DNA of 64,000 nucleotides from Ziziphus jujuba (taxonomy: Eukaryota > Streptophyta > Magnoliopsida > Rosales > Rhamnaceae), in assembly GCF_031755915.1 (NCBI RefSeq), contig NC_083387.1:18125001-18189000 (forward strand). Reading direction: 5' to 3'. The translations under genes were made by a program, and so were the position numbers. Positions 1-64,000 of the stretch are shown here, piece after piece (position 1 is the stretch's first letter; the number at the start of each line of letters is the position of its first letter). Below the pieces are notes generated by a model. The model was not told where the DNA came from and made no database searches. It saw nothing but the letters and a program-made list of their open reading frames with translations.

Positions 1-630
1 GAAACTATCTTTTATCTTGGTTTTTATTTGTTTATTTGCTGGACAAATTAAGTAAGGAAAGCTGGTATTCTATTGGTTCAATTGTAAATTAATTAATTCC
101 TAATTCAAAATAAAGGAATTAATTAATTCAAATTACCTTAGGAAAGGATTGAAAGTCAACCAACACCATTGTTTCCTTATCACTATGGCGGGTTTTAACC
201 TAGTGTTTTAGGGTTTTGTTTTATGCATCTTAGCCTATTTAAAGGCTTATTTTCTCAATAAAATTTAATACATTATTCATACAGAAGATTGTTTGTGAGA
301 AAAAGTTTTATTTGTTCTCTTTGAACACCTAAAACACTTAATAGGCTTATTTTCTCAATAAAATTTATTACATTATTCATACAGAAAACTAATTGTGAGA
401 AAGAATTCTCTTTGTTCTCTTTGAACACCTAAAACACTTAATAGAAATCAAGTATTTTAGTTTGACTTATCAATAGGACATCCATCACCTATTGTGGTGT
501 CTTCATCATATACTAAGGTTTCTAATCACAAATTGATCAGGGGTTAAGGTTTCCATTAGAATCTAAATATAATTAAGATCTGGGCTAATATAATATGAGT
601 TTAGGAGCAAGTTGACCTAGGTTCTTATCA
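1..630 (+). repeat. Gy-1 5' LTR (3' portion only)
   Basis: It aligns by eye with 5466-5997 and ends in the family terminus TATCA just before a primer-site-like sequence. It carries a private tandem duplication of 100 bases: the block starting at 243 (AGGCTTATTTTCTCAATA) begins again at 343. The LTR at 4867-5997 has this block once. Confidence 0.9.
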
Positions 631-632
631 TT

Positions 633-645
633 TAGTATCAGAGTC
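633..645 (+). other. Gy-1 primer binding site (degenerate)
   Basis: TAGTATCAGAGTC lies two bases after the LTR end. The intact family member has TGGTATCAGAGC, complementary to the 3' end of initiator methionine tRNA. Two changes suggest it no longer primes well. Confidence 0.75.
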
Positions 646-1771
646 GAATTTTGTTCAGGTTTGATCTATCTTATTCGTTTTATTTTGTTTTGTGTTAATC
701 TGCAATTTTAGAATTAAGATACGACTGCTTCTATCTTCTTCACATTCTACATTTAAAAAAAAAAAAAAAAAAAAAACAGATTTTTTTTTCTTCTAGCCGA
801 ATTTGTTCCTTGTTTTATCTAAATTTTTGCTTCCTAGTTTGTTGGTTGGTTTGCATATTAGTTCTTAGTAATTTGGTTTATTGTTGATTTTTTTTTTCCT
901 GTTTTAATTTTAAATTTGTTGCATTCATATATTCAAAAAAAAAAAAAAAAAAAGGAGTTTGAGAACATACTGAAAGTTTGTCTCGAGTTTGGGGGAAATT
1001 TAGACTTTGGATTACAATTTTGGTGTTGTTTCTTGCTGCTAGAGTTTTTATTTACAATCTATGAGTGATTTAAAAAATAAAATAAAAAAAAGAAGAAGAA
1101 AAGCCGAATATAAAAAAAAAAAAAAAAAAAAAAAAGATCTACACATAGATAGGTTTGTGGAAGGTTGAAAAATTGAGTTTGTTTTGTTGTGGAATTTCAG
1201 TTGTGATTATTTGGAGTTGCTGTTATTCATTCTATATAGCTACTGGAGATTTGAATTTTGAGTGCTAAAATTTTTTGGATTAAAATTGGTAAAGAATTTT
1301 AAACAAAAACTTAAAATTACAATAACGACAACCAACAACTTTTGCATATTTTGTTCGAATTATTTTTTGTTCGTTGTTTGAATCTCTTTTTCATATTTTA
1401 TCCTTGAATTATTGGCCCTTAATATTCTAATTTATCCCTTGTTAAATTCAAAAATTTACCTTGCTAATTTACCTTGTTTTTGGTTAGTTAGACCGAGATT
1501 ATGTTTTATCAATTCACTTGGTATTTGCTTGTTTTAGTTGCTTTTTTATTGACAAGTTTAATTAAGGTATACTTGTAATCCAATTGCTGTTTTGAGTGTC
1601 TTTTAATAAAACTTTGAGATATTCTTGTGAGTGGAAAAAGGCAAGAGAGTGCGAGCTTAAAAGAGGATCAAAAGCCGAAACTAGTGTGCAAACACGAGTG
1701 CCAAGACCTTCTTTGAGTGAAACACGTGAGAAAGTGGTTTTGGTAAGAATTTTTGTGTTATTTATACTAAC

Positions 1772-3072
1772 ATGGCAGATTCAAGAATGAGAAAAGGAGA
1801 TGGCTCATTAAGAATTAATGAAGAGGAATCCTTGGGTTTAAGGGTGAATCTCGAGCAACAAAAAGTGGAGGTGAACCTACCAACATGATGGCGATCTTGG
1901 AACAACTCCAAAGGATGAATGCTCGCTTTGATCACCTAGATTAAAGAATGGACAAATATGAGAATTCACAAGGTGGCCAAATCCTATGGATTTCAATGGA
2001 GGCCGAGGACAAGGTCGAGGAGGCCGTGTATGTCCTAGGGTACGATTTGAGGAAGGTAATTTTGGAGACAATATAGAGGAGGAGTTTGATGATATTTTTA
2101 CATTCCAAGAAAGGAAAAATCATGGGAGACAAGTTAGAAAGGAAGCTGATGACCTTCGAAATATTAAGGTCAATACGCTGCCTTTTATGGGAAAGAGTGA
2201 TCCGGAGGCTTACCTAGAGTGGGAGGAGGGAACAGAGATGATATGTGATTGCCACAACTATTCTGAGGCAAAGAAGCTTAAATTGGCTGCTTTGGAATTT
2301 GGACATTATGCATTCCAATGGTGGACTAATGAGCAAGGTACCCAAAGGAGAGTTGGTGATGAATTAATTACTACTTGGCGAAAAATGAAAGGAGCCATGA
2401 GAAAGAGATTTGTGCCGACTCACTACCATAGGTTGTTGCATCAAAACTTTAATCATTAATACAAGGGAGTAAGACTATAGAGGACTACTACAAAGAGACG
2501 GAGATGCTCATGATGAGATTAAGTATGAATGAGGATCGAGAGGTAACTATGGCACAGTTTTTGGGTGGTTTGAATCGTGAGATAGCCAACAATTGGAGTT
2601 ACAACAATATGTAGATTTGGAGGAGATGCTTCATGTAGCCATCGATATTGAAAACCAATTCAAAAGGAAGGGTACAAGCTCTTAGTTTGGAGGTGTTTCA
2701 AACAACGGGAAGACTAATTCAAGTGTTTGGAGAACCAGTCCCATATATGACACACAAGCCAAAACCAAAGCAAGGAGAAGAGAGCTCCACTCAGCCAAGG
2801 AAGGATACAAGGCCAAATTCAACTCAAGCACCAAAGTTGGAAGGTATATCTTATCCTAAATCCTCAAGAACTAGAGATATTGTTTGTTTTAAGTGCCAGG
2901 GACAAGGATATATTGCCAACCAATGCCTGAATAGAAGAATTATGGTGCTAAAAGGTAATGGAGAGTTGGAGTTCGAAAGTGAGGAATCCAAAACTGAAAC
3001 TGATTTTGTAAATAAAGCAATTGAAGATGAGGAGCAAAAAGAAACCGAGACACTTAAAGCCTTAAAGGCTTA
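1772..3072 (+). pseudogene. Gy-1 gag pseudogene
   Basis: The family start (Met-Ala-Asp-Ser) is at 1772. The frame soon breaks and resumes in pieces at 1986-2459 and 2648-3070. The capsid-like core ([21 protein letters not shown]) matches residues near 160 of the intact Gy-A protein with few changes. The zinc knuckle near 2885-2926 has its histidine changed to tyrosine (CFKCQGQGYIANQC), so zinc binding should fail. An in-frame stop at 3070-3072 separates it from the protease. Confidence 0.88.
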
Positions 3073-3073
3073 A

Positions 3074-4614
3074 TTGAGCTTGGTTGCAGGGAGGGTTCTA
3101 ACTGTATATAAAGATGAATATCAAGTCCAAAGAGAGAACATCTTCCACATCCAATGTGAAGATCAAGGTAAAATTTATAGTATGATAATTGATAGTGGAA
3201 GTTATGCTAATGTAATTAGTAATGTGGTAGTTGAGAAATTAGGCTTAACAACCATTAAACATCCCAAATCATATAGATTACAATGGCTTAATGATAGTGG
3301 TGAGATGAAAGTAAACAAATAAGCCAAGGTAAAATTCAGCATTGATAAATATGTGGATGTTATTTGATATGATGTTGTTCCCATGCATGTTGGCCATATT
3401 TTATTAGGTAGGCCATGGAAATTAGATAAAGACGTCATACACTATGGTAGAAAGAATACCATTGTATTCCAATTTGAAGGTAAAAAGATTAAGCTTGAGC
3501 CATTAACTCCAAAGGAAGTATTTGGAGACCAATTACAAATGAACAAAGGAGGGAGGCTAAGCGGCTCAAGGAGAAGTCAAGCATGGCATCCATCGTTTCA
3601 CCATTTATCCAATGGGGCATGGCCGAAGATCCACATTAAGGTAAGTGTTCTAAACACGAGAATGAGGGAAATAAGAGAGATAAAGCCAAGAGGGAGAAAC
3701 AATTTGAAAAAGCTAAGAGCATGAGAGAGAAAAAAAAATCCGAAAGAGGAAAAGAAAAAGAAAAATTTTTATCTTAGCCTAGGTGAGGTTAAAAAGACAA
3801 TCTTGAGTGATAAATCATTGATGGTCATGATTTATAAAGATGTTTACCTAAATGATCAACCTAACCTTGAAGAGCTTGAATTGCCAAGTTCTATTTCTTC
3901 TCTTTCGTAAGAATTTAACGATGTCTTTCCAAAGGAGATTCCATGTGGTTTACCACCTAATTGAGGGATTGAACATCAAATTGATTTTATTCCTAGAGCT
4001 GAAATTCCTATAGGCCTGCATATAAAAGCAATCCCAAGGAAACAAAGAAGCTACAGAGCTAGGTAAGTGAATTGCTTGAAAAGGGTTATATTCGTGAAAG
4101 CATGAGTCCGTATGCTGTCCCTATTTTATTAGTACCTAAGAAAGATGGATCATGGCGTATGTGTGAAGATTGTAGAGCCATAAATAATATAACTATTAAA
4201 TATAGGCATCCAATTCATAGGTTAGATGATATGCTTGATGAATTACATGGTGCATGCATGTTTACTAAAATTGACCTTAGAAGCAGGTATCATCAAATTA
4301 GGATGAAAGAGGGTGATGAATGGAAAACCGCATTTAAAACTAAATATGGATTATATGAGTGGTTAGTAATGCTTTTTGGTTTAACTAATGTACCTAGCAC
4401 TTTCATGAGATTAATGAACCCTGTTATGCGTTCGTTCATTGGTAAATTTGTGGTTGCTTACTTTGATGATAATCTTGTATATAGTAGAGACTTAGATGAT
4501 CATGTAGGAATCTTAGGTTAGTTTTAGAAGTACTTAGGAAAGAAATATTATTTACTAATATTAAAAAATGTGATTTTTACTGAAATGAGCTTGTATTTTT
4601 AGGATTTGTTGTGA
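3074..4614 (+). pseudogene. Gy-1 protease and reverse transcriptase pseudogene
   Basis: A retropepsin-like core (MIIDSGSYANVIS, near 3181-3220) is followed by a broken linker. Reverse transcriptase is readable from about 4072: [26 protein letters not shown] and the catalytic YFDD at 4459-4470, with the catalytic aspartates kept. The frame is interrupted by stops before 4072 and by a frameshift near 4520. Homology ends near 4615 in a phrase that matches FLGFVV of Gy-A. From there the sequence jumps directly to the GDWVW region at the pol C-terminus. Confidence 0.88.
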
Positions 4615-4866
4615 TATTGTTTTACCCAAGAGATTGGGTTTGAATACTCTTAAGAAAGAAGAGTTTTCCAAAACAACGAAAGTAAAAGCTTATGCTTCAA
4701 GGAGATGGATCTTTTCAAGTTTTGGAGAGAATTAATGAAAACGCCTGCAAGCTTGACTCCAGGTGAGTATAATGTGAGTGCTACCTTTACTATTGCTGAT
4801 TTATCTTCATTTGTTGCAGGTGATGAACTTGATTTGAGGACAAAGTCCTTTTCAAGAGTAGGGGAA
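4615..4866 (+). pseudogene. Gy-1 pol C-terminal remnant and polypurine tract
   Basis: After the deletion junction the translation resembles the stretch after integrase in Gy-A ([14 protein letters not shown]) and continues to DLRT, with frameshifts. AAGAGTAGGGGAA at about 4854-4866 is the polypurine tract abutting the 3' LTR. The junction itself is the same as in Gy-B near 20000. Confidence 0.8.
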
Positions 4867-5997
4867 TGATGAGAATCCACCCTTATCCGTACAACCGACT
4901 ATCTGCTGGAATGCTAATCCTGTACAAATGAAGACGAGATCAATCACGAGGGCACAAGCTAAGATATTCAAGGACAAACTGGTTAGTTCCATCCAAGAAG
5001 TGATTCAATCTTAAGAGGACATGACAATACCAGAAAATCCAAAACCCGTCTTATGTATCCAGGTTATGAAGGCTAAAATGGACCCTGCAAGTTGTTTTGG
5101 TGCTTCTATGGACTTCAAGCGGCAAGGAATGGATTCAACACTTTATAAAGTCAATTGATATCACTAAGAGGCCACGAAATCGTATCAAGGCAGAAGAAAA
5201 AGCATCCAAATTCAGTTTGTGCACATAAGCTTTCTTTTTGGCAGAAAATGCTCATTTTGGTGCTGGTTTTGACTTCTTCTGTTGTTGCGAGTTTGACTTA
5301 TTCCAATCAAAGGGAAATGTATGGGAATCATTATTAATCCTATTTGGCATCTTACATGGCATATGGGAGCTGATTTGGAGGCTAAACTAGCTAAAGATTG
5401 GTTAAAGATAGCGTAGTTGTCGACTAGTCAACTACTTTCCTAATTTAAGTTTGACTTTTTGTTTTAGGAAACTATCTTTTAGTTTGGTTTTTCTTTGTTT
5501 ATTTGTTGAACAGATTAACTTAAGAAAGTTAATATTTTATTATTTCAATTGTAAATTAATTAATTCCTAATTCAAAATAAAGAAATTAGTTAATTCAAAT
5601 TAAATTAGGAAATGATTGAAATTCGGCCAACACCATTGTTTCCTTATCACTATGGCCAGTTTTAACCTAGTTTGTTAGGATTTTGTTTTATAAACCTTAA
5701 TCTATTTAAAGCCTTATTTTTTCAATAGAATTCAGTACATTATTCATATAAAAAATTAATTGTGAGAATGAATTCTCTTTGTTCTTTTTGAACACCTAAA
5801 ACACTTAATAGAAATCAAGTATTTTAGTTTGACTCATCAATAGGATATCCATCACCTATTGTGACATCTTCATCATATACCAAGGTTTGTAATCACAAGT
5901 TGATTAGGGGTTAAGGTTTCCATTAGAATCTGAACATAATTAAGATCTGGGCTAATATAATACGGGTTTTGGAGTAAGTCGATCTAGGTTCATATCA
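4867..5997 (+). repeat. Gy-1 3' LTR
   Basis: It begins TGATGAGAATCCACCC, directly after the polypurine tract, and ends in CATATCA; length 1131. It carries the family inverted repeat AATTAATTAATTCCT...GGAATTAGTTAATT near 5553-5598 and a TATTTAAAG box near 5702. In the intact relative the first 300 bases of this LTR are coding; here that frame is broken. Confidence 0.93.
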
Positions 5998-7410
5998 ACA
6001 TGTCTGATTGTTCTCACTTTTACATACGCAAGCAACCAGTAGAAACAATCAACTGTTAACATCTAAATAGATAGCTAACAGAAGATTCCCACCATATGGT
6101 CCAGTCAAATGGCACCATCTAACCCAATAAATGGCCTACATCCCTTTAATCCTTTTTTCTATGCTGCAAAGCTATGAAAAAATCTTTGAAAATGTGCTCC
6201 TCATTTGGGAAAGGTCTAATAGCCTACGAAATGGCCATAAAACTTGGATTTCTAATCTAGACAGTGTTGCCATACCTATATAGCATATCATACATGACAG
6301 CGTGATTACATCCTATTCTATCAAGAGATTTTCTTTTTGCTCTATAAATTCTTTGCCTATTGCACTCCACCCTATACTTCATCTTAATTTCTCAACTAGT
6401 GTATCTATTGTCATTTTAGGATCTATCTTAACTTCCCAATCAAACTTCTTAACAATCCAAGTTAAAATTACCTCATTACTCTTAGCCTTTCTCAAACATA
6501 TATGTACTTCATAATAACTTTTAATTTGAAATTTCTTCCCGTCAGCCATTAGTGAAGCATAAATCCTCCACTTGCAGATAAGGTCAACACATGTGGCAAT
6601 CACTCTAGCTTTCTCATTTTTTTTATTTCACAAGCTTAAATCCTTTGTATTGTATAATCCTTTAGGACAAACCTAAAGTGATAAACATCATCACAAACTT
6701 GCCCCACTTCAAACTAAATTTCCATACCCATAGAAGGCATATGAAATTCTTTTCTTCTCATTAATAGAGCTACCTTTTGATAATGGAGTATTTTCTTCTG
6801 ATTCACTACCTAATGCATCGTTATTATTAGTCCCAGACTCATTACTTGACCAAGCATCCACACCACTATTGTTTTCCTAAACAATTGGTGGATGGTCATT
6901 ATATCCTTCACCTTCATCATCCTCATTCCAATTGAATACGCCATCTACCTTTTCACCGTCATTTGTATCATCACCTTCATCTGTTACCCTCACCTTATCC
7001 ATAACTTCATGTTGCTAAGGATTTTGTGACTAAGTTTGAGGTTCATATTCAACATCAAGATCCGGTTTTTATTCAAGAATTGGAAAATATGGAGGTGAAG
7101 GAAATATTTGTTGGCTATCATCAATGTCCAAAGGAATGATTTCTAAATGAACATGGATAACCTTCTGCTCCTTCTCAAACAACTTAAAAACATCCAATAA
7201 CTCTTTATCGTTATTCACCTTTACTTTTCTACCATTTTTCTAAGGCAATTCAACCTTAATATCTATATTCTTTAGAGGTACCAATTTTTTATAGCCAAAT
7301 CCTAAAATAGTTACGTCATTTATCATACAAGTTAGGTTGTATTTATTAGAATCCATCCACATGCCCTCATGTTCTATCCCCATGAAGTAAATATACATTT
7401 CAAATATCAT
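5998..7410 (-). pseudogene. MuDR-like (MULE) transposase pseudogene, N-terminal part
   Basis: Read on the minus strand from the ATG at 7408-7410. First comes a PB1-like opening (MIFEMYIYFMGIEHEGMW), then an acidic stretch rich in Asp, Glu, Asn and Ser (about 6780-7000). Then comes the plant MULE transposase N-terminal domain, best at 6603-6379 with KWRIYASLMADGKKFQIKSY. The trace then enters the DDE-domain start (like GCRPFIGLDGA, near 6150-6100) and is cut at 5998 by Gy-1. Several stops and frame changes are present, so it is not functional. Family assignment rests on motif recall. Confidence 0.72.
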
Positions 7411-7737
7411 CTTGCCTAATAAGAAAAAAATAATTAAACTAGTAACTCTAGTAACTTTACAAAGATTACATACATCAACAGCACATAAATACTCCAGATA
7501 TACATTTTAGATAGCAATTCATATACTAATTGCACATAACTACAAAGTCAACAGAGTATTATACATATTCATGTCATAAATTAATTCCACACTATAACAC
7601 AACAAATCACATGAAATCACTACTCTACATACATGTTTAGATAGCTATTACTAAACTAATTCATATATAAATTTACAATTGTACATATGCATTTAAATAC
7701 ATATACCATAGCATTTATATCACATGTGCATTCAAAT

Positions 7738-7762
7738 CACACACACACACACACACACACAT
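7738..7762. repeat. (CA)n microsatellite
   Basis: An uninterrupted run of about 12 CA units followed by ATATATGC. Confidence 0.95.
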
Positions 7763-8046
7763 ATATGCATTCATATACCAAAAAGCATCAGAACACATCA
7801 TTGTTCTAAATTATCCTTCTGAAAGAGAAAAAAAAAAAAAAACTAATGCACAAAAGAGATACATTGATAAACATTTAGCATTTTAGAGTATTGATCAAGG
7901 TATAAATACTAATAAAAGTTGGATGCCTAAGAATGTTTACTAAATTTTGAACGATAAGAAAACTGTTACTCTTTTTACTACAACTATAAAATACATTTTA
8001 TTTGAAAAAATTTAAGTAATGAAGCAAGTTTTATCATTACAAAATT

Positions 8047-8081
8047 AATATATATAGATATATATATATATATATATATAG

Positions 8082-8112
<31 letters not shown>

Positions 8113-8113
8113 A
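8047..8113. repeat. (TA)n microsatellite, interrupted
   Basis: About 67 bases of TA dinucleotides with two GATA and one GTA interruptions. Confidence 0.95.
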
Positions 8114-9226
8114 AATAAATAGAGTATGAAAATTATAATAACTAAGCTATGATGACATCTACTAATTTTTCAATCGTATCATAGCCTAAGAACCTTAAAT
8201 AATGAAATCAATTAAGTAGAGTTGTATACAAACAGATAAAAAAATATATTCAAATATTACAAATCAACCCTATAATCCAAGACCCACATTGGAATTTATA
8301 GGCAATATTTAGTAGATCAAGAATATTCCCAAAAATACGAAATCTATAATAAAAAAGATCAAAGAATACCTAAATCCACAAACAAAAAGATCAATGAAAA
8401 ATATCAAACAAAATGGAACAAATATAAAAATCAATAAGAAAAAAGTTTACCTTAATATCAGAAAGCTTGAATAAAAAAATACCCCGAAAAACTATACAAA
8501 TCAAAAGAAAGAGAAGAAGTTGTAGAATATCATAACCCAAACTGCAAAATTATCCAAAAAAGAAAAATTACAATTCAAACAAAGATTACTAGGACAAATG
8601 CTTACCTCTTATTTCATTCATGCATCTGGTCACTCCACTTCCTCATCTGTTTTAGAGTAAAATTATGGTAAGAATTGAAAGGATTGAAGATGAGTGCTTG
8701 TAAAGATAACACGTCTTGAGAGAGAAAATTAGAGGAAAATGCTTTTGTGAATGGAGGGAAAATGAAGGATGGATTGGGTTGTATCTCATGATTGCTCAAC
8801 TCTCAAAGCTAATAAGACATGAAGCTTCCATAAAAAACTTCATATAGTTCCCAAAATTTAAAGACTAATTTTATCATTTTTTATATAAAAATATGTATAA
8901 ATTGTCCTAAACACCCTTTAACCGTCAAAATCAACGTAAATCCATTAATGGCATGAGGATAAATGATGATAAGTGATGAAAATTGAAATATATAGGGTCT
9001 GAATGTAATTATCTCAAACCTCATGGGTGTTTTTTTATATTAACCCTATATCTATATATATATGAGAATAGAGAAATTTAATATCATAACAATTACTATA
9101 AATACTTTAATATTATGATCAATAGCCAAGTCATAAATCAGAATAATGAGTTCTTCATTACCTTGAACATAATAAAAGTAACCAAATATTTATAAACATA
9201 CATATACTAATATAGATAAAACATAA

Positions 9227-10361
9227 TGATGCGAATCCACCCGAGACTGTTCGACCGACAACCGGCTGGGGTGCTGACCCAATACAAATGAAGGTGGGAC
9301 CGATCACTAGGGCCCAAGCCAAGAAGTTCAAGGACAATCTTGCTGTCTTCATACAAGGAATAAGTCATAGTCAAGAGGGGTTGGTCATATCTAAAGAACC
9401 AAGGCCTGTTTTACTCATACAAGCAATAGAAGCCAAAACAGGGCCGGGTGACGTTTTTGGTGACAATAAGGAGGCCGGCTTGTATGAATTGGAACCCCAT
9501 CCTTATTGGTTCAATTCATATAGAGGATGAGTCATAGAAACCAGCCAAAGCAGCTTCAAAGCTGACCAACAAGGTGGTTTGCGCACAAGGGGAAGAAAAG
9601 GCCGGATTTGCTGTATTCCTTGCTGGCTTTATTGTATTTTACTGTATTAGCCTTTTCTCATACTTCCAAGCAAGGGCAACGTCAGGAACTTCACAATAAG
9701 CTTATTTGGCATCCCACAAAGACTATTGAAGCTTATTTGGAGTCCAATTGGATCAGAGAAGGGTCATTACCAACATAGCTGAAATTTACCATTTTTCAGT
9801 TTCCTAATTTGTTCTTACTTTTTGTTTTAGGAAACTACCATTACTTTTAGGTTTTTATTTATTTATTTTCTGGACAAATAACTTTAGGAAGGTTTTTATT
9901 TTATTATTTCCATTGTAAATTAATTAATTCCTAATTCAAAATAAAGGAATTAATTAATCAAATTTAGTTTAGGAAACTTAGTTTAGGACATATTAGAATT
10001 CGGTCAAGTTTCCTAATTCCTATAGGAGTCTGGTTTTGAATTACTTTTTTAGGGTTTATTTTGTTTCTTTTAAAGGCTTATTTTTCAATAAGAATACAAT
10101 TTTGATTTGATTGAGAAAATACTTGTGAGATTAATTATCTCTTTGTTCTTTAAGAACACCTAAAATACCATTAGAGGATTGGTTGTTTTAGCTTGACTTA
10201 TCAATAGGTTTTCCATCCCCTATTGTGGCGTCTACATTATACCAAGGTTTCTAACCATAGGTTGGTTAGGGGTTGAGGACTATCCATTAGAACTTGAACT
10301 TAATTAAAATCCGGGCTAATATAATACGGGTTTAGGAGCAGGTCGTCCTAGGTTCGTATCA
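9227..10361 (+). repeat. Solo LTR of the Gy-A family
   Basis: It starts TGATGCGAATCCACCCGAG and ends GGTTCGTATCA, as the LTRs of Gy-A do. It is flanked by the 5-base duplication CATAA (9222-9226 and 10362-10366) with no internal sequence. Hence it is a solo LTR left by recombination between two LTRs. The coding start of the LTR is still open from 9288 to 9530 ([20 protein letters not shown]...), unusual for a dead copy. Length 1135. Confidence 0.96.
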
Positions 10362-10366
10362 CATAA

Positions 10367-10600
10367 GCTGGAAGAAATTACCCATATAAACTTCAATCAT
10401 TTGGAATAAAATTAATAGGCATCAACTTCAATTGGAAAATTCGACTAACTAATCATCATAATTCATGAATATAAAATTCTTGATAAAAAATTAGGCAATA
10501 TAATATACTAATTCATCACCTACACATAAGACAAATATATATATATATATATATGCCACCATAAAATAAATTCAACTTTTATTAATAATACATATATATA
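10367..10600. other. AT-rich spacer with TA runs
   Basis: No gene seen. (TA)n runs occur at about 10531-10552, 10590-10608 and 10616-10636. They lie where the LINE 3' end should be and obscure its boundary and target duplication. Confidence 0.6.
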
Positions 10601-10959
10601 TATATATTTCTTATCTATATATATATATATATATATGTAGATAAAAAATGATTATTAGGAACTACTAAAGGTAGAGACATCCCAACTATGTTGTCATCTT
10701 TTTAACCAAAACCAAGAGCCTAGTAAAATATTATTAAAAAGAAGGAAAAAGTATACAAAGGAGAAGAAAATAAAGAAGAGTGGATACCTATCTAGCCTCA
10801 TTAAGACCTCTAAAAAGAAAAACCCAAAAAGAAAAACCAAAAGGAGAAAATGTTTTAGGAGAAAAAGTGTATCAGATTATAAAAATCTAAAATAATCATC
10901 CCCATGGATGTTTGAAAAATGAGAACTATAACAAAGAGAAGGAAGCTAAAAAAAGCACT

Positions 10960-13900
10960 AATCCTCTGACAAATGCAAAAGAGCATCTGCCACCATTTTG
11001 CCTTCCCTATAAAAGTAAAAGGAAACATAAGAAATTTGAGAGATAAAACTGAGACAATTAAGCCAGCTAGCTTTAAACTACCAAGGAACAAAGGTACAAA
11101 GCGAAGCTAAAAAAGGCACAACATATGAAGAGTCACATTCAATTCAAATCTTTGTACAACCATATAACTTAGGATAATTAAAAGCCCGGATCATAGCATA
11201 ATGTTCAACTTCAAAGGCATAGGCTAGACCCATTGGACAAGCAAAACACCCCTTCACAAAACCTCTGCAATTACAAAAAACACCACTACATCCACCAATA
11301 CCTAGAACACCCAAAGCAGCGCTTATGACAAGGAAGCAACCAATGAACTTCTATAATTCAAGGAGCTTTAGACATTTGCCAAAAACCTTTAAACTATGGG
11401 AAATCCAAAGATCCAAAGAAGAGTTATAGATATAACCTATCTAAAAGAAATTAGCCTTTAAAATTGATTGAATGACAGAAGATAGAGCATAAGAAACAGG
11501 AACTCTGAGATTCTTAAGACAAGCTTGATTCGAGCAAACCAAAAATAGTTGAAAAAGCAGCAAGCATACCAACAGTAAGAAGATTATGAAGTTGAGAACT
11601 AAGATGGTGACACATGGCATGCATAAAAAATCCACAGCATCCAAGAGGAAATCAAACTGAAATTCAAAATCAGTAGATAAAGAATTCCAGAGAGCTAGAG
11701 CAAAAGGACCTCCAGAAAAAGATGGAAAATGGTTTTCGAAGTATGTCCATAAATATAACACTGAGATGGAAACCAAAAACCTTTTGTGATCAAGACCTCA
11801 TCAAATTCTAGCATGAACCAAATGCCAAGCAAAAACAGAACGAGAAGGGGGGGATAAAAGATGACCAAATAAACTTGACACAAGGCTCATTGATACCACT
11901 AGAAGAAAGAAAATAAGCATACATAACACGGCAACTAATCTCTCCAGAAGTAGAAGTCCAAACCAAGAACTATGATTAATGCAAAACCAGCTGGATATCC
12001 ATGATACAGCAGCAACAATAGGGAAAGTTCAGTAAAAATGTTAGGGAGCTTCCACCTACCATGATTATCCAAATATTCACCAACAGTCAAATTTAGATCC
12101 CAAACCCTGCTAGGATGATGTAGCAACTGACAAATAGGAACTCTAATCCAGTTATCTTCCCAAATTCAAACTTTAAAATGCCGCCTAATAGTCCAATGGG
12201 ACTTTTGTAAAAGAGAAATATAGATTGCCAAACCGAAAAAGCTAGATAATTAATCAATTAAGTTTGCCAAAAAAGCAAGCTCTAAAAAAAGCAAATACCG
12301 GAGAAGAATCCATCATACATTTTTAAGTAAGCTTACTTAAAAGGGCTTCGTTGACAAGTACCAGATCTTTAATGCCTAGACCTCCATTTTTAACAAAAAT
12401 GCAACAAATCAACTAAGACACAGTAACCAACTTTTTTGAAGAGATAGAACCAATCCAAAGAAATTTTCTAATAGCTTGGTTCAAATGCTTCAAAAATCAA
12501 TAGGCCATTTGTAAACCATAAAAGAATTGACAAACATCGAAGTAATAACAAAATTTATCAAGCAACCATGACCTACAAAAGAAAAGGAACGACCATTCCA
12601 ATTATCAAATTAAGTAAAATCCTATCTGCAATAGGGTAGAGATAAGTACTAGAAAGCTTGTCTTTGAACAAAAAGACCCCAAGGTAAACAAAAGGAAGAG
12701 ATCTATATCTAATATTAATCATGGATAAAATGATTGTTGCCATGCAGCAATAACATACATCATAAAATAAATAAAGGACTTCTCCAAATTGATTAATTGA
12801 CTAGACAAAGATCCACAAAAAAAAAAAAAAAAAAAATTCTCATGCACCAAATGGATGTTATAGGCAGCACCATTACAAAATAAAAGAACATTATTGGCAT
12901 AAAATAAGTGAGTCAGAGATAGGTAGAATCTAAGAGAGGAGATCAGTTTTAAATGTTTGGAATCAACAAAACTAGACAAATATCTACTTAAAAAAACTCC
13001 AGCCAAACCAAATGAAAAAGGAGAGAGAGGATCACCTTGATAAACCCCTCTAGAGCAAGAAAAATAGCCTTTTGGGATGCCATTAATAAGAAATGAGTTT
13101 CTAGTCGACTTCAAAATAGACTTAATTGAAGATCAAATTAAACAAGAAAACCCAAAAGCATAAATAACCCGTAAAAGAAAAGACCATCTCAAAAAGAATC
13201 AAAGGCTTTCCTTATGTCGATTTTCAAAGCAACATTACCACCAAAGCTTTTGATATCTAAAGATTTAATGGACTCCAAAGCAGTTGCAATGCATTTGAAG
13301 ATACAATGACCCTTAACAAAGCCAAACTAACTTGGAAAAGTAATATGACTAGCAATGCCACAAAGCCTATCCACTAAAATCTTAAAAAGGATCTTAAAAA
13401 TAAAATTTCCCAAAACCATTGGCTAAAATTTATCAACGATATTTGCTTCCTCCACTTTAGGCCAAGAACCTACAATATGCCAATACTTTTGAAAAAACAA
13501 ACTAGAAAAGCCATTAGGACCAACGGTACTATTACCATCTAAAGAAAACACAGCATCTTTAACTTCAATAGCATTAGGAACCCAAGTAAGAAGCATGTTA
13601 TCCTCAGAAGAAACCTGATTAGGAATAACAAAATCAACAATATCTTTATTAATTTCATGTTTACCATCTGTAGCAAAAAGATTATAAAAAAATTTAAGAT
13701 TCCATAACCCCTTGATCCTCTGTAAGATTACCATCTACCATAAATGAAATAAAAGACTTTTGAGCTATTCTAGAGTGGAGGAGAAAATGAAAGAAAGCAA
13801 AATTACGATCCCCATCCTTTTAAGCCACTTAATTCGACATTGATCTCGCAATTAAGAATCCTGCTGCTCAAAACAACTAATAAGATAAGAGTGAACGGCT

Positions 13901-14859
13901 AATTCTTCCTGAAAAGAAGTCATTAAAACCATCAATAGCAATTTAACTCCGAATAGCTTGAAAATTCTCCTAAGCTTTAGCAATGTTAATAGGAATATTA
14001 TCGAAAACCTCATGATTCTAAATCCAAATGGCATGTTTGATGCATTTGAACTTATTCATCAAGATGAACATAGGATTACACAAGATTGAAGAGGACCGTT
14101 TATTACTCAAAAAATTCTCAAAACTAGGATGGAGAGCCTATGTGGATTGAAAAGAGAAAAGATGGGGACCAACCAAGGATTCAAGCCAAAAGATTGCCAA
14201 AAGGGATTGTGATCAGAGCGAAACCAAGGCATAGCTTAAGAACTAATGGAGCTCCAAACATCCAAAAAAGCATAAGAGCAAAGAGCTTTATCCAAAGTGC
14301 ATTCAATGTAGCTCCAGAGGCCTCTATGAGGCCAAATGTAAATAGTGCTGTGACAAACAATAGGGAAAAGCTAAGAGGTAGAAATAGCATTTGAAAATTT
14401 CCCACAAGATATTTGGAAGGAAGAGAACCAAGTTTTTCATGAGCACTAAGTATGGCATTAAAATTTGCAAGCATTAACCAAGGAATGGAAACCAAATAAG
14501 AGAAGTAGGTAAGAGCTAACCAAAGAGCACACTGAGTAACATAAGAAACACTAGCATAAATGAAATTGAAAGCACATTGACCAATAACAAAACTGATCTC
14601 CAAAGAAATATATCGTTCATGGATATTCAAATTCTAAAGAGTAGAAATACTAGCCGAGATAAAAAGCCAAATCTAAGGAATAACAATAGGCTTAACATTA
14701 GTCCTAACCAACTTATGTTAATTGAAGACCCAAAAGTGGAAGAAACCAAAGTTCGACTAGACAAAGAAAAGTTGGATTACGTGATCGACAAAAATTATGT
14801 AAAGTTAATTGACAAGAGGCATTCCCTATGCCTTTACAGTTCCAAAATAAAATATTCAT
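10960..14859 (-). pseudogene. LINE ORF2 pseudogene (endonuclease, reverse transcriptase, RNase H)
   Basis: Starts at the ATG at 14857-14859 with MNILFWNCKGIGNASC, the usual opening of the AP-type endonuclease. Endonuclease continues through PWLMLANFNAILSAHEKLG (14630-14181 block; the usual acidic GDFNA is changed to ANFNA). Reverse transcriptase starts near 13734 (NSTVGPNGFSSLFFQKYW). Its core is at 13114-12719 with RGVYQGDPLSPF and FYANNVLLFCNG, where the catalytic double aspartate has become two asparagines. A C-terminal RNase H trace (GVFCNCRGFVKGCFACP near 11250; FYFYREGKMVADA near 11000) closes it. Frameshifts throughout; not functional. Confidence 0.85.
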
Positions 14860-14941
14860 TACGAAAAGAGATGAGAGGATGGCGTAAGCAGTTTACATAT
14901 TGCCTTACCCTTCAACCCAAGCTGTTTCTTCCAAAGTTCAC

Positions 14942-15978
14942 TATTGAAGTTTGGTTTGATTTTAAGGTTCACTTGGCCAAGAATGTTGTACATAAGGTGT
15001 TAGTCTTATGCACAACCTTTAATCTAGTTTTTGGTTTGGTGTTTAGATGATTTTTATGTTTGTTTTTTGTATGGTGATATTGAGGTTTGTTAAGGTTCTT
15101 ATTTGGAAGGAAGAAAAAGAAGATGAAGAATAAGAGAAGATGCTAAGAGTAGGCCACACAAACTAGACAACACAATTCATTTTGTTTTTCATTTCATTGT
15201 TGTACTATATTGGTACAAAACTTGTCTCACACATGTGAAATATGTGTGAGACCAAATAGAAGTCTTTAAAATTCAAAAAATACAAATTTCCCACCTACAA
15301 AATGTTCAAATATCAGCTCACATGTGAGTGCACAAATATGGCAAAGGTTGGTGAGATTTTGAACTTCAAAAGACTGTCTCCATTAAATCGGATAATCCTA
15401 ATTTGACCTAATGGAAGGCTGGGATATCTTCATCCAAATTGCTTGAATTTTGACATGTGGTATGTTGAAATATTAAGGATGAAATTTGGATAAGAACATG
15501 TCCAAAATAATTGGGTAAGGCCTCCAATTCATCTCAAACCTGTGGGCGATAACTATTGGAAATCTCAGCAGTTATGCTAATTTGCAACCTGCATATCTTG
15601 GATTTTCCAAGTCCTTTTTAAGTCATTCTTTTTGCTATATTTTCTTTTACATGTATATTACAACATATCCAAAAATCATAACTTGTTTCTAAAGACTCAG
15701 AAGATTCCAGCCCCAATAATGGACCTATATTGCTGAAAACACAATTTCCAGCACATAACCATTTTACAAAACAAAATCAATACCCAACTAAGAGACTATT
15801 CCTAAGCTAAATACAACAAAACTTAGGCATTCAAAAGACATTAAAAGAAACATAAAACATAGACATAAATCTTGCTTTAAGACATTCAACAGAATATTTC
15901 TTGTAAAGAAAGAAAGAGGGTGCAAACCTTGGTGAACTTTAGCTTGCACAAGGTGGCAAGATTACCACCTTTTCAACA
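14942..15978 (-). repeat. Copia-1 3' LTR
   Basis: Aligns with 38790-39818. Its outer end reads TATTGAAGTTTGG where the other LTR reads TGTTAGGGTTTGG, so the canonical TG has mutated. The inner end TTTCAACA is followed by CTCCTCCTT, the complement of a polypurine tract (15979-15987). A near-perfect hairpin (GTCTCACACAT, 7-base loop, ATGTGTGAGAC) lies at 15224-15252. Confidence 0.92.
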
Positions 15979-16898
15979 CTCCTCCTTAGTAATCTTGCTA
16001 GAGACATTACGGAGAGTCCTCAATACTTTAAATATGGTATTTTGTGAACATATCTACAAGGTTCTCCTCCGAATTCATATACTCCAAAGAAACTTCCCCA
16101 AGATCTTCAAACTCCATCAAGGAATGATATTTTACCGTAATATGTTTTGTTCTTCCATGTTGTACCAGGTTCTTGGCTATTGAAAGTGCTGAAGTGTTGT
16201 CACATTTGATGATGATTGGACCTTCTTGAGTATGACCAAGATCTCCCATTAACTTCCTTATCCATATTCATTGGTTTGCATAAGTTGAGTAAGCAATGTA
16301 TTCAGCTTCCGTGGTATTTTGACCCCTTGTGCTTTGCTTCTTTGCATTCCATGAGAAAGGACCACTCCTAAGTGAAAACAAGTATCCCAAAGTACTCCTC
16401 GTATCTCAATGCAGCCCATCCAATCACTATCCGAATAACCGACAAGCTTCAACTCATCCTTTACTTCATACCAAACTCCATAATCACTAGTACCCTTAAG
16501 ATACTTAAGAACTCTTTTGGCACCTCTACGATGAGTTTGGATGGGTGTTTGTATGTATCTTGAAATCAATCACATGGCATACATAATATCCAGCCTAGAT
16601 GAGCACACATAAAGCAAACTACCAATCAAGGATCGATAAAGAGTAGGATTTACTTCGATGTGCCATCCTTTTTTTGGTACTTCTCTCCTTGGATCATTGG
16701 AGTGCTAATTGGATTGCATTCATCAAGATTAAACTTCTTCAAGAGATCATTGATATACTTTTCTTGTGACATAAATATTCCTCTTTGGCATTGCATTACT
16801 TCCATACCAAGGAAATAATTCATGAGACCTAAGCTAGACATCTCAAACTCCTCCTCAAGTTCATGCCTTAGCTTATCCACATTCCTTGGCTCCTTCAA
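15979..16898 (-). pseudogene. Copia-1 reverse transcriptase (C-terminal) and RNase H pseudogene
   Basis: Minus-strand pieces in order. 16898-16650 matches the reverse transcriptase thumb region (EFEMSSLGLMNYFLGMEV, ISTPM). 16569-16258 matches the connection and RNase H start (RVLKYLKGTSDYGVWY, GYSDSDWMGC). 16249-16028 matches the RNase H end (IIIKCDNTSALSIAKN). The YVDD catalytic box expected just upstream of 16898 is absent: the sequence passes from an integrase trace to NEPTLYVR and then to the thumb. Stops separate the blocks. Confidence 0.88.
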
Positions 16899-17039
16899 TC
16901 CTCACATACAAGGTGGGTTCATTTTGGATTTTTCTAAAGCCATGTTCAAGCAAGTAGCCATTAATCCTTAAGCACTTCAAGGTGGACTTACTTTGATTTT
17001 CAATCATTTTCTTAAATTCCATAAACTTTTCAAGAACTT

Positions 17040-18130
17040 GTGATTTATGTGTGAGAAAATAAACCTAACACATCCTAGAGTAGTCATCAATAAAGGTGAG
17101 AAAGTATCTACAACCACTCAAGGAAGATACACTCATAGGATTACACACATCCAAATGAATAAGTTCGAACTTCTCCTTGGCTCTCCATGCACCATTTTTA
17201 GGAAATGACAACCTAGTGGACTTTCCAAGTTGACAAACTTCACACATATTTTTAACATCATCAATCAAAGGCATATCATTCACCAAAGCATTTGTATTCT
17301 TCATTGCACCATAACTAGAGTGACCAAGGCTTTTATGCCAAAGTTGAGAAATGGACTCAATTTTGCTTCTTAAAGCTTGTTCACTATCTATTAAATTCAA
17401 CCTATAGCTTTTATCTTTTAAGGAAACTTTAAACACCTCATTTCCAAAAGCATTCGATATCAAACAACCATCACAACCAAAGTTCAAAACATATCCCTTT
17501 TCAACCAATTGTGCAACACTCAATAAGTTTTCACACAATGAAGGCACATATAGAACATTTTGGATAAGTTTGGTACCTTTATTGGTGTGCAATGAGATGT
17601 CTCCTTTTCCTTCTACATCCATGTAGCTTCCATTCCCAATCTTCACTCTTGTCATGTGGTGTGAACAACCAGTATCTACCAACCAACCAAAACCACTACT
17701 TGTAGCTTAAGGCATGTAGCCACAAATAAGGTCTCAGCCTCCTCATTCACAACATTTTCTTGTTGCCTTCCTGGCTTGCATAGTTTGCCAACATGTCATC
17801 TTTGCAAACATTTGTCACAAGTTGTATCCGGTTTCCAAAAGCACTTGTTTGGTGCATGTCCATGCTTCTTGCAATGGGGGCATAGTGGATAACCCCCATG
17901 GTTTTGTTGTTATCCTCCTTGTTGTTGCCTTGCATTGTTGTTATTGTTGTTGAAACCTCCATAACCGGTTACTCCTTTGTTCTTGTTCTTGTTCTTTTTG
18001 TTCTTCTTCTTGCTTTGACTAGACATAAAAGCACTTTCCAAAGACTCCTCCTTTCTTATGGCTCTTCTTTGTTTGGTTGCTTGGAGGGCATTGATAATCT
18101 CACTCAAAGTAATCTCACTAAGATTCCTTG
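17040..18130 (-). pseudogene. Copia-1 gag C-terminus, protease and integrase pseudogene
   Basis: 18130-17910 is the gag end (LSEIINALQATKQRRA and a lysine/asparagine-rich tail). 17962-17747 overlaps the zinc-knuckle region in another frame. 17682-17065 holds protease (MVDTGCSHHMT), the pre-integrase HHCC module (LWHKSLGHSSYGAM, CEVCQLGKSTRLSF) and the integrase core start (HLDVCNPMSVSSLSG, FIDDYSRMC). Integrase stops at about 17065 and most of its core and C-terminus are deleted. Confidence 0.88.
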
Positions 18131-19749
18131 ATTCCTAAAATAAAAAGTAGAAATCAAATTAAGAAACTAGAATACTAGCTTTTTGACTAAGTTGACTATG
18201 ACCAATCTTTGACCAATTTAAGTTCCAAATCAACTTCCACGAGCCTTTTAGGATGCCAAATAGACGTATCATGGATTCCCACATGTTTCCCTTGCTTGGA
18301 AGAAAGAGGAAAAACCAACTCAACAAAATACAATAAAGATAGCAAACAATAAAGCAATTTTCGGCCAAATTTTGAAGATGTCCATACAAGTCCATACAAG
18401 TTGGTTTTACTTCTGTTTTGACTTATTTCTATGACCTCTTAGTGATATTTATTGAATCCATAAACAGTTGGAACCATTTCTTGCTGCCCGAACTCCATAA
18501 ATGCACCAAAATCGCTATCCGGTTCTGTATCGGCTTTCACCACTTGTATGCTCAAAATAGGCCTTGTATCTTCAGGTATGGACAAGCCTTTTTGAGAATG
18601 AATTACCCCTTGGATAAAAGCAGCAAGGTTTTCCTTAAACCTCTTAGCTTGAGCCCTAGTGATATGCCTGGACTGATGGAATTTGGTGTAGGTTTATGTT
18701 GTTGTACCCTAGAGCACAATCATTCAAGGTGTTAGTCAAGAATGATTGTTGTTGGTTCTTGGTTCTTGATTTTGTTTTTTTTTTTTTTGGGTTTTTTAAG
18801 GTTTTGTTTCTGGTTTTAATGGAGGTTTAGGGTTCTTGAGAAGGTTATTAACTTTTGGGAAGAAGAAGAAACCAAAATGTAGTAGTTGAGAGAAAGAGAG
18901 GCAAAAATGTTGTTTTTTAAAATCTGTTTTTTGAATATTTTCTTTCTCAACGTTTTTCATTACAATTTTCATACTTTTAAATACATCAAAAAGAAAATAA
19001 GGCATGCTGCCATATTGAGCAATAAATACAAAAGCATTAAAAGTAACCAACCAAGCCAAACTACCTCAACTAACTCTAATCAATGTGCTAGGCATGCAAG
19101 AAACCTTCTTTAATGGGCAGTTCAGATTGTCTAAGGCATTTGAATTTGAAAACCAGCTCCATTTGACTTGAAAATTGGAGGGAAGCCTTTTTAAATATTA
19201 AAATATGTTCTAGCCAAAAACCAGATAAAACAAAGTCCATTTACCCATTCAAAAGTAATCAAACCTGACGCAGTTTTGTCCAGTTTTCTGGGCAACAAAA
19301 CTGCACAAGGGTCAGATTGTTTTGGGCTTAACTCAGCCTTCCCAGCTCCAAATTGGGCCATTCTTTTTTATGCTGCTTCCTCTGCATATCTAGTTTATCA
19401 TATTCAAAATTTAGGTCCAAATCCCAAACCTACTTCAAACGGCATCCAAGGAAGTGGAATTATGTTGCTGGAAATACAATTCCAGCAACTAGACAAAAAA
19501 GGCCTTAAGCTAGATAATGAGCTTAGGGCATTACAAAAAGGATATTGTTCTTAAACATTACAAGATAAAATAAAATGTATAAACATAAATAATGTTTGGT
19601 CTTTGATGTTGCAAAACAAAGAGTGCAAGTGTAACCGAACTACCTTGCACATTGTGGCAAGATCATCGCATTTCAACATGGTCTTCATCCATATCGAGTT
19701 AGCACCCCAGTGGGTTATCAGTTGTGTGGGCTCTGGCGGATTCGTATCA
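18131..19749 (-). repeat. Gy-B 3' LTR, truncated and interrupted
   Basis: Blocks 18131-18673 and 19679-19749 align with the solo LTR at 46275-47393. The start on the minus strand (TGATACGAATCCGCC at 19749) follows the polypurine tract 19750-19763. About 500 bases at the other end are missing where it meets the copia gag at 18130. Confidence 0.85.
18674..19678 (-). repeat. Solo copia LTR inside the Gy-B LTR
   Basis: Bounded by TG...CA and flanked by TGGAC (18669-18673) and TGGTC (19679-19683), a duplication with one mismatch. The inner end (GCACATTGTGGCAAGATCAT, then TTTCAACA) resembles the Copia-1 LTR end. No internal domain. Related to, but diverged from, the Copia-1 LTR. Orientation is inferred from that match. 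Confidence 0.78.
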
Positions 19750-19763
19750 TTCCCCTCCTCTTG

Positions 19764-20625
19764 AAAAGGATTTGTCCTCAAATCAAGATCATCACTTGCA
19801 ACAAAAGGAGATCAATCAGTAACATTAAATGCGGCATTAACATTATACTCACCTATTAAATCAAGTTTGTAGGCATTCTCGTTATTCCGCTCCAAAACTT
19901 GAAAAGGTACATCCACACGCGACATAAGCTTTTACTTTCTTTGTTTTGGAAACCTCTTCTTTTGTAAGTGCAACCAAACCAAATCTCCTAGGTCAAACAC
20001 TATCATAACAAAATCTAGAAATACATGCTCATTATTGCAAAAATTACACTTTTTAAAGTTAGTAAATAATCTCTTCCAAATTTTCAAATTTCCACAAAGT
20101 AAAGCTCTCAACAAGGCAGATAAAGTTCTATACAACAAAAACATTTTTAAATAAGCACCTTTATAATTCATGACTAGCAATGAGTTTTTACTCAAGATAG
20201 CTTTATTAACATCACCAAAGCTAAGATAAAAATTTTTATTTTTCCTCTCTTTTCTTTCTTTTTCTTTCTTCCCCTCGGTTTGGCTCTCACTCTCAGGTTT
20301 CTCTCCCCTTCTCACCTCACTTTCGGCTTTCCCATAATTTTCCCACTCAATTTGAGTTTGAAAGCACTTACCTGGTTGGTCTTGCATGGCTTGAACTCCT
20401 TGGATGGGTGTTTTTGCCGTGGGGGCCATGCTAGTTCTCTACTTGAATTGTTCGACCACCCTCCTTTGTTGTATTTGTGTTTGATCGGTACACCTCTTTA
20501 GGAGTTAATGCCTCTAGCTTAACCTTTTTACCTTTAAATCTAAAAACAATACTATTCTCTCTACCATAATAAATAACATCTCTATCAAATTGCCAAGGCC
20601 TACCAAGTAAAATATGTCCCACATG
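19764..20625 (-). pseudogene. Gy-B rearranged pol remnant
   Basis: On the minus strand: protease end ([16 protein letters not shown]), linker (FYLSFGDVNKAIL), then a short piece of integrase (RTLSALLRALLCGNLKIWK). Next comes a piece of reverse transcriptase (FKKCNFCNNEHVF), then the C-terminal GDLVWLHLQKKRFPKQRK and the end of pol. In Gy-A the reverse transcriptase piece comes about 1400 bases before the integrase piece, so the order is inverted here. The reverse transcriptase to C-terminus junction (near 19995) is shared with Gy-1. Confidence 0.85.
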
Positions 20626-20630
20626 CATAG

Positions 20631-21158
20631 TGTCACGGTCCCACCGTTCTAAGCGTACAACAGGGCCGTACGGTCCTTACTTGCCCCTCGCGGGTAGTAA
20701 GCCAACCGTTAATGTCCCTCGCAAGCAAATAACCCACACGATATTAGTATTGTGCATGCACCAAGCAAGCAATAAAATAAAGCATGTAATCACACAATCG
20801 TTAGAAAAGGGGTCAGTAAACAAGGCAACAATACGATGAATTGGAAATGCGTTCGTTTTATTCGGTCTCAATGGAGAGAACATCAGAGAGGTTTACAAGC
20901 ATGCTATTAAAAGTTCTCACCTATGCTAGTGGTCTAGCCCAACAACTCGCCGACTAGCCACCCCCTTCCAAAGAGCTTATCGGGCCATTTTCATTCCGAC
21001 AAGAATACATATCAAAATATGCAAGGAATCATAATGGCACTATTTCGAATAACAAAAGCTAGAAATCCAAGCAAGTGACCATGGGCTTGAATAATGACCC
21101 TGGATGAACTTGGCTTGGTATTTACAATCAAAATGCGGAGGTGTGTGCGACTCTTACA
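20631..21158 (-). repeat. Chromo-C 3' LTR
   Basis: 528 bases. On the minus strand it is preceded by the polypurine tract GTGGGGGAGGA (complement at 21159-21169). Confidence 0.95.
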
Positions 21159-21169
21159 TCCTCCCCCAC

Positions 21170-24100
21170 TCATTCTATCGACGCCTTCGATGACTCCGCT
21201 GCCTTGAACTCCTCGATCTGGTGCTTGTAGGCTGCCAAGTTGCCTTCCTTCTCCCAGCTAGTTTCTTTTTCTCCTAGTCGCTTCCACTTGATGAGGTACT
21301 CTCGTACTGGCTGACGATGCACGCTTCTGGTTCTTTCTGCAAGGATCTCCTCCACTTCCTTGGTTGTCTTCGGCATCTTGGTCTTGACTTCAGCTTTTGC
21401 TGGAGTGTTGCGCGTAGGATCCTCCTGTCGGTGTAGTATGGCTTGAGGTTGCTGATGTGGAATACCGGGTGCACTCTCATCCATCCTGGGGTAACCACCT
21501 TATACGACGCCCTCCCTACTTTGGCAATGATCGGCATTGGTCCCTCATATTTTCTCATCAACCTGGGGTCTCTGTCCCTTAGCCAGCGAAATTGCTCTCA
21601 AGTTAGCTTAACCATCACCATATCCCCTGCATTGAACTCTAGGAGTCGCCGGTCCTTGTCTGCCCATTTCTTCATCTGATTTGCCGCCTTCTCCAAGTAG
21701 GCCCTGGCTATTTCCATGTTGTTCTTCCACTCTTTGGTGAAGTTGAAAGCCCTTGGGTTCTTTCCTTGGTACTCATCGACTGTGTGTGGAAGTAAGGGCT
21801 TCTGGCCGTTAACTATTTCGAATGGGCACTTACTTGTGGGAGATCCCTTCTGTGCATTGAAGCAGAATTGAGCTACATCAAGTAGTTGCACCCAATTCTT
21901 CTGGTTGGCACTAACAAAGTGTCGTAGGTACTCCTCCAACATGCCATTGAATCTTTCTGTCTGCCCATCCGTTTGCGGGTCATAACTGGAGAAAATGTTG
22001 AACTGGGACCCAAGAAGCTTGAATAGTTCTGTCTAGAAAGATCCCGTGAACTTTGCATCTTTATCGCTTACAATGTGTCGGGGCACACCCCAATATTTCA
22101 CCACATACTTGAAGAATAAGCGAGCAGTTTTCTCAGCTGTACAGTACTTTGAGGCAGGGATGAATGTTGCATATTTTGAAAAACGATCCATAATAACCAA
22201 AATACTTGAAAGATCCCCGATCTTTGGAAGGTTGGTGATGAAATCGATTGACACACTCTCCCATGGGCGTCACGGGACGAATAGAGGTTCTAACAGCCCT
22301 GGTGGTTTCTGCCTCTCAACTTTGTCCTGTTGGCACACAAGACAGGTTTGGATGTAGTCCATAATATCGTCACGCATCTGTGGCCAATAATATCCCTGTT
22401 TGATTAAGGCATACGTCCTTTACCACCCTGGATGTCCAGCCCACAAAGTGTCATGGCATTCTCTCATTAATATCTTTCTTAGGTCTCCAGCCTTCGGGAC
22501 AAATAACCTGTTTCCTTTTGTCCACAGTAAGTCATCTTCCTCCCAAAATTGACGAGTTTTTCCCTCCTTGCACAGTTTGAGGATATTCTGGGCACATTAA
22601 TCTCCCCCTAGATGCTGCCTTATCAGCTCTTGCATTGAATTCACAATAGTACTCGCAGCCATGTTAGCCACCACCCTTAGTGCCGTAAGCTCTATCTTGC
22701 GACTTAGGGCATCCACCGCCTGGTTCTTGGTCCCCGCTTTGTGCTCGAATTGAAGGTCAAACTCTGCAATGAATTCCTGCCAATGAGCTTGTTTTAGGGT
22801 TAGTTTTGGTTGTGTAAGGAAGTGACTAACGGCTGAGTTATCAGTCTTTACTACAAAGCTTGACCCCAATAAGTAGTGCCTCCAGATTCTCAAACAATGA
22901 ATTACGGCAAGCATCTCCTTTTCTTAAGCCGTATAGTTTCTTTCTGCCACTCATAACTTCCTGCTTTTGTCGACGACAGGATGACCATCTTGGAGTAGGA
23001 CTCCACCTAAAACGAAGTCAGATGCATCGGTTTGGACTTCGAAGGGTCTTGTGATGTCCGGCAGGGCCAACACTAGGTCTTTCATCATAGCTTCCTTTAG
23101 ATCCTGGAATGCACACTCACATTCCTTGCTCCACTCCCAAGGCACCTCCTTCTTTAGCAATTCCGTTAGAGGAGTTGCTTTCTTCGAGTATCCTTTTACG
23201 AAGCAACGGTAGTAATTTGCCAATCCCAGAAATGATCTAAGTTCTTTCACATTAGCAGGAGTTTTCCACTCTTGGATGGCTTTTACCTTCTCCATGTCCA
23301 TACGGATCTTCCCCTCCTTGATGATGTGTCCCAGAAACTTGATTCCCTTCTGCCAAAAGCACATTTTTCCTTCTTCACAAATAATTGATTTTCTTGGAGT
23401 TTCTGGAGTACCATTCGAATGTGTTTGACATGTTCTTACAAGGTAGGGCTAAAGATTACAATGTCGTCAAGATACACCACCACAAATTTGTCAAGGAAGT
23501 CTCGAAATACCTGGTTCATAAGGGTGCAAAATGTTGCTGGTGCATTCGTCAACCCAAAAGGCATCACCAGGAATTCGAAGGCTCCGTATCTTATGACGCA
23601 GGTGGTCTTCTCTTCGTCTCCTTCAGCGATTCTCACTTGGTAGTATCCCGATCTCAAATCCAATTTAGTGAAAAATTTGGCTCCGCTTAGCTGGTCGAAC
23701 AAGTCAGCTATTAAAGGGATCGGGTACTTGTTTCGCACCGTGACCTTGTTCAGTGCTCGATAATCTACGCACAGGCACAAAGTTCCATCTTTCTTCTTTT
23801 GGAATAATACTGGAGCGCCATAAGGTGCCTTCGAGGGTCTCAGGAACCCTGCTTCCAAAAGTTCCCTGAGTTGCTTCCGTAGCTCTACCAGCTTAGGAGG
23901 GGCCATCCGATAAGGTGCCTTTGCTGGAGGTTTTGCTCCTGGTATCAGTTCGATTTTATGGTCAATATCTCATCGAGGAGGTAGGTTCCTTGGTAAGTTG
24001 TCCGGCATCACATCATTGAATGTTTTTAAGGCATCCAGCACCATAGGAGGGGTAGTTTCATCATCTTCACCCTCCCTCGCTACCACCAATGCTATGTAAG

Positions 24101-25826
24101 AGGGTTCTTTGCGTCTTACTCCGTTCTTAAATTGGAGGGCCGATAGAAGTTTAGGGTTGTCCAGTTGCTTCCTCTGTACGGGAACTACTCCCGTTTATTC
24201 CCCCATCATCAATAGGCTGTTAGCGGCGGGAATAGGGATTGCCTTCTTCTTCACTAGGAAGTCCATTCCCAAGATTACATCAAAGTCATCCATTGGTACT
24301 ACAATCAAATCCACCCGGTCCTCCCAAGTTCCCAACTTGAGAGGCACTTGTTTTGCCAAGCCCACCGTAGGTAAGGCTTTGGAATTTACTGCTTTCATTT
24401 GCCCCGCATCCTTTTGTAAGTGTAGGCCCAATCTTCGAGCTTCAATCTCTGAACAAAAGTTGTGGGTGGCACCTGTGTTCACCATCACACTCTTTGCGGC
24501 CTTTCCATTTATCGCCGTATCCACGAACATAAAACCTTTCTCTTTGGTCTTCCTGGCCTGAATGACCTGCCCATTAAGGGCATTCAAGAATCTCAGCGCT
24601 CCCACTTGTGCGCCGTCTTCTCCTTCTTTTACTACCTCCTCTCGCCCTCCCTCATGCTCTTGGGAGCGAATAGATGCTTGTAGAGCACTAAGAGCGGTCT
24701 TATGGGGGCATTCGCCCACTCTGTGGGGACCATTACATAGGAAACATGTAAGAGGTCAGGGTCTAAATCCGAATGCATTGGGGTTCCGTGGTGGAGGCTC
24801 TCTCGTGTTCGGAGGTTTCCTATTGTCGCTTCCCCCAGGTCTTGGGAGATTGGCAGGCCTGAAGGGTCTACCGCTATTGGCATTCGAAGGAGACGATTGG
24901 GGCCTTCTATTGATGGGGCTCTCTGTTGAGTAGTCCATTAGGCACTCCCCTGCCCCTAGCGCTGAGCCTAGGTCTTGTACTCTCTGTCGTTGAAGTTCTG
25001 TCCTAGCCCAAGGTTTCAGCCCTTCCAGGAAGTGGAAGAGCTTATCCTTCTCAGACATGTCGCGTATATCGAGCATGAGTGCCGAGAAAGCTTTCACGTA
25101 GTCCCTTACATTACCGGTCTGTCTCAATTCTCTCAAATGTCACCGGGCAATGTAGTCGACATTCTTGGGAAGGGATTAGTTCTTGAGTTCCTTCTGTAGC
25201 TGGTCCCATGTGTCAATGATGCATCTGTTGTTCTTGATATCTTCGTATTTAGATCGCCACCATAGTTTTGCATCATTGGTTAGGTACATTGTAGCCATGG
25301 TCACCTTTGTTTCCTCCGAATCCGGTTTTATTGCTCAAAAATATTGTTCCATATCAAACAAAAAGTTTTCGAGCTCCTTCGCATCTCGTGCCCCTCCGTA
25401 CGCTCGGGGCTCAGGCACTTTCATTCGTCCATAGTCCCCGCCCATTGGGACAGCAGGTCGATTTTCTACCGCTTGCATGGTGATGGCGAGCTTGGTGTTT
25501 ATTTGCCCCATTTCAATTTTTAGGGCTTCCATGGTGGCTCGAAAGTCCTCCGTCAGTTCGTTGACCGTAGACATCAATCTCTCTATGGCCTCTTCCATTA
25601 CTCCATCTCGCTCGCCCGCAGTGGAGCTCGAAGGGTCGGTATTGCCCCATGTGGTTTGATTCCTCTCGAGTGCGCTCACTCGACTGGCTATGTCATCGAG
25701 TGTCTCCATCTTTTCGAAGGCCTCTTGCCAGTTGTGGCCTCTGATATGTGCATTTACAACTCCAGCAAGCTCCCCGAGCTGCTGGTCGATGTTATCGAAC
25801 CGCATTTCGTTTGTCAGCTTCGGCAT
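21170..25826 (-). pseudogene. Chromo-C gag-pol pseudogene with chromodomain
   Basis: Starts at 25826 (MPKLTNEMRFDNIDQQLGEL). Gag runs to about 24770, then a zinc knuckle CFLCNGPHRVGEC near 24740. Protease is MVNTGATHNF near 24480; the catalytic Asp is Asn, consistent with a G-to-A change. Reverse transcriptase spans 23906-22951 with [15 protein letters not shown] and [12 protein letters not shown]. RNase H is at 23060-22700 ([17 protein letters not shown]). Integrase is at 22480-21600 (HPGW...[42 protein letters not shown]). A frameshift near 21420 precedes a chromodomain (VEEILAER, REYLIKWKRL, TSWE), which in the family reads histone marks to target integration. Stops mostly sit where relatives have Arg, Gln or Trp. 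Confidence 0.95.
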
Positions 25827-25850
25827 CTTGTGCGAGTGACTCCCAACCTT

Positions 25851-25862
25851 GCTCTGATACCA
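25851..25862 (-). other. Chromo-C primer binding site
   Basis: GCTCTGATACCA, complement of the initiator methionine tRNA primer motif, two bases from the LTR at 25865. Confidence 0.92.
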
Positions 25863-25864
25863 AC

Positions 25865-26392
25865 TGTCACAGTCCCACCGTTCTAAGCGTACAACGGGGC
25901 CGTGCGGTGCTTACTCGCCCCTCATGGGTAGTAAGCCAACCGTTAATGTCCCTCGCAAGCAAATAACCCACACGATATTAGTATTGTGCATGCACCAAGC
26001 AAGCAATAAAATAAAGCATGTAATCACACAATCGTTAGAAAAGCGGTCAGTAAACAAGGCAACAATACGATGAATTGGAAATGCGTTCGTTTTATTCGGT
26101 CTCGATGGAGAGAACATCAGAGAGGTTTACAAGCATGCTATTAAAAGTTCTCACCTATGCTAGTGGTCTAGCCCAACAACTCGCTGACTAGCCACCCCCC
26201 TCCAAAGAGCTTATCGGGCCATTTTCATTCCGACAAGAATGCATATCAAAATATGCGAGGAATCATAATGGCACTATTTCGAATAACAAAAGCTAGAAAT
26301 CCAAGCAAGTGACCATGGGCTTGCCTAATGACCCTGGATGAACTTGGCTTGGTATTTACAATCAAAATGCGGAGGTGTGTGCGACTCTTACA
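25865..26392 (-). repeat. Chromo-C 5' LTR
   Basis: 528 bases, the same length as its partner. Differences near the start are CACGG/CACAG, CAGGG/CGGGG and CGCGGG/CATGGG, mostly C-T or G-A changes. Confidence 0.95.
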
Positions 26393-26397
26393 CATAG

Positions 26398-27774
26398 GCA
26401 CAACATCACACAAAACCACATCCACATATTTATCAATGCTAAATTTTACTTTGGCTTGTTTATTAACTTTCATCTCACCACTATCATTAAGCCATTGTAA
26501 TCTATATGGTTCTGGATGTTTAATAGTGGTTAAGCCTAATTTATCTACCACAAGATTACTAATTACATTAGTATAACTTCCACTGTCAATAATCATACTA
26601 CAAATCTTACCTTGGATTTCACATCGGGTGTGGAAGATGTTCTCTCTTTAAATTTCATCGTCATCTTTGTATGCAGCCAACAGTCTCCTAGAAACCAAGC
26701 TTAATTCAACATGGGAAGCATTCAAAGTTTCGGCCTCACCTTCAAGCTCTTCCTCCTCCTCTTGCTCGGTTTCATCACCACCTTCCTCACTTTCCAATTC
26801 TAGCTCACCATTACCCTTCAACACCATGATCTTTCTATTCGGGCATTGGGTAGTGATGTGTCCTCATCCCTGGTACTTAAAACAAATAATTTCTCTTGAT
26901 CTTGAAGGTTTAGGATCAGATTTTACCTCATTTTTAGGTGCTTGGACAGATTCGGCTTTGGACTCCCTTTTTGGCCGATTAGAGCTTTCTTCACCAAGTT
27001 TCAATTTTGGCTTTGAATCATAGATGGAATTGCTTCTCCAATCACTTGGTTTGACCTCCCGCTGTTGGAAACTCCTCCAAACGCCGTGAACCTACACCCC
27101 TTCTCTTGAATTGATGCTCTAATTTAATAGCCACGTGCAACATCTCCTCCAATTCCACATATTGTTGCAATTCTAGTTAATTGGCTATCTCACGATTCAA
27201 ACCACCAAGAAATCTTGCCATGGTTGCTACTTTAACCTCATTCATGCTTAACCTTATCATAAGCATCTCCATCTCCATCTCCTTGTAACAATCCTCCATG
27301 GACCCACTTCTTTGAGATAATGATTGAAGCCTTTGATGCAGCAACCTATGATAGTGTGATGGTACGAATTGCTTCCTCATGGCTCCTTTCATTTGTTGCC
27401 ATGTAGTGATCAAGCCATCACCAACTCTTCTTCGGGTGCTTTGCTCATTGGTCCACCATTAGAGTGCATAATGACGAAACTCCATTGCTACTAACTTCAC
27501 CTTCTTGGCCTCTGAATAATTATGACAATAAAAAATCATCTCCATTCTCTCCTCCCATTCCAAATATGCCTCCGGATCACTTTTTCCCATGAAAGGTGGA
27601 ATGTTTACCTTGATATTCCCTAGATCATCATCTTCATTCCTTGCTGGTCTCCCATGGATTGGCCTTTCTTGAGGTTCAAAAATTTCATCAAACCTCTCAT
27701 CCAAGTCGACTCCAAAATTACTTCCCCCGAATTTCTCTCTTGGTTGCCCTTAGCCTCCTCGCCCTCGACCTCAT
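26398..27774 (-). pseudogene. Gy-B gag and protease (left segment)
   Basis: Minus strand: 27704-27459 ([21 protein letters not shown], the capsid-like core) and 27413-27177 ([25 protein letters not shown]). A stop-laden zinc-knuckle region follows near 26880, then protease at 26596-26400 ([19 protein letters not shown]). Stops often replace Gln, Arg or Trp codons. Cut on the right by Gy-A and on the left by Chromo-C. Confidence 0.9.
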
Positions 27775-28925
27775 TGATGCGAATCCACCCGAGACTGCTC
27801 GACCAACAACCCGCTGGGGTGCTGACCCAATACAAATGAAGGTGGGACCGATCACTAGGGCCCAAGCCAAGAGGTTCAAGGACAATCTTGCTGTCTTCAT
27901 ACAAGGAATAAGTCATAGCCAAGAGGGGTTGGCCACATCTAAAGAACCAAGGCCTGTTTTACTCATACAAGCAATAGAAGCCAAAACAGGGTCGGGTGAC
28001 ATTTTTGGTGCTAATAAGGAGGCCGGGTTGTATGAATTGGAACCCCATCTTTATGGGTTCAATTCATATGGAGGATGAGTCATAGAAACCAGCCAAAGCA
28101 GCTTCAAAGCCGACCAACAAGGTGGTTTGCGCACAAGGAGAAGGAAAGGGCCGGATTTGCTGTATTCTCCGCGGATTTTACTGTATTTTACTGTATTGAC
28201 CTTTTTTCATACTTCCAAGCAAGGGCAACGTGGGGAACTTCACAATAAGCTTATTTGGAATCCTACAAAGCATATTGAAGCTGATTTGGAGATCAATTTG
28301 GTCAAAGAATAGTCAAAGTCAAATTAGTCAAAAAGCTAGTATTTTAGTTTCCTAATTTTATTCTACTTTTTGTTTTAGGAAACTACGTTTACTTTTTAAG
28401 TTTTATTTATTTATTTTCTGGATAAATAAGTTTAGGAAAGTTTTTATTTTATTATTTTCATTGTAAATTAATTAATTCCTAAATTCAAAATAAAGGAATT
28501 AATTAATCCAAATTAGTTTAGGATTAGGAAAGTTTCGGCCAAGGTAGGATTCTCCATTGTGTGGCCGGTTTTTCCTAGGGTTTTTAGGGTTTATGTTGTT
28601 TCTTTCAAAGCCTATTTAAAGGCTTATTTTTCATTAATAGAATAACTTTAAAACTTGAAAACTTTGATTTGATTAAGAAAATACTTGTGAGATTAATTAT
28701 CTCTTTGTTCTTTGAGAACACCTAAAACACCATTAGAGAATTGGTTGTTTTAGCTTGACTTATCAATAGGTTTTCCATCCCCTATTGTGGCGTCTACATT
28801 ATACCAAGGTTTCTAACCACAGGTTGGTTAGGGGTTGAGGTCCATTCCATTAGAACTTGAACTTAATTAAAGATCCGGGCTAATATAATACGGGTTTAGG
28901 AGCAGGTCGTCCTAGGTTCGTATCA
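27775..28925 (+). repeat. Gy-A 5' LTR
   Basis: TGATGCGAATCC...GGTTCGTATCA, 1151 bases. The first 304 bases keep the open frame that in the 3' LTR encodes the end of pol. The inverted repeat AATTAATTAATTCCT...AGGAATTAATTAAT lies at 28466-28507. Confidence 0.97.
28612..28620 (+). promoter_or_regulatory. Putative TATA box of the Gy-A LTR promoter
   Basis: CTATTTAAA in the 5' LTR, kept in all copies of the family here (for example near 235 and 5702). About 300 bases remain to the LTR end, which would be the R-U5 part. No transcription start can be read from sequence alone. Confidence 0.55.
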
Positions 28926-28927
28926 TT

Positions 28928-28940
28928 TGGTATCAGAGCT
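28928..28940 (+). other. Gy-A primer binding site
   Basis: TGGTATCAGAGCT, two bases after the LTR end, complementary to the 3' end of initiator methionine tRNA. Confidence 0.95.
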
Positions 28941-30086
28941 AAATTTTGTTTAGGTTTGATCTATCTTTATTTGCTTTATTTGTTTTTGTGTTATTCTGCA
29001 ATTTTAGCATTAGGTTAAGGTTGCATCCATCCTATACACGTTCAGCATCTTAAAAATAAAAAAATAAAAAAAAAATTCATTCCTAGTTGAATTAGGATTT
29101 CCTAGTTTTATCGTATTTTTGTTTCCTAATTTGTTGGTTGTCTTTTATCATTGTTCTTGTTAATTTGGTTTTTGTTGATTTTTCTTTGCTGTTTTAGTCT
29201 TAGAAATTTGCATTCATATATTCAAAAAAAAAGAAGAAGTTTGCGGCATCATTTAAAAAAAAAAAAAAAAAAACTGCACATTTTGTTTATTTGGCGGTCA
29301 CGGGTTTGGTGTTTATTTTGGAGTTGGAATTGCAATTTTGGTAATTATTCTTGCTACTGCAGTTGTTTGTGTTCTGTGAGTGAAGAAAAAAAAAAAAAAA
29401 GAAAAAAAAAGAAAGTAGAAGTAAAGTCGAATAAAAAAAAAAAATTTCAGTTTGTTGGAGTTTGATTTGTTTGCTGGAAATTTGTTGGAGCTGCTGGTTT
29501 TTGATTATTTATTCAATATTTGAGTTGCTGGGAAATTATTCTTGCTATTGGATATTTGGATTTTTGGGTGTTTAAATTATTTGGATTAAAATTAGTTAAA
29601 GGAATTGATACAAAACTTGAATTACAAGAACAACAACCAACACTTTTCTATATTTTTGTTCTCTTTGATTCTTGATCGTATTTGAATTTCTTTTCCTGGA
29701 ATTTTATTCTTGAACTCATAATCTACTACCATCTCGTGCAGTTTTCAAAAATTCCAACGTTTCCCCATTATTTTGTGATTTCTTGTCTAGAAAGCCGAAA
29801 AATTAGGATTTGTTGGATTCTTTCGGTATTGCTTACTTTTTGCTACTGTCTTGTTGATAAGTTTAATTAAAACATACTAGTGATCTAATTGCTGTTTTGT
29901 GGGTGTTTTAATTAGAACTTTGAGATAATTCATTGAGTGGAAAAAGGCAAGAGTGTGTGAGATTAAAAGAGGGTAAAAGCCGAAACTAGTGTGCAAACAC
30001 GAGTGTCAAGACCTTGTTTGAGTGAAACACGTGAGGGAGTGAATATTGTGAGGATTTATTTTATTTTTTTGCAGTATTTTACTAAC
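28941..30086 (+). other. Gy-A untranslated leader
   Basis: About 1.15 kb before the likely gag start. Contains poly-A and GA-rich runs (29222, 29256, 29384-29440). Short frames here have no domain. The matching leaders in Gy-1 and Gy-B have the same runs. Confidence 0.85.
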
Positions 30087-33000
30087 ATGGCAGATTCTAG
30101 AATAAGAAGAGGGGATCCACCCTTGAGGATCAATGAGGAAGAGTCCGTAGCATTCCATGGCGATGACCGAGCTACCGGAAGTGGAGACCAAGTGGACTTG
30201 AGAACTATTTTGGAATCAATACAGCGGATGAGTGCTCAATTTAAGCATGTAAACCAAAGAGTGGGAAGATTAGAAGCCTCACAAGGAAGGCCGAATACAA
30301 GAAATAGGCAAGAATTCCATGGAGGACGAGGAGGTCGCGAGAGGCCGAGAGAGGAATTTGATGAGGAGCCATTGGACGGTGACTTTGAGGAAGGTATGGA
30401 CAAAACCTTTGCTGTCCAAGATAGAGCTGGCCGTGGGAGATATAGGAGGGAGGATACAGATGAAGATTTGGGAAATATCAAGGTTAATATCCCACCTTTT
30501 ATGGGTAAAAGTGATCCTGAAGCTTATTTGGAGTGGGAAGAGAAAATGGAGATGATTTTTGACTGCCACAACTATTCGGAAGGTAAGAAGGTGAAGATGG
30601 CAGCAATGGAGTTTGGCCATTATGCACTCCAATGGTGGATAAATGAGCAAAGCACCCGAAGGAGGGTTGGTGAAGACTTAATTACAACATGGCGACAAAT
30701 GAAAGGAGTCATGAGGAAGCGGTTTGTGCCATCCCATTACCAAAGGTTGCTGCATCAAAGGCTTCAATCTTTGTCTCAAGGAAGTAGGTCCGTGGAGGAT
30801 TATTACAAAGAGATGGAGATGTTAATGATGAGATTAAACATGAGGGAGGATAGAGAGGCAACAATGGCAAGATTCCTTGGAGGGTTAAACCGTGACATTG
30901 CCAACCAACTTGAATTACAACAATACTTGGAATTGGAGGAGATGTTGCATGTAGCCATTAAGCTTGAGAACCAATTCAAGAGGAGGGGTGTTAGTACACG
31001 GTTTGGAGGAGTTTCTAGCAGTGGAAGGACAAGTTCAAGTGGCTGGAAAAACAATTCCACTTATGAAAACAAGTTGAGGCCGAAATTAGGAGAAGAATCT
31101 ACCAACCGGCCAAGAAGGGAGGTCAAGACCGAATCTGTCCAAGCACTTAGAGGTGAGGTAAAATCTGATCCTAAACCTCAAAAATCCAGAGAAATAATTT
31201 GTTTTAAGTGCCAAGGAAGAGGTCACATAGCTAGCCAATGCCCAAATAGAAGAATCATGGTATTAAAGGGTGATGGTGAGCTGGAATCCGCAAGTGAAGA
31301 AAGTGGGGCTGAAACCGAGCAAGAGGAGGATCGCAATGAAGATGAATCCGAACCTGTGGATACATCTAATGTCGAGTTGAGCTTGGTTTCAAGGAGAGTA
31401 CTTGCTGTCTACAAAGATGAGGAGCAGATACAAAGAGAAAACATCTTCCACACTCGCTGCGAAATACAAGGTAAAATTTGTAGCATGATTATAGATAGTG
31501 GGAGTTGTACTAATGTGATAAGTAATCTTGTAGTTGATAAATTAGGCTTGAAAACAATTAAACATCCAGAACCTTATAGATTACAATGGCTTAATGATAG
31601 TGGTGAGATGAAAGTAAACAAACAAGCCAAAGTAAAATTTAATATAGGTAGATATGAGGATGTAGTTTTATGTGATATTGTGCCTATGATTGCCGGACAT
31701 ATACTATTAGGTAGACCATGGCAATTTGATAAAGATGCTACTCATTTTGGTCGAGAAAATAGTATTGTTTTCAGGTTTAAAGGGAAGAAGATCAAGCTGG
31801 AACCATTATCTCCTAAAGAGGTTTACAAAGATCAATTACAAATGCAACAAAGGAGAGAAGCCGAGAAGCTCAAAGAAAAAGCAAGTATGGCACCAATGGC
31901 CTCACCATCCATTCAAGAAGGTAAGGTTGAGGTTGCTGACCAAGGTAAGGTTTCTAAGGTTCATATTGAGTGGAAAGACCAAGGAAAAGCCGAGAGAGAG
32001 GTGAGGAAAGAGAACAAACCCGAGAGCATACAAAATCCGAAAATTTCCGCCAATGAGAGCCAAACCGAGGGAAGAAAAAGAAAAGAAAGAAAAGAGAGGA
32101 AAAACCAGAATTTTTATTTGAGTTTAGGGGATATTAACAAGGTTATTGAGTGTAAGAAACCTTTCCTGGTCATGCTTTACAAAGAAAATTATTTAAATGA
32201 TCAAACTAACTTTGAAGAACTTGAATTGCCAAGTTCAATGATTTCTCTTTTGAAGGAATTTGGAGATGTCTTCCCAAATGAGATTCCAAGTGGTTTACCA
32301 CCTATTCGAGGGATAGAACATCAAATTGACTTTGTTCCAGAGGCTGCCATACCAAATAGACCAGCTTATAGGAGCAATCCCGAAGAAACAAAGGAGCTGC
32401 AAAAACAGGTAAGTGATTTGCTTGATAAAGGATATATTCGTGAGAGTTTAAGTCCATGTGCTGTTCCTGTTTTGTTGGTACCTAAAAAGGATGGTTCTTG
32501 GAGAATGTGTGTTGATTGTAGGGCTATAAATAATATTACCATCAAATATAGACATCCCATTCCTAGACTAGATGATATGCTTGATGAATTGCATGGTGCT
32601 TGCATGTTTACAAAAATTGATCTTAGGAGTGGTTATCACCAAATTAGGATGAAAGAAGGTGATGAATGGAAAACCGCATTCAAAACTAAATATGGGCTGT
32701 ATGAATGGTTAGTTATGCCTTTTGGATTATCTAATGCACCTAGTACTTTCATGAGGCTTATGAATCATGTAATGCGTCCATTTATTGGTAAATTTGTGGT
32801 TGTCTATTTTGATGACATTTTAATATATAGCCGAAATTTGGATGACCATGTGGATCAACTTAGGCAAGTTTTGCAAGTTCTTAGAAAGGAAAGATTATTT
32901 GCTAACATTAAAAAATGTGACTTTTGCAAAGAAGAACTTGTATTTCTAGGTTTTGTAGTAAGTGCTGCAGGAATCAAAGTTGACCAAGCTAAAGTGAAGG

Positions 33001-35174
33001 CAATCCAAGAGTGGCCGGTTCCTACATCCATTACCCAAGTGAGGAGCTTTCATGGCTTGGCAAGCTTTTACCGAAGATTTGTCAAGGATTTTAGTACCAT
33101 AGCAGCACCATTGAATGAAGTTGTCAAGAAGAATGTTGGCTTCAAATGGGGGGAAGTACAAGAAAAATCTTTTAATTTGTTGAAAGAAAAATTGTGTAAT
33201 GCACCTTTGTTAGTTTTGCCAAATTTTTCTAAGACTTTTGAAATTGAGTGTGATGCTTCGGGTGTAGGTATTGGAGCTGTTTTAATGCAAGAAGGAAGGC
33301 CCATAGCCTACTTTAGTGAAAAATTGAATGGAGCTGCCCTAAACTACCCGACTTATGACAAGGAGATGTATGCTTTGGTGAGGGCTTTGGAGACGTGGCA
33401 GCATTATCTCATGCCAAAGGAGTTTGTGATTCATACGGATCATGAGTCTTTGAAGCATATCAAGGGTCAAGGAAAGATCAACCGAAGGCATGCTAAGTGG
33501 ATTGAATTTATTGAAACATTTCCATATGTGATCCGCTACAAAAAAGGTAAGGAAAATGTGGTTGCCGATGCATTATCCCGAAGGTATGTGCTCTTTTCTA
33601 CCTTAGATGCTAGATTGCTTGGATTTGAACAATTAAAAGAACTTTATGAGCATGATAGTGACTTTGGAGAAATTTTTAGAACCTGTTTGAAACATGGATT
33701 TAATAAATTTTACATATTTGAGGGATATTTGTTTAAGGAAAACAAACTTTGTGTGCCTAATTGTAGTATTAGGGAATTATTGGTTCGGGAAGGACATGGG
33801 GGTGGTTTAATGGGTCATTTTGGTATTTTAAAGACTTTATCCTTGCTGCAAGAACATTTTTATTGGCCTAACATGAGGAGAGATGTTGAGAGAATTTGTG
33901 AAAGATGTGTGAAGTGCCGAAAAACAAAATCAACATTGAAACCGCATGGATTGTATAAGCCTTTGCCGATTCCTACCTATCCTTGGATAGATTTGTCTAT
34001 GGATTTTATTCTTGGGTTGCCTAGGTCAAGGACAGGTAAGGATTCAATATTTGTTGTAGTAGATAGGTTTTCTAAGATGGCACATTTTATTGCATGTAAT
34101 AAAACTGATGATGCATCCAACATTGCTAATTTATTTTTCAAGGAAATTGTGAGATTACATGGTATGCCAAAAACTATTGTGTCGGATAGGGATGCTAAGT
34201 TCTTAAGCTATTTTTGGAAAACATTGTGGGCTAAATTAGGTACTAAGCTTTTATTTTCAACTACTTGTCATCCACAAACTGATGGACAAACCGAAGTAGT
34301 AAATAGAACCTTGTCTGTATTGTTGAGAGCATTAATTAGTAGAAATTTAAGGACTTGGGAAGAATGTTTGCCACATGTTGAATTTGCATATAATAGGTCT
34401 TTACATTCAGCAACTAAATTTACTCCATTTGAAATTGTTTATGGTTTTAATCCTTTGACTCCATTAGATTTAACACCTTTGCCTTTAAGTGAGCGTGCTA
34501 ATCTAGATGGAAAACAAAAAGCTGATTTTGTAAAGCAGATTCATGAGAAGACTCGAGCAAACATTGAGAGAAGGACTGAGCAATATGCAAGGGTGGCTAA
34601 TCAAGGCCGAAAATCAATGGTGTTTGAACCTGGAGATTGGGTATGGCTGCACTTAAGGAAAGAAAGATTTCCCGAACAAAGGAAATCAAAACTCATGCCG
34701 AGGGGTGATGGACCTTTTCAAGTTTTGGAGAGGATAAACGACAATGCCTACAAACTTGATCTACCGGGTGAGTATAATGTTAGTGCCTCCTTTAATGTTG
34801 CTGATTTATCTCCTTTTGCTGCAGGTGATGACTTCGATTTGAGGACAAATCCTTTTCAAGAGGAGGGGAATGATGCGAATCCACCCGAGACTGCTCGACC
34901 AACAACCCGCTGGGGTGCTGACCCAATACAAATGAAGGTGGGACCGATCACTAGGGCCCAAGCCAAGAGGTTCAAGGACAATCTTGCTGTCTTCATACAA
35001 GGAATAAGTCATAGCCAAGAGGGGTTGGCCACATCTAAAGAACCAAGGCCTGTTTTACTCATACAAGCAATAGAAGCCAAAACAGGGTCGGGTGACGTTT
35101 TTGGTGCTAATAAGGAGGCCGGGTTGTATGAATTGGAACCCCATCTTTATGGGTTCAATTCATATGGAGGATGA
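29991..35174 (+). CDS. Gy-A gag-pol polyprotein (1727 codons, intact)
   Basis: A single frame encodes all functions needed for retrotransposition. The ATG at 30087 ([10 protein letters not shown], residue 33) is the more likely start because it is the one kept in Gy-1 and Gy-B. Gag core is near residues 160-330. Zinc knuckle [14 protein letters not shown] is at 404-417. Retropepsin MIIDSGS has its catalytic Asp at 502. Reverse transcriptase has [15 protein letters not shown] and YFDD at 939-942. RNase [17 protein letters not shown] has Asp 1088. Integrase has an HHCC module from 1269 (CERCVKC) and a core with Asp 1338, Asp 1399 and Glu 1435, exactly DD35E spacing. The C-terminus ([14 protein letters not shown], then [12 protein letters not shown]) runs about 100 residues into the 3' LTR. 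No classic chromodomain was recognised. No stop or frameshift, so it may be active or very recently active. Confidence 0.96.
34858..34870 (+). other. Gy-A polypurine tract
   Basis: AAGAGGAGGGGAA directly before the 3' LTR; it lies inside the coding frame (residues Gln-Glu-Glu-Gly-Asn). Confidence 0.93.
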
Positions 35175-36021
35175 GTCATAGAAACCAGCCAAAGCAGCTT
35201 CAAAGCTGACCAACAAGGTGGTTTGCGCACAAGGAGAAGGAAAGGGCCGGATTTGCTGTATTCTCCGCGGGTTTTACTGTATTTTACTGTATTGACCTTT
35301 TTTCATACTTCCAAGCAAGGGCAACGTGGGGAACTTCACAATAAGCTTATTTGGCATCCTACAAAGCATATTGAAGCTGATTTGGAGATCAATTTGGTCA
35401 AAGAATAGTCAAAGTCAAATTAGTCAAAAAGCTAGTATTTTAGTTTCCTAATTTTATTCTACTTTTTGTTTTAGGAAACTACCTTTACTTTTTAAGTTTT
35501 ATTTATTTATTTTCTGGATAAATAAGTTTAGGAAAGTTTTTATTTTATTATTTTCATTGTAAATTAATTAATTCCTAAATTCAAAATAAAGGAATTAATT
35601 AATCCAAATTAGTTTAGGATTAGGAAAGTTTCGGCCAAGGTAGGATTCTCCATTGTGTGGCCGGTTTTTCCTAGAGTTTTTAGGGTTTATGTTGTTTCTT
35701 TCAAAGCCTATTTAAAGGCTTATTTTTCATTAATAGAATAACTTTAAAACTTGAAAACTTTGATTTGATTAAGAAAATACTTGTGAGATTAATTATCTCT
35801 TTGTTCTTTGAGAACACCTAAAACACCATTAGAGAATTGGTTGTTTTAGCTTGACTTATCAATAGGTTTTCCATCCCCTATTGTGGCGTCTACATTATAC
35901 CAAGGTTTCTAACCACAGGTTGGTTAGGGGTTGAGGTCCATTCCATTAGAACTTGAACTTAATTAAAGATCCGGGCTAATATAATACGGGTTTAGGAGCA
36001 GGTCGTCCTAGGTTCGTATCA
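34871..36021 (+). repeat. Gy-A 3' LTR
   Basis: 1151 bases, the same length as the 5' LTR. Differences seen by eye include GACATTTTT/GACGTTTTT, AAGCCGACC/AAGCTGACC, CGCGGATTT/CGCGGGTTT, TTGGAATCC/TTGGCATCC, CTACGTTTA/CTACCTTTA and CTAGGGTTT/CTAGAGTTT (5'/3'). The pol stop codon is at 35172-35174. Confidence 0.97.
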
Positions 36022-36026
36022 CTCAT

Positions 36027-36259
36027 CCTCCATGAGCATCTAACCTTATATTCAACCCTCCTTGTGATGTTTCTATCACGTCCATCCTTTGATCTATGTT
36101 ATCAAATCAGGCATTCATCCGCTGCAATTGCTCCAATATAGCCCTTATGTCCGTTTGCTCATCATTCCCCGTAGCTCAGGAACCACCATGAAAGCCTACA
36201 GACTCTTCTTCATTAATTCTTAAAGGTGGATCTCCTCTTCTCACCCTTGATTCTGCCAT
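36027..36259 (-). pseudogene. Gy-B gag N-terminus
   Basis: ATG at 36257-36259; the trace reads [20 protein letters not shown], nearly identical to the Gy-A start (Met-Ala-Asp-Ser at 30087). A stop follows within 30 codons. It ends at the Gy-A target duplication (CTCAT, 36022-36026). Confidence 0.9.
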
Positions 36260-37567
36260 GTTAGTATAAATAACACAAAAATAAAATAGGACCTTACCAA
36301 ATTCACTCCCTCACGTGTTTCACTCAAATAAGGACTCGACACTCATGTTTGCACACTAGTTTCGGCTTTTACCCTCTTTTAAGCTCACATTCTCTTGCCT
36401 TTTTCCTCTCAATGAATTGTTTCAAAGTTCTAATTAAAACACCCACAAAATAGTAATTAGATCACAAGTATATTTTAATTAAACTTATCAAAAAAATAGT
36501 AGGAAAAGTAAGCAATACCAAATGAATTAACAAAACCTAGTTTTCGGCTTTTCTAGGCAAAATAAAGCAAATTAACAAAGAAGATTTTGGAATTAATAAG
36601 AACTGGACCAGATGGTAAGAGATTATGAATTCAAGAATAAAATTCTAGAAAAAGAAATTCAAACACGAACAAGAATCAACTTGAACAAAAATATAGAATA
36701 GTCTTGGTTGTTGTTCTTGTAATTCATGTTTTGTATCAAATCCTTTAACTAATTTTATTCCAAATAATTTAAGCACCCAAAATTCAAATATCCAACAACA
36801 AAATAATTCTCCAACAACTCCAAATATTGAATAAATAATCAACAAATCAACCGCTCCAAGAAATTTCCAACAACAAATTTCAACACCAAATTCAACAAAC
36901 TGAAATTTTTTTTTTATTCGCCCTTTTTTTATTCTATTTTTTTACTGAATATCAAACATAACTCCAGTAACAAAAAATAACAACCGAATAGCAATTCCAA
37001 TAGAAAAATCTCACCAAACCCATGGCCTCCAACAAAAAACAAATGTGCAGTTTTTTTTTTCTTAAAAAAAAAAATTCCACAAACCCTTCTTCTTCTTTTT
37101 TTTTTTTTTTTAACTCACAGATCATAAACGACTTTAGTAGCAAGGATCAACACCAAAAATTGCAATTCTAAAGCCATAAATTCTCCAAACCTGAGACCAC
37201 TCGTCAAACAAAAACAAATTGCGCAATTTAAAGTTTTTTATGCAATAATATGCTTTCAAAACTCTCTTTTTTCTTTTTTTCTTTTTTTGGATATATGAAT
37301 GCAAATAATTTAAGACTAAAATAGCAAATAAAAATCAACAATAAACTAAATAATAAGAAAAATGATGAAAGACAACCAACAAACTACGAAAACAAAAATA
37401 CGGTAAAACAAGGAAAACCTAATTTCGGCTATGAATGAATTTTATTTTATTTTTTAAGATGCAGAACATGTATGATGATAGAAGCAACTTAACCTATTGC
37501 TAAAATTTTAGATCAACACAAAAACAAATAAAATAAATAAAGATAGATCAAACCTGAACAAAACCAG
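36260..37567 (-). other. Gy-B untranslated leader
   Basis: Homologous on the minus strand to the leader of Gy-A (28941-30086), with the same poly-A runs (seen here as T runs near 36908, 37048 and 37095). No gene seen. Confidence 0.85.
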
Positions 37568-37579
37568 GCTCTGATACCA
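37568..37579 (-). other. Gy-B primer binding site
   Basis: GCTCTGATACCA, complement of the initiator methionine tRNA primer motif, two bases from the LTR. Confidence 0.92.
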
Positions 37580-37581
37580 AA

Positions 37582-38380
37582 TGATACGAACATAGGATGA
37601 CCTGCACCTAAACCTGTATTATATTAGCTCAAATATAATTATGTTCAATAATCTAATGGTCACCTTAACCCCTAACCAACCTGTGATTAGAAACCTTGGT
37701 ATATAATGAGGACACCACAATAGGTGATGGAAATCCTATTGATAAGTCAAAATTAAAACACTCATTCACTAATAGTGTTTTAGGCGTTCAAAGATAACAA
37801 AGATAATTCAATCTCACAAATAAATTTCTGTATAAAATTCAAGCTTGATTGCTCATTGAAAATAAGCCTTTAAACAGGCTTTGAATGAACAAAATAAAAC
37901 CCTAAAAGGATTAGAAAATTTCGGCCAACATAGAATCCAATTAGGAAATTGCCTAATTTCACACCCCTTCCTAATCTAATTTGGATTAATTAATTCCCTT
38001 ATTTTGAATTAGGAATTAATTAATTTACAATGAAAATAATAAAATAATAACTTTCCTAAACTTATTTTTCCAGAAAATAAATAAATAAAAACCAAAAGTA
38101 AAGATAATTTCCTAAAATAAAAAGTAGAAATCAAATTCAGAAACTAGAATACTAGCTTTTTGACTAAATTGACTATGATCAATCTTTGACCAATTTAAGC
38201 TCCAAATCAGCTTCCATGAGCCTTGTAGGATGCCAAATAGACTTGAGCCCCTGCATGAAAGAAGCAAGGTTGTCCTAAAACCTCTTAGCTTGAGCCCTAG
38301 TGATCAGTCCGGTCTTCATCCGTATCAGGTTAGCACCCCAGAGGGTTGTTGATTGTGCAGGCTCGAACGGATTCGCATCA
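37582..38380 (-). repeat. Gy-B 5' LTR, internally deleted
   Basis: Minus-strand LTR from GATTCGCATCA at 38380 to TGATACGAAC at 37582. Only 799 bases: compared with 18131-18673, a block of about 340 bases is missing between CAAATAGAC (38242) and the next shared segment. Confidence 0.88.
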
Positions 38381-38603
38381 GAAGAGCTGTCAAGGCCTTG
38401 AATCGTTTAGCTATCTCGATCTCATGTGCAAGTCTTTGTGCTTGTGTGGCATTTGCTCTCAACTCCTCAACTTCATAACCTTCTTCCATCACATCTTAAA
38501 GCCTAAAGGCTTATAAGTAGGCTTTCATCTTTATGCTCCAAATAGAGTAGTTTTGGCCTTTAAATTTTAGTGGAGTGGGTGGTGCAAAACTTTGAGAAGC
38601 CAT
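38381..38603 (-). pseudogene. Copia-1 gag N-terminus
   Basis: ATG at 38601-38603. The trace reads MASQSFAPPTPLKFKGQNYS, then a typical copia gag opening with stops after about 30 codons. It ends around RFKALTAL at the Gy-B border. It lies between the primer site (38778-38789) and the Gy-B LTR, showing that this DNA belongs to the same copia element as 15979-18130. Confidence 0.88.
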
Positions 38604-38777
38604 GACCCAAAATCGGATTTTGAAGGAAGTAACTTTTGGGTTGGATATTTGGTGAGTTTTCAAGCTAGATTTTTGTACCACTTCAAACCAAAAATGAAAA
38701 GAATGAAATGGAGGGTTCTCTCACAAGAAAATAAGCTAGAAAGAAAGCTCAAAAGGTCCCTCAATGGTTCAAAAAAA

Positions 38778-38789
38778 GCTCTGATACCA
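38778..38789 (-). other. Copia-1 primer binding site
   Basis: GCTCTGATACCA, the complement of TGGTATCAGAGC (initiator methionine tRNA primer), abuts the LTR starting at 38790 with no spacer. Confidence 0.92.
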
Positions 38790-39818
38790 TGTTAGGGTTT
38801 GGTGTGGTTTTAGGGTTCACTTGGCCAAGAATGTTATACATAAGGTGTTAGTCTTATGCACAACCTTTAATCCAGTTTTTGGTTTGGTGTTTAGGTGATT
38901 TTTGTGTTTGTTTTTTGTATAGAGATATTGAGGTTTGTTAGGATTTTTGTTTGGAAGGAATAAGAAGAAGATGAAGAAGAAGAGAATATGCTAAGAGTAG
39001 ACCACACAAACTAGACAGCACAATTCATTTTGTTTTTCATTTCATTGTTGTATTATATTGGTACAAAACTTGTTTCACACATGTGAGATGTGTGTGAGAC
39101 CAAATAGAAGTTTTTAAAATTCAAAAAATACAAATTTTCCACCTACTAAATGTTCAAATACCAGCTCACATGTGAGTGTACAAATATGGCAAAGGTTGGT
39201 GAGATTTTGAACTTTAAAAGACTGTCTCCACCAAATCAGGTAATGCTACTTTGACCTGATGGAAGGCTGGGATATCTTCATCCAAATTGCTTGAATTTTG
39301 ACATGTGGCATGTTGAAATATGATGAAATCTGGAGAAGACAGATGCAAAATAATTGGGTAAGGCCCCCAATTTATCTCAAACCCGTGGGCTATAATTGCT
39401 GGAAATCTCAGCAGTTATGCCAACTTGCAACTTGCATATCTTGGGCTTCCTAAGTCCTTTTTGAGTCATTCTTTTTGCTATATTTTTTTTATATGTCTAT
39501 TATAACATATACAAAAATCATAACTTATTTCTAAAAATCCAAAATATGCCAGCCCCAACAATGGATCTATGTTGCAGGAAACACAATTTCCAGCATATAG
39601 CCATTTTACAAAACAAAATCAATACCCAACAAAGAGACAATTCCTAAGCTAAATACAACAAAACTTAGGCATTCAAAATACATTAAAAGAAACATAAAAC
39701 ATAGATAAATATTGCTTTAAGACATTCAACAAAACATTTCTTTTAAAGAAAGAAAGAGGGTGCAAACCTTGGTAAACTTTAGCTTGCACAAGGTGGTAAG
39801 ATTACTACCTTTTCAACA
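38790..39818 (-). repeat. Copia-1 5' LTR
   Basis: Begins TGTTAGGGTTTGGTG and ends TTTCAACA; length 1029. It matches 14942-15978 with many scattered substitutions, so the insertion is old. Confidence 0.93.
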
Positions 39819-39823
39819 TTCAC

Positions 39824-41493
39824 ACTATTGCTACTCAATTTTTGTAGGCCTACTTGCCTTTCTCTTGACTAGCAATCAAGAAGCTTCTGAAATTTTATGT
39901 GCACCTTCCAAAAAAGCTATCATTTTTAGGTTATCTTACTTAATAGTAGGCAAGATGAAAGGGGTTTTCAAGCTAGAGGAATGGAATCTGTAAGCATAGA
40001 ATATTTGGGATTGGAAAGAGATATTTGGACTCCTTGAGGATAAGATTGAACATCAGCAAGCTTTTTGAAAGGGATCAAAGTACCAAGGCTCATTTATGGC
40101 TTCCTAAGTATTAGCAAATCTTCATATTCCACACTATCATTATCACTATCTATACCATCAACAGCATTCGCTCAACTTTGATGGTTTTAGGTTAAGGCTC
40201 CACATCATCCACAAGAACATAATTCAGATCAAAACTAGGGCTTTTTGGCAAGCTTGAGAGACATCCTCAACAACATTATCAAAAGCAAGTAATTCAAAGG
40301 GGATAGAAGCTGTTTGAGGGTTTGAAAGACAAGGACTCCATAAAATTGTAAAGTCCAAAGTCTTGGTAAGAGCTTCTGCAGCACGTTTTGGAACATAAAT
40401 AACCTTCATATTTGGATTGGGATTTTTAGTCGGTTGCGGTGACTTGTCAAACTTCTCTATCTTACGATAGAAGATATGGCAAGGGGTAACATCATGACCC
40501 ACAATTTTTACCTGCAAAGCATAAGGCAGGAAAATTCTTATAGGAAACTTCGATTTCATGACAAAAGCCATCAACTTCAAGTGTGAGGATAATCAAGAAA
40601 TGAAGAAGCAAGTTCAACATCCATAAGTATGAGAGCATAATATGCCCATAATCCCCATTTATATTTGAGTATCAATACACAAGGTAACTATAACGCCTTT
40701 GGCAATATCAGATAAAATCTGTGGGTGCCAAAACACCCAATGGAGACCATATAGTCGAACCTAGACTTGAGAATTCATAGATTTTTGTTGAGAGTATTGA
40801 ATTCTGGAGTCCATTCTTGCAACTGTAAAATTCCTGATTTCAATGCCATTATACCACGAGCCTAAATCATTGCCTTGTCTTAATCCAATTGAAAGATGAT
40901 CTGATAGTACCCAAATCCAATAGATATGAGATGAAAATTTTAAAGACCCCAAATGCCACAAAGGCATTTTTTGAGATCAACTAGTTCCATGAGAATCCCA
41001 TGTGAAAGTATTCCTCTTGCAACAAGGGAATGCTTACAAAAATTTAGACAATCCTAATATGCATATTAGTTAACCAATACAGATATAGAAGAGCCTTTGC
41101 GTATAATTTGAGAAGCCAACAATAAGATTAAAGAAAGTGATGAAGCTGTTGCATCAGCATAAGATTTTCTGGTTCACGAAAAGAGAGTATCCTTCACAAG
41201 AGGAACTGGAGGCGGTGGAGCGGAAGCTTCTACCAGCGTTGCAACTGTCAAACCCTCATTCACCATATCCACCCAAGAAACTCGAGCAGATTCTCCAACT
41301 TTCGAAATAGTAGAAGCAGCTTCAAGATTTCTCAAAACCTTGTCAAACAAAATAGGACCAAAAGTTTAGTGTATACTCTGCAACTTAGATGCCATGAAGA
41401 CCTAAGAAACATGTCGAAATAACTAGAATCAATGGGAAACTCAATGAGAAAAGCCATCAAAGAAGAAAAACTAGCAGAGAAAACGTAATCCAT
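39824..41493 (-). pseudogene. LINE ORF1 pseudogene
   Basis: Begins at the ATG at 41491-41493 (MDYVFSASFSSLMAF). Fragments resemble plant LINE ORF1 / DUF4283 proteins: LDLGSWYNGIEIR-like sequence near 40860, CHEIEVSYKNFPALC near 40560, and the zinc-knuckle half IVGHDVTPCHIFYRK near 40490-40440. An acidic tail (DGIDSDNDSVEYEDLL, near 40130) and a poorly defined C-terminus follow, ending at the Copia-1 target site. The first cysteine pair is in another frame, so the knuckle is broken. Family assigned by motif and position upstream of ORF2. Confidence 0.65.
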
Positions 41494-41520
41494 CTTTTTT
41501 CTCCCTCAATATGTATATAT

Positions 41521-42694
41521 ATATTGTAAGACAAAATAGAAAACAATATCATAAATAAACTAGAAATTACTTGTCCTATGTATTTGTCCAAATCCAACTC
41601 CTAGCATATATATATATATATAAATGCATTAAATATAAGAAAATTAATTACCTCAGTTAGTCAAAATCACAAGACAACTATATAGGAGATCTCAAATCTA
41701 AAGGTCATTAAACTAAATCCGTTAAGTGCTGATCAATAATAAGTAGACGTGTAAGTTAAGCACCAAAACATATTTTAACTCCCACAGAAAATGTGATATA
41801 TGTAACAATGTAAAATCATTTTAATATATTATAGAACATAAGTGTATATGTATATAAATTTATATGGAATTTTTCATATCTGTTGATGGAGTGGTGTGAT
41901 TTTGGTATTAAATGGTGATTTTTGTTACTAGGTCGACTTTGATATTTTGCTTCGATTCGTCAATTGATTTCTCAAGAACCAGGTTTCATGAATTGGCCTG
42001 ATAATTGAAAGCTCAAGAGAAATATATGGCAATCATGTTATCATATTAATAATTATATATTGAAGAAAACTAATATATAAAAGATGTGAGAAATAAAATG
42101 TTAAAGTCGTATGCTAAGATACTATTGGCACTTGCTTGCCGGAATCAAAAGCTGATAATAATCTCGACGTTTTCGTGCTATACATACTAGTTGCACATGG
42201 TGTTAAAAACCAAATAAGGATGCAAAATAATTAGGCTGAGAGATTATAATAGCACCATATTCATGTCAATATATAAATATATATACATATAATATAAATC
42301 ACTTAAATGAAATAGATTACCATATGCTTTAACTATGAATTCATATATATAAAAACATAAGAAAAAAAAGTTATGCTTATCCCTAACCAATAAATGTTTA
42401 CTTTTGTAAAGCCATACATTTAGCTCTCAAATAAATGGTTAAACTTTTGTAAAGCCTTACATATAGCTCTTCAATGGAATATTTAGATGAATTGTATGTA
42501 CCACCTTCTTTGTAGATTTTTAAAAATGTTGATGTAGAGTCCAAAATTTTAATAGCACCTTTTTTCGGTAGTTATGCTATAAACCACATGAACTTCGATG
42601 ATCATAAGCAAAGACAAATCTTTTAAATGCAATTAATTCAACATAAGCAATTTTTGATCATTAGTCGGTTCAAGGCCATTGCATCGCTCCTATA
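41521..42694. other. AT-rich spacer between the LINE and Copia-2
   Basis: No gene recognised. It holds TA runs (41608-41621), AT-rich sequence and a short imperfect tandem duplication of about 47 bases near 42400-42480 (CTTTTGTAAAGCC...AGCTCT twice). Confidence 0.6.
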
Positions 42695-42699
42695 TATGG

Positions 42700-42874
42700 T
42701 GTAAAATACTTATGCAACTAATTGGAAAGCTTACTTTATAGATTTAGCAAAGCTGGTATTTATACAAAGTATACAGTGGATAGGTAGTGGATATAAGTAT
42801 ACAACAAGAGATTAATCAAAATCTATTTACAGAAGATTAAGGATAACTACAGGAGGACTAACTAATCTCTATCA
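42700..42874 (-). repeat. Copia-2 3' LTR
   Basis: TGTAAAATAC...CTCTATCA. The adjacent complement of the polypurine tract is TGCCCCCTTAAG (42875-42886). Confidence 0.95.
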
Positions 42875-42953
42875 TGCCCCCTTAAGCTAAGTGGGGAGAG
42901 AACACTTAGCTTGGGTCAAAGAAACTGCAACCGTTGTTTGGACAATGGCTTTG

Positions 42954-44037
42954 TCAAGGCATCAGCAAGTTGATCTTTGCTAGAAATATGGTAGACACGA
43001 AGCTCACCAGCAGAGACTCTCTCTTGAAAAAATGAAAATCCACTTGAATGTGTTTCATTTTGGAGTGAAGAATAGGATTAGCACAAATATATGCGGTGCT
43101 TACATTATCACAGTAAATAACAGGAACTTGAGGAAGAGGTAGTTGTAACTCAAACAACAAAACATGAAGCCAACATAACTCGGACGTGGCAGTAGCCACT
43201 GAGCAATATTCGACCTTAGTGGAAGAGCGAGAAACCGTTCTCTGCTTTTTGGACATCCAAGAAATTGGATTGGAACCAAGGTACATAACATAGGCCGAAG
43301 TTGAGGTGATATCATCTTTATTACTAGCCCAATCAGCATCACAGTAAGCATGAAGAGAGAAAGAGGAATGTCGGCGAAGAAAGAGACCAAAAGAACTCGT
43401 ACCTTTGAGATATCGAAGAAGCCATTTGACAGCTGCCCATTGAAGTTCCGTAGGCTTGTGCATAAAATGAGATAGTTTGTTTACAGCAAAAGAGGTGTCT
43501 AGATGTGTCAAAGAGAGGTACTAAAGACTGCCAATGATTTTTCGATATTGAGCGGCATCAATGAGGTTAGTTCCGTCCATGAGAGTGAGAGAGACCGATG
43601 TAGAATGGGTGTAGTGACCTCCTTAACATCAAGCATATGAGTTCTTTCCAACTAATCATGTATATATTTTCGTTGAGTAAGAATAAGTCCATGCTTATTT
43701 TAAGCAACTTCAATGCCAAGGAAAAAATTAAGATCACCAAGATCTTTAAGAGAGAAGGCACGGGAAAGCGCATTGACAAAGAGAAAAAGTGAGGAAGAAT
43801 GTTCCCAATCAACAACAAGTCATCCACATAAACCAACAAGTAAAGAGTAACACCAGATTGATGAAAAATAAATAACGATGTATCAGAAAAAGAGTTGACA
43901 AACCTGTACGAGAGAAGAAATCTCTTCAATTTAGTGTACCAAACACAAGGTGCCTGTTTCAACCCGTAGAGTGCTTTCTTTAGTTTGCAAACATGGTCTG
44001 GCTGAGAAGAGTCAATAAATCCTTGAGGATATTGCAT
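42954..44037 (-). pseudogene. Copia-2 reverse transcriptase and RNase H pseudogene
   Basis: 44037-43567 carries the reverse transcriptase C-terminal half (CKLKKALYGLKQAPCVWY and the catalytic YVDD in LLVYVDDLLLIGN). 43511-42954 carries the connection and RNase H (YLKGTSSFGLFL, AYCDADWASNKDD, STKVEYCSVATATSE, IYCDNVSTAYI). The usual glutamate-alanine pair in the STKVEY motif is altered. A frameshift lies between 43567 and 43511. The N-terminal half of reverse transcriptase (44040-44390) is present but full of stops. Confidence 0.92.
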
Positions 44038-44390
44038 GTAAACATCTTTATGAAGATGTCCATGAAGAAATACATTATTGATGTCAAGCTAACACAACGG
44101 CCAGTTCCTAGCCAAAGCAATGGATAACATAATTCGGATTATGGCCAGCTTAATGACTAGACTGAAAGTCTCTGAATAATCAAGCCCCGGCTATTGATTA
44201 TATCCTTTTGCAACTAAACATTATTTGTATCGATTTATGGTTCCATCAGAGTTTCTCTTTATTCTGAACACCCATTTATTACTCACCAAATTATAATTGG
44301 AGTGAGGAGGAACTAGTTCCATGTCCCATTTTGAACTAAAGCACTGAACTCCTCGGACATAGCAGTGTGCCAATGTTTAGTTTAGAGGGC

Positions 44391-46190
44391 TTAAGAGACA
44401 TTGCAAGGTTCAAGACTGGTCAACTGAGACTGAGAAGTTGCTAGGAAAAAATCAGGCAATTTCTTTGGCTTGAAGATATTATTTTGAGACTGAGTGCGCA
44501 TTGAATGCGTACGACCAATTGGATAACTTATGTTTGTCTGTGGGTCCATAGGTAGAGAGGAGGTTTCAAGAGAAGAAATAGCTTGTGAGAGAGTTGTCAC
44601 ATCTTGTGGAGTGGATAATGGAGGCACTGAATGAGTAGTAGGTGATGAAGAAGTGGAAGAAACAAGAGAATGTGACGTAAAGGAGTGGGTAACATTTAAT
44701 GGTAGATGAGAAGAAAAAGTCCTAGTTGAACTAGATGACAAAGAAATAGGTGGAGAAATAGTAGGTATCCTAGTGGAACTAGATGACAAAGAAGTAGGTG
44801 GAGAGATAATAGACAGTGATATATGTTGTGGGAAAAGAACTTTTGTGTATGGTTCACACGTGGACAGAGAATAGAGATTCCAAGTAGGTGAAATCACATG
44901 AGTCCTATGGGTATTGAACGGGTGAGAGGAGTAAGGAAAAATGGACTCAATAACAGTAACATGCCATGAGATATAAATTTTATCTAAAGAAAAATCATAA
45001 CATTTGTAGGCACTCTGATTTTGTTGATATCCAAGAAACAGACATGGTTTGGATGTAGCTTCCAATTTATGTTTTGTGTATGGTTTAAGCCAGGGATAAC
45101 AGAGACAGCCAAACACTTTAATGGTAAGCCATAGGATCAGAATTTTAATGGGGATTTAAAATGAAGAGTAGAAGAAGATAATCTATTAATTAAATAGACT
45201 GCTGTTTGGAAACCATAGGACCAGAATTTTAATGTAAGCCTACATGTGATAATAAGGCTAAGCTAGTTTTCCTAATATGTCTATGATGTCGTTCTGCATA
45301 ACCATTATGCTCTGATGCATGGGGTGGTGATAGAAAATAAGTGATACCAGTTGTTTCAAAAAGATTTTAGTTTTAAAAATTCATCTCCGTTATCCAAGTA
45401 AAAAGAAATGATTCTGGTGTTAAAAAATTTTTTGACATTTATTTTAAATTTAAGAAAAACTAACAACACTTCAGACTTTTGGTTTAAAGGATAAAACCAG
45501 ATATATTTAGTGAAATGGTCAACAAAAAATACATAATATTTATAGCCAACAATGGAGGTAATTACATAAGAATATAACAATTGTAAAGGTTTAGAAGAAG
45601 TCATAGAGGAAATATTAAAAGGAAGTTTGTAAGCTTTATTACATTTGCAAGGATTACAAATAAAACTTTTAGATGAGGAAACAGGTAAAGAAAAAGATGA
45701 AATTAAATGGCGTAGGACTTTATTGGATGGATGACCTAAGCGAAGATGCCAATCCTTGTAGGAAGTTTTGACAGCAAAACAAGAAACTAAGGGTGGAGTG
45801 ATGCGGGAATTATTTGACTGAAATGGCCACTCATAGATGCCTCCTTTATTTGGTCTGCAAAGCAATGTCACTCCCATTGGTATGTCCTTCACAAGAAAAC
45901 CAGTGGGTGAGAATTCAATGGTAGTATTATTATTATTACAGAATTGAGAGACTGATACAAAATTCTTGGTCATTTGTGGGACACATAAAACATTGGATAA
46001 ATGAAAGGATCTATTGTGAGCAGGAAGATGAGTGGAACCAATATTTGTAATTTGTAAACCATTACCATTGCCAACCATAATTTCGTCAATTCCATCATAG
46101 TTAGAATGAGCAGACGGATTATGAAGATCATTTGTGACATGGTGAGAAGCACCTAAATCAAGAAGTCAAGTTGTATGAGAGGAAGGAACA
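44391..46190 (-). pseudogene. Copia-2 protease and integrase pseudogene
   Basis: Minus strand: protease trace LDLGASHHVTND near 46165 (the usual DSGAS is DLGAS). Then 46078-45356 with the GAG-pre-integrase module (WHLRLGHPSNKVL, CNPCKCNKAYKLPF) and integrase core (YVFFVDHFTKYIWFYP, YLDNGDEF). Then 45116-44391 with the integrase C-terminus (FGCLCYPWLKPYTKHKLEA, CLFLGY) and a Ser/Thr/Pro-rich linker. A broken segment lies at 45117-45355. Confidence 0.9.
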
Positions 46191-46274
46191 AACTGAACCT
46201 GCTGACCTGAATAGCTGACCTATGGTAAAGGAGTGGCCCGAGGAGTAGGTAAAATGCCTAATTGGTTAATAGAA

Positions 46275-47393
46275 TGATACGTACCTAGGACAACCTGTGC
46301 TTAAACCGGTATTATATTAGCTCGGATCTAATTATGTTCAAGTTCTAATGGTCACCTTAACCCCTAACCACCTGTGATTAGAAACTTTGGTATAATGAAG
46401 ATGCCACAATAGGTGATGGATATCCTATTGATAAGTCAAACTAAAACAATCATTCACTAATGGTGTTTTAGGTGTTCAAAGAGAACAAAAAGAATTCAAT
46501 CTCATAAATAATTTTCTGTATGAATAATACACTGTATATTATTGATAAAATAAGCCCTTAAATAGGCTAAAAAGTTACAAAATAATACCCTAATTGTCTA
46601 GGTAAAACCAGCCACTAAAGAATAGGAAACCTAACTTGGCGGAAATTCACCTCCTTTCCTAATCTAATTTAGATTAGTTAATTCTTTTATTTTGAATTAT
46701 GAATTAATTAATTTACAATGAAAATAATAAAATAATAACTTTCCTAAGTTGATTTGTCCAGCAAATAAATAAATAGAAACCAAATAAAAGACTAATTTTC
46801 TAAAACAAAAAGTCAAAATCAAATTAGAAAACTAGTTGACTAGTTTGATTACTAAGGTATCTTTGACCAATCTCCAGCTTGTTTGGGCTCTAAATCAACT
46901 TCCATATGCCATGTAGCATGCCAAATATCATTAATAATGATTCCCACGTGTTGCCCCTTGATTGCAATAAGTCAAACAAGAAGAAAAGTTAAAGTCAGCA
47001 GCTAAATAGTGCATTTCGGCCAAATTGAGATGCTGTCCGGACAAATCCTTTTAGATGCTTTTGATTTTTCCTTGGTTGAATTCCATGTCCTTTTAATGAT
47101 ATTCATTGAGTTCATGAAGTGTTGAAACCATTCCTTATTGCTCAGACTCTAAATTTGCACGAAAACAGCTACCAGGGTCCATATTGGCTTCCACCACTAA
47201 GATGCTTAGAACAGGCTTTGTATCTTCGAGTATGGACAAGCTCTTTTGAGAATTAACTACTCCTTGTATAAATGCTCACAGCTTGTCCTTAAACCTCTTG
47301 GCTTAAGCTCTAGTGATCGGCCTAGTCTTCATTCGTATTGGGTCGGCACCTTAGCGGGTTGTTGGTTGTACGGGTTTAGGCGAATTCGCATCA
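46275..47393 (-). repeat. Solo LTR of the Gy-A family in Copia-2
   Basis: Bounded by TGATACGTACC (left) and GAATTCGCATCA (right), flanked by TAGAA at 46270-46274 and 47394-47398. Minus orientation. Length 1119. It contains the long central segment also seen at 18240-18650 (CGGCCAAATT...), which is not in the Gy-A LTR, so there are at least two LTR subtypes. Confidence 0.95.
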
Positions 47394-47398
47394 TAGAA

Positions 47399-48240
47399 GC
47401 CCATTGATTTTTCAATTGATAACAAAATCTGGCCGAGTGTCCCATTTTTCCAAATAGCTGACAACGACCATGATAAGACTCAAAAGAAGGAGTTGACGAC
47501 GAAGGAGGCCGAGAGGTGTAATGAAATTTGGAGCCCGATTTCTGCCGAGAGGTGCGATTGAATGTATGACTGCCAGTATTTTTAGTAGCAACATGGGCCA
47601 GCAAAGAAGTTTCATCTGAAATGGTAATGTCTGATTTGTGAATATATGCCTCATACTCCAATAATCTTTCATGAAGGTCTTCAAACGAAATCTCAGTGTC
47701 TCTGGAATGTAAGGCAGCATAGATTTCTTTTAAATCAGTATTTAAGCCATTTAGGATATAAATAGTGATCTCTTCATCTTTCAGTGGTTCTTGAAGCATG
47801 GCTAATTAATCAGCTGCTGCTTTAATGTCAAGCATATAAGTGGTGAGGCTACGTGAAGCTTGCGGGCGAATAAGCTTCTCTCGAAGATGAATGATCCTTG
47901 ATTGTGACGGCTTTGCATAGGTGAGATGGAGTTTGTTCTACAATTCCTGTGATGCTTTTGCAGAAGCTACCATTGAGGTAAGATCAGGAGATAGAGAGGC
48001 TAGAAGAGAGCCAAAAAGAAACAGATCTTGCCGAGTCCAAAATAAATAAGACAAATCAAAGGATGGAGATGGGCAAGGGAGAGAACCATCAATATATCCT
48101 ATGAGTGCATATCCATAAAGGAAAGCATCCCACTGTGCTTTCCACGTGAAAAAATTATTTAGAGTAAGCCGAATTGGTGCTTGGGTAGCAATATTAATAA
48201 ATACCAAATTAGCAAAGTCAGAATTTTGATTAGTAGTCAT
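47399..48240 (-). pseudogene. Copia-2 gag pseudogene
   Basis: Start at 48240 (MTTNQNSDFANLVFINIATQ). The DUF4219/UBN2-like gag body continues to 47938, is stop-interrupted, and resumes at 47799-47399 (ITIYILNGLNTDLKEIYAAL). The zinc knuckle CQLFGKMGHSARFC has lost its second cysteine to phenylalanine. The frame appears to run on to 47329 only because it reads into the solo LTR. Confidence 0.9.
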
Positions 48241-48363
48241 AGGAGAAGAAGGAGAAGAGGAGATTGGAGTGTGCGTAGCCGTGGAAAGAAAAGAGACAAA
48301 AAAAAAAAAAAAAATGGCACAGATAGAATCGGATGAGACAAGGACTCTGTTAGAGCTTTTTAA

Positions 48364-48376
48364 AACTTTGATACCA
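48364..48376 (-). other. Copia-2 primer binding site
   Basis: AACTTTGATACCA (complement TGGTATCAAAGTT) abuts the LTR. It resembles the methionine tRNA primer motif with one change in the core. Confidence 0.8.
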
Positions 48377-48552
48377 TGTAAAATACTTGTGCAAACAAAT
48401 TGAAAAGCTTACTTTATTGATTTAGCAAAGCTGATATTTATACAAAGTACACAGTGGATAGGTAGTGGAGATAAGTATACAATAAAAAATTAATCAAAAT
48501 CTACTTATAGTAGATTAAGGATAACTATAGGAAAACTAACTAATCTCTATCA
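48377..48552 (-). repeat. Copia-2 5' LTR
   Basis: 176 bases, matching 42700-42874 with roughly fifteen differences by eye, so the insertion is not recent. Confidence 0.95.
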
Positions 48553-48770
48553 TATGGTACTTCTGGAGCATAGATTCGAATATGCAATCCTAGCTCATAT
48601 ATTTATATATATATATTTTTATAGATTTATATATTATTGAAATCTTCAAATGTGAGTTTCATTGCATCGCTCCTATATATGTTACTTCAGGAGGATATAT
48701 TCGAATATGCAATCCTAGCTCATATATATATATATATATATATATTATTGAAATCTTCAAATGTGGTTTC
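48553..48770. repeat. Tandem duplication at the Copia-2 target
   Basis: The segment CATTGCATCGCTCC...CTTCAAATGTG is present twice. Copy 1 is split by Copia-2 (42677-42699 plus 48553-48659); copy 2 is 48660-48770. The internal TA run differs in length. Confidence 0.85.
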
Positions 48771-49230
48771 ATGGATGACTTGGAAAACTGACATTTGAAA
48801 ATTTTCTTGTAATGATTATTATGTAATTAAAATAATAAAAAGGAAAAAGATCAATCTGGCTTTTTTTTTCATGTCTGTTGTTTGCTTAAATCCCATATAT
48901 TCCATGGTCTCAAATTCATCGTAAGGACGACGTTTATATTTTAAATTAGCACCACAAAGTAAAATGCCGAGTGCCTTTTTGTTGAAGCTTTTGGGCATAT
49001 GACGTCTTTAAATTCATTAGTCCTCATGATCCGAGCGCTAATTGAACCGATCCATCGATATTAAATCTTAATTGATTGGCTGGAGATAATTTTTCTGATT
49101 GCACTGTTGCCGATGTCGACCCAAACTCATAGATGGCTTGCTACACAAAATGTTATTGGCTGTGAAATTAATTTATGCATATGGTTTAGTATCATCAGAT
49201 CTATTTACATGTTCCGTTTCTCTATACACA
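48771..49230. other. Intergenic spacer
   Basis: No gene, RNA or element recognised. Confidence 0.5.
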
Positions 49231-49283
49231 CATGCATATATTATAAATTGGTTTAAGCCAAAAAAAAAAAAAAAAAAAAAAAG

Positions 49284-49417
49284 AATATATTATAAATTGA
49301 CGAAATGGTCTAATTCGGTTGGCGAACACCGCTATCCGTATTAAAGATGTGTGGATTCGAATCACTGGTGCAGTATAGGAGACAGCAAAAATAAATAAAT
49401 AAATAATATATTATAAA
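49284..49417 (+). mobile_element. tRNA-derived SINE candidate
   Basis: A body at 49297-49404 starts with a tRNA-like head: A-box-like TGGTCTAATTCGGTTGG (49306-49322) and B-box-like GGATTCGAATC (49353-49363), the usual RNA polymerase III internal promoter pair. It ends in an (AAAT)n tail. It is flanked by AATATATTATAAA at 49284-49296 and 49405-49417, a perfect 13-base direct repeat typical of L1-type target duplications. A third copy of the flank (49236-49247) precedes a poly-A run at 49260-49282, perhaps from an earlier insertion. Confidence 0.68.
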
Positions 49418-49419
49418 CC

Positions 49420-49960
49420 GATAAAATTACTGATAAGAAAAAGAGATGAAGTTATGCTATTGCAATTGAACATCGGAAATAAGTTAAAGGTAAAGAACGT
49501 AGCTTTTGTGCGATCGCATATTTTTTATTCCATTGATTAAAGATTTGTGCTGCTAACATATTATAAAAGAAAAGAAAAAGACAATGGAAGAGAGAATTGA
49601 AAAGAGTAATGTAACTATATTATTCTACATATTTTACAAGGATGATAAAAGTTCTATTTATAAATTCTTTCATAAGATATATAATTACAATAATATGCAG
49701 ATAATTAAGCTTGAAAATAAAAACAAATCATATCTAATAAATATATCTTATTTGAAAGGATAAGAGGCCTATACAATTGATAATAATAAAAATATCTAAT
49801 AAATATGTCCTTACTGTTTGGCGTGGACTTTATAAATAAAACCTCCAATTATTTCATAAGTATCTAGTTTTGGATTCTTCTTGCTCAAAAAAGAATATCC
49901 ATAACCCTAAAATGACAAATATGACCTCTGATCACAATATAATTGAATTCCCAATTCTAC
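49420..49960. other. Upstream intergenic region of the ribonuclease gene
   Basis: AT-rich, no coding frame. I see no clear element boundary; promoter sequences of the downstream gene probably lie here. Confidence 0.5.
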
Positions 49961-49963
49961 TTT

Positions 49964-49971
49964 TATATAAA
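49964..49971 (+). promoter_or_regulatory. Putative TATA box of the RNS2-like gene
   Basis: TATATAAA lies 82 bases before the ATG at 50046. A start near 49995-50005 would give a 5' leader of about 45 bases. Position and match are good, but AT-rich DNA makes chance hits common. Confidence 0.55.
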
Positions 49972-50045
49972 ACTTACAGGAAGTCTAGAAACACGGAGGA
50001 ACATTGGGTTTCACTGGAGAAATACCAAGAATTTGGGTCTGAAAA

Positions 50046-53000
50046 ATGAAAATGGCTTCTCTCTTTGCCCAGTTGCTCTGTATCTTGATGATAACAATGG
50101 CTTCCATTGCTATTATAGAGGCTAAAAGAATTGGAATAGAAATTGGAAGCAGAGAAGTAGCAGAGTTCAGAGAGTTCGATTACTTCGTCTTGGCGCTGCA
50201 ATGGCCTGGAACATTCTGTCACCGCACCGACCATTGTTGTTCCTCCAACGCCTGCTGCCGACGGTTTCTCAATTTCTTACCCTTTTCTCTAAACCCTTTT
50301 TATGTTTAATTTTTTTTTATAATTATTCTATTTATTTAATTTTAATTGGAAGATGATTTTTGTGGTTTTATTTGTGACTAGTTTGGTTAATCGGACTGAT
50401 TTTTGCCCTTGAGTGGTTCTTCTAAGTGATTTTTAATCAGTTGGTTTATATGTAAACTGTGTGGGTGGATAGGATCATATAGAATGTGACAGAGGGAAAC
50501 CTTACAACGATCCTCTCTCTTCCGTTGTAGATTTATTATAGATGGTGCATATTTGCATATTTTTGTGATGCTCTTCGATTGGTAATTGATGCTGAAACCC
50601 AAATTCAGTCCGAGCAGGTGCACTAAGCTTAGACATCTTTAACTACTTTCGCTTTGACATCTTCAATCTTCTTTTCCCTGAAATTTGCTTTGTGAAGTAT
50701 TTATTTCCTGACATTGCTGAATTTTATAATTGCCATTTTTGTCATTTGTTCAGCTCTAACTACCATCCAGCTTAATTGACTTATTGTGTCTATGTATGTA
50801 TGCAGCTTTTTACAGCAATTTTTGGGGCGATAAACTGTTAAATTTTTGTAGTTTTGTTGACAATATACTTTTACAATGGCAAACTTGATAATGGGAACTT
50901 GACATTTTATCAATCTGAATTTTCTTTTTCAGCTCAAATGCTCCAACTGAGTTTACAATCCGTAAGTATAAGGTTGCCTAACTGTTATTATAACTGGTCT
51001 TTATATGTATGGCTACATTATTAAAACCTCTTCTACTACAAAGCATCATTGGTAATCCATTATTTAATTTTCTTTCAGAAGGAATTCCTTGAATATGGCA
51101 TCGTTGTGATAATGAAATTGCACTTTCATATTTTAAGAAACACTGACCTTCTAAGCACTAGAAGAAGCACATAAAAGTTGATTATTTATAATGTTTCCTG
51201 ATTTTGACTTCATTGGGAAAAAGATTTTCAAACTTTTTTATTGAGTCTGAAACTCAAATGGGCCTATACAACCTTTTGTTTATTTCTTATGATGGACCTG
51301 ATGATTGTAGACTTGTAGCATGTTATACAAATCTCCTATGAGGCTGGGAGGGTGCCAAGAAAAATATGCTGATGTATTTTCTGTACTTGAATGGTAGATG
51401 GGTTGTGGCCTGACTACAACGATGGAACCTGGCCTGCCTGCTGCACCCATGAAAGCTTTGATGAAAAAGAGGTGTGTTTAGTAATTCATACTTGGTAATT
51501 TTCTGGGACTGCAGTATCTAAGAAATTGTTTAGCAATTAAGAATCATTACCATGATGTAAAATAGGTGAATTAGGCATACTTACTGGGAGTAGAAAATCT
51601 CACTTCTTCACTCATGTCATGTATTGACCTGCAGTATCACTTACTGCACCTTGGAGCATTAGTGTTAATATGATCAACTATAAATTTTCCACAGTGGTTC
51701 ATTTTTTGCAATACAAATAGTTATGGTGAATTCTTTGTTTGGTCGTTGCAATTACATTTCAGAGCATAATTTTTGGATGTATGCTCTAGCGGTGGTAACT
51801 GTCTCATCTTGTATACTATACTAGTTTTGGTTTCATTTTGTAGATCTCAACGTTACTTGATGCTCTAGAGAAGTATTGGCCATCTCTAAGTTGTGGTAAA
51901 CCATCAACCTGCCATGGCGGGAAAGGATCATTTTGGGCTCATGAGGTGCTAATCAAATTTGGACTTTGTTTGTATTGGAGTTTTTAATGACCACTGTACA
52001 GATTTCAAAACTAACAATTTTTCATGTTTATGTTTCTTTGATGGCCGAAATGGATAATATACGTTTGCAGTGGGGTAATATTCTTCATCTTTTTCTCAAG
52101 TGTTTCTGTTGTCCAGACTTCTTGACCTTGTGTAAGATAAAAAGTTGCTACATCTCTATAAAGGATATGGGACTTTTGTCTTCACTAAATGAAAGCCTGG
52201 CAGCTTTTGAAATTTGATGCATTTGACTCACGATTCTTGTAAATTCATATTTTAAATCCACATCACTGAAGCTTTTCTCTTTGTTGATGTTTTTCCTTTT
52301 GTTGGTCCACTTAGGTCCCTTTTTGTTTGTGGTAAAGTTTTGAGGGAATTATTTCATGGGAATTAGTTTCTAGGAATCACTTTTTCTTTCTAGTGTTAGT
52401 GGGAAAAAAAATGTAGGATTTAAATGCAGTTAAAAGGTTAAATGTATTAAAAATAAGGTAAGATGTCATCAAAAATATATGTAAAACTAATTTCTATGGG
52501 AATGTTAGGATAAAAAATTAATTTCTCTTGGAATGTGAGAAGGACACTGATTCTAGAGAACTAGATTCATCCCAACTCGCCCAAATATTGAGAATCAAAT
52601 TCCTTTTGGGTGCAATTTTGACTACAAAAAATTACCCAAATACATGGAAACTTCACTTTCCCTTGGAATCTCATATTTGCACGAACTTTGATATGAACCA
52701 AACAAGACCTTAGAGATACGAAATGAAATTGCAGGGTAGTTAGAGGAATTACTACTATAGTGATGTATGCATATATTATGTTTGAAGCATATATAATTTT
52801 TGTTAGATGATTCATTTTTTATTTTTTTTTTAATCACATGTTGCTTTATAATTTTTTTTTTATTTTTTATTTTTTGTTATTTTTTGTCATGTTTAATAGA
52901 CAAGTTGCATAAGAACTTTTGATGGCTTCTTGTTCTTTCTCTTTCTTTCAATAAGATAAGAATAAATTGTCATAATCTGATGAGGTGAAATTGCTCTATT

Positions 53001-56000
53001 GCGGTTGGTCTGTCATTGGCATGCACATCACATATATGTCTTTCATTTCTAGTTAAATTTTTGTTCCTTGGTTCATTTTTGCATTGTTACTTTCAGAGAA
53101 GCACGGGACTTGTTCCTCTCCTGTTGTTCATGATGAATACAGTTACTTCTTAACGACCCTCAATGTCTATTTCAAACACAATGTCACTGTAAGTTTTCAA
53201 GAAAGTGAACTTAAAATCAACCAAAACCTTTTTAAGTTTCAGGATAGCTATTTGCTTATTATAGACGTAACAATCCAATAGTATTCTATCATTTATCATT
53301 TTCATATTATGCAATTTTGCTGCATCAAGGTGTAGAAACTTCTTGATTGCATTTGCATATCATCCATTGATGGAAGCTTTGCCCTTAAAGATTTATTAAT
53401 GTTGGTTGCTTATATTATCAAATACTAGTGTGTTTGGTTATTTGTATATGAATAATGAGATTAAATCAATTTAGATATTTGGAACATTCTATGGGGTTTA
53501 TATAATATGAATATATTTCAGTTTTATAGTTTACACGGAATAGCTTCAAACCATACTGGCAGGATAGTAATAACAGCTCTTGCATATAATCAAACTATAA
53601 AACTATGTATCAGTTAACGAAATCAATTGTTTTATCACTTATGTAAATTTACATTCTATGAACATTATTGTGTGTAAATTAGTTAAATTTTTTGGATTTG
53701 TTCAGTGTATAAATTATTTAACATTTATATAAGTTGTTTACTTATACTTATTTTCCCAATACTATGCCAGAGTGTCTTGAAAGAAGCAGGATATGTACCT
53801 TCTAATAAAGAAAAATACCCACTTGGAGGCATTATTTCTGCCGTTCAAAATGCTTTTGGAGCAACCCCGTTGTTGATTTGCAAAAATGGTGCAGTGGAAG
53901 AACTTCGCCTGTGCTTTTACAAGGATTTTAAGGTTAGATTCCTGCCTAGTATTCACTTTAGATTCAATGTGAATTAAGGGTTGGTATCAGTCGCTTCTTT
54001 TAGATTGTGAAGTCAAACCTTATGGTAGATTGTGAAGTCAAAACTGTAGAAATGATTGCTAAAATATTTTGTCTCATCTGTTCTTCCCTGCTGAGGACTA
54101 TTATATATTTACTCCATAGCATCCATGGCCTGGAGTCTCATTAATAGAATTATTCTCTCATTATATTATTCAATTTATTCTCCTCTTTTAGAATTGCATA
54201 CCAGGCATAAGTTTGATGATGAAAATATATTGAGATAGGCATTTTAAGAGAAACCCCATTCTGTCAAGTGATTAATATTTGGGATGATTAGATAGAGTTT
54301 TAAGAGAAATCTCTTGGTACAGTTTGATGGTCAAGTAATATGTTTTTGTTTCTCATGCATGAGGAAGACTCCTATTTGTTCTGAGTGTTTGATTTTATTG
54401 CAGCCACGTGATTGTGTTATTGGATCTACTGGTCAAAGTTTTGTGCTATCTTCAAGAAGCTCATGTCCTCATTATGTCAGCTTACCAATACCAGAATATG
54501 CATCATTTGGTAACTTCCTAATGCTATGATTGATTATGGATAAAATAAAATGGCGACATCATAATTTGTCAAATATTTGATTGTATGCATATGTTTTCTA
54601 TCCATAAATTGTGGTGTAATTGCCTTGCAAGGGATGTGTCCAATTGTTTGTTTGAGCTTGTCAGTTCTTGTTCTTATCTATCAATTTTCTCCATGTAAAA
54701 TTGGTTGCATGTCTTTGATTTAATTTGATGTAATTAGTCATAAAATGCTGAACCTGTTTAACTTAATTTATGATAAATAATTTTATTTAGAAGATGATAT
54801 TAATAATCAATCAGAGACTCCAGAACTGGAAATAGTGATGTTGTCCTAGCTGTATGAATCATATCTATCTTGATATATGCAACTCCATCTAGGCATGATT
54901 CTTAAATCCAAAAGATGTTTCCTTGGCTTTGAGCTTCTGAGCTTTTGTGGTAGTGTAAATTTAATCCTTAAGTTTTCAACTGTAGCAATTAACTCCCAAA
55001 ACATTTTTGTTTTTGCATGTCCTCGGAAACTTAGAGTAGGTGAAAATTCTCCCAATTTATGTCCTACCATACGATCTGTTATATAAATTGGCAAATGCTC
55101 CTTTCCATTATGGATAGCAATAGTATGTCCGATCATTGTCGGTATAATGGTAGACGCTCAGGACTTGAGAAATGTATTGAATCGATTCTTTTTAATGAAT
55201 AGATCCGATTGCAACTTCGAATATGGAATTCAAAGGGATGAAATAGGAAATGGTACTCTGAATCATAGAACTATAATGAAATATACAATCAACCAACATT
55301 TATCAAATTTGAAAAAGAGTCGGAAGAAATGGTTTGATCCTCTTATTTTTATTTCTCGAACCAATTAGACCTTTTGAATAACAATGAAGAAGACCTTATG
55401 AAAATGAAACATTTTCGCATAGAAGATATGAAACATATATTGGACATTCTAGAAATAGAAAAGTATTTTGCATAAATTTTAAGGGATTATTTCTTTTTTT
55501 TTTCCCCCCAAAAAGAAAAGATAAAAATGAGTTTTGAATCTTTAGCACATTCCAAATACTCGGAATAGATCCAAAAATTGTACTTATTCTTTCTATCCAT
55601 ATGGGGGCTTCCTTCAATGTTCCACTAAAATTATTTCAGTAAATAGCAGAATCATAGATAGGGAACTATACTAGCAACTTAATTTTATTGTAGAAGTTTT
55701 CGGGATCAATGATTGGACCATGCAAACTAGAAATACCTTTTCTTGGATTAAGGAAGAGATTACTCTGTATTTATTAGTTTACTACAGTCATAACAATAGC
55801 TTTTACTTCTCTCTTGTAAATATTATTGAAGCACAAAGATCAAGAACAAAATGTAATGGTAACTGTTTTATTTATTTTTGGGTTTAGACAAAGACTTTGT
55901 TAGTAAGAAGTATAATATTAATGTCTTTTTGCACTTGGGTTTAAAGGAAAACTTCAGTAGTAAGACAGCATAAATGTCTGGCCTTTTAGATAGACCCATT

Positions 56001-56839
56001 TAACAGTATGTGGATGGTGAGTGCATATTTGTAAGGTACTAGTTAGTTTGAACATATATAAGAGGTCAATGGACACTAATCGAAAAATTTAGGGGCCCCA
56101 ATGCTGCAATTCGAAGTTTTAAAGGTGAAACTGGCATTCCTCTAATATGCAAGAGACTGATATGTTTCCCTTAATTTGAAATCTCTGTTTATCTACTTAT
56201 CATGGTCTTGGTTAGCCTTTACAACTATTTCTATCCTGTTCTTGCAACTGCTGAGGTTACATGGGCACCACTTTCCAGTCGATTACTGCTGGGTGTTATA
56301 GCATCTCTGTCACAATAAGTGGTTTTTCTTCTTGGTTGACTCAGTGGGGAGTGTCTCTATATCATCTGGAAATTAAAGTATGCAATTAAACATGATCTTC
56401 TACTTCAGAATGAATGATATGATCAATATGTATCTACATGAGAATTACAATTTAGTCTCTCTCAAATAAATAATGTTGACTTATTAGATCAAAAAAATGT
56501 TATTGTTTCAAAACTTCTCACACTATCTTACCGGCTGTTGGTATGTGCAAATATAAGGTTGTGTAATCATTATGTGACTGTTTGGCCTTTGATTGAGTAA
56601 GCATTTGCTTACCTTTTTTTTATTTTTTCATTTTCATTTTTTATTTATTTTTACTTTGGTTTATTTTCTTTATTATTCTTGAATAGATGGCCGTAATATT
56701 ATATGTTATAAGATTTTATTATTGTTTGTTTGGCAATGAATACTTTCTTTAGCCTACTAATCATCTTTTAGCTATCGAACCAGGGGTTGAAAGTGCTGAA
56801 ACTACCATTTCATCTGTGCTCGGCGATGAAGCTCTTTGA
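50046..56839 (+). CDS. RNS2: RNase T2 family S-like ribonuclease (RNS2 type), nine exons
   Basis: Exons by my reading: 50046-50263, 50933-50961, 51398-51471, 51844-51945, 52071-52074, 53097-53188, 53771-53932, 54404-54509, 56784-56839. All introns are GT-AG, phases match, total 843 nt, 280 residues. RNase T2 enzymes cleave RNA through a 2',3'-cyclic phosphate; RNS2 relatives act in vacuole and ER on ribosomal RNA. Residues 1-26 look like a signal peptide ([21 protein letters not shown]). The substrate-site motif [12 protein letters not shown], active-site motif 1 FTIHGLWPDY (His 83) and motif 2 FWAHEWEKHGTC (Glu 141, His 145) are intact, as are cysteines such as CCSSNACC and [15 protein letters not shown] is a possible glycosylation site. 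The C-terminus extends past the enzyme core, as in vacuolar RNS2. The exon 1 donor (CG|GTTTCT) is weak but is the only one that keeps the frame. Confidence 0.95.
52071..52074 (+). other. Four-nucleotide micro-exon of the RNS2-like gene
   Basis: TTTGCAG|TGGG|GTAATA. Exon 4 ends in phase 0 (GCT CAT GAG) and exon 6 begins AGAAGCACGGG. Joining them directly breaks the frame and loses a residue. Inserting TGGG restores Trp 142 and the first base of Glu 143 in the motif HEWEKHG. Flanking intron lengths are 125 and 1022 bases. Confidence 0.88.
52311..52712. mobile_element. Tourist-like MITE candidate in intron 5
   Basis: A 396-base block (52314-52709) runs from GGTCCCTTTTTGTTTG to CCAAACAAGACC, imperfect inverted ends, flanked by TTA on both sides (52311-52313, 52710-52712). 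TTA duplications and GGTC...TGTTTGG ends are typical of PIF/Harbinger-derived MITEs. The ends pair only with gaps, and TTA is easy to find by chance. Confidence 0.55.
55011..55157 (-). pseudogene. rps19: Plastid rps19 fragment in intron 8
   Basis: Minus-strand translation reads [20 protein letters not shown] and continues through [19 protein letters not shown], the C-terminal half of plastid ribosomal protein S19. It stops short of the normal C-terminus. Being inside a nuclear intron and joined to another plastid gene, it is a nuclear plastid insertion and has no coding role. Confidence 0.9.
55150..55368 (+). pseudogene. ycf2: Plastid ycf2 fragment in intron 8
   Basis: Plus-strand frame from about 55150: [20 protein letters not shown], later [16 protein letters not shown] and [13 protein letters not shown], an internal piece of the very large plastid Ycf2 protein. 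The join to rps19 falls at about 55150-55157 with a short shared stretch. The two genes are on opposite strands here and are not adjacent in typical plastid genomes. Confidence 0.9.
55369..55719. other. Probable further plastid-derived sequence
   Basis: A minus-strand frame at 55617-55396 ([20 protein letters not shown]) is unusually clean for an intron and may be organellar, but I do not recognise it. The part just before 55720 could be the spacer upstream of petA. Confidence 0.4.
55720..55766 (+). pseudogene. petA: Plastid petA 5' end in intron 8
   Basis: ATG at 55720 followed by a frame [15 protein letters not shown], the start of the cytochrome f precursor, then homology ends. Only about 16 codons, so the call depends on recognising the leader peptide. 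Third identified piece of the plastid mosaic. Confidence 0.75.
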
Positions 56840-57520
56840 GATCTTGGCAGCATGTATGTGTTGTGAAATGCCCAATTTGTTGAGTTCCTATCTGTATCAG
56901 CCAAATTATGAGGTTCATAGTTAATCTTTATGCTAAATGCTGCATAAATTCAGACCATCCCAACACATTAAATTTACGAGCTGTAGGAAAATTCCATTAT
57001 TTCCCAATCTGTCTTACGTTGTGTAAAATTAATCTGAATGTTTATACATCAAATTCACTAGTGCCGAGGTTAAAGCCTCGTCAAGTTACAGGGCCAGGTA
57101 TTTAGATTCTTCCTGATAAAAGAAATTCCCTTTTCATGTTTGGCTTTCCAAAATATCATGGTTGGTCCAACTCTATACAGAAGAGGTGCTTCCTATTTGA
57201 AAAATTATGTTGCTGACTTTGTTGGAGTTGGCAGTCTTTCTTCAGCTTGGTTCAAGTAACTACTTTTAGCCAGGGTCCATAAATGGCGACCACCCATGGA
57301 GAGGCCAAACTTTGGTTATGTTTGGTTTGTAATAAAGTTTAAGGTCAGTTTCATCCACCTGAGGATTGGTAAAAATACATTTACATCTCTGAGATTTAGA
57401 AAATCTCCTGAGTAAAATAATAACAATAAATTAATTAAAAAAATCCTGAGGAATATATATATATATATATATTTATTTTTTTTTTTTTTTTGAAAAAAAT
57501 ATATATAGGTTTAATAATTA
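56840..57520 (+). other. 3' flank of the RNS2-like gene
   Basis: Probably contains the 3' untranslated region; no definite polyadenylation signal chosen (AATAAA-like sequences occur, for example AATAAAG at 57331). No other gene seen. A TA run lies at about 57456-57473. Confidence 0.5.
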
Positions 57521-57522
57521 TC

Positions 57523-57884
57523 AGAGGATGGCAATTGGGATGGATTCACGCCCTACATCTGTAGTTATCTACTCTGCCTCTAACCTAGGAATGTCATTGT
57601 AGTGGGACAGAATTGGTTTTTAAAATTTCATTTCTGTTTTTTAGGATAATTTTCCATTCCATTCCTATAGTTTTTTCTATTTCTTTAAAAGCGGGACGAG
57701 GACGGAGATTTTCCAATCGAAAAAGGGGTGAGATGGTTTTTCATTTTTATTTTTTTAATTATTTTTTAAAGAGTCAGATTCTCAAAAAAAACATGTACTT
57801 ACTGGGTTTTGGATGTAACTAGCAAGATCCATGTGTGTATGTCCTCCATTACTACTCCTAATCTGTACCTTGCCATCTTTCACC

Positions 57885-57918
<34 letters not shown>

Positions 57919-58786
57919 CCTTTAAAACAAATAATCAATCATAATAATACAACTTTCTTAACATAAAATAATTAACTAAAATATGCTAATTTCTTTTGTG
58001 TTTCTGCAAATGCTTTAAGCAGAAGAAAGAGAAACTTAGGACAGGAAAGCAGAGAGACAGAGTTGTTTATCAAGAAAGAAAATTTAGAGGAAGAAGAAGA
58101 AGAAGAAAAAAAAAACCTTTTAGAGGAAGAAGTAAAAAACCTTTCTGGTGAGAGGAGGAACAGCAGGACGATAAGGCTGATGAGGATTGTGGGGATCAAC
58201 AGCGTACAAGTCAGCCTTCAGATACTAATCGCTTTCACAGGATGAAGAACTTTAGCGGATCAAAATACTGAGTAATTGGAAGCTCATTTGCATAATCCCA
58301 GTCCCCAAATGCTGGTATCTGACCACTCCTTTTGCAGTAATCCTTTTTCATTTACATTCACAAACCAAAAACAAAACATATCAAACATCAACAAAGGAAA
58401 GATTCAGCACAAAAACAATGCCAGATCAAACAGAACAAAAAACAGATTTTGTTTGGTGGTCGGCAAGCACCTTGCTTGGTGGTGGTGGTGAAGCTTGGTG
58501 GCAGCAGCTTGGTGGCGGCAACTTGGTGTTGAAGCTTAGTGAATGGTGCAGTCCCATAAGAAAATGATATTTTACATAAATAAAATTATAAAAAAAAAGT
58601 AATAAATAAATATATATATTAGGTTGGGTTCGGGTTGGGATTTTTATTCCTTGGCTCTAGTCCGTCCTTGATTCGGATTTTAAATTTTTGCCCCAAGTCC
58701 ACCTTGCAATCTCGATTTTTTGGGACAAGTTGGGATGATGCACCCTAGGTAACGGATCGTTTGAGGCAAATTGTCATTCCTACTCT
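57523..58786. mobile_element. Possible hAT-type non-autonomous element
   Basis: The ends AGAGGATGGCAATTGGGA (57523) and the complement of CAATTGTCATTCC-like sequence at 58770-58786 resemble each other. The flanking segments (GCGGGACGAGGACGGAGATT, TTGGGTTCGGGTTGGGATTT) recall a widespread plant hAT repeat. No 8-base duplication was found. The middle (57970-58550) looks unrelated: a GAAGAA-rich stretch and a GGTGGTGGTGGT run. Confidence 0.3.
57887..57917. repeat. (AAT)n microsatellite
   Basis: About ten ATA/AAT units. Confidence 0.95.
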
Positions 58787-61190
58787 GATATTGGCTGCTT
58801 TGCTAGCAGAGATCTTCGTGCTTGACTTGGGGATAGGAGTATTCAAAATCTAACCCATTCCCAATCTAATTGATTTAGCTCGATACACATCCCCTTTGTT
58901 TTTTTTTTTTTTTGCTTCTTTATTTATTTATTTATTATTATTATTATTTTCTGTGTTTCATAAGTATAGTTGAAAGAAGTTATTTTATTTCAAAGTTTTA
59001 AATATCTAAAATTTCTTATGAAAGTTTTTTTTTTAAGGGGTTGAAAAGAAATTTAAATCATAAATAAAAACGGATAGAATTTTTATAATATTTATCAAAA
59101 ATTTTGAAATCTCACTGAAATTACCATGGAAGTTTCCATCAAAATATCCATATAAAATCTTTAAATATAATTAAAAAATCTGTAACATCCATAAACATTT
59201 TAAAAAATTCCATGTAAATTTATGTTTTCTTAAACCTTTTAATTATCTTTTAAATATTTGATGATATATATAAAACAGAATGAATTAAATTGAATAACAT
59301 TGATAAGTTCTATTTATTGATAAATTATATATATACTTATTATATATTTTGTATAAGATGGATTAATTAGAATACTATAATTATATGCTAATAGTTGATT
59401 ATATAAGATTGGAAAATAATAACATGGAAATATAATATTATATAGAATTAGTATTGATAGTATTTAAATTAATAACATTAAGTAAATAAAAATAAAAAAA
59501 TGATAGAATATATTATATTGAACATTAAAGACAACCATATTTAATACAAGATTCTTATAGATGACATATGAATAATTCCACAAAAATTATCAAGAGGATA
59601 CATCTTTTAATAATTATTTTTTATATTTCACGTCTAAAAATGAAAACGAGAAAGAGACTAATAATTTTCAACCATCTAAAAATTTTATGAGTATTGAGAC
59701 AATATTTATGATATATAATGCAATTGTAATAATTGTTTTATCTTAATTAATAAATAATTTTTATAAAATATATATTCTTTTCGTATATATTTATTAATAA
59801 TAATTTATTTATGACTATTACCGTTTACTATAAATTAAATTGATTAAGAAAAATATAATATTTATTCAATAATTTTGTAACTTTTATAATCAATTTGATA
59901 ATTAATTGATTATATAAGTTAATTCTAAAGTTTTAACAAAATTTTTTATTTTTAAAAAAATAAATTTATATTATTTTTGTAAATTTTTATCGATATTTAA
60001 TATTTTTCGATATTTTCATGCAATTTTTTATAATTTTAACCTTTAATATTTTCATCAATATTAAATTTTTCAATCTTGTTTTAGTTTTTGTTTTATTATC
60101 ATTTCTTAAAAATATTATCCGTGGTAATTTACTTCCTTTTCTTACAAGAATTTTGTTTGTCTTTCTGTGTTGATCAATTTAGTAGGAAATTTTATTTACG
60201 ATTTTTTTTTTTTAATTTAACCCAATCATATATGGAAATTCAATAAAGTAATGACATTGTGAGGACCTATGAAGAGAAATTCATAGGTAGTTCCTATGTG
60301 TAAATTCACATCATTCAATTAATGATATATTATTTAAATATTATTCAAGTTTCTTTTTAAATGAAAGGAATGGTACGACCAATAAAATGTGTGCGAGAGA
60401 CACCCAATATTAATCATTATTTGTAGTTGGATCAAATTTTTTCTTCTTTTTTTTTTAAGTTGATTAAAAACTTTTACTTATATGACAACTGAAATGGCAT
60501 ATCCCTCTTCAGATGTGCCTCACGAGGTCTTTCCCATAGGTTGATACTCAGGCACATATAATGAATGTTGTTATTGGAACTAAGGTCGAAATTCTACCTT
60601 GTGACCAAGTCAGAAACAACACGTGTTAAAAATTTAATACATCATTTCCAGCTCACTATCCCAATTTTATTTTATTTTTTATTTTTTTAAAAGTAAATAT
60701 TAAATCTCTTTATTTTTTTAAAAGTAAATATTAAATCTCTTTTTGTCGGTGACATTTATTCTTCCATGAAATGGCTCTCCTTCATTGCTATAGATAAAAG
60801 CTTGAAGATAAAAATTTTATCTACAACCTGTTTGTAATATACTGAATAAATCCAAATCTTTTATTGCAAAAAAGGGTAAAAATAAAAAATAAATAAAGGT
60901 CATTAACTCCTCCAATTCCAACAAAAATTGGGTCCTCTCAATCTCCAGCAAATCTCCATCGGAGTATTATCCATGGCATCGTTTTCCATCCCTCCGGTGT
61001 TACCAGATTTTGTAGCCTTTTTAAGTTTCCTTCCATTTGGAGCGTTGTGCACTCTTGGTTAACACCTCTTTACCTTTACATCTTTGACCATATTTGCCAT
61101 GGTCAGTTGCTTCAAAGAATAACCAAACAAAGACATGGAAGAGGGTTTGGAAACAGCCTGAAAGAAACCATACAAGAAACTTTTTTACCA
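58787..61190. other. Very AT-rich intergenic region
   Basis: No gene recognised. 59030-60200 is extremely AT-rich, with repeated phrases of the type CGATATTTTTCGATATTTTCATG (60000-60060). The block TTTTTTAAAAGTAAATATTAAATCTCTTT occurs twice in tandem near 60683-60740. Probably old transposon remains. Confidence 0.5.
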
Positions 61191-61915
61191 TATGTTATTT
61201 TTTTTGGACTCTCAGTTTTTTTTTTTTAAATCTGGTTTTTTTTTTTTTTTTTCCGATTATGTGATTTTTTTTGGGGCATTTGCGATTTTTTTAATTATCT
61301 AGTATTTTTTTATCCACTCAGAATGATTTGAATATCTGGTTCTTTGATTGAACTTTTGGAAGTTTTTAAAAACATGTGAAATTTTTTATCATGCTGTTGG
61401 AATTTTTTTACTACCTAGGATTTTTTTGGGTTTTTAGATTTTTTTTTAACATCTTGTATTTCTTTAGACTTAAGAATTTTTTTACCATCTAGTATTTTTA
61501 TTGTACTCTAAGGATTTTTTTTACTATAGGATATTTTTTGGGGCTCTCGAGTTTATTTTAATATTTGAATTTTATTTTTGGGCAATAAAATATTTTTAAT
61601 CATTTTATACTTTTTTTTTATTACTTTTAGAATTGTTTGAATGTCTAGTGTTTCTATTAAGCTTTTGAAAATGAATATTTGGTATTTTTTATCATGCCAT
61701 TGAAAATTTCTTTTACCGTCTGGTATTTTTTTGGGATTGTATTTATTTTGAAGGTCTTGCATTTTTTTTTTTGAGCACATATAATTTTTTTTTACTATTT
61801 GTTATTTTTATTATGCTTTCAAAATTTTTTTTCACATCTAGTAATTTTTTGGGCACTTAGAATATTTTGTAACCATCTAATGTTTTTTTCAAGCCATCGT
61901 AATTTTTTTTTTACT
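61190..61915. repeat. T-rich degenerate minisatellite
   Basis: About 720 bases built from a loose unit of roughly 45-55 bases resembling TTTTTTACCATCTAGTATTTTTTTGGGCTCTCAGAATTT. ACCATCTAGTATTTTT or a close variant recurs near 61296, 61487, 61715 and 61830. It ends directly at the CACTA terminus. Confidence 0.65.
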
Positions 61916-62267
61916 CACTACGCGAAAAATAAGCTCTAGCGACACATTATTAGCGACGCTACGAGAAAAATGCGTCTAAAAAAATAATACCGCGACTCTG
62001 AGGTTAATACGTCAGTAAAAATTCGACCAATCGACGACGCATAAAAAAAAAGGTGTCGTCGAGAAGTCGCGAGAAACAAACACACACGACGCATAATATT
62101 TAGAGTCGCTGAATAAACATAGTTATGCGTCGCCTATTAGTGTAACATTGTTTTTTTCTTTTTTTTTTGTTTTGCGTTTTTTTAAGTATGTAATAGTTGA
62201 TGTTCTTTCAAATTTAAATAACAAGTGAAAATGTTTAAATATTTGGGAAAATATTTTATTGATATAA

Positions 62268-63013
62268 GGCGACGTATACACTATTATGCGTCGCCCATTA
62301 GGGAAAAAATTTATATTTTTTGTTGTTTTTTCTAAGTATTAAACAGTTGATATTCTTTTAACTTTAAATAACAAGTGAAAATGTTTAAGCAGCATGACAT
62401 TTTTTTTTTTGAAAAAAATATTTTAAAAGATTTATTAATGATATCAGGAGACAAGAAGAATTGCGGGTCGCCTATTAGTCTATTATCATAAATTTTTTTT
62501 GAAATTTTTAGTAAGTATTAAACAGTTGATTTCTTTCAACTTTAAATAACAAGTGAAAATGTTATAGCTGCTTCACAGTGATTTTTTTTTTTTTTTTGTT
62601 TTCTCAAATACATTTTTAGCAAATATGTTATTGATATATGGCGACGCATAAATACCATTATGCGTCGCCTATTATGGTGAAATTTTTTTTTTTTTTGTGT
62701 TTTTCTGATTTCTTTCAACTTTAAATAACAAGTGAAAATGTTATAGCTGCTTCACAGTGCTGTTTTTTTGTTTTTTCAAATAAATTTATAGAAAATATGT
62801 TATTGATTTATGGCGACGCATAAATACCATTATGCGTCGCCTATTATTGTGAAATTTTTTTTTTTTTGTGTCTTTTTGATTTGTTTCAACTTTAAATAAA
62901 AAGTGAAAATGTTATAGCTGCTTCACAGTGATTTTTTTTTTGTTTTGTCAAATAAATTTTTAGCAAATATTTTATTTATATATGGCGACGCATAAATACC
63001 ATTATGCGTCGCC
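62268..63013. repeat. Subterminal hairpin repeats of the CACTA element, first set
   Basis: Hairpins of 28-30 bases (arms GGCGACGCATAA / TTATGCGTCGCC) lie at 62268-62295, 62640-62669, 62812-62841 and 62984-63013. The last three are spaced exactly 172 bases start to start. Each is followed by a T run and the shared phrase CAACTTTAAATAACAAGTGA...AGCTGCTTCACAGTG. A decayed copy lies at 62449-62475 and a half copy at 63158. In Spm, short subterminal repeats bind the TnpA protein; these are placed to do the same. Confidence 0.88.
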
Positions 63014-63179
63014 TAATATTGTGAAAAACTTTTTTTTTGGTGTTTTTCTGATTTGTTTCCACTTTAAATAAAAAGTGAAAATGTTATAGCTGCTTCACAG
63101 TGATTTAATTTTTTTGATTTTTTTAATAAATTTTTACCAAAAAGTTTCTTGATATATGGCGACGTCTAGTATTGTGAAA

Positions 63180-63427
63180 CAGGAAGATTTTAAAAAAAAC
63201 ACCTTCTCTAACTAGTTTAAATCTTTTAACTGGTTATTTGATGCAGGGATAAAATCAGATTGATTAAAAAAATAAAAAAATAAAACTCATTTATGTTGTT
63301 TAAATATTTTCACTGCTTATTTGATGATGTAAGAAAATCAAATTGTTAAAAACCGTGGTTTTTTTGAAAGAAAAAAAAAAAAAGAGTACTAGGCGACGCA
63401 TAATACTGCTTATGCGTCGCCTAAACC

Positions 63428-63476
<49 letters not shown>

Positions 63477-63956
63477 CTCTTTATATTATTTCAATATCTT
63501 CACTAGTTATTTCATGCTCAGCTAAAATCCAATTGTTAAAAATGAAGGTTTAAAAAATATATATATATAGGGTATTAGGCGACGCATAATCATGGTTATG
63601 CGTCGCCTATTACTAAAATTCAAAAAAAAAAAAAACAAACTCTGTTTATCATCTTTAAATATTTTCACTGGTCATTTGATGCTGGAAGAAAATCAAATTG
63701 TTAAACAGGAAGATTTTAAAAAAAACACCTTCTCTAACTAGTTTAAATCTTTTAACTCGTTATTTGATGCAGGGATAAAATCAGATTGATTAAAAAAATA
63801 AAAAAACAAAACTCATTTATGTTGTTTAAATATTTTCACTGCTTATTTGATGATGGAAGAAAATCAAATTGTTAAAAACCATGGTTTTTTTGAAAGAAGA
63901 AAAAAAAAAAAAAGGTATTAGGCGACGCATAATACTGCTTATGCGTCGCCTAAACC

Positions 63957-64000
<44 letters not shown>
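63180..64000. repeat. 526-base tandem duplication in the CACTA subterminal region
   Basis: The block starting CAGGAAGATTTTAAAAAAAA at 63180 starts again at 63706. Matching sequence covers the hairpins at 63392-63421 and 63921-63950 and the long poly-A after each. A further hairpin at 63578-63607 lies between. The second copy runs to the window end. Confidence 0.9.

Follow-up and report, generated by a model that had tools for sequence, protein, structure and literature searches.

Structure and identity of the jujube RNS2 gene

The window, a 64-kb stretch of NC_083387.1, contains an RNS2-type class II RNase T2 gene of Ziziphus jujuba, which spans 6.8 kb of the + strand and was read by hand and with a script as nine coding exons. 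In particular, exon 1 (50046..50263, 218 nt) carries the start codon and the N-terminal region and ends in phase 2, exon 2 (50933..50961, 29 nt) runs into the segment CAS I (FTIHGLWPD), and exon 3 (51398..51471, 74 nt) carries CAS I. Exon 4 (51844..51945, 102 nt) begins and ends in phase 0, its last residues being ...SFWAHE, and is followed by intron 4 (51946..52070), a GT-AG intron of 125 nt that is the shortest of the eight; the others measure 372-2,274 nt. Exon 5 (52071..52074) is the micro-exon TGGG, which supplies Trp142 of HEWEKHG together with the opening base of the Glu143 codon. After intron 5 (52075..53096, 1,022 nt, GT-AG), exon 6 (53097..53188, 92 nt) starts in phase 1 with AG-AAG-CAC, the (E)KH of CAS II. 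The gene continues with exon 7 (53771..53932, 162 nt), exon 8 (54404..54509, 106 nt), which ends in phase 1, and, beyond a 2,274-nt intron, exon 9 (56784..56839), whose 56 nt include the stop codon.

The nine joined exons encode a protein of 280 amino acids that is identical at 280/280 positions to the public jujube protein P0001 found by protein search, and whose name there, "ribonuclease 2 isoform X2", suggests that another isoform exists. Among the best 120 protein-search matches, 49 are named ribonuclease 2 or 2-like by our own count, the rest being otherwise named or nameless. Both CAS I and CAS II (HEWEKHG), with their catalytic His, are present in the translated model. The product of exons 1-8 (262 aa) matches the RNase T2 family profile PF00445 through residues 44-231 and over its complete length (positions 1-188), scoring 174.1 bits where 26 is the threshold; without the TGGG exon, the match covers profile positions 1-91 alone and falls to 81.2 bits.

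Further, all six parameters of the nine-exon product (280 aa, 31.08 kDa, pI 5.68, GRAVY -0.060, instability 50.33 and aliphatic index 77.00) equal the values tabulated for ZjRNase2 in PMC9940439, and the gene in the window is ZjRNase2. That paper reports its expression in fruit transcriptomes and the cloning of its coding sequence, and assigns it to class I in the abstract and conclusions and to class II in the discussion. Because the gene in the window has eight introns, ZjRNase2 is a class II gene by structure. The accessible text of PMC9940439 gives it 'more than 2 introns' and makes no mention of a micro-exon.

The eight-intron structure has been described for the class as a whole. According to Ramanauskas and Igic (2017; PMC5598434), class II T2/S RNase genes have eight introns in 46/46 sequences, the land-plant intron positions 5, 8 and 10 are in phase 0, and phase +2 is given for an algal intron that may be homologous to position 3. 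The jujube introns that match positions 5, 8 and 10 are likewise in phase 0 and its intron 1 is in phase 2; with nine exons, the stated phases and both CAS segments, the jujube gene shows no difference from the class as it is described in the accessible text. One Eucommia RNase T2 gene is reported with ten exons and nine introns (PMC7994793), a count that would not fit this pattern in a class II gene. Class II genes were found in every seed-plant genome examined and in Marchantia, and were not detected in Selaginella or Physcomitrella (PMC5598434); unlike that account, PMC9250077 dates the origin of the class to the angiosperms.

The four-nucleotide exon and its junction in relatives

The preliminary description of this DNA had recognised in TGGG a 4-nt exon belonging to an RNase T2 gene, and that observation is confirmed. 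Between exon 4, whose end is in phase 0, and exon 6, which starts in phase 1, TGGG gives ...WAHE-W-EKHGTC..., and its inclusion makes the nine-exon translation identical to P0001. It is flanked by the acceptor ...tttgcAG (AG at 52069-52070) and the donor GTaata (from 52075); as an internal, coding, GT-AG flanked exon of no more than 15 nt, it falls within the definition of a plant coding micro-exon. The pattern AG-TGG[ACG]-GT occurs once in the 1,151-nt interval between exons 4 and 6, and in 5,000 dinucleotide shuffles of that interval it arose in 2.26%, the exact AG-TGGG-GT in 0.92% and the longer YAG-TGG[ACG]-GTRA in 0.16%; the longer pattern has a single + strand occurrence across the whole 64-kb window. 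Fourteen open AG-exon-GT candidates of up to 51 nt would restore the frame, of which TGGG alone supplies a Trp, and the other 13 were rejected as lacking it. Nor, as far as genomic sequence shows, is TGGG supplied by a shifted exon boundary, one of the two refuting conditions named in the preliminary description: HEWEKHG is restored neither by lengthening exon 4 or 6 in a way that keeps the frame (within ~400 nt) nor by shortening either exon, the open extensions being one of exon 4 (+34 nt) and none of exon 6.

Three protein searches, each represented by its best 120 matches (of 496, 567 and 391 above threshold), gave 172 distinct proteins including P0001, which comprise 36 short-contig proteins (sources lgn, jgi and ena) and 136 named proteins. 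The longest contig of the former is 0.9-1.9 kb in 34/36 cases and 2.6 and 4.1 kb in the other two, with open reading frames of 257-317 aa. Because a reading frame of that length fits a contig of 0.9-1.9 kb, compared with 6.8 kb for the jujube gene, we infer that the short-contig proteins represent transcripts.

Within this best-match sample, the exact motif HEWEKHGTC is present in 32/36 short-contig and 89/136 named proteins (p = 0.007 for all 172, and p = 0.0015 for the 120 proteins of the first search, with 19/19 against 67/101, neither value being strict for sequences that are related by descent). The looser motif HEWxKHG occurs in 34/36 short-contig proteins versus 91/136 named ones, the latter comprising, when grouped by name, 18/26 monocot, 5/6 magnoliid and 68/104 other sequences; the named relatives in the sample are all angiosperms, and traces of the micro-exon extend through eudicots, magnoliids and monocots. 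Trp stands at the micro-exon site in 35/36 short-contig proteins.

Insertions or deletions within ~4 residues of the micro-exon affect 32/135 named proteins (P0001 left out) versus 0/36 short-contig proteins. The indel rate at the micro-exon by itself was discarded as evidence, as it is not unique to this site: indels occur at junction 8|9 in 25/135 named versus 2/36 short-contig proteins, near residues 237-241 in up to 61/135 named proteins, and at junction 1|2, variable in both sets, in 29/135 named and 16/36 short-contig proteins. The telling contrast at the micro-exon junction is that between the named and the short-contig sets.

These counts bear on two alternatives to a genuine exon. The first is that there is no such exon, that the models lacking the Trp (HEKHG, HEVEKHG and others) are true and that TGGG is a chance match. 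The exact motif is indeed absent from 51/172 proteins (4/36 short-contig and 47/136 named). However, the junction-indel forms are confined to the named set, differ from one another and in several cases resemble intron read-through; among the four short-contig exceptions the Trp persists in three (HEWGKHG twice and HEWGRHG) and is replaced by Tyr in the fourth, P0139; the pattern arises by chance at a rate of 0.16-2.3%; and the public jujube model contains TGGG. This alternative is extremely improbable, and a chance match is ruled out by the shuffle counts, the exact identity with P0001 and the relatives. The second alternative holds that P0001 lacks support, being a prediction fitted only to keep the frame open, and that the true jujube message differs. 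P0001 does look like an automatic record, but the same junction appears without an indel in 36/36 short-contig proteins, and ZjRNase2 is reported as expressed in fruit and as a cloned coding sequence, the cloning template being unstated in the accessible text (PMC9940439); this alternative is scarcely credible.

The exon had also been said to encode the active-site tryptophan. It does encode the Trp of CAS II, which is a conserved active-site segment; calling it an active-site residue in the catalytic sense overstates the case, as the residues marked catalytic in PMC2720953, where the CAS segments are described, are His in the accessible text, and relatives have Tyr at this site. In particular, Tyr replaces Trp in trichomaglin, in P0139 and in the Dioscorea protein P0146, and because of these substitutions the catalytic role of the CAS II Trp would appear softer than had been stated.

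Broken gene models and intron flanks

The broken named models differ in form: some have lost part of exon 4, some read HEKHG as if exon 6 began at an AG 2 nt inside it, and some appear to read through an intron. The records with indels at CAS II include P0019, P0056, P0084, P0092, P0101, P0135 and P0148. Five broken models fit the flanks of TGGG read as protein (P0019, P0148, P0135, P0056 and P0084). For example, read-through past the micro-exon donor in jujube would give WGNILHLF, and W-G-N or W-G-K (HEWGN or HEWGK) is found in Prunus dulcis (P0019), Ananas (P0148) and Ensete (P0135), a comparison made on proteins alone, in which W-G-N/K is also encodable by other codons. Read-in from the acceptor side fits Castanea (chestnut, P0056) and Prosopis (P0084, CTHWQW).

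The chestnut stretch agrees with the last 57 nt of jujube intron 4 (52014-52070) at 38/57 bases with the most favourable codons, where resampling gave a mean of 25.4 and 0/5,000 resamples reached 38; the match was spotted by eye before testing, and its single register is fixed by the junction. The downstream flank of Prunus matches jujube more weakly, at 33/45 bases (p = 0.015), and the flank matches to jujube of Prosopis (p = 0.12), Ensete (p = 0.35) and Ananas (p = 0.47) are not significant. At least in chestnut, to judge from these alignments, the same small exon most likely occupies the equivalent position, and gene finders often miss it; the 57 nt that close intron 4 may be a conserved splicing aid beside the micro-exon.

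Misannotation of plant micro-exons has been reported to be pervasive (PMC8831610). In the present sample, roughly one named protein in four carries an indel exactly at the catalytic motif, in ways consistent with a 4-nt exon having been overlooked. Records with such indels could pass for catalytically dead paralogs, and surveys of RNase T2 proteins that call inactivity or class from CAS II can be misled by a missed micro-exon.

Splicing of the micro-exon

Coding micro-exons of 1-15 nt are known from land plants, where 45 clusters have been described (Yu et al. 2022, PMC8831610; MEPDB, PMC12409088); they are coding, as TGGG is, keep their position and are often missed in annotation, and one rice case of 4 nt was confirmed by RT-PCR (PMC8831610). 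The words ribonuclease, RNase and RNS2 are absent from the main texts of these two papers as accessible, supplements aside, and no paper naming a 4-nt exon in an RNase T2 gene was among the matches listed in the open-access literature, again with supplements aside. The TGGG exon is not a discovery in itself, because the jujube protein model in public records already contains it and the intron count published for class II genes implies it. By our own mapping, the introns flanking the micro-exon would correspond to class II positions 6 and 7. The accessible text of PMC5598434 counts introns and does not mention two that are 4 nt apart; the two were presumably scored there as separate positions, a delicate reading given that introns whose starts lay within seven nucleotides were merged.

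Very probably, TGGG is a true coding micro-exon in this class II RNase T2 gene of jujube, an old part of its eight-intron structure that is normally always included. Constitutive inclusion suits the data because indels at the junction are found in 0/36 short-contig proteins and the eight introns are invariant in 46 class II sequences. The splice sites around TGGG are weak: its acceptor has a pyrimidine content of 0.43, the lowest of the eight introns (others 0.57-0.76), and of the 8 donor consensus bases intron 4 matches 4 and intron 5 matches 5, the other six introns having 4 matches once and 6 five times. This weakness is unlike what is expected of a strongly constitutive exon and speaks against our best reading of TGGG, that of an ordinary, ancient and constitutively spliced plant micro-exon.

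Under constitutive splicing, intron 4, whose 125 nt are of intron-definition size, would probably be excised whole, which would join TGGG to exon 4 and present an ordinary 106-nt exon to the step that follows. Alternatively, intron 5 may leave first and TGGG be fused to exon 6; either fusion would spare the recognition of a lone 4-nt exon. With so pyrimidine-poor an acceptor, other aid may be needed, perhaps from the conserved upstream flank in intron 4. Failure of splicing would yield a frame-shifted, early-stop message whose degradation is expected.

Skipping of TGGG had been said to shift the frame inside the catalytic motif. It does so if the other junctions are unchanged: the product reads ...WAHERSTG..., loses the Lys and His of CAS II and terminates at a stop codon at 53151, which lies 303 nt upstream of the final exon junction. 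It need not do so, as skipping combined with use of the AG 2 nt inside exon 6 gives the in-frame ...WAHEKHGTC.... A message with a stop 303 nt before the last exon junction is expected to decay. The frame-shifted product has 159 aa, 17.85 kDa and pI 5.83, values that rule out its being ZjRNase4 (158 aa, 18.61 kDa and pI 7.81 as reported).

The preliminary description went on to propose that skipping could act as an on/off control, a proposal that is unsupported here. With a regulated switch, inclusion would vary with tissue or stress, and skipping, by way of frame shift, stop and decay, would leave less active enzyme. The early stop at 53151 and the expected decay are what such a switch would use, a stop likewise results when intron 4 or intron 5 is retained, the acceptor is weak by a crude score, and plant micro-exons as a group are reported to have more detained flanking introns (PMC8831610). 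Against this stand the lack of any skipped isoform among the proteins examined; the 0/36 junction indels among short-contig proteins, itself a weak point as truncated skip products rank low in such searches; the in-frame alternative at the AG inside exon 6; and the report that some class II members are constitutive or housekeeping (PMC9250077). A further counterexample is the 4-bp micro-exon of human MPC1, which has the same length, would shift the frame if skipped and is reported as constitutively included owing to a strong exon-defining region in its flanking introns, as tested with minigenes (PMC9929638); MPC1 is an unrelated gene in an unrelated organism. A regulated switch is quite unlikely, although the protein data lean only mildly against it. 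A skipped message would result from error and be no sign of a switch, and splicing of TGGG is 'decisive' in the trivial sense that applies to any frame-shifting exon. Were its inclusion ever shown to vary, this gene would offer a clear-cut case in which to study how splicing controls a plant RNase of the housekeeping type.

A different form of control would be a kinetic gate, in which the micro-exon, together with the conserved flank upstream of it, makes up a slowly spliced 'exon island'. RNS2 pre-mRNA that still carries intron 4 or 5 would then be detained in the nucleus until wounding, senescence or phosphate shortage led to completion and release. Such an arrangement would allow quick enzyme production without new transcription; we regard it as quite improbable.

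In intron 5, a possible Tourist-like MITE was seen by eye at 52311-52712 (TTA-GGTC ... GACC-TTA), a terminal pair that does not appear among the results of the inverted-repeat search. Elsewhere in the window, 29991-35174 is a single reading frame of 1,727 aa, which by its motifs looks like an uninterrupted Ty3/gypsy-type retrotransposon polyprotein, and apparent fragments of copia- or gypsy-type retrotransposon proteins were seen by eye at 1986-4521, 17065-17682, 22951-25826 and 42954-46078.
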